Assembly: GCF_019649055.1 (NCBI RefSeq) | Contig: NW_026570230.1 | Coordinates: 1,488,001 to 1,552,000, forward strand | Reading direction: 5' to 3' | DNA from: Paramacrobiotus metropolitanus | Taxonomy: Eukaryota > Tardigrada > Eutardigrada > Parachela > Macrobiotidae | DNA length: 64,000 bases | In this document: in pieces, positions 1-64,000 of the stretch | Numbering within the stretch: the first letter of the stretch is position 1 | Layout: the number at the start of each line of letters is the position of its first letter | Translations under genes and position numbers: made by a program | Notes under the pieces: generated by a model | Seen by the model: only the letters and a program-made list of their open reading frames with translations | What the model was told of the DNA's origin: nothing | Database searches by the model: none

Positions 1-27
1 GACCGTACCGTTGTATTGTCTCCACAG

Positions 28-697
28 CCTGCACAATTCAGCCGCACCATCGTCCCCGTCTGCCTGCCCACCGCCGCCGATGGTGCTCCCGGCAGCAAAT
101 GCTACGTCACCGGCTGGGGTAACACCGGCAAACGCACCGCTCTGGGCTTCGGCGAATACCTTCGTCTGATCGAAGCCGCCGATGCCGGCAAACTGCCCAA
201 GGATGTGGCCAACATGCTGCGCGGTACCTCCGTCATCCACCAGGTGGACGTTAACATCAGCGAACAGTCCTACTGCAACACCCAGTACGGTGGTGTCATC
301 GATGACAGCATGGTCTGCGCTGCTGCTCCCGGCAAAGACACGTAAGTACCACTATTTTTTTACCAAGGTCCTCCTCGTTTAGCGACAGGGTGGCAACAGG
401 GATGGGCGCATCCGTGTAAAGGTCAGGAACACCGCTTAATGATGATTGGCGTTGCAGGTGCCAGGGTGACAGTGGTGGCCCATTGGTCTGCGACCGCGCT
501 GATGGCCAGCCTGGATTCGTCCTGGTCGGTGTAACCTCGTGGGGCCGGTAAGTTGTGATTAATCAGTGGAGCAGTTGTGCATGTATTTAATGAATTGGTG
601 TTCTTACAGTGGCTGCGCTCAGGCTGGTTACCCTGGCGTCTACGGTCGCACTGCTCACGTACTCGACTGGATCACCGAAACCATGTACTCCAAATAA
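28..697 (+). CDS. Trypsin-like serine protease, 3' part
   Basis: Secreted S1-family (chymotrypsin fold) endopeptidase; the 5' exons with the signal peptide and the catalytic His and Asp lie off the left edge. Exons read 28-341, 458-547 and 610-697, all with GT-AG junctions and matching phase; stop TAA at 695-697. The visible part has the VTGWG segment, the active-site motif TCQGDSGGP with the catalytic Ser, and the [15 protein letters not shown] segment near the C-terminus. Asp stands six residues before the catalytic Ser (KDTCQGDS), the S1-pocket residue that gives trypsin-like cleavage after Arg or Lys. An extra loop of about 20 residues rich in Leu, Ala and Lys (about 151-215) follows the GWG motif. 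An AATAAA overlaps the stop codon (693-698). Family certain; biological role (digestive or other) unknown. Confidence 0.92.
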
Positions 698-1031
698 ATC
701 ACTAAATTTACGCTTCTCCAGCTTTCACGCACTGCTTTTTACCGGTTTTAATTAATTGGTCTGGGTACAGGAGATTTTTATGCAAAATGTTGTTTTTGCG
801 AAACACACAGGTTGCCACTAATTATGCATGAGCAACTATCAAAAATGCAAAAACGAAGCAAAAGATCGAAATAAAAGTGGCAAATACTAAAGCGCCCGGT
901 TTCGTTACACAGATTAAACTTGATATATTTGTGCTTATGTGCAGCTGGGACAAGCCACGCCAATCTAAAGATCATAAGAAAAATTAATTAAGTCACATTT
1001 GCAGATACTAGTATTATATCTTGAACATTTT
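698..1031. other. Intergenic, convergent gene ends
   Basis: Space between the 3' end of the protease and the 3' end of the MFSD6-like gene. AT-rich; no coding signal seen on either strand. Confidence 0.5.
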
Positions 1032-4000
1032 TTAATAAACAATGGTAACACGCAAGGAAGATTTTCGAGGTTTTGCCACGTCTAATCGTTGTGACGATTC
1101 CGCGACAGATCCCTGACGGCTTTGTTTAGTACTCTTATCCAAAACAACCATAGCCGTGCTGTAACGCCTGGTAAATGCGTCCATCCGGGCGAACTTTTGT
1201 AAATCTTCCTCGTCTTCCTTGCTCAGTTGGGAAATCTTGCGCTGACTGTCTTTCCTGGCCCTCGCTGCTGCTTATAAGATGCAAAAGCATTGTCTGACGA
1301 ATTTGTTTTAAACATTAAATGCTTGTAAAAAAGGTCTTACTGTACTTGTACAAGAATTTCGATAAATAAAAATGTGTATAAGCCTGGTGTACAATTAGCG
1401 CCTAGCGTTAGCTGCGCATAAAAATTATTATGAATCATGTGGAAAATTACAAAAAAAATTGCAAATTCTGAATTGCGTAAACTTTACGTTTTATTCGGGG
1501 TGGACGATTGTCCGTTGAACGGGATATCCTCGGGCTCCAGCGCAGATCAGCGCGGGAACATCGTGGGGTCACGCGCGGAACACCCAAGCTATACCGCCGA
1601 GAAAAAGCATCCATTTTCGCTAATTGTCGTAGATGTTCGCTCTCATCCAAATTAATTAGTTCGCATTCGGCACCGGGAGTGCTTGTCTTTTCACCTATAC
1701 CAATAATTAACAAGAGCACTGTTGATAGGTTTTTTATGTATTTGCTCCCAAAGTCCCAATTCCCCAAAAATGGAACTGTTGCGTAAATTTAGCACTTGAT
1801 GGAGTTCGCAGCAAGTATTTCCATTACAGTTTTAAGAAGATATATATGTACAGTATTTACATACAATTTAATTTTATGTGTAATCAAGCAATGCATTATA
1901 ATGACTGATATGTTTAGCTACAGGCCATAACGCGCTGCATACGGCACATATTGTACATAATTAGTAATGAAGTGTAATACGTTAGTATACTTCTGTGGAC
2001 AGCATATTGTGTGAAATCTTTGAACAAGCGTACCATGTTGCACTATTGTTTCCGGCCTCATATACGGAAGTTTTCGAAGACAGGAATAGAACAAAGTAGC
2101 ATAAGCGCAACCCACACCAAAGGATACGCCTCCAAATATTTGGTACGTCAGTCGTGCACCAAATTGTTCGAAAAGTATTCCTCCAACCAAACTACCGACA
2201 CTTCGTCCTGCACAACAAATGTAATATAAATTAAGTGCAAACTCACAGACACTATTAATTTATCGTGATAGTTTTACAGAGGCGATAAGAACAGGATTAC
2301 CTGCAAGGTGATCCTTGTACACGGATAAACCAAAATCTGCTACAGTACGTATAAGATCTTATTCAGAGTTAATTAAGGTTTGCACTCTATTCTACATCAT
2401 GGTCCTTCGCCATTCTGCATTAATAGTATCTACTATCTACGGTACCTGTTTACGGTAATTATTATTATTTAGAAAGTTGTCTTAGCAGGCGCAGCCATTT
2501 GTAAATTTATTACTGAACAAAGTTTCTGTAAATCATTGAACTTCTAACAGATGTAGCACAGTAACTGTTTATTAAATTTTGTCGAGGTCAAACAAAATTT
2601 TATGTACTTGTACTGTAAATATAATATTATCACTACGTATTTGAGGCGTTTTTAAATCTTCATTCTGATTAATAAGTCAATGTACTTTATATCATTCTGT
2701 GGATTATACCGTATTGTACAAAATAATAATGTTAATACCGAAAGCATTATGTGCGCTGGCACTAATGCCTTGTATTGTAGCCAAATAGGCCGGCGCGATT
2801 TTGCCACAATACACGGAAATGACCACCCACAGCAATGTAGTCGTGAAGGCCTCCAAGATTTCCACCGGCAACACCAACAAAGCATTGCTGATGAAGGAAT
2901 AAGCGATAAATCGGCATCCGTACAGCATAACGCAGCAGATAATTAGGTTGGTATGGCCAACGTATTTGACGATAATGGTGGAAGCAGCAATAAGCGGAAT
3001 CGCCGACACAGCCGAAACTGTGTTGGTCAGACCGAGCAACCATTTTGGGGAGCCAATATAATCCATGAACAAAAACAGATAGCTGCAAATAAATGGACGT
3101 TGCATGCACCATAAAAATCCTGAAAAAATTAAAATGTCTTTATAAAAAAATCTATTTTTTAATTGTACAACAGGCATCAATACAGCATATATAACTGACG
3201 AAATTTTTCAAATTGCACTGTACATATAGCCAAACCTCTCCAGGAATCCCCAAGCGCAGCCAGCATAGAATACCATAAAAACGAATCCACAGATTCGGGG
3301 ATTTTCCAAAACTCGCCGTACATTTGCCCAAATGATTTCTGTTTTTTGCGGAAGAGGAACACTCATAAAACATACGATAACGGTAGCCAAAGCATGGGCC
3401 GCGCAGTAAATATTAAACGCCGGCGAGTAATCCGCAGCGCTGTCAGGATCGCTAACTCCACCAATCATCCACCCGGAAATGGCAGGAAAAATACAGACTC
3501 CCAGAAGGGAAAATGTTCTTTGAAATCTCAAATCGCCTGCATATTCCTCTGTTAGCCGGTAAGCTGTGGCATCCAGAGCCGAGAACACCGTATTGATACA
3601 AACTGTTGCCGCAATACGCAGTGTGAGGTATATGAGAAAGGTCGTCATACGGCTTGAAAATCTCGATTCACTTTTATTGCATGATAGCACAAAACTGGAG
3701 CGAATTTCACAAAAGATTTTCTCCTGGTTTGGCATTTTGCAGTGATCCGACAATGTTTTATTCTCAAATGGCTGTACTAAATCCATGGGATTAACGATGT
3801 AATGATTTTTCGGCACATTGTTTTGATTAGAAGTGCTCGTATTTCCGTGGCAGTTTGCAGTTACGGAAGTGTTATCGAAGGACGCAATTGAACAAATTTC
3901 GTTGGCAGGAGAAAGGAAGACATGTGATGAAATTATTTTCCCACTTTTGCAGTATAACTCGGTGTTGATTTGCTGCGTGACCTTTTGATAGGTGATCGTA

Positions 4001-4458
4001 GTGGGGATGACGACAGGGACGGCTAACCATAGTAACACATGCACGCCAATGCTGATAAGACTGATTAGGATAAGAACACTTTTTGCGCTGCCGGTGCGGT
4101 GTGCCACATATCCAAACAACGGTGGACCAATGTAGCTGACGAACGGGAGGATGGCGTATATGACAGCTGCATCGGTCACTGTGAGACCCAGACTCCGCAG
4201 ATGCAGTGTTAGGAAAGGATATAAGGCCGTCATACCTGCAATGCGTAGACGATGGCCCTTATTGAATTAGACAGTGATGCTGTACTTCGAAGTATAAATA
4301 TTACCTCCGTATAACAACAGCATGAGTAATTTAACCGAGACCAGATGCTTGTTAATCCGGAGCCAGGGCTTTCGCGCGTCATTGTTTGCTTCCGGTCGGG
4401 ATGGAGTCGGTTGCGATTTATCGCTGTCTTCTTCTTTAATTGGCTCAATCGCTGCCAT
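1032..4458 (-). CDS. MFSD6-like major facilitator transporter
   Basis: Twelve-helix MFS membrane protein related to animal MFSD6; substrate unknown. Exons (minus): 4458-4305, 4235-3236, 3082-2739, 2207-2034, then a terminal exon. Phases agree at each join, and the joins restore family motifs: WGFLE|SYLFLFMDYIGSP across 3236/3082 and NAFG|RSVGSLVGGILF across 2739/2207. The start is ATG 4458, followed by a charged cytosolic tail of about 40 residues. The 1-kb exon carries a large loop between early helices with many Asn-X-Ser/Thr sites and cysteines, as in MFSD6 proteins. Two candidate terminal exons follow: about 1694 (or 1718) to 1447, and 1267-1032. Both accept phase 1 and both encode LxxLxxMDAF(S/T)RRYS, so they look like duplicated alternative C-termini. 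The 2034 donor is the least certain junction. Confidence 0.85.
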
Positions 4459-4906
4459 TATAATTCAAGGGGGCACTGGATGACAAGGCTTCAGTGTTCG
4501 TTTTGTTTTGTTTAATCGATTAAACGGTTTTGTTAATACAGTATGTAGCAACGCGTCATTATATAGAAAATGTGCGTATAAACAACGCTAGTGTCGCATA
4601 TTTGAAAATAGCAGCAACAGCTTTCTTCAGCAGGTTCACGTTTAATTCACAACTCCACGTCTGAGCAGATCATTCATTGCACATGCGGTAGTACAGTAGT
4701 ACTGCAAGTAGACTATCACACTAGCGGTACCGATAGCGAAATACATCGGAACTACTCTGTATGTAGACATACTAGAGCAGTACATGTTAGTATGCACTGG
4801 CAAACCTGACGGAGAGTTGTAAAAATTACAGAGTTTTCATTTATATATTCTAACCATTTAAATGCACAATGCACTGCACACTCTCAATGCTTGCAGTTAT
4901 GGCAGT

Positions 4907-6280
4907 CTATTCTTCCCTAGAATAACGATACGTGGAACCAGCCGGATTCCTGTAGCCTCCGTCAAAAAATACTGTCGTCGCGTTGATGAAGGGATTTTCA
5001 ATGATAAAGCGCACCAGATCGGCGAACTCTTCCGGTGTACCCGGGCGCACCGGGAACATCATCGATCGCATAGATTCCCGAGCAATAACACCGGCTCCAT
5101 CACGAAATAAAATGGGCGTCAACATGGGACCTAAAATCATACCTACTGAATCGTCGGGATACCGGTGACGTTCTTAATGCGAATATGATTGCGGATCGTA
5201 CCACTGTAACATCTCTTTTTCAAACTTCTTGCTCGGAGATGCTTGCCTTTGCTTACCGTAAGTACATATATGCAAAGCGCACATCCGAGTCTTACCTGGT
5301 GCAATATCCACGACACGTATTCCAAACTCCGATAATTCGCGAGCCAGCGGCACGGTCATCCCGGCAATGGCCGCCTTCCCGGATGAATACGCAACATGCT
5401 CGGCCGGTGGATCAACCATGGTACGGCTGGAGACTGTGATGATGACAGCGGGTCCTTCTTTATTTTGTCGCGTCTGTGTTTCTCTCATCAGCGCCACGGA
5501 CAAACGGATGACGTTGAACGTACCGAAAACGTTCACCTGTTTCAGCATATGCATATAATATGTATTGCACATATGCTATATATACTTAATTGAAATAAAT
5601 AAGCACTTACGTTGTAGCATCTTATGAAATCTTCCATCGGGTGTGGTGTGTTCGTTTTGGCATCGTACGTTAGAATACCCGTTACCGGTATTCCAGCAGA
5701 GGTCACAACGCAGTCCAGCCGGTTGTGTTTGCTGCGGATTTCGTCGATCACTGCCGTTACTTGTTCCTCACTTGTAACCTTGTTGGCCAAGATTCACATC
5801 AACTGTAAGTAATGAGTTACCTAGCCGTTGATATTTGAAATTTAAATATTTTCTGCCCTGGCGTTAGAGGCAGTTTTTATATATTTATTTGTGCCAATTT
5901 GGACGTCGTCTTCAGTTCTTAATTACCAACAAACAGTTTTATGTCAGCGCCTAAAATAGTGGACAAAATATGACCACAAATGATTTCAGTGCACTTACAT
6001 CCGCAGCCCGCAAACAAATGTTGTCCTTGTCTGTTGCCCATTTGGAAATGGCGTCGGGCAGATCGAGGACAAACACCGTTGCTCCTTTGCCTGCGAGAAA
6101 TTCCGCGGCTCCTCTACCCAGACCGGAAGCACCACCGGTCACTATAGCTACGAAATCCTGCAACACGGTTATACGTGTACTGGTATTTTTACAAAAAAAA
6201 ACAACAAAGAATGCAAGCATACGTATAGCACGGGGACGTGTCGATGGCACAAATAATATTACCTTTCCAATCGTATGCAT
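4907..6280 (-). CDS. HSD17B10: 3-hydroxyacyl-CoA dehydrogenase type-2 (HSD17B10-like SDR)
   Basis: Short-chain dehydrogenase/reductase. In animals the orthologue is mitochondrial, oxidises 3-hydroxy(-2-methyl)acyl-CoA with NAD in isoleucine and fatty acid breakdown, and is a subunit of mitochondrial RNase P. Exons (minus): 6280-6263, 6157-5999, 5778-5611, 5536-5296, 5130-4907, giving 269 residues against about 261 in human. Seen: cofactor motif TGGASGLG (residues 13-20), DVTSEEQV, DVxxAGI-like strand, NVFGTFNVIRL, catalytic Ser152, Tyr165 and Lys169 in YSSGK, IAPG|PMLTP, and the near-C-terminal FADLVRFIIENPFINA, which is characteristic of HSD17B10. The acceptor at 5779 ends in AACAAG rather than CAG; it was chosen because it restores AADVTSEEQV. 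Its neighbour upstream in transcription is intergenic; downstream lies the MFSD6-like gene on the same strand, 448 bases away. Confidence 0.93.
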
Positions 6281-7223
6281 TTTGGAAAATAGCCGTATAT
6301 ACGGCACCAAATCTCCTGAAAAACACCGGATCTTCTTTTTACATATAGCGACTTGATTCCAAGGTATTGTTGTGATTTTCAGTTACTCGCAGTTAGCCAT
6401 AATCTTTTAAAAACGTAGACGCTGCTAATACCATCCGACTAGGCCAAAGTGACGATGTATTGCAGATTTACTACTATGGCAGACCATAAAACCAGGACAG
6501 CTGAATTTGGACTTCGAGCCCAGCTTGTTTTAAGCGCCTCGAGGATCTAGTAAATATTTCATGTGGAAACTGCCCAGTCACGCTATCGACCGTTTCTTAC
6601 TAGGAAAACTGTTTAGTCGATAAGCTCCAGTGCAAAAACAAGTCATCTTCAGGGCACTGCTGTTCGTCTTATCGGAATAACAGAATTGCTATCGGCCTCT
6701 CAAGACCCAAAGGCGGAAGACAACAGAGCGAGTCCTAAATACTCGTACAACTACCTTACTATAGAGTGCGTACATAAGTATTTGAGTTTCGCGAACGTTT
6801 AACTGTACCAAATCTACCGATCTGGCGTTAACTGAGCTTAAATTTGGCTTTTTTCATGTCAGTTTAGCGTTCTAAACTACTCTGAAGTATAAAATGTTTC
6901 AATTTTACAAACGGCAATTCAATTTCGACGAACCAGCAATACAACGATCGATGCATGCTAAAAAAGTGTTTGATGCCAAACAATATCGACACTGACATTG
7001 TAAATGGTGTAGCAATTCCAACACCCCAAATAACCGGATCACTTATTGCAAAATATATATTAGGATAGTAGTCAGCTTTACTTCATAATATGTAACATTT
7101 CACTACTCCCACTTTATCATTTATGGGGTGCAAAACCGTTTTGTATTTGGTGCAAACATTCACAAGTGCTCCAAATCATGTATTGTGCTGTTTAAACCAA
7201 GCAGTAGTGGTAGAAGGTCTTCT
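6281..7223. other. Intergenic
   Basis: Upstream of the HSD17B10-like gene and downstream of the first cysteine-rich gene. One copy of TACTCGTA at 6740. No gene recognised on either strand. Confidence 0.5.
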
Positions 7224-8485
7224 TTAATAACCAGAACCACTAATATTTGGCGTTGCATCGGCAACAACCGTTGTTTTCGCATCTTCCTCCAGTCCCTTCA
7301 CTATCTGCTGTACGCACTCTGGCACCGGTGTATCAAGCGGGCAGAACGGTTTATCGTCCGTATACATCTGCTTGGGGATATCATCGCGGGATTTGCAATA
7401 CGGAGCGAAAATCGTATCTACTAGCTGATCGATCCGTTTTAGGACTGTGTCGGGCATTTGATCAGGACGAGCTCGGGTGCTGACAAAGATAATGGGCTCG
7501 ACGCAGATTTCGGTAACGTAATTCGCCTTGGCACAGCTATAAACTATGCAGTAGGTGTTGTAGTTGCAGGCGGCCACCGTAAAATATGCAGGTTCTGCAA
7601 AGTACTAACACAATCTCACCGGCATTGTCATGACCTTTGAAATATACACCACTTTAAACAACGGAAGGATACTTACGAATCGCACAGTCCATGGAGATTT
7701 TATTATAATAACGGTAGCCATTGGCACCAGCAGTTCCTGGATAGAATTCAGAGGTGGCTGAACAAACTGCGTCAGAAGAATTCTCACAGGAATATGTCGT
7801 CAACAGCTGGTATTCGGCCGGTGTTGTAGAGAACGGAACAACTGTTTTACCCAAGCCTTTAATGGTCAACCGCCTGTTGGTCATCAGTGGTGCTCCGGGA
7901 AGCAACATCCGGTAAGTGTGCCATAAACCCTGCGTCTAACAACAAACAACATAATAGGCAAATTGTACCAATTTCTTATTGTTTACACATCTATAGAAAT
8001 TCTACAGCTGCAAGCAAATTTGAATTGTAGCACATATATAAATGTATGATATATGCAGATTTACACAGACTGAAGTAAGCAGTAGCAAAAAGAAACTTCG
8101 TCGCAGTACGAGTAATTTAAGTAAACCTTTTCGGGCTGGTAGTTGTGCATTGGCGGAAGCTGAACAGGATAATCACCACATTTCCTGGTGTTGGTGTTTA
8201 CTGTAGGAGGCGGTGGAAGGTACGCAGCAGCGTATAACGGTGTCTGATACGGAGGATACGCCGGCAGTTGGTTGTAATACTGAGCGCCGACCAAAGAAAA
8301 TGAACCACCTGAAATTGCTTAAATTTGATTCAACATGCAAAAGCACACGTATATATAGAATTACCAAAAATCTTTTAAACATCTTTTAAACAGCAGCCGA
8401 AAAAACTCAGCATTCTTTGTAATCTCCCTTGCAACTTGCAAGCAAGTGTATTACCGATGGTTACGAACCAGTAAAGCAGCTCCAT
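7224..8485 (-). CDS. Secreted cysteine-rich protein, tandem copy A
   Basis: Family not recognised. Exons (minus): 8485-8455, 8308-8127, 7935-7677, 7594-7224; 280 residues. A short first exon starts MELLYWFVTIG and, with the next exon, gives a signal peptide ending near VGA. A Pro/Tyr/Ala-rich stretch (YPPYQTPLYAAAY, PPPPTV) follows, then KCGDYPVQLPPM. The cysteine-rich core (11 Cys in the mature part) contains WHTYRMLLPGAP, MDCAI, AACNYNTYCIVYSC, PYCKSRDDIPKQ and CVQQIVKGLEEDAK. The protein ends GSGY. An AG acceptor lies about 5 bases before the ATG (CATTTGCAG), so a spliced 5' UTR exon upstream is likely. Exon phases and lengths match copy B (31, about 190, 259 and about 370 bases), so the two are tandem duplicates. 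The last-exon cysteines could form a cystine-knot-like fold, but this is only a guess. Confidence 0.82.
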
Positions 8486-8810
8486 TTTTCTGCAAATGCA
8501 AGTTTCATACAGTGGATTTCTATACTAACTATTTCAGCTGGCCCAATCGATAATTATGTAATAAAGTAAGACTTGTGGTAATCAAAGATTGTTTGGGAGC
8601 TTTGTAGATGCATATTTTAGCCGCCTGGGCGATTGCATAACGGTTAACATCTCCATAACCATCTCCATAAAATAACTTTTTATGTAGCACTTGCAGCCAG
8701 TACGTTTATTTTGTACGCTAGCAAAAAACGATTGAAAAAAGAATGGAAAAAGCCAAACAGAAAACGAGATAGCAGAACAATAACTTCGATTTCAGTGTTT
8801 CAGTAGTACA

Positions 8811-9179
8811 TTACATACAAAACACATACAGTGGAACCTCCCGACCCTGATCACACTCTCGGTAATCGGTACGGGGTTCCTTGATCAAGGTTTGGGGGCG
8901 TTTGGGGTTTAAATGGGAAATGGATATATTACATGTTATACGGCGTAGTTTATTAATTATGTAAAATTTATATATCCGAAAATAAATCAATTGACCGTTG
9001 CCCGTTACCACCCCTTGTTCAATGACTTCACCAAATTCGAATATTTCGTTCACTTCCGAAACACAACGTTTATCGGTTTCTTTGCCGCGATACTTGCTAC
9101 TGGAAGTTCTGGAACCAACTAGAGCCAGTTCGAGTTTGTGTATCTGATTGGCTGGATCACTTTTGCCTCGAATTGACAT
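8811..9179 (-). CDS. Uncertain open reading frame between the tandem pair
   Basis: A 122-codon frame from ATG 9179 with no recognised domain. The first two thirds (MSIRGKSDPANQIHKLE, then a Ser/Lys-rich part and a Glu-rich EVNEIFEFGEVIEQG) have a base composition like coding DNA. The middle (about 8920-8990) is AT-rich and may be an intron. No signal peptide or membrane segment was seen. It may be a small gene, a fragment, or chance. Confidence 0.25.
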   Translation of the reverse strand: MSIRGKSDPANQIHKLELALVGSRTSSSKYRGKETDKRCVSEVNEIFEFGEVIEQGVVTGNGQLIYFRIYKFYIINKLRRITCNISISHLNPKRPQTLIKEPRTDYRECDQGREVPLYVFCM

Positions 9180-9663
9180 GTATCTTGCGCCAGCGATATT
9201 TAATTAATTTAGGATGGGAATAATACTATTGGTGTTATCAATTACAAACCACTTCAGACAAACCAATAGTAAAATACTTATAAATGCGCTTTCTGGCACG
9301 TTTAGTACCCGACAACCGGGTACAATTATAAAAATTATTAAAAAAGTACGAGTACAAATTTTTCGGTCTCGAACCATATCGATCTACTTTGTAATAAGTA
9401 ATAGCTATTATATGAATGGTGCAGATTGCAGAGTATCTACATTTTCTCATAGTTGCAGTACTGGCTCTACATTTTTATAGAGTAGTAAACAAGTTGAAAC
9501 CTTTATACAATGTAGATTATGCAGTGCTTTAGTACTCATATGATAATTCCCACTAGAAGTATTTCAACTGATTATACTCGTATTAGTCAAGTATCCACAA
9601 ATTGCAAGCATGTCTGGTAGCGTATACACCAACAATTAATTTTGGCCGCGTAGGGACAGGTCT

Positions 9664-10902
9664 TCAATAACCGGAGCCCTTTGCCGCTACATCCAAGGCA
9701 ACCGGTACCACCGTGTTTTTCGCATCGTCCTCCAGTCCCTTGACTATCTGCTGTACGCATTCTGGTACAGGTGTATCCAGTGGGCAGAAAGGTTTGTCTT
9801 CCGTATATATCTGCTTGGGGATATCGTCGCGTGACTTGCAATACGGAGCGAAAATCATATCCACGACTTGGTCAATGCGTTTTAAAACTTTGTCGGCCAT
9901 ATGATCGGGGCGGGCCCGGGTGCTGACGAAAATAATGGGCTTGGTGCAGGTGTCGGTAACGTAGTTGGGTGCGGCACAGCTATAGGCGATGCAATATGTG
10001 TGGTACTTGCAGGCGACAACTGTGATATATGCCGGTTCTAAAAAAAAGCAGCACAATCGCACTGGCATCGCCATGACCTTTTCAACTAGAAATAGACGTG
10101 CTATATATAATATCAACGTAATACTCGTACCACAATACTTACGAATCGCACAGTCCATGGTGATTCTGTTAAAGTATCGGTAGCCGTTAGTACCAGCGAT
10201 GCCTGGATAGAATTCTGAATTGCATGAACAAACTGCGTCAGTGTCATTATCACAGGAATATGTCGTTAGGAGTTGGTATTCGGCCGGTATTGTTGAGAAT
10301 GGAACGACTGTTTTACCCAGACTTTGAATGGTCAGCTGCCGGTTGGTCATCACAGGGGCGCCGGGAAGTAGCACCCGGTAAGTGTGCCATATGCCATCTG
10401 TCTACGCACGCAAACTGACTACATTTTTATACGATTAACATATCGCCAGAAGTTCTGTAGGTAAGCGTGCAAGCAGGTTATTGCAAAGCCAAGGTTATTG
10501 CTTTTGAAATAGGTAAAACTCTGAAGTCAGAAGCTGCATAAAAAAGCGTCGCAGTAGCAACTTACCTTTTCGGGTTGAAAGTTCCGCATTGGCGGAAGTC
10601 GAACAGGATAATCACCACATTTTCTGGTGCTCGTGTTCGCTACAGGAGGCGGTTGAGGGTATGCGGCAGCATAGAACGGTGGCGGGTTATATGGAAGATG
10701 CGCTGGTAGTTGGTACTGCACTTGATTGTAATTCATTCTCAATTGGCCATTGACAAAAAATAATGCACCACCTGAAATTTACAGACGGGATTCAATATTC
10801 GGAATTGATGTAGATGTTTTCATTTAAACAGTAGTTTCGAAAACTGAGCAGTTTTCTAGGTTCTGTATTACCAATGGTTACGAACCAGTAAAACAGGTAC
10901 AT
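9664..10902 (-). CDS. Secreted cysteine-rich protein, tandem copy B
   Basis: Paralogue of the gene at 7224-8485; family not recognised. Exons (minus): 10902-10872, 10771-10566, 10401-10143, 10037-9664; 289 residues. The signal peptide is split between exons 1 and 2 (MYLFYWFVTIGG, then ALFFVNG). A Pro/Tyr/Asn-rich stretch follows, then KCGDYPVRLPPM, WHTYRVLLPGAPVM, MDCAI, VACKYHTYCIAYSC, PYCKSRDDIPKQ and CVQQIVKGLEDDAK, ending GSGY. It has one extra Cys compared with copy A (AVCSC against AVCSA). The last intron (10142-10038) is 105 bases, divisible by three and free of stops, so an unspliced message would still read through to the C-terminus. As in copy A, an acceptor-like AG (TTTGCAG) lies just before the ATG, suggesting a 5' UTR intron. 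Confidence 0.82.
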
Positions 10903-11734
10903 TTTCCTGCAAATCCAGATTTTATTAATCTTAATTTCTATTCTAAAAATTACAACTGCGTCAATTATGTAATGAGGCAGGCTTAAAATAGGTCCTAACC
11001 ATCTAATGCGGCAATGCCCATAAAACATGCCGTAACCAAATTTTGTTTGGTAGCCTTTCAATGTGATGTTGCAGTCGTCTGTGCTGATAGTTGCATAACG
11101 CTTAATTATTCACCATTTTCAAAGAACACCCCCAACATTGATTAATGCTTGGAAGCCAATGCGTTTCTTCGTGTTTATTAGCAAAAACGTGATCAAAAAA
11201 GAAGATCAAAGGCCAAACAGAGAATTTGATAGTGTGGCGATGACTTTGATTTTACCATGTCTTCGATGGTTACATAAGAAACTGAAGATTGACTTTGCAA
11301 AGCTCAGTTAGCTACTTAAACAGGAATTAAGGCGATTGCAAACATAAATTGGGTATTTATTCAAAAAGGGATCGTGTACAATGTATGTACTGCTTAATTA
11401 ATGCGCTATTATTCTAAATCTAAAGCAGTTGTGTCTGGTTGTAGCCTTCAACTTATGAATCGAAATTAACGACAGGTTTCTGATGAACGCTTCCTTTTAC
11501 ATATGTCTCGCAATCCAAGTATTACAACTTTTTTAACATTTTGTTAACTTCCACACACTGCTGGCCGTGCGCCCCAGTTATGCATAAACAGAGTAAAACA
11601 TTGTGTGTTTAATTACTGCAACACCTACAACGTATCATTATATCATACAAGTAAGAGTTTTCACGTAAAACTAACTGGCCAACAAGCAACAAAAGAACTC
11701 CGAACGTCTCGTATAAAGACTGTGAGAATCCTGA
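10903..11734. other. Intergenic
   Basis: Upstream of cysteine-rich copy B and downstream of the sugar transporter gene. No gene or RNA recognised. A 5' UTR exon for copy B is expected somewhere here. Confidence 0.45.
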
Positions 11735-14700
11735 TCACTGTTCGAATCGTTGCCGGAGTTCCGCCTGCACTTCATCCTGCGTTTTGCCTTTAGTCTCCAC
11801 AACCCTCAGCCGGGTGTAAACCACAAAGATGACCAAGAGTCCAGCGAACACGAGGAAAGTGTATTCTTCGATAGCCGTCTGCAAACAAATTTCATTATTC
11901 AGATTCATATTTAAACGCGTAGATTCGCGATTATAATTAGGATTGGAACACGGTTTGTTGCAGACATGTTGCGAGTCTTATGACCTCCCATTTAATTATT
12001 GTCGGAGCGCCTCTACGTACATATGCGCGCGTTTCACTAGCCTTACCGAAATTTTCTGCCACATAATCCTTTATGCAAAGCCCCTGATAAACTGTTGTAA
12101 CTCACCTGAACGAAAGGGAAGGCAATAGCGATAATCAGACTACACAGCCAGTTGGTCCCCACAGCAATACTGTTGGCTGCCGCACGTGGTCCTTGCGTAA
12201 ACAGTTCTGATACCAAAAACCATGGAATCGATCCTGCAAAAAAAATAATTATTTTAAACTTCGAATTTCAAATCGGCGACTTTCCAACAGATTTTATTTC
12301 CGTCACAAAAAAACTGCCTTGGGAAAACCTGATGTCTACGCTGGCAGGGGTAATTATTGTTATCAGGAAAACTCACCAGGTCCAGTGGCAAACATAATAA
12401 CGTAAACAATCACGAATACGATGCTAAAATAAGCGAAGAAACCAAACGGATTGACCGCGGCGGGATTCCACACCGGTGCGACTCCGCTGTCCTGCAAGAA
12501 TCAGGGTTTTTCGATAACAGCGGCTTCCGTGTGACCTTTGCAATTTTGTGCGGTCTATTCATCTATGGAAGTTCGTTTAAAAAAGTTTTTGCTAACGCGA
12601 TAACATAATTTGTTAGTTTAATGTAGCCGTACTATATTCTTGACGCGCGTCAGATTTCCAGAGTTGAAAAATATTTTGGTCAAATTTATCATTGAGAGTG
12701 CAGAAGTAATATTCATTTATAATAATGTCATGATCAGCAGATGTCTATGTGAATCGTAAATTGCAGCCGGCTTACAAAGATCAGCATGGAACACGATAGA
12801 AGCACGCACGTAACCAACATCCCCGCATAACCGATCAACAAGAGAGTCCGTCGTCCGGCTTTCTCCACAAGGAAGACGGATACAACGGTCATACCGATGT
12901 TGACCACACCCATCCCGATCGTGGCGTACAGAGCCGATTGGGCGTCTAGTCCAGCAGAGCGGAAAATTTGTGTGGAATAGAACATTACCTAAGGTAGTAA
13001 TCGTACAACGTTAGATATGTATACTACATAGTACATACGCATATTGTTACCATACAGCATACAGGTGCCACGAAAACTCATTTTTTTGTGCCAAAAATTG
13101 AGACATACCGCGTTGATTCCGGACATTTGTTGGCATACCATCAGCATGATGGCGATGAAAGTGATGCTGCGCAGGAATGGATCGGTGAAGAGATCTTTTA
13201 CTCCCACTTTCGGCAGAGCTTTGGCCACTTTGTGTTCAGCTCGCATTTCGCTCATTTCATCCTCTACATCCGTGGTGCCGCGCAGACGCACCAGCGCTAC
13301 CGGTAAAAATTAAAAGATCAATGCGCGTGTAACAGTACGATACCTCAGGTGTTGATCTATATGTAACAGTCAGTATATACCGGTATATGGAAATTTAAAA
13401 ATTTTTAGAATATAAAATATTACTAAAAATCATCTGCATACAATTCTAAAGCGGCAAATCGATGTGTCTCAAACAATCTTATTCAGCGTTAAATACGAAG
13501 ACTACTGACTCAAAATTCAAGTAGATAAGTATTATGCACTCATAATAGCAGTACCGGCACGGGCAGCCTCTTCGTCTTCTTTGCCCAAAAACAGCCATTT
13601 GGGACTTTCTGGACAAAATGGCAGTGTCAGCAGCTGAACAATGGAGGGTACGGCGGATACGGCAAATAAATAGGGCCATAGACTGCTGTTGCCCATGATG
13701 TAGGGTAGACCCAGGACCTGCGAAATCGATATGGCGATGGTCACGGTAAGTTGATGGACGCTACCCAGTGCGCCCTTTAGATGTGCCGGAGCAATCTCGC
13801 TGAAGTAGACGGCCGGGGTGCCCGAGTTCACGCCTAATGCAGTACGCGTGTCAATTGTTTCTTACCAATTAAGTCGTTGATGCACAATATATTTAGTTCT
13901 AATTTTCAGAGTAGTGTATGGCACTCACCCGAACTGACCCCGACGACGAAACGTGCCACAATGAGCACTTCATAGGATCCCACGGCTTGAGGTATGGACA
14001 ACAGGACAACAGCAATCAGGCCCACGGCGTTATTTATAATCATTGTCATACGCCTACAAAAAATCGGTAGCTCAGCGTACGCTCGAGGCGCTACATATAC
14101 CGTACACTGTATACAAAACAAACAGCAACAAAAAATATAAACTAATGTTACATAATTGTTTTCCGTTTCCAGTGGTGTATGCAAGTTACTGTACGTGTAC
14201 GGTCATGCCGAAAACTGTGTACATAGCAATTATACCTCTTACGTATAGGTACACGGTACGTAAGTATTCTTGAACTTACGGGCCATAACGCGATATAAAA
14301 AACGATGTAGATAGCGCTCCAATAAGGCCACCGGCACAAAATATGGCTGTGATTAAGGCCCAGATCAAATTCAGCGTCCCGTTGTCGCTGAACATCGTAG
14401 CCTGTCCAGTAGGGTCCAACTTCTTACACCAGATGTCATCCGTCTGCCCATCCTTCTGACTGGGAACACCGCCGTTGGCAATACAAGTTGTGTCGCGAAT
14501 CCATAGCCCAATAACCTGTTCGGATAGTAAAACTATCGTAGCCGTAAAAATGTCTTTTTACAGCTATCGTTTTCGCTCTGCTTCCTCAAAAACTATAGCT
14601 TTAAAATTTAACACAGTTTTCTTTTTGGTAGAACTATCATATAGCGGAAACAACAAACAAAACTGTGCGCAACTTTTTCGAAATATAACTGTCAGCCGCA

Positions 14701-15406
14701 AAAAAGTAAAAAGTCGGTATTTTTGTCTTTTATTTAAATATCGATTCTTCATTAGCCTTACAAAAGCAAAAACAGCGAATTTATCACACAAAACAAAGAA
14801 CCCGTGCATTTATCGCACCTAGGAATTGTTTTACGATAAACATACTCGTAATACAATAGCCTACGAATAACAGTAACTGAAGACTACTATCAAGGTCACT
14901 TTGCTGCTGTTCATAAATGTTTTACTGTCGCTGATTCCTTCGCAGTCAGATGGCTAGTTTCTGACAATTTTTATGGCATGTTGAGAATAAACAGCATGCT
15001 TTACAGATAAATATCCATAATCCATGCACTTTCAAATTTTAAAGCTCAAAGAAAACGTAAGCGAGTTTTTTCAGTATCGATATGTATCGAGCGACGGTGT
15101 TTTGTATCGATATTTATAAATTTGAATATTGTTGTTAATACGTAATCCATGCCTCTCATGATTGCTTACAGTCTGCGGTGCATTGATGACTCCCAGATTA
15201 TAACCAAATAAAAAAGACGATCCAAAGGCAGCGGCAAAAATGGAGAACGCCAACGTTCGTGTGAACTTCTACGCGAAGAAATGCAATCAATGAAGACACT
15301 TTGAACTAAAGTATACGTAGTCATAAATTCATGATGCAATCCGCCTTACTTGCTGCCGCATCATCGGCTTCTTCTCCATCCCCATCTCCACGGATTCCAC
15401 CGTCAT
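11735..15406 (-). CDS. Facilitative sugar transporter (SLC2/GLUT family)
   Basis: Plasma-membrane facilitative hexose carrier, class I-like, with twelve predicted helices. Ten exons (minus): 15406-15350, 15268-15170, 14515-14280, 14053-13929, 13833-13555, 13296-13109, 12988-12776, 12491-12377, 12233-12106, 11878-11735. Every phase matches; 527 residues. Family motifs seen in order: [12 protein letters not shown] in helix 1, a long first exofacial loop with an Asn-Gly-Thr glycosylation site, [80 protein letters not shown], and [12 protein letters not shown] near the C-terminus. The first loop is longer than in GLUT1 and carries two cysteines. The start ATG 15406 is the only one before a clean donor. 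Which sugar is carried cannot be read from sequence. Confidence 0.94.
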
Positions 15407-16518
15407 TTTTTGTTCCCACGATAGATAACACGGATGGGAAAAAAGCAAAACTTTCCTGATGGGTGTCAAGACGCACTAGTTTGCACTGCGCTCGCTTAAC
15501 CCTAATGTTCTTCTTACGATAAACAACCGTTGCGCGATCTGCACAGTGGTTATCCGTCTTATAAAGCATGTCACGGTGACGGAGCATCTGCGACATCACG
15601 AGATGCCTGAACATGTACCACGCTGTGTGACTTCGTCATTATTACGAAGTGGCGGCCGAAGCGATAAAGCACTCCGGGTAGACAATAGCGCCGATAAGCG
15701 CTGTAGTGGAAAACGATACCGGCATTGTGGGGAAGGAACACAATGCCAGTGTTGTGTGGTAGTCGGCTCGATAAATTGCGATTACCGGTGGAACGGAAAA
15801 CAGATACGATGGGATTCTACCGCAAAAGTGTCACTTCATAAGCTTACCTTAACGGAGCTCGTAACTGGATACTCCGATCGCAGTATTATTATACAGCATT
15901 TGCCGAGTTGTTTTGTGAAAACAATCTATTATGGGTGTTAAAGCGTATATTATTTTGTGCTAACATTTTTTATGGATGCGCTTGTATTTAATTAGTATTA
16001 TTTCGGTTCCGTGATTGTACAGTACGTACTACAGTATTGCCACTGAAAAAATTACAATGAGTAGCATGATAGAATCGTAGCGCAGTGTCACTACATGCTC
16101 TTTCGAAGGTATTAGTGTGTAGTGATTTCTACTCGAACAATTATGTCACATAGTATGATCAACTTCAAAGGTAACAGTTATTAATTTTTCGTGAAGGTAT
16201 GCGGAGCCTTCACCTTAATTTTTATCACCCGCCCGCTCGCAACGAAAAGTTCCCAAAGACCAGTGAATTTTTTATTCTTGTTCTGTGTTGCCGTGTTATT
16301 TTATACGCGGAATGCGCCACATGTTGCAGTAACACGCATCGAATACTGCCGGTTGCAACAAAAATGTTAACTCATAATATGCACCACGGGGTCAACTCAG
16401 TAACAAAAATATGACGTATGTGTCGATTTAATGCAAAGATGTAAACGGATATTTTGTCAGTGTAAAACCCCGGCAACAAGTGCTAGCTGGACAATACTGA
16501 TGGGAACGTGCTCTTGCT
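15407..16518. other. Intergenic, upstream of the sugar transporter
   Basis: Contains an open frame on the plus strand (15546-15941, 131 codons) with no domain or splice support, judged noncoding. Nothing else recognised. Confidence 0.45.
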
Positions 16519-19500
16519 TCAGTTGAAGTTGAGTACTACTGGGAAATGGTCACTCAGCTGCCGGGCCTGTAAAAAGTAATGTGTTAGCAATCCTGTTTCG
16601 AGCAAATCAGTCATTATTTCCGAAGTATTCGTTTTGCGTTCTTGAATATTGAACGGAGACTTTGTTGTTGTCTTTATACTTACTTCCGCGACTTTAATCT
16701 TGTACTTGTCGACAAAATCCAAAACTTTCACATCGACAAAACATTTGAATAGTTTGTCCTCCCGCACCACAGCTCTGAAAATATACTCGTACAGTTAAAA
16801 TTAACGTACAGTACACTGGTTAATTCGTCGTAATTTGTACGACAGCTATAAATAAGTACAATAAACGAATGAATACCGATCAAATGTGCATTCGGAAGCC
16901 ATGGATGCGGTGTCGGTGCCGGTTTTAATCATCCACTTGAACCTCTGGTCCGTAAACAATTTCACATTGGGCCACTCGGATTTGCGCACATACTGGCAGT
17001 CGCCGTTGTAATCACCCGTTACCATAACATTCTAACAAAAAAAACGCACTTGGAGCTGATGGAAAAATTCTAACTCGACGTTTTCTACATTAAAATTTAT
17101 TTTTAGTATTGCTGAACAGGCAGTGTCAGGCACTGTTACGATGTGCCCGTTAATTGTGTAAGTACCTCTATATAACCTTTGTAAGCATGATCAAGCCGGC
17201 TCGTTTCGCCCGCCCGCGTTCCTAATTGTTTATCACATTTGTTCACAAAACGTTTGCCAAAGAAGATGAATTTTTCCTTATACTTTCTATGGCGCACGTC
17301 GTTAAAAATTCTGTACTAATTTTAAAAATTGACAAACAGCATGGACTTGAAAAGATTTCACAAATTACTGAGGTCAGATGTTCTGTTTCCGCCTAATCCA
17401 CTACTTTTGCCTAAGGTTCATAATTATTATTCATCAGCTTTGCACGGCTGCCTCCTGTTGTATAGGATTTGAATTTTACCCGATCAAAATTCCAATTATT
17501 TCTATTTTTGTAATTTCCATTAAAAAGATATAATTTATTATATCATTATTACCTTCGTTCCAAACCTCTTTTCCGCCCAGTCGTATGATTTAACAAGTTC
17601 GTTCATTTCTTCCACGGCTTTCTCTGCAAGAATCACAAAGTAGCTATTACCTTCGTTTGACAGCAAATACGTAATTGGGTGATACTCTATTAAATGAACA
17701 AACAAGCCACTTACCAGGTTCTGTGTGGATGGTGCCCAGAACGATATCGGAAAAGCCTGATATACAAAAAAACAGCATTTGCTATGAAAAATATAGCGAA
17801 GTGGGTGTCAAAATTTCTCATCACGCACATGTATCCTTTTTGAGGATTTTGAATTTGGCAAAGTACGGATCACGACTATACACATCGTCCGGGTCGGGAC
17901 AGATTTCGTTGTCCTGATGCTGCGCCACTTCCGTTCTATGCCGTGCAAAAAATTTATGCTCATCTGATTTTGACCGATAAAGCGCGATTTCTGTATTAAT
18001 CTCTTAATTACCGGTATAAAAAGACATATTGCTCCTGCGAGGTACGCCCGACACGGTCGCTCACCGTGTAATTCCATGCTGATCCGGTATTTTTTGACAA
18101 CGCTCTTACCAATCGATTCAGCACACCCAGCGTTGGATCAAAGTATTCTTGCAGCGCCAACAGGTCGCAGTTGGAGATTTGCTACGAAATGCATAGCGGT
18201 CGTAATTAACATGTATCCACCATGTACCTGTACATCCGTATGTACAGATTATTTAGAATGTACCTAATTATGTATCCATGAAAAAATTATTAACATGCCC
18301 CAGATTATGTACATGAATTCGAAAAGCCGCACCCGTTTTTGCCGTTTCGGTACAGTATTTAATTACCTCGATCATCATATGGATTTTTGGCTTGCCATAT
18401 TTTTTCGGAAAATCATCTGAGTCGTCGTCGAATTTTTTGGGACCAAAGCGGAAAACGTTCCATGTGCAAATGCGCACCCCCTTTCCAGCGGGTATAGTGG
18501 GTTTGGCGACCGTAAACTTGTCGTCGGGCGCCGGTGTGGTGGTCTTTGTAGCGTGTACCCATCGCAAATGCGAATGTGTCCTACCGATACAAAAATGCGG
18601 ATTACAGTTGTGTGTTCATAACCTGTTTCTGATGTTTTTCGTAGCACCAGATGGAATTAATAATCTTAATTTCGTAACGCACTTGATTTAAATAACCAAC
18701 AAATTTTTCTGACAAATAAAAGTATACTACTGCCGCATTTTGCGGTACACAGGTGTGAATAAACTAGAAAAACAGAATAATCTAATTATAACGAGGGATT
18801 TTACGTTGAATTGCTCGATTCGGTGGTCCCGTTAACGGCCGTCTCCGTGGTGGACACCGACAGATCCGTGGAATTACCCGGCACGCTGTCGGTGGTGACT
18901 TCCGGTTGCACTGATCCGCTCTCCGTCGCATTCCCGGTTTCGATCGGGCTCAGCGTTATCATTTCCTCGTCAGTAGTCGCGGTGGAGTTAGCATCGATGG
19001 TTGTCACATCCAGGGTACTTTCGGTGACATTTCCCGGCTCTGTGGAGTTAAAACCCAATGTCGTCAATTCTTCGAAACCGCCATCGTCCGTGGAATTGCA
19101 CGCCGCTGTCGCATTACCGGTATTGCATTCGGGAGTGGTTTCAGGGAACGTCGAGTTTTCCAGGTCGATATCCGAGGTCACCGTTGCGTTTTCGGCATCC
19201 AGGATCGACTCCGTGACGTTGAACCCGTCGCCGGTGGAGTTGGCGAAATTCGTTGTGTTGTCGAATTCCCCATCAGGAACTAGCGTTGCATTGTCGATGT
19301 CAATAGGAGATTCGGTGATATTAAAACCGGAAGTGGAATTTTCGAAGTTGGTTGAGTTGTCGAGTTCGAAATCAGCCGTTACCGTAGCGTTTTCAGTATC
19401 GATGGGAGACTCGGTGACGTTGAAACCCATAGTAGAATTTTCGAAACTGGTGCTGTTGTCGAATTCCCCATCAGGAATTAGCGTTGCGTTATCGACATCC

Positions 19501-19832
19501 ACAGGTGATTCAGTGACATTGAATCCGGTGGTAGAGTTAGCGGATGAGGGCGTGGTCGGCTTGGGAACGGACTCTGTCGCGTTGCTTGTAACGTTTGCCG
19601 GTGATGCCGTGGTTGCATTCTCGGCGCTCGGTTTGGACGTGGTTGTTGCGTTACCAGGAGCAGCCGTTGAATTCGCAGATCCGACGGTCACGTTGAGCCC
19701 AGCAGTGGCATTCGCTTTCATCGGCGGCTGTTCGTGGAATTCATCTGACGGCTCCAGGGGACCGTCCAACGGAAGTCCGCGCGCCACCGAGAGAATTGCC
19801 ACAACGGCACAGATCCACATGAAAGCGGCCAT
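16519..19832 (-). CDS. DNase I-family nuclease with N-glycan-rich N-terminal domain
   Basis: Secreted endonuclease of the DNase I/EEP fold. Exons (minus): 19832-18805, 18580-18367, 18181-18012, 17935-17829, 17756-17715, 17623-17553, 17031-16877, 16774-16684, 16566-16519; all phases agree, about 628 residues. Exon 1 encodes a signal peptide (MAAFMWICAVVAILSVARG) and about 320 residues full of Asn-X-Ser/Thr sites, including four 33-residue repeats. Later exons hold the nuclease: RICTWNVFRFG, LALQEYFDP (catalytic Glu), VGRTSQEQYVFLYR, GTIHTEP (catalytic His), VTGDYNGDCQYV (Asp/Asn), SECTFDR (Asp), LSDHFPVVLNF (catalytic His). All the key DNase I residues and the C-C pair around the FDR motif are kept. 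The join of exon 1 rests on a GTAAAA donor overlapping an in-frame TAA and on matching phase 2; without it the nuclease has no visible signal exon and exon 1 would be a separate mucin-like gene. Confidence 0.8.
19126..19526 (-). repeat. Four 33-residue coding repeats (about 99-bp period)
   Basis: Within exon 1 of the DNase-type gene. Each unit begins GFN(V/I)TES, then has DNAT or ENAT, D-x-(E/D)-(F/L)-(D/E)-N-(S/T)-T and usually an ANST/ENST site. Each unit carries four or five possible N-glycosylation sites. Units 1 and 3 resemble each other (PDGEFDN), as do 2 and 4 (ENATVT), suggesting duplication of a two-unit block. Confidence 0.8.
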
Positions 19833-19896
19833 GGTGTTAATGGAAAAAGGTTACCGCGAAACGAACGTACTACATACACGGCCGGCACATGTACCG

Positions 19897-19904
19897 CTTT
19901 TATA
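19897..19904 (-). promoter_or_regulatory. TATA box of the mucin-DNase gene
   Basis: TATAAAAG on the minus strand, 65-72 bases before the ATG at 19832. This places a start site near 19870 and a short 5' UTR. Confidence 0.55.
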
Positions 19905-21028
19905 CAGTCGGTGGTGCCCTATCGAAAACGTGCTTCCTAGCTGAACTTGACCTTGACGATTCTGCTTGAGTCGGCAGTATTTCCGAAATTTATGAAACGG
20001 CATGGTTAACTGTAGCGAAACAATGTCGTTTTCCCAGTGTCACGCGGATGGCTCACTTGGGAAATTGTGCGAAGTGCTCGCAATTCGATACCAGTTTATT
20101 CTGCTGAGGAAGAAAATCAGTAGTTTCAGTTAGCAATAAGTTTACTGCTAGATGCTCAACGGTAAATTGCTGAAACTGTTATTACTATCCATTTCACCGA
20201 ATTCTCCAAAAGTATAAACAGTCACCAAAAATTCAAGCAAACTTACGTTGATCAGATAATGCTAAACCTTATACGGTGCCGTCTCGGTGCGCAACGAATA
20301 GGGTAGAAGTCGAGACTCCTAAAGGCTAATCACCGCTAATGCTAATTTTGTATTCTCTGGCAAAATAGTTTTATACTGGCATTTTACACGTCAAAGTGCG
20401 TACCTGATAATAAAATTGTTATAGCACTTTATAGCGCAATGATGCTGTTCTGTACTGTCTGGCAAAATTTACTGAAAATCCAGCTTTAAAAGTGGAAGTA
20501 TTTGCACGTGACGTAGGTGTCAGGTGATAACAAAAAATTATTGTAGCATTTTTCTACCGATACTTATGGTTAAAAGTGGCTGTCAACTTACAAGCGTTTT
20601 GTACGTACCTGAAGTCTCGAGTATGCAGGTAGCGTCCAAAATCTTAGTTTCGCATGTTTTATTGCATCTAAAATCAGTACGAGTGCCCACAATAGCGGTT
20701 ACAGGTTTTGCAGCATGCCCAACGGTCTCAACCGGAAGCGGTGCTGACGATGAATATACAGTAGACATGGAAACCGGAAACGGAAGTACCGCACAGTACA
20801 GTGTGCATAAGCAACGCGGGGGGCAGTTAGTAGCGTTTCGCTGGTATAGGCCTCTGTTACTCTGTATGTATGAGTCGACTGATCATTCCAGCTGCAAGTG
20901 TAAGCTCAAGCAAGCTGACGAAAATATCATGAAATTTAGGGAAAATTTGCGTGTTTTAACGTAATTGGTGCTCCTTTATCTCTTGAATAGTTTTGATTGC
21001 CATATTAGTTATTCCAAAGCACGCCAAA
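19905..21028. other. Divergent intergenic region before TOMM20
   Basis: Separates the minus-strand mucin-DNase gene from plus-strand TOMM20, so it should hold both promoters. A 146-codon plus frame at 20524-20964 has no recognisable domain and no good start context; treated as noncoding. Confidence 0.4.
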
Positions 21029-21559
21029 ATGGTATCCAAGCTCTTCCTGGGAGCAGTGGCGGGCGCCACCGCCGTCGTGGGTTACTGCATCTACTTCGAC
21101 CATACCCGCCGCAGCCATCCCCTGTACCGTCAGCGCGTCCGCGAGAAACGCGCCCGTAATCGCGCCGCGGCCAACCGTGCCACGGGCATGCCCGACCCGA
21201 CGGACCCTGAAGCCATGCAGCGCTACTTCATGATCCAACTGCAGCGCGGCGAGGCCTGCCTGATGAACGGGATGGTAGAGGAGAGTGTGCAGCACTTCAG
21301 CAACGCCGTGCGGGCCTCCGGGTCCCCGTCACAGTTACTGCGCATCCTGGCTGAATCCCTGCCGCCGCAGGTGTTCAGTTTGATTGTCCGGGCCCTGGAA
21401 AGCGAGACCGCGGGGGCCATGGGCGGCCCGACCAAGACGTCGACCACCGTGCGCACCACCACCACCGGGCCCAGTGGGGTGGTGTTCGATGAAGAACTGA
21501 AGGAGACGGTGGTGAGTACCGGAGCGACGGTGACGCTGGTGGAGGACGATGTGGAATGA
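21029..21559 (+). CDS. TOMM20: Mitochondrial import receptor subunit TOM20
   Basis: Outer mitochondrial membrane receptor of the TOM complex that binds presequences of imported proteins. One uninterrupted frame of 176 residues, start ATG 21029 in a good context (AAAATGG). Seen: N-terminal membrane anchor (residues about 5-22, LFLGAVAGATAVVGYCIYFD), a basic linker (RRSHPLYRQRVREKRARNR), the TPR-like receptor domain (YFMIQLQRGEACLMNG, VQHFSNAVRASGSPSQLL, LPPQVFSLIVRAL) and the typical acidic end EDDVE. A Thr/Gly-rich insert of about 40 residues precedes the tail. The gene is intronless and clearly more GC-rich than its neighbours, which would fit a retrocopy or strong codon bias. Confidence 0.95.
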   Translation: MVSKLFLGAVAGATAVVGYCIYFDHTRRSHPLYRQRVREKRARNRAAANRATGMPDPTDPEAMQRYFMIQLQRGEACLMNGMVEESVQHFSNAVRASGSPSQLLRILAESLPPQVFSLIVRALESETAGAMGGPTKTSTTVRTTTTGPSGVVFDEELKETVVSTGATVTLVEDDVE

Positions 21560-22267
21560 GGCAGGGTTTTGTTGGTTTTCCATTGCTGATCTACTGGCCA
21601 AAGGTTTCGGGGTTTGCTTGCTGCTGCCGTACTTATTTGTGGCAGTTTGTCCCTAGGTGGTAAATTTGGTAATGCTGTACGTGTGAAATGGCAGGTACTT
21701 CTTCTGGTAAACTGATAACAGAAAATGTTATTTTCGTTTACGTTTTGCGCGAATTTGCGCCGTGTTGTTATTTGTCGCGCTCAGTCCTATTAAACGGCAA
21801 AAATTGCGGTTGTAGCCGGTACCCTTATTGTGATGTAACAAGAAGTAGCTTGTAAGCTGTACATACCATCTTTTACATATTATTAGTTTTTTTATGAGTG
21901 ATAATTCATGTCAGAAGGATGTTGACTTTGACAACTAACTATCATCTACCGGTAATTCCGTGAGCACATGGCTTCGAACTGCGTGCAATCAAATGAAGTT
22001 ATCTGGCTGAAATAATTTTGGATAATTTGTTTATTTAATTATGCCGTTTCAGCGGCCAACTTCGAGGAGTTTTTTGTAATAAATCGAAACACAAAAGTGG
22101 GATGTCGCAGCACTAAGAGTTGCAGTACAAATTCTCCTCAATATATAATTGCCTTTAATATTCTCCTTGTTGATGTTTTAGTCCTTATAACTCGTACTGA
22201 TTTTCGGAATCGCTGGTGCTGTATTTGGTAATTTTTACACAGGCTTACAGCGTTAACACTCTTGTTT
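21560..22267. other. Intergenic, convergent
   Basis: Between the 3' ends of TOMM20 and the first GT92 gene. AT-rich; nothing recognised. Confidence 0.5.
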
Positions 22268-23275
22268 TTATGTCATTAGCAAGCGTAACCTAGACATAAG
22301 TTCCTCATGATACGGTTCCGTGGAATTATCAGGCACGCTTGAAAACCACACCTTATCCAGAGCATCGAACACTGCGCCTTTGACGACGGCTATCTGGTGT
22401 TCCAGACGTCCCACATGCTCCTTTGACCGGAAGGCATAATGGTTGATGCGCAGTTCTTTTACGGACGGGCGAAGGGCGCGACCACCCCGGGGACGCAGAC
22501 AGCGGTGTATACCGGCCAGTCCACACATTTCCGGTCGCCAAATGGATTTCCCTTCAGCGTGGTGACAATCGCTGGCATTTACCGGTGGCGCACATACTTC
22601 CTTAAAACGCTGATTATAATCCTTATCCAAAGATTTGACTGGTCCTCGTTTTGTGTTTCTCGCGGTAAGTAACAGATGATTGTTGTGGAATTCAGTGATA
22701 ACTGTAATACAATTTTCATATGGATCCAGCGACAAGCGCATTCGGTTTTCTCTCTGAACGCCGCTGGACCCGAACCGAATAGTCGGGACATGAATTTCCC
22801 TAGTTGTTTCGTCTGTGGCGTACTGCCTTAGATATGCGGCAATCGTGTGATATTTGGGTGAGAAGGTAAACTCATCCACATCAGTGATCAGCAGCCATTG
22901 GCTGACATTGGACATTCGGGAGTTGCAGTGATCCAGTGCCAGCAACTGTGTCTCCAGGTAATCGTCATACCGGCGATTCGATGCCTGATTGTAGCGACGG
23001 AAATTGGCGGGGAAGACTTCCACGAGATCGGGATGACCCTGGTCGGCGTACAGACGGGGCAGGAGGTAAATGTCATCGGTGCTGTCATCGTCATAGAAAA
23101 TAAAATGATCGACACCTTGGATGCGGTGGAATTCGATCCATTCCAGGATGAGATGCAGCTCGTTTCTGATCATGGCACAAGCTGTGAGGGCATATTTTTT
23201 GTTGATGGACTCGTTGGCGGATATCAAGAGAAGATAAAGTAAAACAGTGATAAGCAATTGCAATAGACGTCGCAT
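22268..23275 (-). CDS. GT92-family (DUF23) glycosyltransferase
   Basis: Type II Golgi membrane enzyme of the family that includes nematode GALT-1, a galactosyltransferase that adds galactose to fucose on N-glycans. Single exon, 335 residues, ATG 23275 (the preceding GTG at 23278 is not the start). Seen: short cytosolic MRR, signal anchor (about residues 4-20), the family motif (C-A-MIRNELHLILEWIEFHR, GVDHFIFYDDDSTDD), the metal-binding DVD in LLITDVDEFTF (132-134), RFGSSG, and the C-terminal LRINHYAFRSKEH. Asn-X-Ser/Thr sites are present. It lies 1.1 kb downstream, in the direction of transcription, of the GT92-like gene on the same strand, probably a diverged tandem relative. Donor and acceptor sugars cannot be inferred. 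Confidence 0.92.
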   Translation of the reverse strand: MRRLLQLLITVLLYLLLISANESINKKYALTACAMIRNELHLILEWIEFHRIQGVDHFIFYDDDSTDDIYLLPRLYADQGHPDLVEVFPANFRRYNQASNRRYDDYLETQLLALDHCNSRMSNVSQWLLITDVDEFTFSPKYHTIAAYLRQYATDETTREIHVPTIRFGSSGVQRENRMRLSLDPYENCITVITEFHNNHLLLTARNTKRGPVKSLDKDYNQRFKEVCAPPVNASDCHHAEGKSIWRPEMCGLAGIHRCLRPRGGRALRPSVKELRINHYAFRSKEHVGRLEHQIAVVKGAVFDALDKVWFSSVPDNSTEPYHEELMSRLRLLMT

Positions 23276-24364
23276 CACACTTGACTTTCAGCACACCAAT
23301 GCCACACCGTAAGCAATAACTTGTAAATAACCATATAGGGAATACGGGTATACCGTACTTTTGTCAAGGAAAAACCTCTGTATATGAAAGGCAGATTTCT
23401 GCAACATACCTTGCTTGTGTATTTCTATGGTTGTTTCAACTTGTTTGTGCATGCGCCATATTATTAATTTCATAAAAGCTGAACAGTACGAAATTGCATC
23501 TCTTCGAAATGACTGGTACTGTCAAGAAGTTTAAAAGAATATTATTTTAATGACTACAGTAGCTTAAGGTGCAGGTAACAAGCGTAGCAATCATAAGGAA
23601 ATAAACGTAGTACAGTAATAAAAATTTTCAATGACCACTGGCCACTATGGATTACGTACCATAGTTTCCACTTTCCACGACCAGGCAAAAGCGGTGACCT
23701 ATCATAAAGGACACGGTACAAATGATGAATTGTTAGAACTTTAAAAGTTAATGGCAGTTACTAAATAGTTACTCGTATTTTGCGAGTGCAGAAAGTGACG
23801 GTCGCACTAAAGTTGTTCTGCTTTTTGCCCAGTGAACCTGTTCTGGTACATAGCTAGTGTCGCATCTATGACGCAAGCAATGATGGACCATCCCTGCCCC
23901 CAAAACGAGAACTAATTCTACAAGACTGGCCATGCGCATCCGATGACGTCTTGCAAGTTTCTACTTTGTAACCATGATGGTTATACGGTTGCTCTTAATG
24001 CCAGTTTCGCAATTAAGTCAGGTACAACATTTATTTGTTCCGACTATATTAGAGTGCACTGAGGCTGTGACTGAGCAGACAATTCATAACAGTTTTCCAC
24101 AAACAACTGCAAATTGTGGAGAACAACTGCTCTTTCCATTATACAACTTGTGTCCGCAATCCCGCGCCATGAAAACCGTGGAGCGATATAATATCATAAT
24201 ATACTCGTATTATACTTACTCGTGTAGTATTGCACCGTAGGACAGAACATGGATTCTGCTGATGTAAGATTTTATCTTGACCAACTAAAACACATCACAA
24301 AAATATATTTACCATCTTTTGCTCAGAATTGCAGACTGTAGTACGTATTACTACGTAATCTTGT
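23276..24364. other. Intergenic between two GT92 genes
   Basis: Two TACTCGTA copies (23770, 24202). No gene recognised; a plus frame at 23974-24240 is unsupported. Confidence 0.45.
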
Positions 24365-26411
24365 TTAAACTGATAGCGCTTCAGCTTCTAGGGTAGCATT
24401 TTCATGAGTACAACAGCTTCTATGCAACCATTTTGCCGTTCCGCGTGGCTCTTTGCATTCCACATAGAAACCTTTTCCACATTGAGATGAATTTCGGGAC
24501 TTGGTTTCATATTTGCAGCAGTATTTTAAATACTTTAGTTCGCCGTACGGATGAGGATGGGAAGCCGGACACATCACCTGCTGACCACTGTCCAGCGCCT
24601 GCTTATCACAATGCCGGTCGACACTCTGAAATACCTTAGGCTTGAGTTCCATGATGCTCTGACGAACTGGTGCGGCAAATCTCGACACCTTTACGGAGTC
24701 GAAAAAAGCGGGAAGTTTTTTGTCGGAGCCCGGTTGATCTTTAGAAAGAGTCCTGTCAACGTTATTGCGAAGCTTTAAAAGGCCAGTGCTTGTACAGCTT
24801 TGTTCGTCCGCACGCAGGTCTTTTCTTTCGGCGGAAATAACGTTTGGGTGACCAGGTTGCGGAAATAAGCAACGTGACATGTTGGATTTATCACAATATC
24901 GTTTTCCGCTGATTATGGTTGTGTATTCTTTTTCTTCGGGATTTGAATTTTCCTGCAACGATTGTGGCTGTACAAAAGATTTTCGCAATTTACTCGTACG
25001 CAAGAAGTATAATATAAATATCAACTATATGTATGTAGTAATGTACTATGTACTGCATTATAATGTAAAAATATGCTTTCATGCTTTGAAAGCATTGCTT
25101 TCGACCTTTTACATTAGTTATTGAAGCCTTAGAATTACTTTCAGGGATCAATTTTCTTTGATATCCTACACATTCTAATATTTTGTTGCAATAAAAAGTC
25201 ATGAATTTTATAACAACTAATAATTATTAGTTGTTATACAATTCATGACTATACAAATGTTATACAGTTCAATTGTTATACAACTCAGTTGTTTTACAAT
25301 TCATGATTCATGACCTTTTTATTATAATAAAAAAAACTAAAAATAAAAGTAAAACTAATAGAATTAAGGTGACCAATTAAGTGTGAACTCGGAGCTATTT
25401 CGAATAAACAAAACCCAAAAATATACAGTTGAATTTTTTATTCGGGCGCGTTATATCAGCTCTATATAATATAAATATTAACATGTAACAACCAATCGTG
25501 CTTGTATAATTTTAGAAGTATGTTCGCTATAACCATACCTCATGGTTTTGCTTTTCGAGATAATGGTTATAGCTATCCGTTCCATCCAGGTCGGCATACG
25601 GAAAGCGAAAACTGCTGGCAGCGATAACAAGGGGATAAAACGTATCCGTGGAATTTAAACTGGTGGGTTCGTACAAAAGGTCAACGCTTCCGGTGTAGGG
25701 ATTAGGGGATAACCACGCTCGAAACCGACTGCAGTCTTTTAACAATCCAAATTTAACGATGGGTATTTTTACAGCATAGCCGGCTGAATCTATTCTGAGC
25801 CTTTCGAAGTACTCCCTAATATTCCTGTATTGCGTCGAGTATACGAAGTGCCCGGGACTGGTCAACAGTATCCACTGGGACTGATGGCGGTAGCGAACAA
25901 AGCAGTCCACCATCGCTAAATTGGTCGCTTCGTGCTTTGTCATGTTCATTGCCGTGTAGAAGCGGGCTGGAAATACACGAACCTTGAGATTACGCCGGTG
26001 TTCATAAAAAAGTGGTAAATATTCCACCAGATCAGTGCCCAAAAAGTTGTACAATACAAAGTGATCGGCGCCTTGTAAGTGATGGAATTCAATCCATTCG
26101 ACTAAATAAGGGATGTTGTTTGTCACCATCATACACATGGTCAACTGGTATGGTACACTTCGGGAATGAGTGAAACCTGCGTCAGTTACACCACGCTTAT
26201 TTCTGTTAGCGTGTTTCAAAGAAATCAATCTGGAATGCAAGCCATGACCGGAACTAAAAGGAATATTACTTAAATCGGCAAACAAAGTACTATATAACAA
26301 CCACATTGACGACGATATGGCTACCAAGAAAGCACTTTTATATAATTTAGCACGAAGTTTTGCATTTGCAGAGCAAAATCGTTTTATGAACCATAATGTA
26401 AATCCCGGCAT
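24365..26411 (-). CDS. GT92-like protein, probable pseudoenzyme with Cys-rich tail
   Basis: Exon 1 is 26411-25539 (291 codons), exon 2 is 24967-24365 (200 codons plus stop), both phase 0. Exon 1 begins with a basic tail and signal anchor (about residues 25-45), then a GT92 fold: PYLVEWIEFHHLQGADHFVLYN, VRVFPARFY, QSQWILLTSPGHFVYS, KIPIVKFG, and YNHYLEKQNHE. Where active relatives have DVDEF this protein has SPGHF (185-189), and the DDDSTDD stretch is reduced to NFLGTD, so metal-dependent catalysis looks lost. Exon 2 adds about 200 residues with about a dozen cysteines and no recognised domain, ending in a cluster of C-C pairs (YCCKYE, SCCTHE). The frame is open throughout, so this looks like a maintained non-catalytic protein rather than a decayed gene. 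The join to exon 2 rests on splice sites and phase only. Confidence 0.72.
25199..25248. repeat. 50-bp palindrome with flanking diverged copies
   Basis: Arms TCATGAATT and TATAACAACTAAT mirror ATTAGTTGTTATA and AATTCATGA around a short AATT centre. Partial copies of the arm (GTTATACAA, AATTCATGA) recur up to about 25320. It lies inside the intron of the GT92-like gene and could be a small inverted-repeat element or a hairpin hotspot. Confidence 0.75.
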
Positions 26412-28290
26412 GATGTTATAGTAGTTAATTTGCTTGTGGATTATTTTGCTACCGGTACCAGCCTGTTAATATATGCAGCGCAGTTATACTGGCTTCGCAG
26501 TGTTGTAAATATTGTACGGTACAACACCACTCCTTGTCGCTCAAATGACAAGGCGTATTCAATGCGTTTGGTTGTTTGATTGAAGACCTCTTTTTTCAGC
26601 ACAAAATTTAGCTAAAATTATGTTGCTGCTGTTGCCATTTGTGCTTGCCTAGCCAGTTAAGTGTTTAATTAGATCACTTAAGGGTGCAAGTATATTGATG
26701 TAAGCATCTGTAGTTACTGTTTTATATGGTAATTATAAGCGTTGCAGTCACGGTACCGTGAAACCCAATAGCACTAACCAGAAAGCACATATGCACGCTT
26801 CTGCTACCTTTATGCACAGTAACACACCTGTGTGTAGAATCTGTAGATACAGCTTCTATAGCTCAAAACATGTAAGTCACAAAGGGTCACATAACGGCTA
26901 TGTTGTTTCCGGTATTTTAATAAAGATACGTACTACTTTTCGGTTCTGCAGTACGTACTGAAGAAAATTTAGGTTAAATTAAGCCATCATAGAGCCTACG
27001 TAGAGCTAGATTTCGAATAATCCTCCAGTTTCTCTGGCGAGACGGTTTACTATGCATGATTTCTCTTGCAAGTACAGATACCTACAGATAATACGTATAT
27101 GTTAATTAACTGTTTCCGTGGCTATCGTACAGCAGTCTCTGTCCCCAATTAGTAAACCTGCAGAAATGTTTCTTACGTCAGTTTTTAGCAACTGTAGCAT
27201 ACGAGTACTTACCGTTTTTGGTCAGTGTGCGCCCTGTCGGTTTTGCGTGCGCTGATGCGTCATGGTTGGTTTCTGCGTGGTCATGAGCAAATTATCAGGG
27301 TCATGCAAAATATGACGCAAACAAGAAGAAAACGCACTACTCCCAATGCGAAGCCTGGTTTATTTTAAAGCCAAAGGGCAGAACACAGACCGGATAGTGT
27401 CTCCAAAACTCTCAGGGCCAGCGTTTTTTACAGCTAGACATTGAACAATAGGTGTAGACTTTGAAAATTTGCACTCAATTTGTGCTCGTAATCGTATATG
27501 AAACTGAGGCTGCTTTGGTTATTTTATAAAAATGGCATTAAGATTTGAGCAACATCCAGTTTCGAAAAAAAACTGCGGATTTTCGTCGAAGCAGTAGAAG
27601 AGTTGAGAACTTCAGACGGATAATCTTGACCAGAACCACCACCAGAAAGCCTTTCCTATTTGCAGCCTCATCGTGTTGTCAGTTATGCATGTCCTCGGTA
27701 TATACAGATATGTATCTTTTATTGAAGTAGGAGTATAAACCATGAAATCACACAAGTAAACGTGTAATTTTCTAATTAATAAGCCGGGAAAGTAAAAGCC
27801 TGCTCACTGATCAAGTGGTTTTCGGTAATTACCTTGCCGCCGGAAATGCAGCAGTCGAATGAGAGCGCTCCACCAATCAGCGATATACAGTGGGCGGCAT
27901 TTGTGCCTGCGCACATTCATGCTTGTGTTTGAATAAAAGCGCTGACTCGGCAAATGCTATCGCCGGCTGTCTCGTGCATTCATGGAAGATCTACAGACCA
28001 GACAGACATCTGACAGCCGGTGCAGCATGGAATTGTGATAAGAGCCGATTTCATAATCGATGAAAAAGCTTTTCAGTCTGCTTTCTCACAGTCCAGTGGT
28101 TGTTTGTCAAAGGGTTTTCCAGCAAACCGCATTTACGCGCATTGCAGACTCACGCAACAAGATCTGACTCTTCCCGGGCAGAGCTCCGTCTGGACAACAT
28201 CGATTACTGTGGATCTTCTGCAGCGGGGAATTTTTCCACTTTTTAGGCACCACATTTATTGCGTGCTCTGATTCCCTTGCCAGCGGAAAA
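26412..28290. other. Divergent intergenic region before ELOVL
   Basis: Separates the minus-strand GT92-like gene from the plus-strand elongase. It holds a CCAAT/TATA-like pair near 27.9 kb and a TACGAGTA at 27200. Short frames here have no support. Confidence 0.45.
27873..27939 (+). promoter_or_regulatory. Candidate core promoter of the elongase gene
   Basis: CCAAT at 27873-27877 (context CACCAATCAG) followed 55 bases later by AATAAAAG (27932-27939), a TATA-like box. This would place a start near 27965 and a 5' UTR of about 325 bases before ATG 28291. Based on motif spacing only. Confidence 0.35.
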
Positions 28291-30869
28291 ATGGTCAACG
28301 GGACAGGATTTTCCCTCCTGCAGGAGCGTTATCGAAATCTCACGGACATCATTTATGAGAACAGCGGTATGTCGCGATAAAAAATTACTGCTGTTAATTA
28401 AGTGTGACTTGCCGTACAGTGCTAATGAGTGACCACTGCAAGACGCGAAAGTTTTACTGTGTAATCATAGTAGAATGTCTATCACTAATATAACAGCAAT
28501 TCAAGTTTTTGAAAGGAGCATGTTCTGCAGATGTGCGATCTCGGGATATGCTGTTTATGCGCCGTTTGGACCTCGTTATAATGGTGCTGCTGGGATACAT
28601 CGCTTTCGCCGTTTTGGGTCCGAAATTGATGGCGCGTTATAAACCGTTGGAGCTAAAATGGCCCATGTTTGCCTACAATGTTGCCATTGCGATCTGGTCG
28701 TTGTGGATGTTTCTAGAGGTAAATTTATCTAACATTTAGGTGCTTTTATTTTTTTAGTATTTTGGTTAATACTGTTTAATTTAAGGGATTTTCCGTGCAT
28801 GCGCTTTCTTCCATAAAGCACAAAAATGCTAGCTGATAAATAACTGTATTTAATTCGTCACCTGGAATGTGGAGTAACATTGTTGTTTTACGTTCTTTAT
28901 TTACAGCTGTTGATCAATTCCCGTATCTCCAACTACAACTACATCTGTGATCCTTACACTTTGTCGTACGAGCCTTCTGAACTCCGGGTAAGAATGTCAG
29001 TAAAATTGTGCTAATAAAAGATGTACTTTGTTCCCGTTTAGCGTTGACCGTGTAAATTTACATTTATTATTAATATTTGATTATGCGTGCGGAGGGCATA
29101 CACTACAAACGTTGATTGCCAGCTCCCAGCTAGTACATACACACATCTACAGTTTATACAACTTGGCATGCTTTTGACTTTCTTTTATCTGCCGAATGTT
29201 AGGGCAAAACCCAAAGTACAAAGTCCCTTTAGTAATGGGATTGTCCGGCATTCAAAGATGCTTTTACTCACGTTAACAACACACCTTATTTTAAAGGATA
29301 AAAATTCTATGATCTGTCCAGTGCCAATATTTTTATCGGGAGTCGCATATGTGCTGATATTACTGTACTTTCATTTACGTAACTTTGAAACTATAGCAAG
29401 TTCATTCGCTATTCTGCGGTATATTGTAGTATTGTAGAAATTGTATATTATGCTAAATAGGTAAATCAACCTTTAGTTACGCTTCTATCTGTATATTACA
29501 TTGGTTAATAAATTAATGTCAGATCGGCGGGCGGAAATTACTGGGCGTTCTTGCTTTGATCCACACAAACACGCACAGTTACTCCTCTCATAGTTCTAAT
29601 CTTAATGAGCATAGTACGCGTAATTTTAATCTTAAGTGCTTCGTGTTCAACTGTGCAGATTTTGATTCTATTCTACAAAATTAATATGAGATTTCTGGTA
29701 CTGACTTTTGATGTTCTTGTCTCAGATTGTCAATGCGATGTGGCATTACTGGCTATCCAAGGGCGTGGAGTTTTTGGACACGGGTTTCATGGTGTTTAAG
29801 AAGAAGAACAGCCAGATCACCTTTCTCCATGTGTACCATCATACCTTTATGTTTCCCTTCTTGTTTTTTGGTGTGCTGTTTGGACCATGCGGCCAAGGTA
29901 CGTCCGTCGGCCTGCATAACCTTTAGCCGGCGATCACCTCATACCTACAGTTTATTTACTTTTTTGCAGCCATCGTGGGACCGATTATGAATACGTTTGT
30001 GTAAGTGCAAATTTCAGCGTTTACTATTTGTAGTCGGGGACAAAGTTGATAAGTGGTGCAGTGTTCGAAACTGCCGAGGTAGCGCTTTACAAGTAAAGAA
30101 ACTGCATTTGTCTTTGCAGACATGTCGTCATGTACTCATATTATGCCATGTCACTCTTCCCGGCGCTACAGCCATATTTGTGGTGGAAAAAGTATCTCAC
30201 ACAGCTTCAGCTGGTACGTACGACGGTCATTCAGAAATTAAACTAGCGATAACTTAAGTGATAATTTAAGTGGTAATTTAAGTGATAACTTTTACAATTC
30301 ATCCTTATCTCGGAATTTGGGTCTATCTGTCTGCGGTGCGGTATACTCACGTGGCAAACTTTAAAAGATTTACCGCACATGTGATTTTCATCAGAACTAT
30401 TCTACTCTACTACTAGTATTTGCTCGATATCTGAATCAGTAAATTAATATTTCTGATAAGCATATGTACAGTATAAACCAGTATTTGCTCGATATCCGAA
30501 TCAGTAAATTAATATTTCTGATAAGCATGTGTACAGTACAGTATTACCTTTTAAATAACGATGTTTACCGAAATTATTTTTCTATGGTTTGTTTTACTCC
30601 CTTTTTGAACTGGCTTCAGGTCGAAGTAAATCATTTTCTGTAATTATCAACAGGTTCAATTCATAATTCTGCTGACGCTGACAGCCAACGGATTGTACAG
30701 CAACTGTGCGTATCCCCATTCCATGGGATACATTCAACTAGCCTTTATGGTATCCCTCATCATCTTATTCTCCAATTTCTACTTGCAAGCCTACATTAAG
30801 CGCCACCGGAAATCCCATTCTTCTCCCAGTCGTTCTCAGGTTGTGTCCGACGAGAAAAAGGAGCTTTAA
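28291..30869 (+). CDS. Very-long-chain fatty acid elongase (ELOVL family)
   Basis: ER membrane 3-ketoacyl-CoA synthase that performs the condensing step of fatty acid elongation with malonyl-CoA. Seven exons: 28291-28366, 28531-28718, 28907-28987, 29726-29897, 29970-30000, 30120-30213, 30654-30869; phases agree, 285 residues. Seen: N-terminal glycosylation sites, [12 protein letters not shown], helix [37 protein letters not shown], the catalytic histidine box HVYHH (150-154), [31 protein letters not shown], and a C-terminal KKEL that fits the KKxx ER retrieval signal. The spacing is like the ELOVL1/4/7 group, but I do not assign a number. The third intron is the longest (738 bases). Confidence 0.95.
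30415..30540. repeat. Tandem duplication, 65-bp unit, about 1.9 copies
   Basis: Unit starting AGTATTTGCTCGATATC is repeated at 30415 and 30480 with a few substitutions. It lies in the last intron of the elongase gene. Confidence 0.85.
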
Positions 30870-32053
30870 TTACTGCAGACCTTTCTATACAGAGTATGAA
30901 CTGAATTTGCTCTACTTAATGTTGCACTTTTATGCTTCAGTGTTAGTTTAGTATTGACGAGATACTGTTTCCAAAACTTTTAGTTGGTTCCTAGTAGTTT
31001 CCTGAAACCGCAGTTTTATCGTTTTACTCTGGCCCAGATATCTTTTATTTTGTAAGTTTTATAGTATGCTTGTACCAGTATAGTAAGCGGCTTGAGTCTT
31101 GATATTCGAACTATTGTAAATTTTAATAGTCGGATGACTCGGATGTATCACTCGATTTCAGTATCTCTGTCCTGTTTATACCCTGGATTGTACTGGTTGT
31201 TATTTGTTACAAATGATTATAATCACCATGATTTGTTTCGCAACGTACTAGTTATATTAATTTTGGTAGCTTCCTTTGTTAGTACGAGTTATTATTTTGC
31301 TACGTTATATAGTTGCCAGTTACTGAAATACTGAAATACAGTGGTAATACTGTACTTCGTACTATATATATTATAGCGAAAGTCTGAACGGTAAAAAATT
31401 AAGAAGCGATTTGACTAAAACGTCCACTAAGGCAGCGACAGCTGGTAATGAGGTACCAGACAAGCAGTGCACTCAGAAAACTGCCAACAGCAACAATTCC
31501 CTATGGTCAATGCATGGTGTATTAAAGACTAGTATGTAATTATGCAGTTTTCTAAAACAAACCCTTCCGTTTTGCAAGTAATTGCAACAGGTGTACGACT
31601 GCAACAGGGTTAAACTGGTATACGAGTACATGATATGTCGACGCCTGGAAGGCATAATTATTATGTGATTAATTTTTATACTGCCTTGCTGTGATGCAGA
31701 ACCGGGAAATCTAACAATGCTACTCAACAGTGTAGCGTTTTCAGATAGGTGTGGCCGGAAATGATGGACAATCCTTATGCATTACAAGTACTCGTACATG
31801 TGTACAGCGTGGTAGCGATTACCTGCCTAAAGGCAAAAAAGTTTTTAACCAGCTGTAATTGTCGGAATGCAAACGAATTGCCGGCAAAACAACATTATGG
31901 GATTAAAATAACGGAGTCTGAGGGTAAACACGACAAATAGTACTCGTACGAATAGTCAGAACGGTGAACACAATTACGCGAGAACAACTGCAGTTTACTT
32001 TAGTGTTCATTTCCTGAATTCCTCAAATATACATATTCGTTTCCTTAAGCAAC
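30870..32053. other. Intergenic
   Basis: Between the elongase and the small GTYTLAG-repeat gene, both on the plus strand. Three TACTCGTA/TACGAGTA copies (31621, 31789, 31941) cluster here. No gene recognised. Confidence 0.45.
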
Positions 32054-33531
32054 ATGCATCACTTATGCATCGTAATACTTCTCGCTTTCATTACTGCGGA
32101 TTCCGTAAAAGGCTTGGGCGACGGTACGTAAGAAGTCGACTATTCAGTGTTTAAATTAATTTGTTATTAATATCCTATACTTCACCAATATTCGGTCTGT
32201 AAAATAATTACTCTAGAAATTATAAGGAAAGTTATTGTACAATTAACGTGCATTATTCACGACAGGCCAAACCAAAGTCGACGGGAAAAACAATACAAGT
32301 GCGGATGACGAAATTTCTAGTCAAATCAAATCCTCCATTTCTTTTCCCGGCACCCAAAATGGGCAGTCGCATAACCAGCATGCCACCGTGCCCGTGAACG
32401 ACCGTTCTAAGCAAGCTGCTCAGTTCAACTTTACATCCGGTGGACCTGCAAATGCCACCGGAATTTCCTCCTCACCGGTAAATCTTTATGTTATACCAGG
32501 AACTGGCTTGAAAAAACTACTCTGGGGTTTTAAGACGCGTATCAGTAGAACGTTACTAGAACAATAAAATGCAACAACTTACTAGAATATTCGCTCTTGC
32601 CGATATTTTAATATTAATTATTTGTGCAAAGGTCAACGGCACGAACAACCTGCATCCCATCACGATGTCCGATGGACGCGAACCGACATATACAATTGGA
32701 GGAACCTTTCACTACGAGACACACAGCGGCGCCATTTGGACTCTATCGACGTACACCAAAATTGCCGCAGGCACAGCGACCATAGCAACAGTGACCTTCG
32801 CGCCTCTGCGGACCTTTTTTGGACCGGTGCCAACAGTGACCTTTGTACCGAGCTTGTCGAACAGCACGGTGGATGGACAGTGGCGTACTATTCCAGCCGG
32901 CGCCATTAATCCCACACCCATAACCTTCTTCCAGGCCAACAAGACGCCGCATAATTCGGCCACTGCATGGAGTATTCTGAATTCGGATTTTAACCAGACC
33001 TACACGAGTATCATTAATTCGACCATCACCCGTTTGATTCAGTCCACAGTGTATCGGGATGGCGATTTTGTTGACACGGTACGTAACTGATACCCCACCA
33101 AATACTTATACAATTTTTCCTGAAAATTGTCCGGAATTGGGGAAGCTTCTTTTTTATAATAAACAAAAATTTTTTGTTGCAGTTGCTCCAGTAGTCTCCT
33201 AATAATATCCTAATCCTGCTCGCGAATATCCGAACATTATTGGTTTTTGTGGCTACTAGCGAGTATATTGTAATTGACCATATTATTGACGAATAATATG
33301 TAATCAATATTTCACGCATTTGGTGAACCGTCGAAGCTTTCAGGTTATTTAATTTATGTGACAGATACAATAAAAGATGAGAATTTAAAACCTGGTAAAA
33401 TGGGGCTTGGTCATTATCCAATGCATTTATTATTTACTCCTACTTACACTTTTTTGTGTCATCTCTAGGCTTATCGTACTACTGACATAATTAACGGCTC
33501 CACATACACCTCTTGGGAGATCAACGGATAA
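32054..33531 (+). CDS. Small secreted protein of the GTYTLAG-repeat family
   Basis: Family not known to me. Exons 32054-32123, 32266-32477, 32632-33078, 33469-33531; phases agree, 263 residues. Exon 1 is a signal peptide (MHHLCIVILLAFITADSVKG). Exon 2 is an Asn/Ser/Thr/Gln-rich linker with several Asn-X-Ser/Thr sites. Exon 3 holds one clear repeat, GGTFHYETHSGAIWTLSTYTKI then TVTFAPLRTFF, which matches the repeat of the larger gene at 38646-42723, followed by a diverged second unit rich in glycosylation sites. Exon 4 is a short tail. The intron before exon 3 also contains an in-frame ATG (32569) giving a second hydrophobic leader joined directly to exon 3, so an alternative first exon is possible. 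The acceptor at 32631 is AAAG, not CAG. Confidence 0.75.
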
Positions 33532-33888
33532 GGAATATCTTTCCTCGTCACCAACGTCCATGGTATAAAGACACCAACTTTCAGAACTTACAATTAGTAA
33601 AAAACTATCAACAATAAGCTGTTACAAATTGCAAGTTTCACAGAAAGCCGTGGCTTCGTATGCAGACACCACGTCAACCGCGACCTTTGCATCAAAATTA
33701 ATTTTTTTTCTAAAGGCTACTAAATACTATGCGTAATACGCGCTCAGTTACTGTATTGGGCTGCACTTTGCAAAAAGTGGTGCGACTTGTTTTTCTTTCT
33801 TCTTGCGATCGACATAAACCCCGCACCATATTTAATCAATTCGTTTTCATCCTAATTCCACAACCCGAACACTGCTGATAAGAAACAT

Positions 33889-36800
33889 TCATTCAATCTG
33901 ACTCAGTTCAATATTGTTATAAAACGGCATGTACACATGGAACTGGAAATTATGTCGCGGGAATGAGCTGGGATTGGCCAGCAGGCACGACGTGGATGCA
34001 TCACGCTGGCTTTGGCTGTTGTTCTGCGTGGACTCCTCCATGGGCTTCTTCCGCAGAAACACATCCTTCTCCACAAACGGCTCCTGAATGTCCGCGATCA
34101 CAATCAGATCGGGCAGGGTGTACAGGCGGAAAACGTGGTCGTAGGACCAGTAGGTGGGTAGGATGTGCGGCGGCAGCGGACACAGGTGGCCTTGACAGGC
34201 GATCGTCCGCGCCAACTGCAAATTAACTCGCCCTTATCCACATGACAATAAATTCAGGGTAACTGATATTTTATTTTCTAAATTTAAATCGTTTAATTAT
34301 TGTATCTGCTATGAGTTTCTTTGCAAGAAAATATTTATCGAGAAAATTTGTTGTAATATTTTCGCAGCTTTTAAGCAACTGTATCACCAAAAGCAGGTGT
34401 CACTTATTCCGAATTGCAAGATCTTTTAATAAACTCTTTTGCAAAGTTATATAAACCATGCCGCATCTATAAAAGTATAAATGTTAGCAAAAGGTAGAAC
34501 CAATAGGTACTTTACATTGAAAGTGAGGCTGCGGAACCGACTGGTGCGTTGATCATGAACCGGATCACGAATGAGAGTGCGACACATCTTGGTGAGGATA
34601 TCTTCTCGAATAATGACAATTTCCTTCGTGCAGTACTGAATGCGGCAAGGATTTGTGGCGAAAATGGCGTTCTTCACTTTGGACTCAAAACTGGCAGTCA
34701 GTGATGGCGGAAGACGCTGCCTACAAAACGACAAGGCGATCGTTGTAAAGTGGCAAAAATACTTCTATATTCTGCGGATGAGTAAAATTAGCATACAAAA
34801 TGCCAGAATGTTGCGCGAAACTTTTTTCGTATTTGTGCCACGTACATCCGTGCAGCCAAGCACTAGGCGGTGCACGTGTGAATTCAGGCAAAATGCCTTT
34901 TGTTATTGTTTATAAACTACTTATTTTTCTCTGCATTACGTTATGTGCTGAAAAAAATCCAACTAACAAAATTTACAAAACGGCAGCGAAAGAATTATTT
35001 TACCTAGGTAGCAATCCACACGAGCCAATATCGGCCGGACCGGGAACAAAAACAAATCTGGACTCTTCAATGCCTGGATACTTCTGAATGATTTTTCGCA
35101 GCTCGTCCAATCCCTCTGCAAGCTTTCGGTATCATAAACCAGTAACAAACACCAACCAGACTTTAAAATTTCACCTTGCAAGAGTCTTCCATGATCTACT
35201 CGTTCGGTCTGTGACACGAAATCCCCACAGAACACAAAACAAAACGGCCGCAGTTGGTGGAACCCTTTAAACATCACATCGATCTTGGACAGCACCTGTA
35301 ATTTCAAAAAGGCCATAACTCCAAACGGTTAAATGCATTCAAGTCCTCTTACGTCCGGTCTATCCAACCAGAGATCAGACACTATCACAATCATATCGTC
35401 CGCATTCTTCTGCTCTAGACGCTTTAATTTAGACGATAATTTGAGTGACACTTGCGATGGACCACCGAAAAAATTGAAATCCCCAAAATGCAACCTACAA
35501 AACAGCAAAGATGGAAGAAATAATATATACACGATTTAGCAGATAAACAAACATAAAAATTTCTCAAAAAATGTTCACAAAATATTTCTGAGAAAATTGC
35601 TTTATCTTACGATAATGCACGTGGAAAAATTAATTTACAAAAAATTTACAAATCATTAGCAAACAGTACCTTAACGGTGCAAAAGGCATGAGCAAACTGG
35701 ATGATAGATTAGCACGATTATCTTTGCATTGTGCATGACTGTATGCCATTCCTCTACGCTATTTTCCACTTACAAACACCAGCTAAAATACCAATACTTA
35801 TGTACGGCAATAAGAGTAAAGCTGCTGAAATTAACAAAAGCAATTAATTTTTCAGCCCTACCCAACTAAATTCGCATTGCCCTGTCGCATTAATTTCGAA
35901 CACTAGAAAATATCATTACAGAACTACGAGAATTACTGAGTTTTGCTGCGTGGCTCCGGAAGCGGCATACCCATTCCGGTGGCATGAAACAGGCGATCCT
36001 CGTACCACCCCTCGACAATGACGAACACGTTCTCGATGAACAATCCGGAGTGGAAGGCCGTTTCGATGCCGATGTCGATCTCCACCGCTCCCGTAGGATC
36101 TTCCAGATGGTATTTGGTCTCCGTCAGGGACGACAACATGCCCAGTACAACGGTGTTGTAAATCGGAACGGATGAGCTGAGCAATTCTTCCACAGTGCGC
36201 AACTATATATTAAAACAATAAATGCTTAAGTCACCAGCTGAATTAAAATCTTAAAATACAGGAAGAATCCAATATAATACCAACAGCATAAATATTCAAA
36301 AAGGAAAGGTATACCATATACAGTACATGCTGCCATTTTTGTAAACTATTGTAAAAGTGTTGAGGATCAGAAATGCACATACTTGTACACATACTAAAAT
36401 TTAATTATGTACAAAAGATTAAAATCCAGAAAAAAGAAATTAATAGAAATTTAAAGAAATGTTCCTTGTAAAAACTCCATAAATTTTGTTTTTGCATTTT
36501 AAATTTCCTGTGTACATTTTAATAAATGCAATTACAACATATAAAACACATTAAAAATTGTCCCAAAAAAATTTTTTTTTGTCATTGAAGGTATTTTAAC
36601 GGAAACCCAACCAAACAGCGTTGTAAAACGTACAACAAACGTCTGCGGTCCATGATCGTCATCATCGTCGAATAGCAGTGTGGAATTCGCCGTATCATTA
36701 GCGTTTTGCGTGATTTGCAGCAGCGTGCGTTCCTTGCGCTTGGCTTCCCGGCGTTTACGCCGTTCATCCTCTTGACGGCGCTGCTCTTCCTCCTGCTCGT

Positions 36801-37735
36801 AGGAAGAGCGGACGAAAAGCGGATTGCGTAAGCAACGCTGCGAAAAAAAATATTACCATTATAATGCCAATTATTACGGATTTGCCGATTTGGACTAGAC
36901 TACGCTCACCTGGAACAGAATTTCGTAACGTTCGACAAAAACACGAGTTTTCCAGTCAGCTGTCTCATGCAGGCGCGGAGCGGACTGGCCCAGAGCGTTA
37001 GCACTAAAACATACGTAAAATGTTCCTGAAAATTTGCTTTAGTTATACAATTTATGTATTCCATTCTTAAACAAATAAATTTAATTTTTTTATTTTATAA
37101 AACTGTTATTTAAAAATTATTAGAATTTAATTTATTTACAAATTTTTGGTTCAGCCGCCTTACTGTGTGTAATGCTTCTTTTCCTCGTCATAGATGAGCC
37201 TCGGAAGAGTAAACACGTCATAAACCCAAAAATATTCTGTACTGCAAATAATGTAAGCAAATGAAAATCACGCGTTAAGCTTATTCCGTCCGATGAACAC
37301 AAAACTCACGTACTCGACAATGCTTTCTTGCTGAGTAAATTCCTTATACGCCAAGACGATCTCTTCTTGAGAAATCACCACAGAACTTTCTGTTTATTGC
37401 AAAAAAATATTAATGCCATCGATACCATCGTAAAAAGGGAAAGTCAGATTGAGAGGCTGCAGTCGTTTACGATGCAGATGGACGTACCTGACTGGCGCTG
37501 TAGAAAACGGATAATCTGCTCAAGAACCACTTTGCGATCCTGCGCGGATTTGTGCACGAGTGCGTCGCACAGATATTCCACTCCGCCACTGCATCAGTAA
37601 TATATATACTGCAACAGCTGACAATTTCTTCCAGCAAGCTACGCACCTTCGCACGTTAACGCCATTCAATCGGAAATATTTGGTAATTTCAATAATAAGG
37701 TTCTTCTTTTCCAGCTGATCTGCTCGGCTCCCCAT
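33889..37735 (-). CDS. POLE2: DNA polymerase epsilon subunit 2
   Basis: B-subunit of the leading-strand replicative polymerase; it has an inactive calcineurin-like phosphodiesterase fold plus an OB fold and scaffolds the complex in the nucleus. Twelve exons (minus): 37735-37647, 37588-37488, 37389-37314, 37241-37164, 37003-36910, 36837-36634, 36202-35937, 35494-35353, 35295-35175, 35115-35004, 34720-34516, 34215-33889; 604 residues against 527 in human. Motifs in order: VVLGMLSSL, YHLEDPTGAVEIDI, ENVFVIVEGWYED, GDFNFFGGPSQVSLK, VIVSDLWLDRPDVLSK, FCFVFCGDF, SRFVFVPGPADIG, NPCRIQYCTKEIVIIRED, ACQGHLCPLPPH, YWSYDHVFRLYTLPDLIVIADIQEPF, ANPSSFPRHNFQFHVY. The extra length comes mainly from a Glu/Arg/Lys-rich segment in exon 6 (EQEEEQRRQEDERRKRREAK) that looks helical, plus an acidic DDDDD run. 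Exon junctions restore family motifs throughout. Confidence 0.95.
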
Positions 37736-38645
37736 ATTGCGAGCAGACTATCTTTCGATGCCAATATCGCACATTTAACAACAAATTCTTCAATTAAAAT
37801 CAATCGATAAAATGCATTTATTAATTATTAAATGAATTATTACTGAAGTTTAAGCACCACAAAGGTACAAGCGACGAATAAGAAATCATACGACTTATTT
37901 CAAATTTTCAGAATGCGTGTATTAAAACTTTTGAATTGTGTTCATGGCCCGCCGAGGCGAGCCCTTATGAGTAGGAAGCAACCGCCGGCGTTATTGGCAC
38001 CCACCCATCTCTCTGTGTTTCGGCAGTTTTAGCGGCTGCTCGGCACGGCACTGGTTGCGGTCGACTTTTACGGTGAGCAGCACAATCACTCCCGCCCGTA
38101 TAAATTGGCGCCAAATGCGGTGTAGTAGTCACCGCATGAACGGCGGACGCCATGTCGGGACATCAGACGCCTGCAATGAGTAATCCACCGTTTTTTGCGG
38201 TATGCGGTATTCAAAATTCATAAATCGGCGACACCGCGTTCATAGAAGCCCAAAAAGTAATGAATAAATACTAATTAAAATCTGTTGTTCCTTTTGCACA
38301 GCTGTTATGGGTGCACGTAAACAAGTGATTAATCCGTCGCGTACAATCGTCACCGCCGAATGAACTTACCGTGGTACGCCGAAACCGGTAGCGACTCAGC
38401 CGCTGGGAGGCAAATTATGGTCAAGCTTTTTTAATATTTAATTTACCGAACCGTGCAGCGAGACGTTACTGTACGTGGCCGCTTTGTTGCTGTGCAAGGG
38501 CCGTAAACACTTGTTTTTCTTCCTTCTTCGCCGATTTGATGTAAGGAATTCTGCTTGCAACAAAGACGCATAAGCTTTAATTGTTGCAGGTTTGTGTCAA
38601 CAAGAAAGACACAACGGCCGGATAATTCGCCATCTTTTTATAATC
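37736..38645. other. Divergent promoter region POLE2 / repeat-protein gene
   Basis: About 900 bases between two divergent starts. A 62-codon frame (38153-37965, minus) starts well but has no domain; left unannotated. No clear TATA box found. Confidence 0.4.
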
Positions 38646-41600
38646 ATGGATATCCTCAGAAGACTGGCGCTTGCCTTTTGTATATGCGGGCTTATAACGG
38701 GATTAAATGCCGGTATGTAAAAAAATACATTGTATTATTGGCGTCTATTGTTTTGTTAAAATTCATTGCATCTTGCGCAGTTTATCGTTAAAAGGATGCT
38801 GTTTTATTACCCAGTTGCTCGCAAATAAGCTTCTTAGCCATACTCGTATAAGAAATTTACTTAACAGCGTACAATCTATTGATTAAAGCAGCAATAAAAC
38901 TCACACTTTGCATGAAAAATTCAGGCCAATAATATACATACAGATATGTATTTTTCTCTTTTTTTTGTGTTAATGTATTCAAGTTGCCGTGTTATTAGGT
39001 GTGTTAATGCCTATTTATTCTTCTAATGACATATATAAAGATACCTGATACTTCTTTCTTGTACAGTCTTACAGTCGCGACTTTTCATGTTTTGAAACTA
39101 ATATAAGTATTCGCAGTTTTCGTAATAAATTTTACGTGATGATCGTTGCTTCAGACGCCCAATACACCGGCAACAAGGGGTCAGTTTAACCGGGTTGAGT
39201 CTGCGTAGTGCATTCGTTGCCAATTAAACGTCGCTTATTAGATGCAAAATTAAAAGAACCACGTTTATAGACTTCCGCCTTGTCAATATTCGATGGTGCA
39301 TTTGTTTTTGAGTTGGTTAATGCCTCAGTTCAATTCACCAGTACGGTACTGTCAGTCAGGTATACTGAGTCGCGTCGTGTTGTTGTGTCATAATAGTTTA
39401 AGCGTTTCAGGAGCAATCTCCAAGTACTCGAAAACCCTTCCGGCATCGAACTAATTGTCTACAAGTACCAAGTACACTTTACAACAATCCGAACAATGAT
39501 GAGAACATTATGTAAAAGCGGAAAATGTTTTATGCACACCACCTCGAAAATAATTTTCAGTAACTGTACATGTACCGCAATAAAATTACAGAACATTCAA
39601 ATTAGCCGAAGCAAATTAAGCCAAACGGAACACGTTTGGCGACATTGTTGCATAATTATAAGCTTTATTCGTGGCGTATAGCCGGTAAACCAGGAAAGTG
39701 GCACTCCCACGAAATTGTTGTTGCGTGAATAACGACCGTCGATTAATTACTTTAAGAAGTTTGGTCTAGCGGAATTTCTGTATGTATTATTTTTTACAGG
39801 AAATCTCGAAGCGGAAACCAACGATCTCAAAAACACAGTGGATGACCTGGAGCCATCCCTTTCCTCCAACCTCTACACTGCCCTTTCCCAGAACGATGAA
39901 TTCCGCGCCGGCCACCAGACGGCCGATCTTCCCACCCCGGTGCTGGCCAAACCCAGCATCCAACGGCCCACCCATAAAAAACATCCCGTTCACGAAGAAC
40001 CGCTCCCCCACCTGAACGACCAATCCGACGTATCGCGCATCGTACCCACGCCCACCGCCCGCGTCATCATCGACCAGCACGAGGAAGTGGCCCATTCGCG
40101 GGAGAAGCGCTGTTTCACCTGCGGTCCCGGGATGATGGCCGTCCCGGCAAATAACGGCGGTATGGGCAACATGATGGGGAACGGTGGCGCCGTGATGGGC
40201 AACGACATCCAACCGGACGGCCGCTTCATCCAACCGGTCGGAGTCATGACCGGCTCGTCATCCGGCAGTTTCAGCGGTATGAGCGAATCTTCGGGAGCGT
40301 CGTCCGCGGATTTCGCTCGCATCCTGCAGATGTTCGGCGGCGGCAGTGCCAGTGACAGCTTCTCTCAGACGGACTTTGCCCGCATCCTGAATTCCATGGG
40401 CAGTCAGGGATCGAACATGGGGTCACGCCAGTCCGTCGGGATGTCCAGTGGTTTCCAAGCATCGTCGCTCTCGCAGTCGGAAATCAATCAGATTCTGAAC
40501 AGTCTCACCGGGATGACCGGAACAGGCTCGTCGGGATCGTTCACCAAAGGGGACTTTGCCCGGGTCTTGATTAACTTCGGGTCGACCGGTTCCGGTGGGT
40601 CGTTCTCCGGTTCTTCCGGCTCCGTTCAACAGGACATGAAGAGCGCGTTGGATCAGTTTGGCAGCGGGTCTTCTAGTAACTCCTTCTCCAGTGGTTCGTC
40701 CAACCAACAAATCTTTGCCAAGATCCTGCAGAGTGGTTCATCGGATTCGTCCAATTTCCAGCAGAGTGGTATGAGTGGGCAAAAGGTCTTCGTGCAACCG
40801 CAGCCCGTGCAGGTGGTGGTCCAGCCTCAACCGGTGCAAGTGGTACAACCAATTCCCATCCGTATTGTCTCCGGTGGGAACGACGCCCAGCCGGTGGGCA
40901 ACGACATTCAGCCGCAGCAAGTGGTTAATGTCAACCAGAACCAGAATCAGTATCAGCAGCAACAGTACAGCCAACAGCAGGTTCAGCAGCAGCAACAATA
41001 CCAGCAGAGCAATCAGTATCAACAACAGAATGTTAACCAGCAACAATATGTCCCGGTGCAACAACCCAATAAACTGTATATCAAACAAGCCGGTGGATCC
41101 GATGGGTACATGGTTTTCAGTACGGGAACATATACCTTGGCCGGTATGTAAATCAAAATTCGATAGAGATTATTAATTACTAGTACACCAACATATCTCA
41201 TTAAAATGAATCGTTGACATATATACTTCATTGGTAACTGAAAACAAACCTCGTAATATAAGCGCATTCCTTATACATTTTTTTAATTAACTTTTGTTAT
41301 TTTTCGTTCTACCATTTTTAAACTATTTAATCATCATTGCTGTTGCTAGAAGCGGTTTAAAATTTTGATTTTGTAACATTTGCTTTTTTTAAATTTCAGT
41401 TAGCTCATGCATTTTGTATGTTTTAGGTGCAATGAGCACACAGGTCAATAACGGCTACACCTACACAATGTCCACCTACACCCGCATCATCGACGCTATT
41501 CCCACCGTCGGCGTGATCACCCTGGTGCCGGTACAGACCTACTACGCCGGCCGCCTGATCCCCCAAGGTCAGAACGCCTACGGCGTCCCCAACGTCGGCA

Positions 41601-42723
41601 CCTTCACCCTGGCTGGTTCCATGTCGTACTTCCAGTCACAGGGCTACCCCTACACGGTCTCATCCTTTACACGCATTGTGGACGGTGCAGCGACATACGG
41701 CGCCATCACGCTGGCGGGTCTCCAGACGTACTTCAATAACCGCCTGCTGCAGCCGGGCCAGAATCCTTACGGTGTTCCCAATGTGGGCACGTATACGCTG
41801 AACGGCGACATGCAGACCATTATGATCAGCGGCTACCCGGCCACCGTGTCAACCTATACCCGCATTGTGGACGGTGTGGCGACGTATGGAACCATCACGC
41901 TGGGCCAGATGCAGACGTTCTATAATAACCGGCTATTGCCGCCGGGAACCAATCCATACGGTGTGCCAAACGAAGGGACGTACACTTTGGCTGGGGCAAT
42001 GACCTCTTTTGCGGATTCATACGGTAAGCAGCCGGACGTGTTTATAATCAACATTTGTATTTAATATCGGCGCATAGATTTCATGTCGTGGTTGTTGCAA
42101 TTTGCGCTTTAAATCAGCCGTAAAATCGGAAACGTTATACCGAAAACTATGGAAGCGCAGCGACGGAAACTAATGTCTTTACTAGACACGTTTTCATCTG
42201 TTTATGGCGATCATCAAATTTAATTATGCTAATTGTAAGCTCTTAACATTTTTAATTAATTATTGCAATAACACGTAAAATACATATATACGTAATGTTA
42301 TGTACTTTGTATATGTTAATGAACCTATATAATCGTTTAATACTGTTTGCAGGTTATCCGGTTACGGTCTCCTCGTACACTAAGGTCATCAACGGTCGTG
42401 CTACCTTCGGCGCCGTGACCAAAGGGACACAGATGACCGTGTACAATGGCCAAACGATGCGCTATGGGGAGAACATCTTCGGCGTGCCGAATCAAGGAGT
42501 GTACACGATCCCCGGTGGACTGAGTTACGTCGATGTCAACGGGCAGACGCAGACCCGTACCACCGTAACGAAGATCGTCAACGGCCAGCCAACCTACGTT
42601 ACCCTAACCGTTATGCCCATGCAGACCATCTTTGTTCCGAACGACAGTGGGCAGACCATGTTCCTCCAGGGCGGAGGCGATAAGATCGCCGGCGGAGGAG
42701 GTGTCTGCCAGGTGTGCGGATGA
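38646..42723 (+). CDS. Large secreted multi-repeat protein (GTYTLAG family)
   Basis: Unrecognised family; likely extracellular structural material. Exons 38646-38712, 39800-41143, 41427-42023, 42353-42723; 792 residues. Exon 1 is a signal peptide (MDILRRLALAFCICGLITG). Residues about 23-126 form an acidic/Pro-rich propeptide ending in REKR, a furin-type site, immediately followed by CFTCGPGM. Next come Gly/Ser-rich segments with five degenerate DFA(R/K)(I/V)L-x-x-(F/M)G helices, then a Val/Pro/Gln part (VQPQPVQVV) and a Gln/Asn/Tyr-rich low-complexity stretch (about 400-445). The C-terminal 320 residues are five repeats of about 63 residues: G-T-Y-T-L-A-G, then Y-T-V-S-x-Y-T-R-I-V-D-G-x-A-T-Y-G-x-I-T-L, then QTYYNNRL and NPYGVPN. 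It ends CQVCG. The repeats join across introns in phase 1. A smaller relative lies on the other side of POLE2. Confidence 0.88.
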
Positions 42724-45309
42724 TAATATGTGCTAACGCTGTTTTTCACCCATGTTAAAGCCTCTCGTTTATGTTGTGTTTACCTAATTCGTTGCTGTTA
42801 ATCGGTATGAAGTATGCAGCCTCTGCGGTTTTTATTAAAACATAATTTGAAGATTACTTCAGTCGCCGGGTTTATAATTATACATATATCTATCACATTA
42901 TTAGTTTAAATCGTCGGTGGTTTAAATAGACGTAGTGGAAACGACTGCTAAGTCAAAATCTACGAATCGAAGCCCTTCTGAAAATTATAAACTTATACAC
43001 TACTTGAAGTTAGCGTTGTTTAAACGATGAGAGAAAAACGCCGGCAAAGCTGCTCTCTTTTTGACACAGGTCTGTGCAGACATCAATGATCAGCCGCAGA
43101 CTTTGGTTGAGCCGATAGCTTCTCCTCTCTACCTTCCTGGAATGTAGAACCAACCTGTGTTCTAACGAATCGCCTGCCACTTTCCTTTTGTACGGGAGCG
43201 GCCGTGTTACCTGTATGTATGCCTTGGTTTTGAATTGGCAATAGAAAATTGTCAGTAAAGGTCAGTCCTCACTGGCGCTACTCTTCTCGCAGTGCTACGC
43301 ACAGAACCGCACCGGAAGACAAACGCTACATCTTGGCCACGTATCAAGATCAAGCTCACTTAACGGCGACGATTCAGGGTGTCACCTGGCCACACACCTG
43401 CAGTTGTCACCGCTCGTGACCATGACACGCATGCGCTCCTTGCTGGTGACTGAGCATGTCCTGACGTTTTCCATGAGATTCCGTGGTCGAGCCATATATG
43501 CCCCAAATTGCGTGTGCGCGTTCTCGAACTTAGTCGCTACAGCTGTTTCCGGTCAATTATTGCTAAATAAGAAAGCAATCCACACGTTTTGCACAGCCTT
43601 AAACATTCGCCGGTTTTTTGTCGAAGCTTCTTGTCCAAACATCGTTATCATGCGGGTTGCTTCCGGTCCGGGTGGTCCAAATATTTCAAAGCCGAGAGTA
43701 CGGAAGAAATATTTCTGGGCGATATCGCGATATTTTTAATTTTGCCCTGCTCGACTTGCGCTGCTTCTGTTCCTGCTTGCGCGTATGACGCTGTGATGTG
43801 CAATATGTTTCTGGAAGAGTTGCCTACATGAATTCATATCATACGTTCATAAACTATCGAGTTGTCGTGTATAAGCGTTCACGCTGGTTAGAGCTCCATG
43901 AACAATCTTTACTCTTCCACGCCTGTAATTGTCAGTCGGTAGGCAACTCTCATCTCAAACTATAACAGCTAAATTATGGTGGAAATAAGACAAACGAATC
44001 TGGAACTCAGATCAGGAATCCCTCAGGAACACTCCAACCACAACTTCCGGTCGCAGTTTCTATGAGGATCAGTAAAGAGCTAGGACGATTGTGTCACGAG
44101 CAAACCTGTATACTAAGCAATAATCCGAGAACGACTATGTACTTCCGTAGAACAAGTATTGCTGCCTCTTTACTAATTCACTTCACAGTCCACAACGCAA
44201 GGAAATTGTAATTAGAAAGCAGTCTCAGAAGTAAATCCTAGACTACTGATGCCGATATTAGAAGTGACAAGAACTTATATAGACTCTGCGTTATGACATC
44301 ATATACACCGCTAGTAGAAGAGAACAGCAAATCACAGCATTGATTGACTAGATTATCCGTTATGTTGCAGGGGGGAAGGCGGACAGTCAGCACCCGTACG
44401 TACATCCCGGCGTGTGATCCTACTCCCACACGTCAGAGTAACCTTTACAATAGATAAGGTTCTAATGTGTTGACAGTCAAGCGATCATAAGCGTGCGTAA
44501 ACTTTGTCAAATTTACAAAATAATGTTATATTAGCATGCGATGTACAAATTCGTAAGTGACTGCGCTAATCATTGTTTTAATATTTCATAGAACTGACAG
44601 AACATCGATTACCTTATTGCTCGTACTATATTGCGCCAGAATGGCAGCCACACCCACTGGGAACTTGGGAGTCTGGTCAGAAGTGTGTTTGCCTTATATT
44701 ATAGTAGAACTTTGAACTGCAGTATCTTATATTCACCTTCAAGTACGGCATAGAGGAATAGTCTAACTTCGGTATAAATTTTATTATGTACTGTATACAT
44801 ATATATGTATATATACATATATATAGCAAATTTTTGATTCGGCGCAGCAATGCAAATGCAGGACAGTGCCACTTCACAGTACCAGTTGTGATAAAGCGGT
44901 ATCTGCAATTGCCGGGTGACATTGATACTTCCAAAGGAGTTTTCATATCTGCGAACACCTGACACAAAACTTATCAAAATCCATAGTTTATTGTTGTCTA
45001 ATAAAACCTCCAAGATAAAACTCAAGTAATATTATCTGCTATCCACTCTTATACCGAGACAGAATAATAGTGTTTATTTTATGCGTCATTAGCGCAACTG
45101 GCACTCGTGCTCAAGTGAACTGCCATTAGCTTTCTTTATTTTGTTTTTGATAGTTCATGGTAAATGAATGCAGCAAATGTTTGGTGCTTCTGTCGGAACA
45201 TCAGTAACGCAGTGATTACCTTTTTTCGGTTTCCACCGTAAACACACAGTGACGGAGGTAGTTTTATTGGATTGGTAATCCTTTGCAAACGATTTGTTTT
45301 ATCTGCAAC
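42724..45309. other. Intergenic, 2.6 kb
   Basis: No gene recognised. Contains an unsupported 111-codon plus frame (43404-43739) and a TA-rich palindromic tract. A 5' UTR of the first receptor kinase may start here. Confidence 0.45.
44794..44826. repeat. TATACA/TATGTA palindromic microsatellite
   Basis: A 33-base tract alternating TATACATATATATG and TATATATACATATATATA. Self-complementary simple repeat. Confidence 0.8.
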
Positions 45310-48300
45310 ATGGCGCACATCATCATAGCAAATTGCTTCCAACGGTTACCGTTGATGTGCTTGACTGTGGGATTTGTGTGTTTATGGCCTAAGACATCAG
45401 CATCCGGCGACTCTCAGCGAACTCCATTTGTCTCTCATTGTAAGTTTAGTGCCGCCAAATCGTCAGTATCAACCGCTGTCAAGTATACATAAGTACTACA
45501 TTACCAAAAGAAAATAAATGGGCACTTGATAATTAATTTACATTAAACTTGGTTGAGTTAATGCTGGTGAGCGATGTGAGATCAATCATAAGGTTCAGGT
45601 TTACTCTGATCTGTAAAACTCTTATGAAATACGGAGTTCTATGCGGGCCGCTGTTGGTGCTGTCGTTTAACTAATTAATGGATGGATTGCAGATTCGAGT
45701 AATACTTCCGCGTTGAATGATACCGGTGCATTGTCTCTTATGCAATCCGGTTACCCGTCCACATCGATCCAATGTAAAACAGGTTTCGTCACCAATCTCA
45801 GCGGGAAATGCAGCTTACATGATTGCAGTACTGACCTTTTTTTATTTGGAGTGACATTACCGTCACAGGATCCTTTCCCAACACAGTGTCACGATGCTGC
45901 ATGCGATGTAGTGCCAGATTCCAATACGACCTCGTGTACGTTTTCCGAATGCGACCCCATGCCGCTTATTAATACTCAACCGGATGGAAGGAAACGACTG
46001 GAAATCGTATGCAATACTTCCTCATGCCTGGGTTTCGGGGAGATCAACTGCACCGTTTTCGCTAATCTACAATTACCCATACACAACGGTCAGTTTTGTT
46101 TGTATTATCAACGGGTTTCAAGTCAACGTTAGCCTTAGAAGGTTATTATTTTTTTAGCCGTAAAAAGTTATAAAAATTTTAGCTAAATAAATAAATAAAT
46201 AATGTTAGCCTTAAAAGGCTATAAAAATTTTTCTGGAATTTGACAAAATTCTCTGTATTCTTGCCGTTCTATGCATTGAGCATTCAAGGCAAAAAGCGGG
46301 GGTCCAATTATGCAGATGGTCAATTCAGTAGAGAACTGCCGAACACGGATGAGCGCAGCAACTGTTCATGTATTTAATAATCTTTTTCATCCTTTTCTAC
46401 GAGTTTAGGAGGCACGCACCAAAGGAAACAATCAGTTTTCTTTTCTTAGATAGTTATGGCTGGCACATAAATGGAACGAACGAACTTGAACTGGAAACAA
46501 CAAGCACTCGTGTCAGTATTGACACTACCACCTGCAACACAACCGCACAAGCAGCGGATGACGATATGACCGCTTCACCGGAACACAGCAGTGACAGCAC
46601 TGATACAACCGTAACTGTAAAGTCCACTGCTCTCATAAACGCGACTAACAATTCAACTGTTCCTACACAAGCCCCCACTAACAATTCGCAGCCCATGGGG
46701 TCGAACACAACCACAGTGAGCACAGCACAGACGGAGGTCACCAATTCCACTAAACCAACGCCGCGTCCTACTGAAACAACCGCTTTTACAAGCCCAAAAA
46801 CACTACCACCAACCGCTGAAGCGGATTCCAATTCCCTAACGATTATCACAATCAGCGTGACCTTTTCAATTATTCTCACCATTATGGGAGTTTGCTTGTT
46901 TATCCAACTATGCCCCAATAAAGTAAGTGCACCTGGTTTACTTGCATATTATGTTTGCCGAAACAAAACGTTTTGTTCCAGTTTGACCGAATACGGGAAC
47001 GTATCAAATCCAAAACGCCGAAACCAGACTTCTACGCTCTGTATAAGAAGGTGACACGGACTAAATATAACGACTACAGCAAATCCGGCATGCCATTGAA
47101 CTATAAGAAAAAGCTGTTCGCACATTATGAAGTTCCCAAATGGCGGTTGACGGTCGACAGTAAGCTTGTTTATCACAAGTACTAGTAATAGGTTGGCAAA
47201 AGCCGACGTAAACTGGATCATTTGTTTTAGAATCGCAAGTCATCGGCATCGGTCATTGTGGCAAAGTGTATCGTGGCCGCTTCATGGTGGTTCAAGGAAA
47301 GAAACAGACAGAGAAAGGCGGCAACGGCACGGAATACCAGGAAGTTGCAGTGAAAGATCTTCGATATAAAACCGACGAAACATTGCGTGCAGAGTTCTTT
47401 AAAGAGATGGAATGCGCCGTAAAGATTGGTCGACATTTAAACATCGTTAACCTCCTTGGTTTAATACTGAAAGGTCAGCGGCACATTGTCAGCTTAAAAA
47501 CTGTTTTGACCTTTAGTTTTATTGTTTAGACGAACTCTGCATGGTTATGGAGTATTGTGCACTGGGATCGCTCGATCGGTGCTTACGCGACAATCGGAAG
47601 AAGCTTCTTGGATTAAGTATGTCAAGCGACAGCGATACATCATCGAATAGCAAGACAAAGTCAATGCGCGGGACGTTATTCACACTGGATGATCTGGTGG
47701 ACTTCTGTTTCCAAATTTGCCGCGGAATGGCTTATATTTGTTCCAAAGGGATCATTCATCGGGACCTAGCCACTAGAAATGTCTTACTTGACGGAGAATT
47801 AACAGCAAAAATCTGTGATTTTGGAATGGCACGCGACGAAAGCGAATATACACTGGAAAGGTTAAATGTACGATTTTGGCACTATGTGCAAATGTGCAAA
47901 TAGATCTGATTCCTGACCTGCGCATCATTTACTATTTTGAAATGTTTAAAGGTTCCTTTGCCGATTAAGTGGATGGCTCCGGAAGCCATCCTCGATAAGC
48001 GCTTCACCATGAAATCCGATGTATGGTCATTTGGTATCGTCATCTGGGAAATCTTCACATTCGCTGACAACCCCTACGCTGAAGTATTCCGGGAAATGGA
48101 TGTGTCAGCTTTGGTTCGGTTTTTACAAACCGGCAACCGATTGCCACGTCCGGAAATCATAAGCGACGAAATGTACTTTTAAATGCTTCTGATTTTGGCG
48201 TAAAGTCATATTTATTAGATGTGGTTTGTTGCCAGGTTTGATCTGATGAGCTCCTGCTGGGCATGGAAGGCCGAGGTGCGCCCCGATTTTAGCACGCTCG

Positions 48301-48428
48301 TATCTAGCCTGGAGCAACTGGTTTCCGTTGACAAACGGGAATATTATATTGACTGTGATATAAGCAATTCCGCTGCTAATGAGGAAGTGATTTTGAAGAA
48401 TCTGGTCGAGGATGTCACTACAGTTTAG
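45310..48428 (+). CDS. Receptor tyrosine kinase, copy 1
   Basis: Single-pass surface receptor with an intact tyrosine kinase; ligand and known subfamily not recognised. Exons 45310-45439, 45693-46088, 46450-46922, 46982-47159, 47231-47473, 47530-47867, 47952-48172, 48236-48428; 723 residues. Order: signal peptide (residues about 1-33), one 10-Cys module (exon 2), a Thr/Ser/Asn mucin-like stalk (exon 3), transmembrane helix (about 302-327), basic juxtamembrane, kinase. Kinase residues: GIGHCGKVYRG (398-408), Lys434 in VAVKDL, helix-C Glu in KEMECAVKIGRHLNIVNLLG, HRDLATRN (550-557), DFG (570-572), Tyr580 in the activation loop, KWMAPEAI, SDVWSFGIVIWEIF, CWAWKAEVRPDF. A short Ser/Lys insert lies between the lobes (about 499-521). 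The C-terminal tail is brief, with two Tyr in REYYIDC. The exon 7 acceptor is AAAG. Tandem paralogue follows at 49286. Confidence 0.88.
46128..46231. repeat. Direct repeat with AAAT run in intron 2 of receptor kinase 1
   Basis: GTTAGCCTTAGAAGG at 46128 and GTTAGCCTTAAAAGGCT at 46204, each followed by a TATAAAAATTTT-like stretch, with a (TAAA)n run between. The second copy can form an AGCCTTAAAAGGCT hairpin. Confidence 0.6.
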
Positions 48429-49285
48429 GAGGAATTTCTAGTCGGGGTGTAAAATTTTTTGTGATGTGCTTTCGCGGCAAATGGTCTGTGAATTTTTACT
48501 GGAACTAAAACATGTATACCTATTTTTGTTTATTTTTTAATGCTTTTGTCTTTCGCGATTGCACTGGTGTGATTCTCTTTTATGGCTTTACTTTTCTAGT
48601 TCAGGATCCATGGAAAAATTATCTGCATATTCTAAATTTCTAACCAGTGTAGAGTACGGTATCTCTTCGTTTACCTTAATGTGCAATTAATCAAGCATTT
48701 CGAAATGCGCATAATATTAAGACACAATTAAGCTTGAATGACATCTTTGGACAATGTGACTTGTCGGGTGGTTTGATGCATCTACCTGTATTTATCATAC
48801 TTTGATTAGGCCTACTCATGTCCGATTATTGCTCATCAAGCTACCTAACCATAAGTATGAGTAGCATTTCCATAATGTTATTAAGATACAGTACGTGCCG
48901 GTGTTTAGAACAATCCTATCGATGCGGTGCTACAGTTCATTATTATCCTGAAAATCATAAATACAGATAAACCATCAACGGTATCTAAAGTCCACTGTTA
49001 TTGAAAAGTTAAGCAGCGTTTATTTTAAGGTGATTTGATAATTGCCAAGTTTTGTGCAGCTGAGGGCAAGTGTTCCTTTACGTAAGGGAAAGAATTTTAT
49101 GGCATACTCATTTGTATATTTTTGTCAGATCACTCGAACGGATATTATTTATTTTAGCGAATGAATTAAGCGTTCGTAATAGTTCTCTCTATATATATAT
49201 ATTAATAAAAAGTGCGATTTGCAGCAGACACAAATATTTGAATTGTGTCAAGCTTGTAAGCCAAGTCCTCCAACTTCCGCGTAAC
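48429..49285. other. Intergenic between the receptor kinase pair
   Basis: An AT tract (about 49187-49212, TATATATATAT then AATAAAAAG) lies about 75-100 bases before the next ATG and may serve as its TATA element. No other feature recognised. Confidence 0.4.
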
Positions 49286-52200
49286 ATGCAAAATGTCACA
49301 ATAAATTATTTACGACTGCAGAAATTAATATGTTTGGGACTAATATGTTTGTGGATAAGCGCATCCGTGGTTTGTGGTAACATCGCATCTAGTCTATCTG
49401 ACGAGAAACCCCGCAAATCTATAAAAACGTCACCAGTACATCGCAGACGAAATGATGTTTTCCCGCAAAGTGCCAACCGTAAGTCCAGTTTGTATTTATC
49501 TGACAATTATAATTTTGAAATTGGAACAGAAATGAACTCGTGCGCAAACGCCTTATATTTCTATCCGATTAATTTGACGATCTTAACCAGTAGTACGTAA
49601 CGCACCGGTTTACGATTTGTAATTGCAGAAACTACGACCATTTCCACGGCGAATATTGTCGGCTATAACAGCACAGGGTTCCCATCCATGCCTAGCCGGA
49701 ACTTAATTTATCCACCCCCCACCTGGATGTGGTGTGAAGTCTTGGCTCCCAATAATGGCAGCGGCGGATGCACCTTACAAGCTTGTTACTCACAGATGAA
49801 CGAAGTTGGAGTGTTTGTGGGACAGCCGACGGAGACGCACTGTTGGTTCACGCCGCCATGTTCATCCGGGTCAACAAATCCAGACTTTGCATGGTGTTCA
49901 TTTACCCAGTGCACCAATCAGGGGTTTTTAGAAAACCGACGAGATACTTTACATGTCTGCTGCAATAGTTCGTCGTGCTCAAACATCACAGGGACCATCG
50001 AGTGTGAACTACTGTTGCCGACGATACCTACTACCACCAGTATGCCCACTGACTATGTTTTTATAGGACTGAATTCGAATTCGTAATAATATAAAAGCAC
50101 CATAAGGTCAATTTTTGAAATTTCGTAATGGCAAATTTTGGGCTACTTTTTTGTCTGTGGCTCCCGTAATATTGCGTTCGAATTTTTTAATGAGAAAGGT
50201 CACGGATTGTAATTAACTTCATTGCCTCGCAGAAAATTAATATTAACCGGTAAAATACGAGTATCAACCGTAAGTAAAGTTTTTGATTAAAATAGGTAGT
50301 TTTAGCAAAACCAGCAAAAATTCTTGAGCCCGAACAAGTAGGAATCGGTTAAAGGATAATCATAATTTTTTACCGATCAACCAAAAAGGTTTTGGATTTC
50401 AAATACGGTACGTAATGCGCCGGTTTAATCCGTCTGTAAATTACAGACACAACAGCAGTTTCTATCGCTGACCACACCAGCACACGATTCCCATCCACGA
50501 CTCATTCGGGGATAATTTATCCAGATTCCACCTGGGTGCGATGTGACGTCGTGCCTTCCACAAATGGCAACGGCGAATGCACCTTGCAGCCCTGTTACTC
50601 CTACGTTAGCGACATTGAAGTGTTTGTTGGACAGGCCACGGAGACGGACTGTTGGTTCAGGTCGTCGTGTGCTTCCGGATTACCAAGCGCGAACATTTCA
50701 AACTGCACCTTCACTCAGTGCACAAACCAGGGTTTCGGGGAAATCGTTTAAGTGTCCACTGCAGTAGGTCGTCGTGTCAAAACATCACAGGGACTATCCA
50801 GTGTGAGCTGCAGCTTCCAGTGCCCGCGATCACCAGTATGTCTGTTAAATATGCTGTATAAGAATAATATATAATAATAGGAAACAACATAAGGTCAATT
50901 TTTAAAATCTTCATGTTGATATATTTCGGGTTATTTGTTTCGCGTTTGAGCTGTCTGTATAACGAATAGTCGCGGATTCACGGATTGTGATAACTTCGTT
51001 ACCTTGCAGCAAACTGATATTAACCAGTAAAATACGAGCACCAAGCGTATTAGTTTTTAGCAAACCCGGTGATAGCGAAAATTCTTGAGCCCGCGCAAGT
51101 GGGAATCAGTTAAAGGTCAATCATAATTTTCACCTGTCAATCAAAAAAAGTTTTGGATTTCAAATACGGTAAGTAACGCGCCGGTTTAATCCGTCTGTAA
51201 ATTGCAGAAACAACTACCGTTTCTACTACGAATATCTCCGGTTATACCAGCACACAATTCCCATCCACGACTCACTCGGGGTTAGCTTATCCGGACTCCA
51301 CCTGGGTGCGATGTGACGTTGTACCTTCCACAAATGGCGACGGCGAATGCACCTTGCAGCCCTGTTACTCCCACGTTAGCGACATTGGGGTGTTTGTTGG
51401 AGAGGCCACGGAGACGCGCTGCTGGTTCAGGTCGTCGTGTGCGTCCGGATTACCAAGCGGGAACATTTCAAACTGCACCTTCACTCAGTGCACAAAGCAG
51501 GGTTTTTGGGGAAATCGTCTGGATGTCCACTGCACTAGGTCGTCGTGTGCAGACTTTACAGGGACAATTCAATGTGAGCTACGACTGCCGATATCCACCA
51601 CCACCAGTACGTTCATTGAATAGGAGTCTGCAGGACGAAAGCCAATAAAATCAAGTTCTGATATATTCTCTTGGTATTTACTGTATTTATACCGTTTTTA
51701 TATTTTGTTATTCTGACTTGTAGATATAGTATATGCTCGTATGTATCATATATATTCTTACAGGAAGTACTACTCACAGTTTGGACTGGGAAACCCTCGC
51801 ATCAACCCAATCGGAGTCGGTTCCGTCGCCAACAACTGCTGCCAGTGAACCTTTGATTTACGACACTACGCAGTTGATGTTCAATGCGACAGTTTCCGTG
51901 GGCGACAACGCTAACAGTACAGTAGTTCAGCTTTCTACTACTGCCTCACATGGAACAGACAACGAAACCTCTGTCTCTGTACCGGCAGTAAATATGACCA
52001 CACCAATTACCACCACCAGCACACGGCCAATCGGCAAAAATTCTACATTGGCGACAACAGCGTCACCGGCGACAACAACGTACCGTACACCAATAACGAA
52101 ACCCAACATTGAGGAAGACACCAATTCCGCAACCATCGTTGCTATTAGCGTGACCTTTTCGATCATCCTCTCTATCATGGCGGTGTGCTTGTTTATAAAG

Positions 52201-53717
52201 TTTTGCCCAAAAAAAGTTAGTAAAAAATACAGAGCTAATAATTCTGCGATGTATAATGTATTACGCGTTTAAATTACAGTTCGACCATGTACGAGCACGT
52301 ATTAAATCAGGAACGAGAAGACCAGACTTCTCCTCGTTGTATAAAAAAGTTACGCGATCAAAAGGCAACGATTACAGCAATCCTGGGATACCACTACATT
52401 ACAAAAAGAAGCTGTTTTCACATTACGAAGTTCCCCGTTGGCGGTTGACAGTGGACAGTAAGGACCATAATCAAAATTTCACCGCGCTGTTTTAACTGAG
52501 ACATGCGAACGATGTAGAGTCACAGATTGTCGGCATCGGTCACTGTGGAAAAGTTTATCGTGGTCGCTTCATAGTTGTACAAGGCAAGAAGCAAGCGGAA
52601 AAGAGCGGCAATAGCACCGAATACCAGGAGGTGGCAGTAAAGGATCTCCGCTATAAAACCGACGAAACACTGCGCGCTGAATTTTTTAAAGAGATGGAGT
52701 GCGCCGTCAAGATTGGTCGACATCTGAACATTGTCAATCTCCTTGGATTAATACTGAAAGGTCAGCATGACGTTACCCTGTTCAAACGTGTTTTAACATC
52801 TAGTTTTATTTTTCTAGATGAACTCTGCATGATCATGGAATACTGTGCACTTGGGTCACTCGATCACTGTTTACGTGACAATCGGAAGAAAATGCTGGGA
52901 CTCAGCATGAACAGCGACACGGCGATTGCAAGTAATACAACAAAGCCATTGCACGGTGCGCTGTTTACACTTGATGATCTGGTGGATTTCTGTTTCCAAA
53001 TCTGCCGCGGAATGGCGTACATTTCTTCGAAAGGCATTATTCATCGTGATTTAGCGACCAGGAATGTTTTACTCGATAGCGAATTGACGGCAAAGATTTG
53101 TGATTTCGGAATGGCGCGCGACGAAAGCGAATACACACTGGAAAGGTCAAACGTAAGGAAAAGCAGTATGACTCACATTTCATATTATTTTCAAATCAAA
53201 TACGGTTAACTGCAATGAAGGTTCCGTTGCCGCTGAAGTGGATGGCTCCGGAAGCGATTTTTGACAAGCGATTCACTGAAAAATCCGATGTGTGGTCTTT
53301 CGGTGTGGTCATCTGGGAGATTTTTACCATGGGCGAAAATCCTTACGCGGAGATATTTCGGGAGCTGGATATTGCCTTGCTATTAAAATTCCTACAGACG
53401 GGCAGTCGGCTGCCACGTCCAGAAGCTATTGGCGATGAAATGTATATAAACTGCATTTTCAAACTTTCGGCGTTATATCTCATCCTTGACCTTTCTCAGT
53501 ATGAGCCATCTGTTTTAGGTTTGGTCTGATGAGTTCCTGTTGGGAATGGAAAGCCGAAGCTCGTCCTGGCTTCGACATTCTTGTTTCGAGTTTAGAACAT
53601 ATGGTTTCCGTAGACAAACGGGACTACTATGTTGACTGCGACATGACGAATACCGCTGCTAACGAGGAAGTGATTGTGAAGAGTTTAATGGACAACGCTG
53701 AATTCGAAGCTACTTGA
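49286..53717 (+). CDS. Receptor tyrosine kinase, copy 2, with triplicated ectodomain exon
   Basis: Tandem paralogue of the gene at 45310. Exons 49286-49478, 49629-50039, (50447-50835), 51208-51606, 51764-52215, 52280-52457, 52518-52760, 52818-53152, 53221-53441, 53519-53717. With the bracketed exon left out the frame is intact at 876 residues. Order: signal peptide, 10-Cys modules, Thr/Ser-rich stalk, transmembrane helix (SATIVAISVTFSIILSIMAV), juxtamembrane, kinase. Exons from the juxtamembrane on equal copy 1 in length or nearly so (178, 243, 335, 221, 199 bases). Kinase residues are all kept: GIGHCGKVYRG, VAVKDL, HRDLATRN, DFG, KWMAPEAI, SDVWSFGVVIWEIF. The module exons and flanking introns repeat with a period of about 760-820 bases. 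The middle copy has lost one base and carries an in-frame stop; being phase 1-1 it could be skipped cleanly. The kinase splice AG|GTT after AATGAAG parallels copy 1. Confidence 0.87.
50447..50835 (+). pseudogene. Frameshifted middle copy of the 10-Cys module exon
   Basis: This copy is 389 bases where an intact copy needs a length of 3n, as in the neighbours (411 and 399). Alignment with the third copy places a one-base loss at about 50736-50742 (GGTTTCGGGG against GGTTTTTGGGG), producing TAA at about 50749. Both splice sites (TTACAG before, A|GTATG after) are still good. Either a dead exon, a skipped exon, or an assembly error. Confidence 0.7.
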
Positions 53718-54155
53718 AATTCGTTTCACCGTGCAGATAGTTTTTTTATAGTCAGAAACGCCAGTCTTCTTTATGATAAATTCCCAGCGAGCACAAAAAC
53801 ACAGAAAATTGCTTTGTTGCTGTCTTGCTCCTGTAAAAAGCTGCGCTTCTTCAGTCCTGTATTTCCAGCAAAACTAATATGGATCATTTGCGAAATGAAC
53901 ATAGAAAATAAAAATTAAATCATAATACCACACTTTAAATGCGTTTATCCATTATTATGCTTAGTTTTTTATCAGCAATCCGGAAAAAAAACGGTATTAT
54001 GCAGGTCCCAAAACCTTGATTTCTCTGGCTGGAAATTGTGAGTTGGCTTAAAAACGGCGATGTGTGCGAAGAATAACTGGCAAAACGTTGTGAGTTTTGT
54101 ATAAATTAAAAATGCTGTTAAAATTATGTCCACGCTGCTTGTTGTGTGGTCTAAC

Positions 54156-54431
54156 ATGACGTCCACGTCGGCATTTTTCTTTTTTCCTGATGCGGAAAGG
54201 GAGCGTACAGGTTTAGCCTAGGGACGCTGCCGGCTGTGCCAGGAGCATGTTGTCAACAATTTAACTGCAGCGGATCAAACGTCAGAGGCGGAACAGCATT
54301 CACCCATGAATTCTAAGCAGGACGGACCATCCGAAATGCAGACGGCCAACAGTGTACCGGTACAGGTTAAGAATCCACATAACGCCGCACACATTCCCTG
54401 CTGTGCAGCTGCAGGTTGCTCACGCCTGTAA
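54156..54431 (+). pseudogene. Possible degenerate zinc-finger-like coding relic
   Basis: A frame from ATG 54156 to TAA 54429 interrupted by one TAG (54219). It reads FFFFPDAERERTG before the stop and GRCRLCQEHV after it, faintly like the FP-x-D-x-ER and C-x2-H elements of THAP domains, and ends in IPCCAAAGCS. Very weak; it may be chance. Confidence 0.15.
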
Positions 54432-56366
54432 TATAGTACGAGGTACTTTATACTTTAATATTCATCATATCGATAGCGCATCACTTAAATCTCTGCAATC
54501 GCTGCTCCAGTTTTGTAACGAACATCAAGCGCGTAGGCTGCGTAGCAATGTAGTAAACTTTTTCTACGTACATGTTAGCGGCTTTCGAAAATTTCTTTAA
54601 AAACGAGTTGACTCGTTCCATTTGATTGCAATTTTACTAAGTTAGAAAAATGCAAAATCACTCCAATGTTATCACAGAAGCTAGTGCTGTTGTAAAGTTT
54701 TCTTTTACCACTGCCTGCTTACGAGTACATCTGAATATATTTGTAGGTTTAATTGCAATAGTCATATCATATATATGTTTTGCAATCGTAAATCTGTGCA
54801 AACTTCCGTGAATACTTGCAAATTTATTGTATCGAAAATATGCTTATTGCTTACTGACATGTAAACAGGAACAAATTGGACATTTGGTTGCTGCGTATAA
54901 GGCTGATGCGAAGGGAGGCCGTATTCCGCCGGCATAGTCACTCACTGATTGAAGAAAATTAACAGCAATGCTTTAGAAGAGGCAGAGATTTGCTGTTGTT
55001 ATTAGCTAATACAAATATTTTGTCAAACTGCCGCTGATCTAAAGGCAAACGTGTTGCACGCTATAATCAGTGATCACTTTCCATTATGCCAAAATCTAAA
55101 ATTTTTTTGGTTTCGTTCTTTCCTTTTATAGGCATTCGTACCATATAAGGTGTTTATCACAGCACCGCCCACTTTCTCCGTATATGGAAGTTAATGATAC
55201 AGAAAAACGATAGGTCAAGGTGACGCCAGAATGAAAAAGTATGAATCTAATATGTGCGGACTGTAAAGGAAAAGCTGCGAATTACTCACGTCAAAATGCA
55301 TGCCGGTTTGCCTTGGGGCGAGTCTCGAAACGTGAGTATTTGATTTCGGTGCACAAACCGTCATCCTGTCAATTCCTGTGCGGTACGCGCATACGCTGAG
55401 CCACAATTATGACTGAACCAAATACCAAATAACACAAATAATAATCCGAGAGTACGAATTTTTGCATCAAAAAGAATGAAACCACGCAAAAGGAAACAAG
55501 ATGCATTGACAAGATTCATCACGAAATTAAGCGTTTACAAGATTCGTCTTCCTGTCAAATTAATTTTACTATACAACAGCCCCACCCCGTTATAAAAAAA
55601 AATATATTAGTTATTCAGCATAATTCGTCAAATGAAACGCAGATGAAAACATTGTACGGTAATTAGGAAATTTATTAGCACAGTTACACAACTTAGGTCA
55701 AAGGTTTAATGAAGTGGTTTGGTTTTGTAAGAGAATATTTCCGGTTGTATTTTTTGCTGTACAGAGGCTGTTTGCTAAAGTAGTACTTTTGCATATTACT
55801 CGTAATATGTGGAACTAGAAACTGCTCACTTTACGAATGCGATATTACATTATTGACTGATCATTAATGTACCCACCTCTGGCATACAAATTTAAGTTGC
55901 CGAAAATATAAAACATTATAATTATTGGGTTTTTTACAAAGTGTGCAATACGTCACATCCCTATAGGCTATAGTCTATAGCTGGTCTCACGGTAATGTAT
56001 TTCGGTTAATCCTGAAAATTAATGATTTGTTGCACTGGAATAGTGGAATGCGTATCCATCTGATTCGCATGGTGTTGTTGGTGAGTCTCAATAAACCAGG
56101 TGTACAAAGTTTCAATAACATTGACGCAGTTTTGCTGCATCCTGTTAAAAGCTAGGCGCCACCTCTTACAGATATGATGAAGTATTGAACGAACTTATTT
56201 TTACTAACTGTAAGTTGTATTTCCAAATGTACAAGTATACATGCGCATCATGGCGCTATGAAATTGTTATGATAATTTATTTTAAAGCATGCTTTCTTAA
56301 GCAATTTGAGTATTAAAGTACGAAAGCGATATTAAACCGATTTGCTTAAAAGTGTTAATTATAATA

Positions 56367-56501
56367 TCATGTTGGCTTATTAGGTAGCGATAGCGATTTG
56401 CGCAGTTCCTGCCCCCATTGCGCAAGCATGGAATTCCTTCGTCGGCACAACTTTGCAATATTCCACATACACTTTTTACCCTCCAGCAGGAAATCTGTAT
56501 C
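56367..56501 (-). CDS. Candidate terminal exon with a possible cyclic peptide
   Basis: Acceptor TTTGTTCCAG at 56502-56511, then 44 codons to TGA (56369-56367). The frame reads DTDFLLEG, then KK, the nonapeptide CMWNIAKLC, then RRR, and a 22-residue tail. A Cys-to-Cys loop bracketed by basic cleavage sites is how cyclic neuropeptides sit in their precursors. No upstream signal-peptide exon could be fixed (a weak candidate is ATG 57099 minus, with a donor near 56990). The peptide is not one I recognise. It could also be the tail of an ordinary protein or chance. Confidence 0.3.
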   Translation of the reverse strand, partial: DTDFLLEGKKCMWNIAKLCRRRNSMLAQWGQELRKSLSLPNKPT

Positions 56502-57649
56502 CTGGAACAAATAATTATAGGTTAGATTACCGATATTCCAGTCAACAGTTGTACCTGTAGCAAAATTAAGAATATTGCTTACTAATTAGAAGTATTTTTG
56601 TGTCCTTAGATTAAAAGCATGCACAATGATTACTATGGTTCTTCTGTTTTATAAAAGAGGATAAGGTAGCTTTTCTGGCATTACGATGGCAGTTATATCT
56701 TAAAAACCGCTGTTTTTAAGCTGATTAAAAATATTGGAAAATGTAAACCCGACTAACATTTGCTGTACGCAAATGACATCGTGATGCTGATGCTTCAACA
56801 CCGGTTGCAACTTACACGTTCTTGTGCTACTTTGTATATTATACGAGTATCAAGAAAATTTTTGGAGATACGTATACTAGTCTGTGTCATGAGGGTATTC
56901 ACTGTATGCACAAATCATGCAGTGTGTATGTTGCAGAGGTCAGTATTACGGAAATTTTGGGAGCACCAACAAATATATTAGACGCAGATACCCGTCCGGT
57001 TACGTAACCGACTGTGACAGACATCCACGACCTTATCGCGAAAGATACGAATATGCGGCACAACATTCCGGGGAATAACACAGGAGTAACAGGACACATG
57101 AAAATTAACTTGAGTACTTACTTATTTGAAAAAGGTTTTAAAAGGTATAGCACACTGCAGAGCACAGAAGAGGTCATCTTGAAAAGCTTTCAGATGCCTA
57201 AACTGAGACGTTGTTTCCGTTGCTTATACAGTAGCAAGTGTCCGGACATGGTGAGATTCTTACTTCTCGAAAGCTACAACAAATAAATAATGCAGCAAGG
57301 TTGACAAAGTGATACTTGCGGTATTCTAAATACATACTGGCAACTATTTGGTATTTCAAAAACTATTCCCAAGATGTCTGGCCTGGTTTTTTGATACTGT
57401 AATATTGCGAGTGGGAATATTTAGTGTGTACAAAAAAAGATCGGACGTTGTAATAATTATTGTAATGTAATTATAACGTTATATGTACTTATACTCCTGT
57501 CGTTACTTTTATTCGAATTTTCACATATTATACGCCCTGGCGGATCAATCAAAGTACGTCATGAGCAATTAGCCAATTACATACAGACAACGCAGTTCGC
57601 CGGTACAACATGCAACACAATCCGAGTGCGTAACTTATTTAAGTAATTC

Positions 57650-58408
57650 TTAAAACCGGCCACCAGTGGGCCGACCACCAGGATTGGGGGGACGACCACC
57701 CATGGCACCGCCCATTCCACCGCCCATTCCCGGCATACCACCCGGCATACCACCCGGCATTCCACCCGGCATTCCACCTGGCATACCGCCCGGTCGACCG
57801 CCGCCCTGCTGGCCCACGAAGGAGCAGATGCCCTGGAACTGGTTGATGGCGTTGGCGTTCAGCTGGTTCTGCCACTGGATCTGCGAGGCGAACCAGGGGT
57901 CATTGGGGAAGGGGTTGACGGCTGGCTGATTGAAGAGGTTCAGCTGGGGCGCGAAGGCGCAGGCCTGCTGCCACTGCTGCTCCTGGCTTTGCTGTTGACC
58001 TCCGCCTTGACCACCACCCATCCCCGGCATCCCTCCGCCGCCCATTCCCGGCATACCACCACCCATGCCGGGCATGCCTCCGCCCATACCGGGCATTCCA
58101 CCGCCCATCCCCGGCATACCGCCGCCCATGCCCGGCATCATCCCGAACATCCCCGGCATCATGCCGAACTGCCGCATCATCTCGGGAGCGGCACGCCGGA
58201 GCCGGTTCAGGAAGGCTTCCAGCGGGAACTGGGCCATCTGGCGCTGCAGTTCGGCTTTACCCTCCGTGGGCAGGACTAGGTCGCCATTCTCATTAAGGAC
58301 GCTGGTCTGGGCGAATTGGCGACGCAGTCGCTCTTTGGCATGGATGGAGCTTATAAGCAGAAGGGTCAGCAGGAGGGAAATACGTCGGAGCATGATTATG
58401 TGTTGCAT
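57650..58408 (-). CDS. Secreted Gly/Met/Pro-rich repeat protein
   Basis: Unrecognised family; single exon, 252 residues from ATG 58408 (a second ATG at 58393 is also possible; the upstream GTG is not used). Signal peptide up to SSIHA, then KERLRR and RLRR basic motifs that may be cleavage sites, and a short helical segment (EAFLNRLRRAAPEMMRQF). Two low-complexity blocks follow: about seven MPGMGGG units (DNA about 58015-58165) and five GGMP units (about 57718-57795), ending in a Gly/Arg/Pro tail (GGRPPNPGGRPTGGRF). Between the blocks lies a non-repetitive Gln/Asn/Phe-rich part with two cysteines (QACAFAPQLN, QGICSFVG). This arrangement suggests an extracellular matrix, cuticle or adhesive protein; that is inference from composition. 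Confidence 0.8.
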   Translation of the reverse strand: MQHIIMLRRISLLLTLLLISSIHAKERLRRQFAQTSVLNENGDLVLPTEGKAELQRQMAQFPLEAFLNRLRRAAPEMMRQFGMMPGMFGMMPGMGGGMPGMGGGMPGMGGGMPGMGGGMPGMGGGGMPGMGGGQGGGQQQSQEQQWQQACAFAPQLNLFNQPAVNPFPNDPWFASQIQWQNQLNANAINQFQGICSFVGQQGGGRPGGMPGGMPGGMPGGMPGGMPGMGGGMGGAMGGRPPNPGGRPTGGRF

Positions 58409-59156
58409 AGCATGGAGTACGTGAACCACAAAAAAGAATAAATATTTCTACAAACGCCATGCAAAATGACGTAGACAGAGAGAAAACATTAATTTGACCG
58501 AAAAATGTCGTTTGACAAGGGTTGCTAAGGGTTGGATAATATGGAAAAAAATTTAATTACTAGTAGGTCATGCCAAATGTCAATTAAATGGAAAATACTG
58601 TAAATGGAAAACTGATGGAAAACAGAACAAAAACATTTTATAAAAAAATAATTTACCTAAGCGCGCATGTTCAGTACAGATTTCTCAATGCTAAAAAGCA
58701 CAAACGTTTCATTTTATTGCATATCTGCTTTCAGCCTTAATGCACATTGACTGCAAAAATAACATCGAAATTTTCAGACCCTCACAAACATCACCAAAAC
58801 AGTAAACATAGCCGCCAAAAAAATAAAATACATACAAGTAAATGTACAAAAATTAAATTAAAAAAACTATCTCAACCCGCCACTCCTTTGTCTAGGAAAT
58901 TACGCGGGTGAAATGGCTTGAGCACACCAGAGCAGATTACCATCAGCATGCAGCTCTGAGCTGCCAACGACGGGGGAAAAACCACGGCTTCAAAGTACAA
59001 ACACCACATCCCCGAAGAAAAAAGAGATAAAAACAGTAAAACCAATACAAAAAAATCAACTCTGGATTTCCTTTAAACGACGGATTCAACTGGACGAAAC
59101 TCATGGAAGAAAGGTCATTTTTGGTCAAGCGGACGTCACTAGCCGCTTCAGGGATA
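58409..59156. other. Intergenic, 3' of crumbs
   Basis: Between the Gly/Met/Pro-rich gene start and the crumbs stop, both minus strand. AT-rich, with a likely crumbs 3' UTR; nothing else recognised. Confidence 0.45.
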
Positions 59157-62100
59157 CTATATGAGCCGCTCTTCCGGCGGTGGTTTCAGAACGTAGCCCA
59201 TCTCCACGCGGGAGCCGAAGATTTCCTGGCGACTGGGAGAATATGTACCGCGTTCGGCGCGACGCTTTCGCGCCGTCACGCAGAAGGCCGCCAGCGCTCC
59301 GATTACCACCAGTCCGACAAAACTCAAAGTCACACCGAGAATTATTGCTAAATTGTCTGGTCCGGTGCCGATGGCTGTGGCCTGATAAACCTCGCACCTG
59401 CAAAGAGAATTCCCAACATAAAAAACAGGAAAGTCATCCGAAAATAAATAACCCAATACTTATTCACTCCCAAATAATTATTAAAATAATAATTAAAGTT
59501 GAATTATTCATATTAAAAAATTTATTTCCAACATCCACTACCATTCCCAAAAACAACTGAATTACTATTTACCGTTATTATACAATGTGTCTTAGTTGAC
59601 AATGTGACAATGAAATAATATTTTCTAAACAATTTCATTAAATTTCAGTGCTGCTATATTAAACATCTCAAGTAGCTATGTCGAAAAATAATATTCTCCG
59701 AGAAAGTACGAATTCATGCATAAAACTGCACTGGTACTGACCATTTGCCGGTGTATCCCTCAGTGCAGTTACTACAGTAGGCCTCCGTCACATTTCCCTC
59801 CTGGCAGTTCAACAGGCCTCCATTATGACACTGCACCTCCTCGCAGCCGCCAACCCGGACCCGTGGATCAATACGGTTCCGCTTGCCGGCCTCACCGCAC
59901 ACCGCGCCGTCCACATCCGGATCACACTGGCATTTATAATCGTTCCACAGATCAACACAGTGCCCCATCCCCTGGCACGGCTGCTGGCCGCACACATCCA
60001 CCCCTTTACATCCGTATTCCATGCCCACCATCTTGGCCATCTTCACCATCCGTTTCACACCGGCCACCGCCTTACTCTTCACCTCCGGGAAGACCGGCAG
60101 TAGAAAACTCCCCAGCCGGGCATCATCCAGACACCCAATGAAGCCCCCACCCACCTGCACGACTGCGTTGTCCTCCTGGAGGATCTGGCTGAGGGAGATC
60201 CTGGGGACGTCTTGACTGAAGGACTGGCCATCGATGGCGATATTCATGGTGGCCGGGAGGAATTCCGCTTCGAATGTATGCCATACGGAATCGTTGATCG
60301 GGCGGTCGATGGTGATGGCGGAGGGGGACGCCGAAAGGTGGTATTCAATCTGGATGCGAGAGGCTTTGATGTAGATCTTCAAATAATGTTGAGAACTGAT
60401 GAGTTGTAGCAGGTTGGCTGCGTCCGTTAAGCGGGTGCGAAATCGGAAGGACACTTTACGGAATCGGGCTGATGTATTGGGTTGGGGAATACGCTATAGA
60501 GGAATGCGTGTCCAGGAAGCTAATGTTTGTTGCACCTGAAAACGTTAAAAATCAAATGATATAGCTCGTAACAGCTGCACTTCTCATCTACAGACCTGAG
60601 ACCACAGTAAAAAACTGACAAGCGATTACCCATAAAGGTGAATCAGACCGCTAAACGATATGCAACCGCATTATCAACTGTATTGCGTCCTTAACCCTGA
60701 GCTTAATCCTTACGTACACATAATACACAGTATGGAGTGCTAATTAAATTAAATTCCCAAATTTTTTATGATGATTTTATCCAGATTTATTCCTAGCCAG
60801 AAATACATGAAATAAACATTTTCGCAATCGACGAAATAAACATTTTCGCAATCAATTTTTAATTTATGCCATCACAAAATGGTACATCTGCCGTACATTC
60901 ATATTCATTTTCCAATTTTTTGCATTGCGCATGGGGCGACGGACATTCGTTGGACAGGCAAAAATTGGGCAGATTGCACAGCTTCCCGCGAAATGCAACT
61001 GGGCAAACACATCTGAAAAACACCGAAAAAAAAACCCATCAAAATTACATAACGACATCCTATCGACAGGGTAAAAAGACTCACCGGAAGTCGTTCCACG
61101 TGACTTGGCACGATCCACCATATTCACAGGGATTAACCTTACAGTTGTCATCACTCTTCACCCCCTCCGTGACCTCGTTCACCGTCACATCGCGCAGCAA
61201 CGCCGGCAGTCCCTCCAACATTCCCGCATCCGACATCTCGACGAACGGCACTAGTTTCCCGTTCAGCCGGACATCCTGCAGTATCCCTTTGAAGAGTCCT
61301 CCATCCACGACATTATCATCGTTCACGCCGTTGGAGATCTGGCGCTTAACCTTGTGCGGCCGCAAGGCGCCGCGCACCGCCCCACCCAGCAGCAGGACCT
61401 CGGCATTCAAGGGACTGGCGGAACCCAGCGGCTGGAACGCCATCTTCCCGCCGTCCACCCACATGCGGATCATGGTGTGGACACGCTCCACGTGGACGTA
61501 GTAGTAGTTGCCATCGCTCAGAAATTTCGGCGGTCCATGGATGGTGTCCACGGAGTCGGTCAGTTTGACCTGCAGGACCAACTGTCCCTGGATTAAGCGA
61601 AGGAACATGTTGCTGCTGCCCGATAAGGAGCCAATGTAGAAGATGAGCGTGTTGTTTTCTAGGGTGCGCAGACGGAAAGAGATGTTGCCATTCAGTTCCA
61701 GAATGTTGCGGTCCGCAGATGTTAAATTAACCGCAATTAGACTTTTGGTGGCCTCGCGATTAAATGTCCCAGCGGTTATTTCTGGATAACGAGAAAAATA
61801 CATTGTAAATAACGTGAAACCGGTTAACTCGATAAAAAATAAAATTCTGCAAATTTATAAACCAAAGTGCTACAAGGCATGCCAAACTTTCGAAAAACTG
61901 TATGATTTAATAGAGAAAAAAATAAAGTTTCAAAAAACGAAAGCTCATTTAAGCGCGAAATTATTTGAATGGACAATAGAGCAAAATAATTCAACAACAA
62001 AACACTTAATAACTTTCATAAGCGTGCACTTTCCGAACACAAGAGCACTTTGTTTTTTCTGTGTTTGAAACACGCAACCGATTAGCGAACAAGCGGCGAC

Positions 62101-63585
62101 GTAACCTGACACTTCCGTGCCAAAGTTCAGTCAGGGAAAAAACACAACTGGCATTCATTCATGCCAAAACCGTGCACACTCTCAGCGTACCTTTCTCACA
62201 CGACAATCCGTAGTATGGTCGTTCGCAGTGGCAGACGTATCGGTTCCACAAATCCGAGCATTGGCCCCGGCGATTGCATGTGTTGGGACTGCACTGCTCT
62301 TTCCGATCGCAGCTGGTCTTCACGCTCGCATGACGCCGCTTGGTGGCTGTGCTCATCTCGGCCGGCACCAGTACCTGCCCGTTGATGTTCATATCGCGAA
62401 GACACCCGTTCATATTCGGCCTAACAAAAAAACTCCCGTTTATTCTTTAGACATATATTACGGTCATTTAATTGTAAACGTCGTGCAGTTCCAAACTTTG
62501 TGAGCACTGAGATAATAATTGGATACAAAAAAACATTATTAAACCCGGCAAACTAGGCTTAAAATTACACGGTTATACGGTTTACGGGTAAACTAATCAC
62601 GACTTGTAACGTAACTAATAACTATGCAGAATAGTTCGCACCCGCATCCAGTTATGCTTTCGGAATCTCAAATTTTACAAAAATTTTTTCTTCAAAATTT
62701 TCAACATAGGCTTTCATTGTTTTAAACTGTTTCAGTTTTCCGTATTGTTCTCCAGATGGGAAAATCCCCAGAACTGCCCCCCAAATTCTGTCAACATTCC
62801 GCACTTATATAATTACTTAAGAATTTTTTTATACTTTCCTTCAATAGAAGTAGTTGTAAAATTTCCGTAAAAGCTTCTGTATTTATTCTGTCTGCATTTC
62901 CGTACGGACATTTGAAAAAAAGAAAACTTGCCAAAACAGAACTTTGTTCGGCGCTGCTATTACGAGTACGTATTTATGATATTACGGATATTACTTTGTA
63001 AAGGCAGCTACTGCGAAGACCTAAGACAACGAAGAAAGTGATCATTCTTACTGAAACGGGGTGCCCAGTAAGCGCACACGGTGCTCCAATCCTCCAAAAT
63101 ACACTTCAGCAAACACCAATCCCACCGGGAGACTGTTGACCAATTCCACCCTCTCCTTGACCATATCGCCGGCTAGATTCCCATTGCGATTCCCCAACAC
63201 GCTGGTGACCAGCCCCTGTTCAATGCCCACGGCCACACTGCGCCATTTCCCATCCGTTACGCCCGCCTCCCACGTAACCGCTTTCCGCTCCCCGGGCCGC
63301 TCAATGGCCAGCTCCATCTTCCCGTGGACGATCTGCAGGGAGAAGATGGCCGTACTGTCCACCGCCACCATGAGGAGGGAGTCGTTGAGGGTGGTGCGGA
63401 AGTCAAAGGACACGTTGGTCAAGGTCTGATTGAGTAGCTGCAGGAAACCATCCGTGCTGAACGCCGCCACGCTCGAATGCTGACACAGTCGGCCCGCCCG
63501 GCCAGCCGGGCACTGGCAAGTGAAGTCGTGGACGGGGTGGGATCCTCCGCCAGGAGATACGGCACACATGTTGCACCTTCGGCAC
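59157..63585 (-). CDS. crb: Crumbs, C-terminal part
   Basis: Apical polarity transmembrane protein that recruits Pals1/Stardust and FERM proteins in epithelia. The gene runs off the right edge; the N-terminal EGF repeats are missing. Visible exons (minus): 63585-63052, 62420-62191, 61781-61085, 61012-60886, 60493-59742, 59397-59157, all in phase, about 860 residues. Order: partial EGF, laminin G (ending [19 protein letters not shown]), EGF ([18 protein letters not shown]), laminin G, EGF pair ([18 protein letters not shown] and after), laminin G, EGF ([18 protein letters not shown]), EGF ending GYTGKWCE, transmembrane helix ([20 protein letters not shown]), and the short tail. The tail has the FERM-binding motif [10 protein letters not shown] and ends KPPPEERLI, the PDZ ligand, nearly identical to the fly protein. 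Fly crumbs has four laminin G domains; three are seen here. Confidence 0.95.
60809..60853. repeat. 24-bp tandem duplication in a crumbs intron
   Basis: GAAATAAACATTTTCGCAATC occurs at 60809 and 60833, separated by GAC. It lies just downstream of the 60886 donor. Confidence 0.8.
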
Positions 63586-64000
63586 CTACAAAATAAAGAT
63601 GTTCCCTGAAATCCAGTATATTTTAACATTCTAGCAAACTAGCAGTGCCAATTTAAAAATGTAAAGCCAGACTGTAAAACTATACAGATTATTTGATAAA
63701 AAATTAAGAGCCGTTAGATGTAATGAGTGGCTCCGATGTTTCCCATTGTTATTGTAAAAGCTGTTGAAAAAGATAAAAAAAAACATAGCTTCATTTGGCT
63801 ACTAAAAGTTCTTTTGAAAACGACTCGGCTAAGATATTCAGTTACCTACGTGAAGCAAACACTAGACCGGTGCCTATCCACTAGGACCACTACAACTGCT
63901 CTGTAATGAGTTCAATCACACAAGTTATCATTACCGCCATTATGTAAGTCATATCGTACTCGCTTAATTTCGCATGTTCACACCAAAGATTATGCATCAC
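63586..64000. other. Crumbs intron reaching the window edge
   Basis: Upstream of the acceptor at 63586-63587; no further exon recognised before the edge. Confidence 0.55.

Follow-up and report, generated by a model that had tools for sequence, protein, structure and literature searches.

A tandem pair of tardigrade receptor tyrosine kinases with a class III/V-type kinase and an unmatched ten-cysteine ectodomain module

Class III/V receptor tyrosine kinases (RTKs), the PVR/VEGFR/PDGFR group, are defined by five to seven extracellular immunoglobulin (Ig) domains, and Drosophila Pvr has roles in growth. Arthropod PGRP and GNBP domains signal via Toll/IMD adaptors or through proteolysis. The Venus flytrap ectodomain of the Venus kinase receptors (VKRs) is far larger than the 10-Cys module described below. 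VKRs are reported to join this ectodomain to an insulin-receptor-like kinase (PMC3703292, PMC4026697). Tardigrades are reported to lack the NF-κB arm of Toll and IMD. A survey of eight tardigrade species reported no Dorsal, Dif or Relish; PGRP homologues were recorded in eutardigrades only, with extracellular and transmembrane forms scored apart, GNBP1/3 were undetected, and the survey ends by asking whether tardigrades have novel immune mechanisms (PMC7056985).

The window analysed here, a 64,000-nucleotide stretch of the Paramacrobiotus metropolitanus genome, contains two tandem genes, RTK1 (ATG at 45310 to stop at 48428; 8 exons, 723 aa) and RTK2 (ATG at 49286 to stop at 53717; 9 exons with module exon m2b skipped, 876 aa), whose spliced models have GT..AG introns and are both open, predicted type I RTKs. 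The common layout comprises a hydrophobic N-terminus, one or more 10-Cys modules, a Ser/Thr-rich stalk, a transmembrane (TM) helix and a kinase (Table 1). A sequence-only reading had assigned RTK1 one module, which the open spliced model confirms (m1, exon 2), and both genes a mucin-like stalk; the final 130 residues ahead of the TM helix are indeed 38% (RTK1) and 39% (RTK2) Ser/Thr. In the cytoplasmic part, dN between the copies is 0.12 and dS is near saturation (2.3), which speaks against an assembly artefact or two haplotypes as the origin of the pair. The module changes faster than the kinase between RTK1 and RTK2, with a dN of 0.75 for m1 versus m2c against 0.12 for the cytoplasmic part. 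The pair is probably best explained as tandem tardigrade type I RTKs that arose within a class III/V-type radiation by ectodomain exchange and sense through the 10-Cys module. What the sequences show is how the genes are built, that their kinase motifs are intact, where the kinases group, how varied the sister ectodomains are and that the module evolves faster than the kinase.

Table 1. Features of the tandem RTK genes (positions within the window)
Feature	Coordinates	Strand	Basis
RTK1 exon 1, probable signal peptide as judged by eye	45310..45439	+	ATG, hydrophobic N-terminus, donor GTAAGT
RTK1 exon 2, 10-Cys module m1	45693..46088	+	open frame, Cys spacing
RTK1 exon 3, Ser/Thr-rich stalk and TM helix	46450..46922	+	hydropathy 2.43; 38% S/T
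RTK1 exon 4, juxtamembrane	46982..47159	+	spliced model
RTK1 exons 5-8, kinase domain and tail	47231..48428 (47231-47473, 47530-47867, 47952-48172, 48236-48428)	+	Pfam, model
RTK2 exon 1, probable signal peptide as judged by eye, plus linker	49286..49478	+	spliced model
RTK2 module exon m2a, 11 Cys	49629..50039	+	spliced model, Cys spacing
RTK2 module exon m2b, frameshifted, stop near 50750	50447..50835	+	389 nt, splice sites present, phase 1-1
RTK2 module exon m2c, 10 Cys	51208..51606	+	spliced model, Cys spacing
RTK2 stalk and TM exon	51764..52215	+	hydropathy 2.65; 39% S/T
RTK2 juxtamembrane exon	52280..52457	+	spliced model
RTK2 kinase exons and tail	52518..53717 (52518-52760, 52818-53152, 53221-53441, 53519-53717)	+	Pfam, model

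Both kinases are intact, as had been claimed: the glycine loop (GIGHCG), the VAVK lysine, HRDLATRN, DFGMAR and APEA are present in each, the motifs expected of an active RTK. The Pfam family PK_Tyr_Ser-Thr matches the first three kinase exons of RTK1 (1.7e-9, 1.2e-26 and 4.8e-23; the last exon, 48236-48428, comes from the model and lay outside the single-exon scan) and the two scanned open frames of RTK2 (9.9e-38 and 9.3e-23). The top PDB row is an EGFR chain with two kinase copies, whose scores are summed; the best matches below it are FLT3, FGFR, PDGFR, KIT and VEGFR.

In a first kinase tree the pair falls within a 26-row clade (97/97) whose sister is L052, an Ig-bearing receptor of the same genome (99/99). 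A second tree, with three long-branched rows removed (L043, L022 and human EGFR), recovers a 24-row clade at 93/84, joined by L052 at 100/99, and groups the pair with sisters bearing PGRP, MAM and LRR labels (100/99). Neither tree includes L016 (which is the L032b gene), L047 (almost identical to L043), the JAK-like L028 or the divergent kinases L021 and L026, and L014, L015, L019, L020, L023, L024 and L053-L058 have no rows of their own. In both trees the window kinases lie with L052, near VEGFR2/KIT and apart from FGFR1, RET, TIE2, INSR and SRC, and in the first, which includes EGFR, apart from EGFR too. The sister of the clade is L052 and not the human VEGFR2/KIT pair; AU tests reject grouping the window kinases, to the exclusion of other tardigrade kinases, with human VEGFR2 and KIT (p 0.0005) or with FGFR1 (p 0.0003). 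L052 has an I-set match in its Ig exons (2.4e-13) and a VEGFR-1-like Ig match below cut-off (3.2e-4); its kinase exon is nearest to PDGFR, VEGFR1 and CSF1R.

The sequence-only reading had left the kinase unplaced among known RTKs, and held that a kinase inside a known family and a module matching a named domain would together speak against a new receptor family. Half of this was found, because the kinase sits in a known class (L052 at 99/99 and 100/99), the PVR/VEGFR/PDGFR-type (class III/V) clade, with this genome's own L052 as the immediate sister. The other half was absent: the module matches no named domain in Pfam at cut-off, in NCBIfam or among PDB sequences. By sequence criteria the pair is derived from the PVR/VEGFR/PDGFR class by its kinase; it is called derived from this class and not itself a PVR because the scanned ectodomain exons give no Pfam match to an Ig domain.

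The module follows the plan C-x11-C-x4-C-x20-C-x4-C-x10-C-x4-C-x19-C-x4-C-x7-C in m1 and C-x11-C-x4-C-x18-C-x5-C-x11-C-x4-C-x13-C-x4-C-x8-C in m2c, and m2a has one additional Cys (11 in total). This plan is not due to chance, since it is repeated in four exons, the other three being 31, 55 and 85% identical to m2c. The claim that the ectodomains hold no recognised domain is borne out: no Pfam family reaches cut-off in the ectodomain exons of either gene, and the module is unmatched in NCBIfam and among PDB sequences. Below cut-off, Psg1 (0.0051, RTK1 stalk/TM exon) and a viral glycoprotein family (0.087, m2c) are read as chance. In this genome the module was found only in the window, besides three weak matches at C305 (E 0.04), C115 (0.38) and C179 (0.39), of which the first (locus L006) was rescored with the module profile at 0.19. 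These are read as chance because unrelated sequence scores similarly, with 0.12 for a PGRP exon and 0.048 for an antisense frame in L055, both taken as chance themselves. AlphaFold gave low-confidence models (mean pLDDT 37.0 for the full module, 45.3 for a trimmed one).

The proposal of a lineage-specific receptor family is supported by this restricted, unmatched module. Beyond what the letters of the window could show, sister RTKs in this genome have ectodomains of other kinds: peptidoglycan recognition (PGRP), GH16 and astacin, and, by weaker matches, MAM-like and LRR-like ones. Several of these have kin among proteins for recognising the cell walls of bacteria or fungi. Among 103 kinase exon clusters in the genome, a GH16 match lies directly upstream in 21 and a PGRP match in 13. 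Examples are L029 (2.8e-27 versus PGRP-I-alpha), L027 (beta-glucanase-like GH16, 2.9e-15; about 5e-29 versus laminarinases) and the astacin-bearing L042 and L049 (2.4e-21 and 8.8e-21). The MAM, LRR, CUB and crystallin labels are below Pfam cut-offs. The GH16 matches of L032 (first gene), L044, L051 and L058 also stay below cut-off, and for L053 and the other L032 gene GH16 was assigned by eye only. The PGRP exons of L030 have no Pfam match and owe their label to a PGRP query search, and in G000 the PF01510 profile gave 1 match versus 48 for a PGRP protein query. The GH16 active-site pattern appears in 0 of 9 loci, a weak check because introns may split the motif, and shared exon borders are judged from profile match limits. 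A lipocalin search, meant as a tardigrade marker, gave two matches that by eye look fatty-acid-binding-like and are uninformative. Because resemblance to the window kinase was what brought the sisters together, the clade is enriched for such kinases, and of the 26 rows that it has in the first tree, three (L018, L022 and L025) have unread ectodomains. Without the long rows its support is only 93/84. The window pair, with its kinase inside the clade and a non-Ig ectodomain, belongs to the swapped-ectodomain radiation. Only the sisters carry PGRP or GH16, neither of which Pfam finds in the ectodomain exons of the pair.

Two other readings of the module have to be weighed. The pair could be developmental growth-factor (PVF/VEGF-like) receptors with no part in microbe sensing; the ectodomain would then be an Ig domain that has diverged strongly, or an addition beside one. 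The PVR/VEGFR-type kinase in both trees fits this, and Drosophila Pvr, reported as a regulator of immune signalling (PMC2766254), is also put on this side. The missing Ig match, ten conserved Cys in C-x4-C pairs unlike the Ig plan, and the persistence in the genome of the separate Ig-type receptor L052 make it unlikely. Slightly less improbable, though still doubtful, is a known small disulfide-rich fold missed by sequence profiles, for example the three-finger fold known from Ly6/uPAR proteins and activin receptors; by eye, the CW-x4-C stretches, and CC-x4-C in m2a, resemble this superfamily. With nine human reference ectodomains (five Ly6-type, four activin-receptor-type), hhalign scored the trimmed module at 8.7 and 10.8, respectively, and Cys-keeping shuffles reached or beat these scores in 53/60 and 28/60 cases, so that a three-finger domain is unsupported, and the database searches above likewise returned no match.

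A further alternative concerns RTK2, for which three module exons had been claimed; all three are present, but m2b is frameshifted and the open reading holds two modules. The 389-nt exon m2b is missing one base when compared with its neighbour and reaches a stop near 50750, beyond which the rest of the Cys pattern resumes in a different frame. If this lesion marked early pseudogenisation, RTK1 alone would be functional. Such decay is very unlikely: the model is uninterrupted in its other exons, the kinase motifs are intact, m2b can be skipped without frame loss because its phase is 1-1, and cytoplasmic dN stays at 0.12 despite near-saturated dS. Before the shift, dN 0.076 and dS 0.241 against m2c point to past purifying selection, so that either the lesion is recent or the assembly is wrong at this base; a residual indel is possible in the published assembly, described as built from Nanopore reads and then polished (PMC8277472).

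Under the preferred reading of ectodomain exchange, the Ig ectodomain of an ancestral PVR/VEGFR/PDGFR-type receptor would have been replaced repeatedly, by the domains seen in the sisters and, so far in this pair only, by the 10-Cys module. Carried on a probably O-glycosylated Ser/Thr-rich stalk, the module would bind a putative ligand; clustering would bring the kinases together to phosphorylate each other at the activation-loop tyrosine (DFGMARDESEY), and juxtamembrane and tail tyrosines may then dock PVR-like downstream signalling. The pair and its sisters may sense microbes or the environment, perhaps in the service of immune recognition. The immune idea comes from the sister genes, the window pair itself having no link to microbes. 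The broader proposal, that PGRP, GH16 and other sensors wired onto a PVR-type kinase in dozens of receptors form an innate repertoire, with the pair as a branch bearing a wholly new 10-Cys recognition fold, is tentative and on balance doubtful. If true, PGRP and GH16 on tyrosine kinases would be a direct, testable answer to the question of novel tardigrade immune mechanisms, as receptors bypassing Toll and IMD, and a striking example of one kinase chassis acquiring many sensors within a single lineage. The window pair contributes a module that has no recognised relatives and makes a reasonable candidate for structural study.

Among described systems, the PVR/VEGFR/PDGFR class III-V RTKs share the kinase domain, and the whole radiation is sister to the Ig-bearing L052; unlike them, the window pair has a 10-Cys module on a Ser/Thr stalk in place of Ig. 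Arthropod membrane-bound PGRPs and GNBP/beta-glucan recognition proteins resemble the PGRP and GH16 ectodomains of the sister RTKs, but here these domains sit on a tyrosine kinase, and the pair has neither; no PGRP-RTK or GH16-RTK report was among the literature matches listed. VKRs are likewise described as invertebrate RTKs pairing a tyrosine kinase with an unusual ectodomain (PMC3703292, PMC4026697), whereas the window kinases fall outside the INSR grouping in both trees. Holozoan RTKs are reported to exchange domains outside a conserved kinase, in ALK, Ret and other families; the exchanges described there are at the level of families, not a radiation within one genome, and the main text has no occurrence of 'tardigrad' (PMC8662651).

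Both genes of the tandem receptor tyrosine kinase (RTK) pair, RTK1 and RTK2, are real, stand exactly where the sequence-only reading had placed them, and yield models spliced at GT..AG borders. Each has a hydrophobic N-terminus (by eye, a putative signal peptide), a stalk with 38–39% Ser/Thr over its final 130 residues, a single transmembrane (TM) stretch, and a kinase in which the catalytic motifs are present. The module exons follow the plan C-x11-C-x4-C-x18/20-C-x4/5-C-x10/11-C-x4-C-x13..19-C-x4-C-x7/8-C. RTK1 carries one module (m1, 10 Cys); the three module exons proposed for RTK2 do all share the Cys plan, but the middle one (m2b) is frameshifted, leaving two readable modules, one of them with 11 Cys. 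Identity to the last module exon of RTK2 (m2c) is 31, 55 and 85% for the other three. At 389 nt, m2b is no multiple of three; the first seven Cys of the plan are visible in its first frame, a stop is met near 50750, and its 1-1 phase makes it skippable. Its dN (0.076) and dS (0.241) against the neighbouring module exon suggest either constraint until recently or a frameshift introduced in assembly; for Paramacrobiotus sp. TYO, the published sequence was assembled from Nanopore reads and polished (PMC8277472).

Coordinates of the genes and exons discussed (window positions unless a contig, C, is named)
Feature	Position	Strand	Remarks
RTK1	45310-48428		723 aa
RTK2	49286-53717		876 aa without middle module exon
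Two similar ORFs	7224-7604, 9664-10401	minus	look like tandem paralogues; no Pfam match for 9664-10401
Two glycosyltransferase family 92 genes	22268-23287, 25527-26465	minus	
Gln/Ser-rich ORF without Pfam match, then ORF with internal repeat TYTRIVDGxATYGxITL	39733-42723		Lipocalin_4 match 4.3e-5, 24.8 bits (cut-off 22.4); no single stretch passes
Two laminin G ORFs, one also with EGF	59714-61854	minus	extracellular-matrix-type gene
PGRP exons	C63:751590-751980, 785194-785379, 790705-791374, 798567-798959	minus	adjoin PGRP-RTK genes on the opposite strand
L043	C146:277700-283500		RTK gene
L047	C151:255500-261000		RTK gene nearly identical to L043

The reading of the module as unfamiliar is supported. 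No Pfam match reached cut-off in the ectodomain exons of the window, where two fell below it, Psg1 at 0.0051 for the stalk/TM exon and, for m2c, a viral family at 0.087; the module had no match in NCBIfam, and its profile had none among PDB sequences. AlphaFold models from the four-row alignment were unusable. A suggested likeness to three-finger domains was not supported by a profile comparison set against shuffles. Across the genome assembly, the module was seen only in the window, plus three weak matches, and diverged copies may be missed because the first look of the search is loose; on the other kinase loci covered, the module profile gave nothing over chance level.

In a first tree of 37 rows, made up of eight human references, the two window kinases and 27 others from this genome, the pair lies inside a 26-row clade (support 97/97), every row of which comes from this genome, with the Ig-bearing receptor L052 as its sister (99/99). 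A second tree, with three long rows left out, gave a 24-row clade at 93/84, its join with L052 at 100/99, and the pair with a PGRP/MAM/LRR group at 100/99. The Ig exons of L052 match I-set (2.4e-13) and, under cut-off, a VEGFR-1-like Ig (3.2e-4), and its kinase exon is closest to PDGFR, VEGFR1 and CSF1R. Most of these loci show breaks in the profile hits around kinase columns 79, 185 and 255, as shared introns would give; exceptions include L018, L032a and L041, with the first two pieces in one frame, and L052, with one additional break. Trees constrained to join the pair to human VEGFR2 plus KIT were rejected (p-AU 0.0005), as were those joining it to FGFR1 (p-AU 0.0003). The lineage-specific family first proposed stands as a clade of this genome's own kinases, but one that is class III/V-derived and sister to L052; the pair are class III/V-derived RTKs with a Cys module matching no named domain.

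The family around the pair is a stronger finding than the pair itself. At least 103 kinase exon clusters, some not RTKs, were counted in the genome, the pair included, from exon matches listed in one search plus 32 from another. Under a neighbour rule (same strand, at most 7 kb upstream of the cluster, no other listed kinase between), a GH16 match lay upstream of 21 of the 103 clusters listed (40 GH16 matches in the genome search) and a PGRP match upstream of 13 (48 matches), leaving 69, with the pair, that had neither; random expectation is ~0.1 each, an estimate that disregards clustering of matches. Reading open frames in 29 regions, 8 around strong matches and 21 around clusters without a GH16/PGRP label, gave ectodomain labels in 25. 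The others were L052, the JAK-like L028 (SH2 5e-8), L055, which looks non-receptor, and L056, without Pfam match in the scanned frame.

Ectodomain labels by locus, with Pfam standing
Label	Loci	Over cut-off	Under cut-off
GH16	L027, L032 (twice), L041, L044, L048, L051, L053, L057, L058	L027 2.9e-15; L048 3.4e-8; L041, L057 both 9e-5	L032 (first gene), L044, L051, L058
PGRP	L029, L030, L031, L034	L031 (Amidase_2) 7.4e-6	L029 (25.8 of 26 bits); L034 (Amidase_2)
MAM-like	L033, L038, L039, L040, L045, L046		all
Astacin	L042, L049	L042 2.4e-21; L049 8.8e-21	
LRR-like	L050		all
Crystallin-like region	L043, near-copy L047; L054 (weak CUB match too)		all, CUB included

The GH16 label of L053, like that of the second L032 gene, is by eye only; L029 matched solved PGRPs at 2.8e-27, and the PGRP exons of L030 had no Pfam match, yet were found by a PGRP protein query. 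Beside the pair, the 24 remaining rows of the first-tree clade comprise GH16 (7), MAM-like (6), PGRP (4), astacin (2), LRR-like (1), crystallin-like (1) and unread (3) ectodomains. From these labels, the clade is probably a swapped-ectodomain radiation, its rows carrying differing putative sensors. At L044 and L048, one open frame holds both the GH16 end and a TM stretch, and at L027 GH16 and a TM stretch fall in a single 396-aa frame; at each of the four PGRP loci, a TM-like frame separates the PGRP exons from those of the kinase.

In a weak test on gene-strand frames of at least 60 aa, none of the nine GH16 loci showed the canonical ExDxxE active-site motif, as would fit domains that bind but do not cleave. 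In the four PGRP-RTK genes (C89, C63), a Met, seemingly the start, directly precedes the PGRP domain; scanning 1.5 kb upstream gave one hydrophobic ATG frame each, at most a candidate signal-peptide exon, for L030 and L034 and none for L029 and L031. The opposite-strand exons on C63 look as if they were paired divergent PGRP genes. L042 and L049 (C111, C139) have astacin exons with intact HExxHxxGFxHE upstream of the TM exon, and kinases of the same clade as the pair. L043 and L047 reflect either a recent duplication or a retained haplotype.

The module, held on its stalk away from the membrane, would bind ligand; once receptors cluster, the activation-loop tyrosine (DFGMARDESEY) would be trans-phosphorylated, as would tyrosines of the juxtamembrane region and the tail. 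The module evolves more quickly than the cytoplasmic side, as expected of a sensor: dN is 0.75 between m1 and m2c but 0.12 between the cytoplasmic parts of RTK1 and RTK2. The stalk is likewise fast-changing (0.66). Microbial ligands would be a guess, by analogy with the PGRP and GH16 sisters and not from the pair.

No title or abstract among the matches listed in the open-licence literature concerned PGRP- or GH16-bearing RTKs or tardigrade RTK expansions. One survey describes tardigrades as without intracellular Toll parts and Relish, with GNBP1/3 and PGRP-SA/SD undetected and PGRP homologues in eutardigrades only, Richtersius excepted (PMC7056985). Another paper reports 27 kinase clusters within the set of protein families that were confined to two tardigrades and had congruent domains (PMC5531438).
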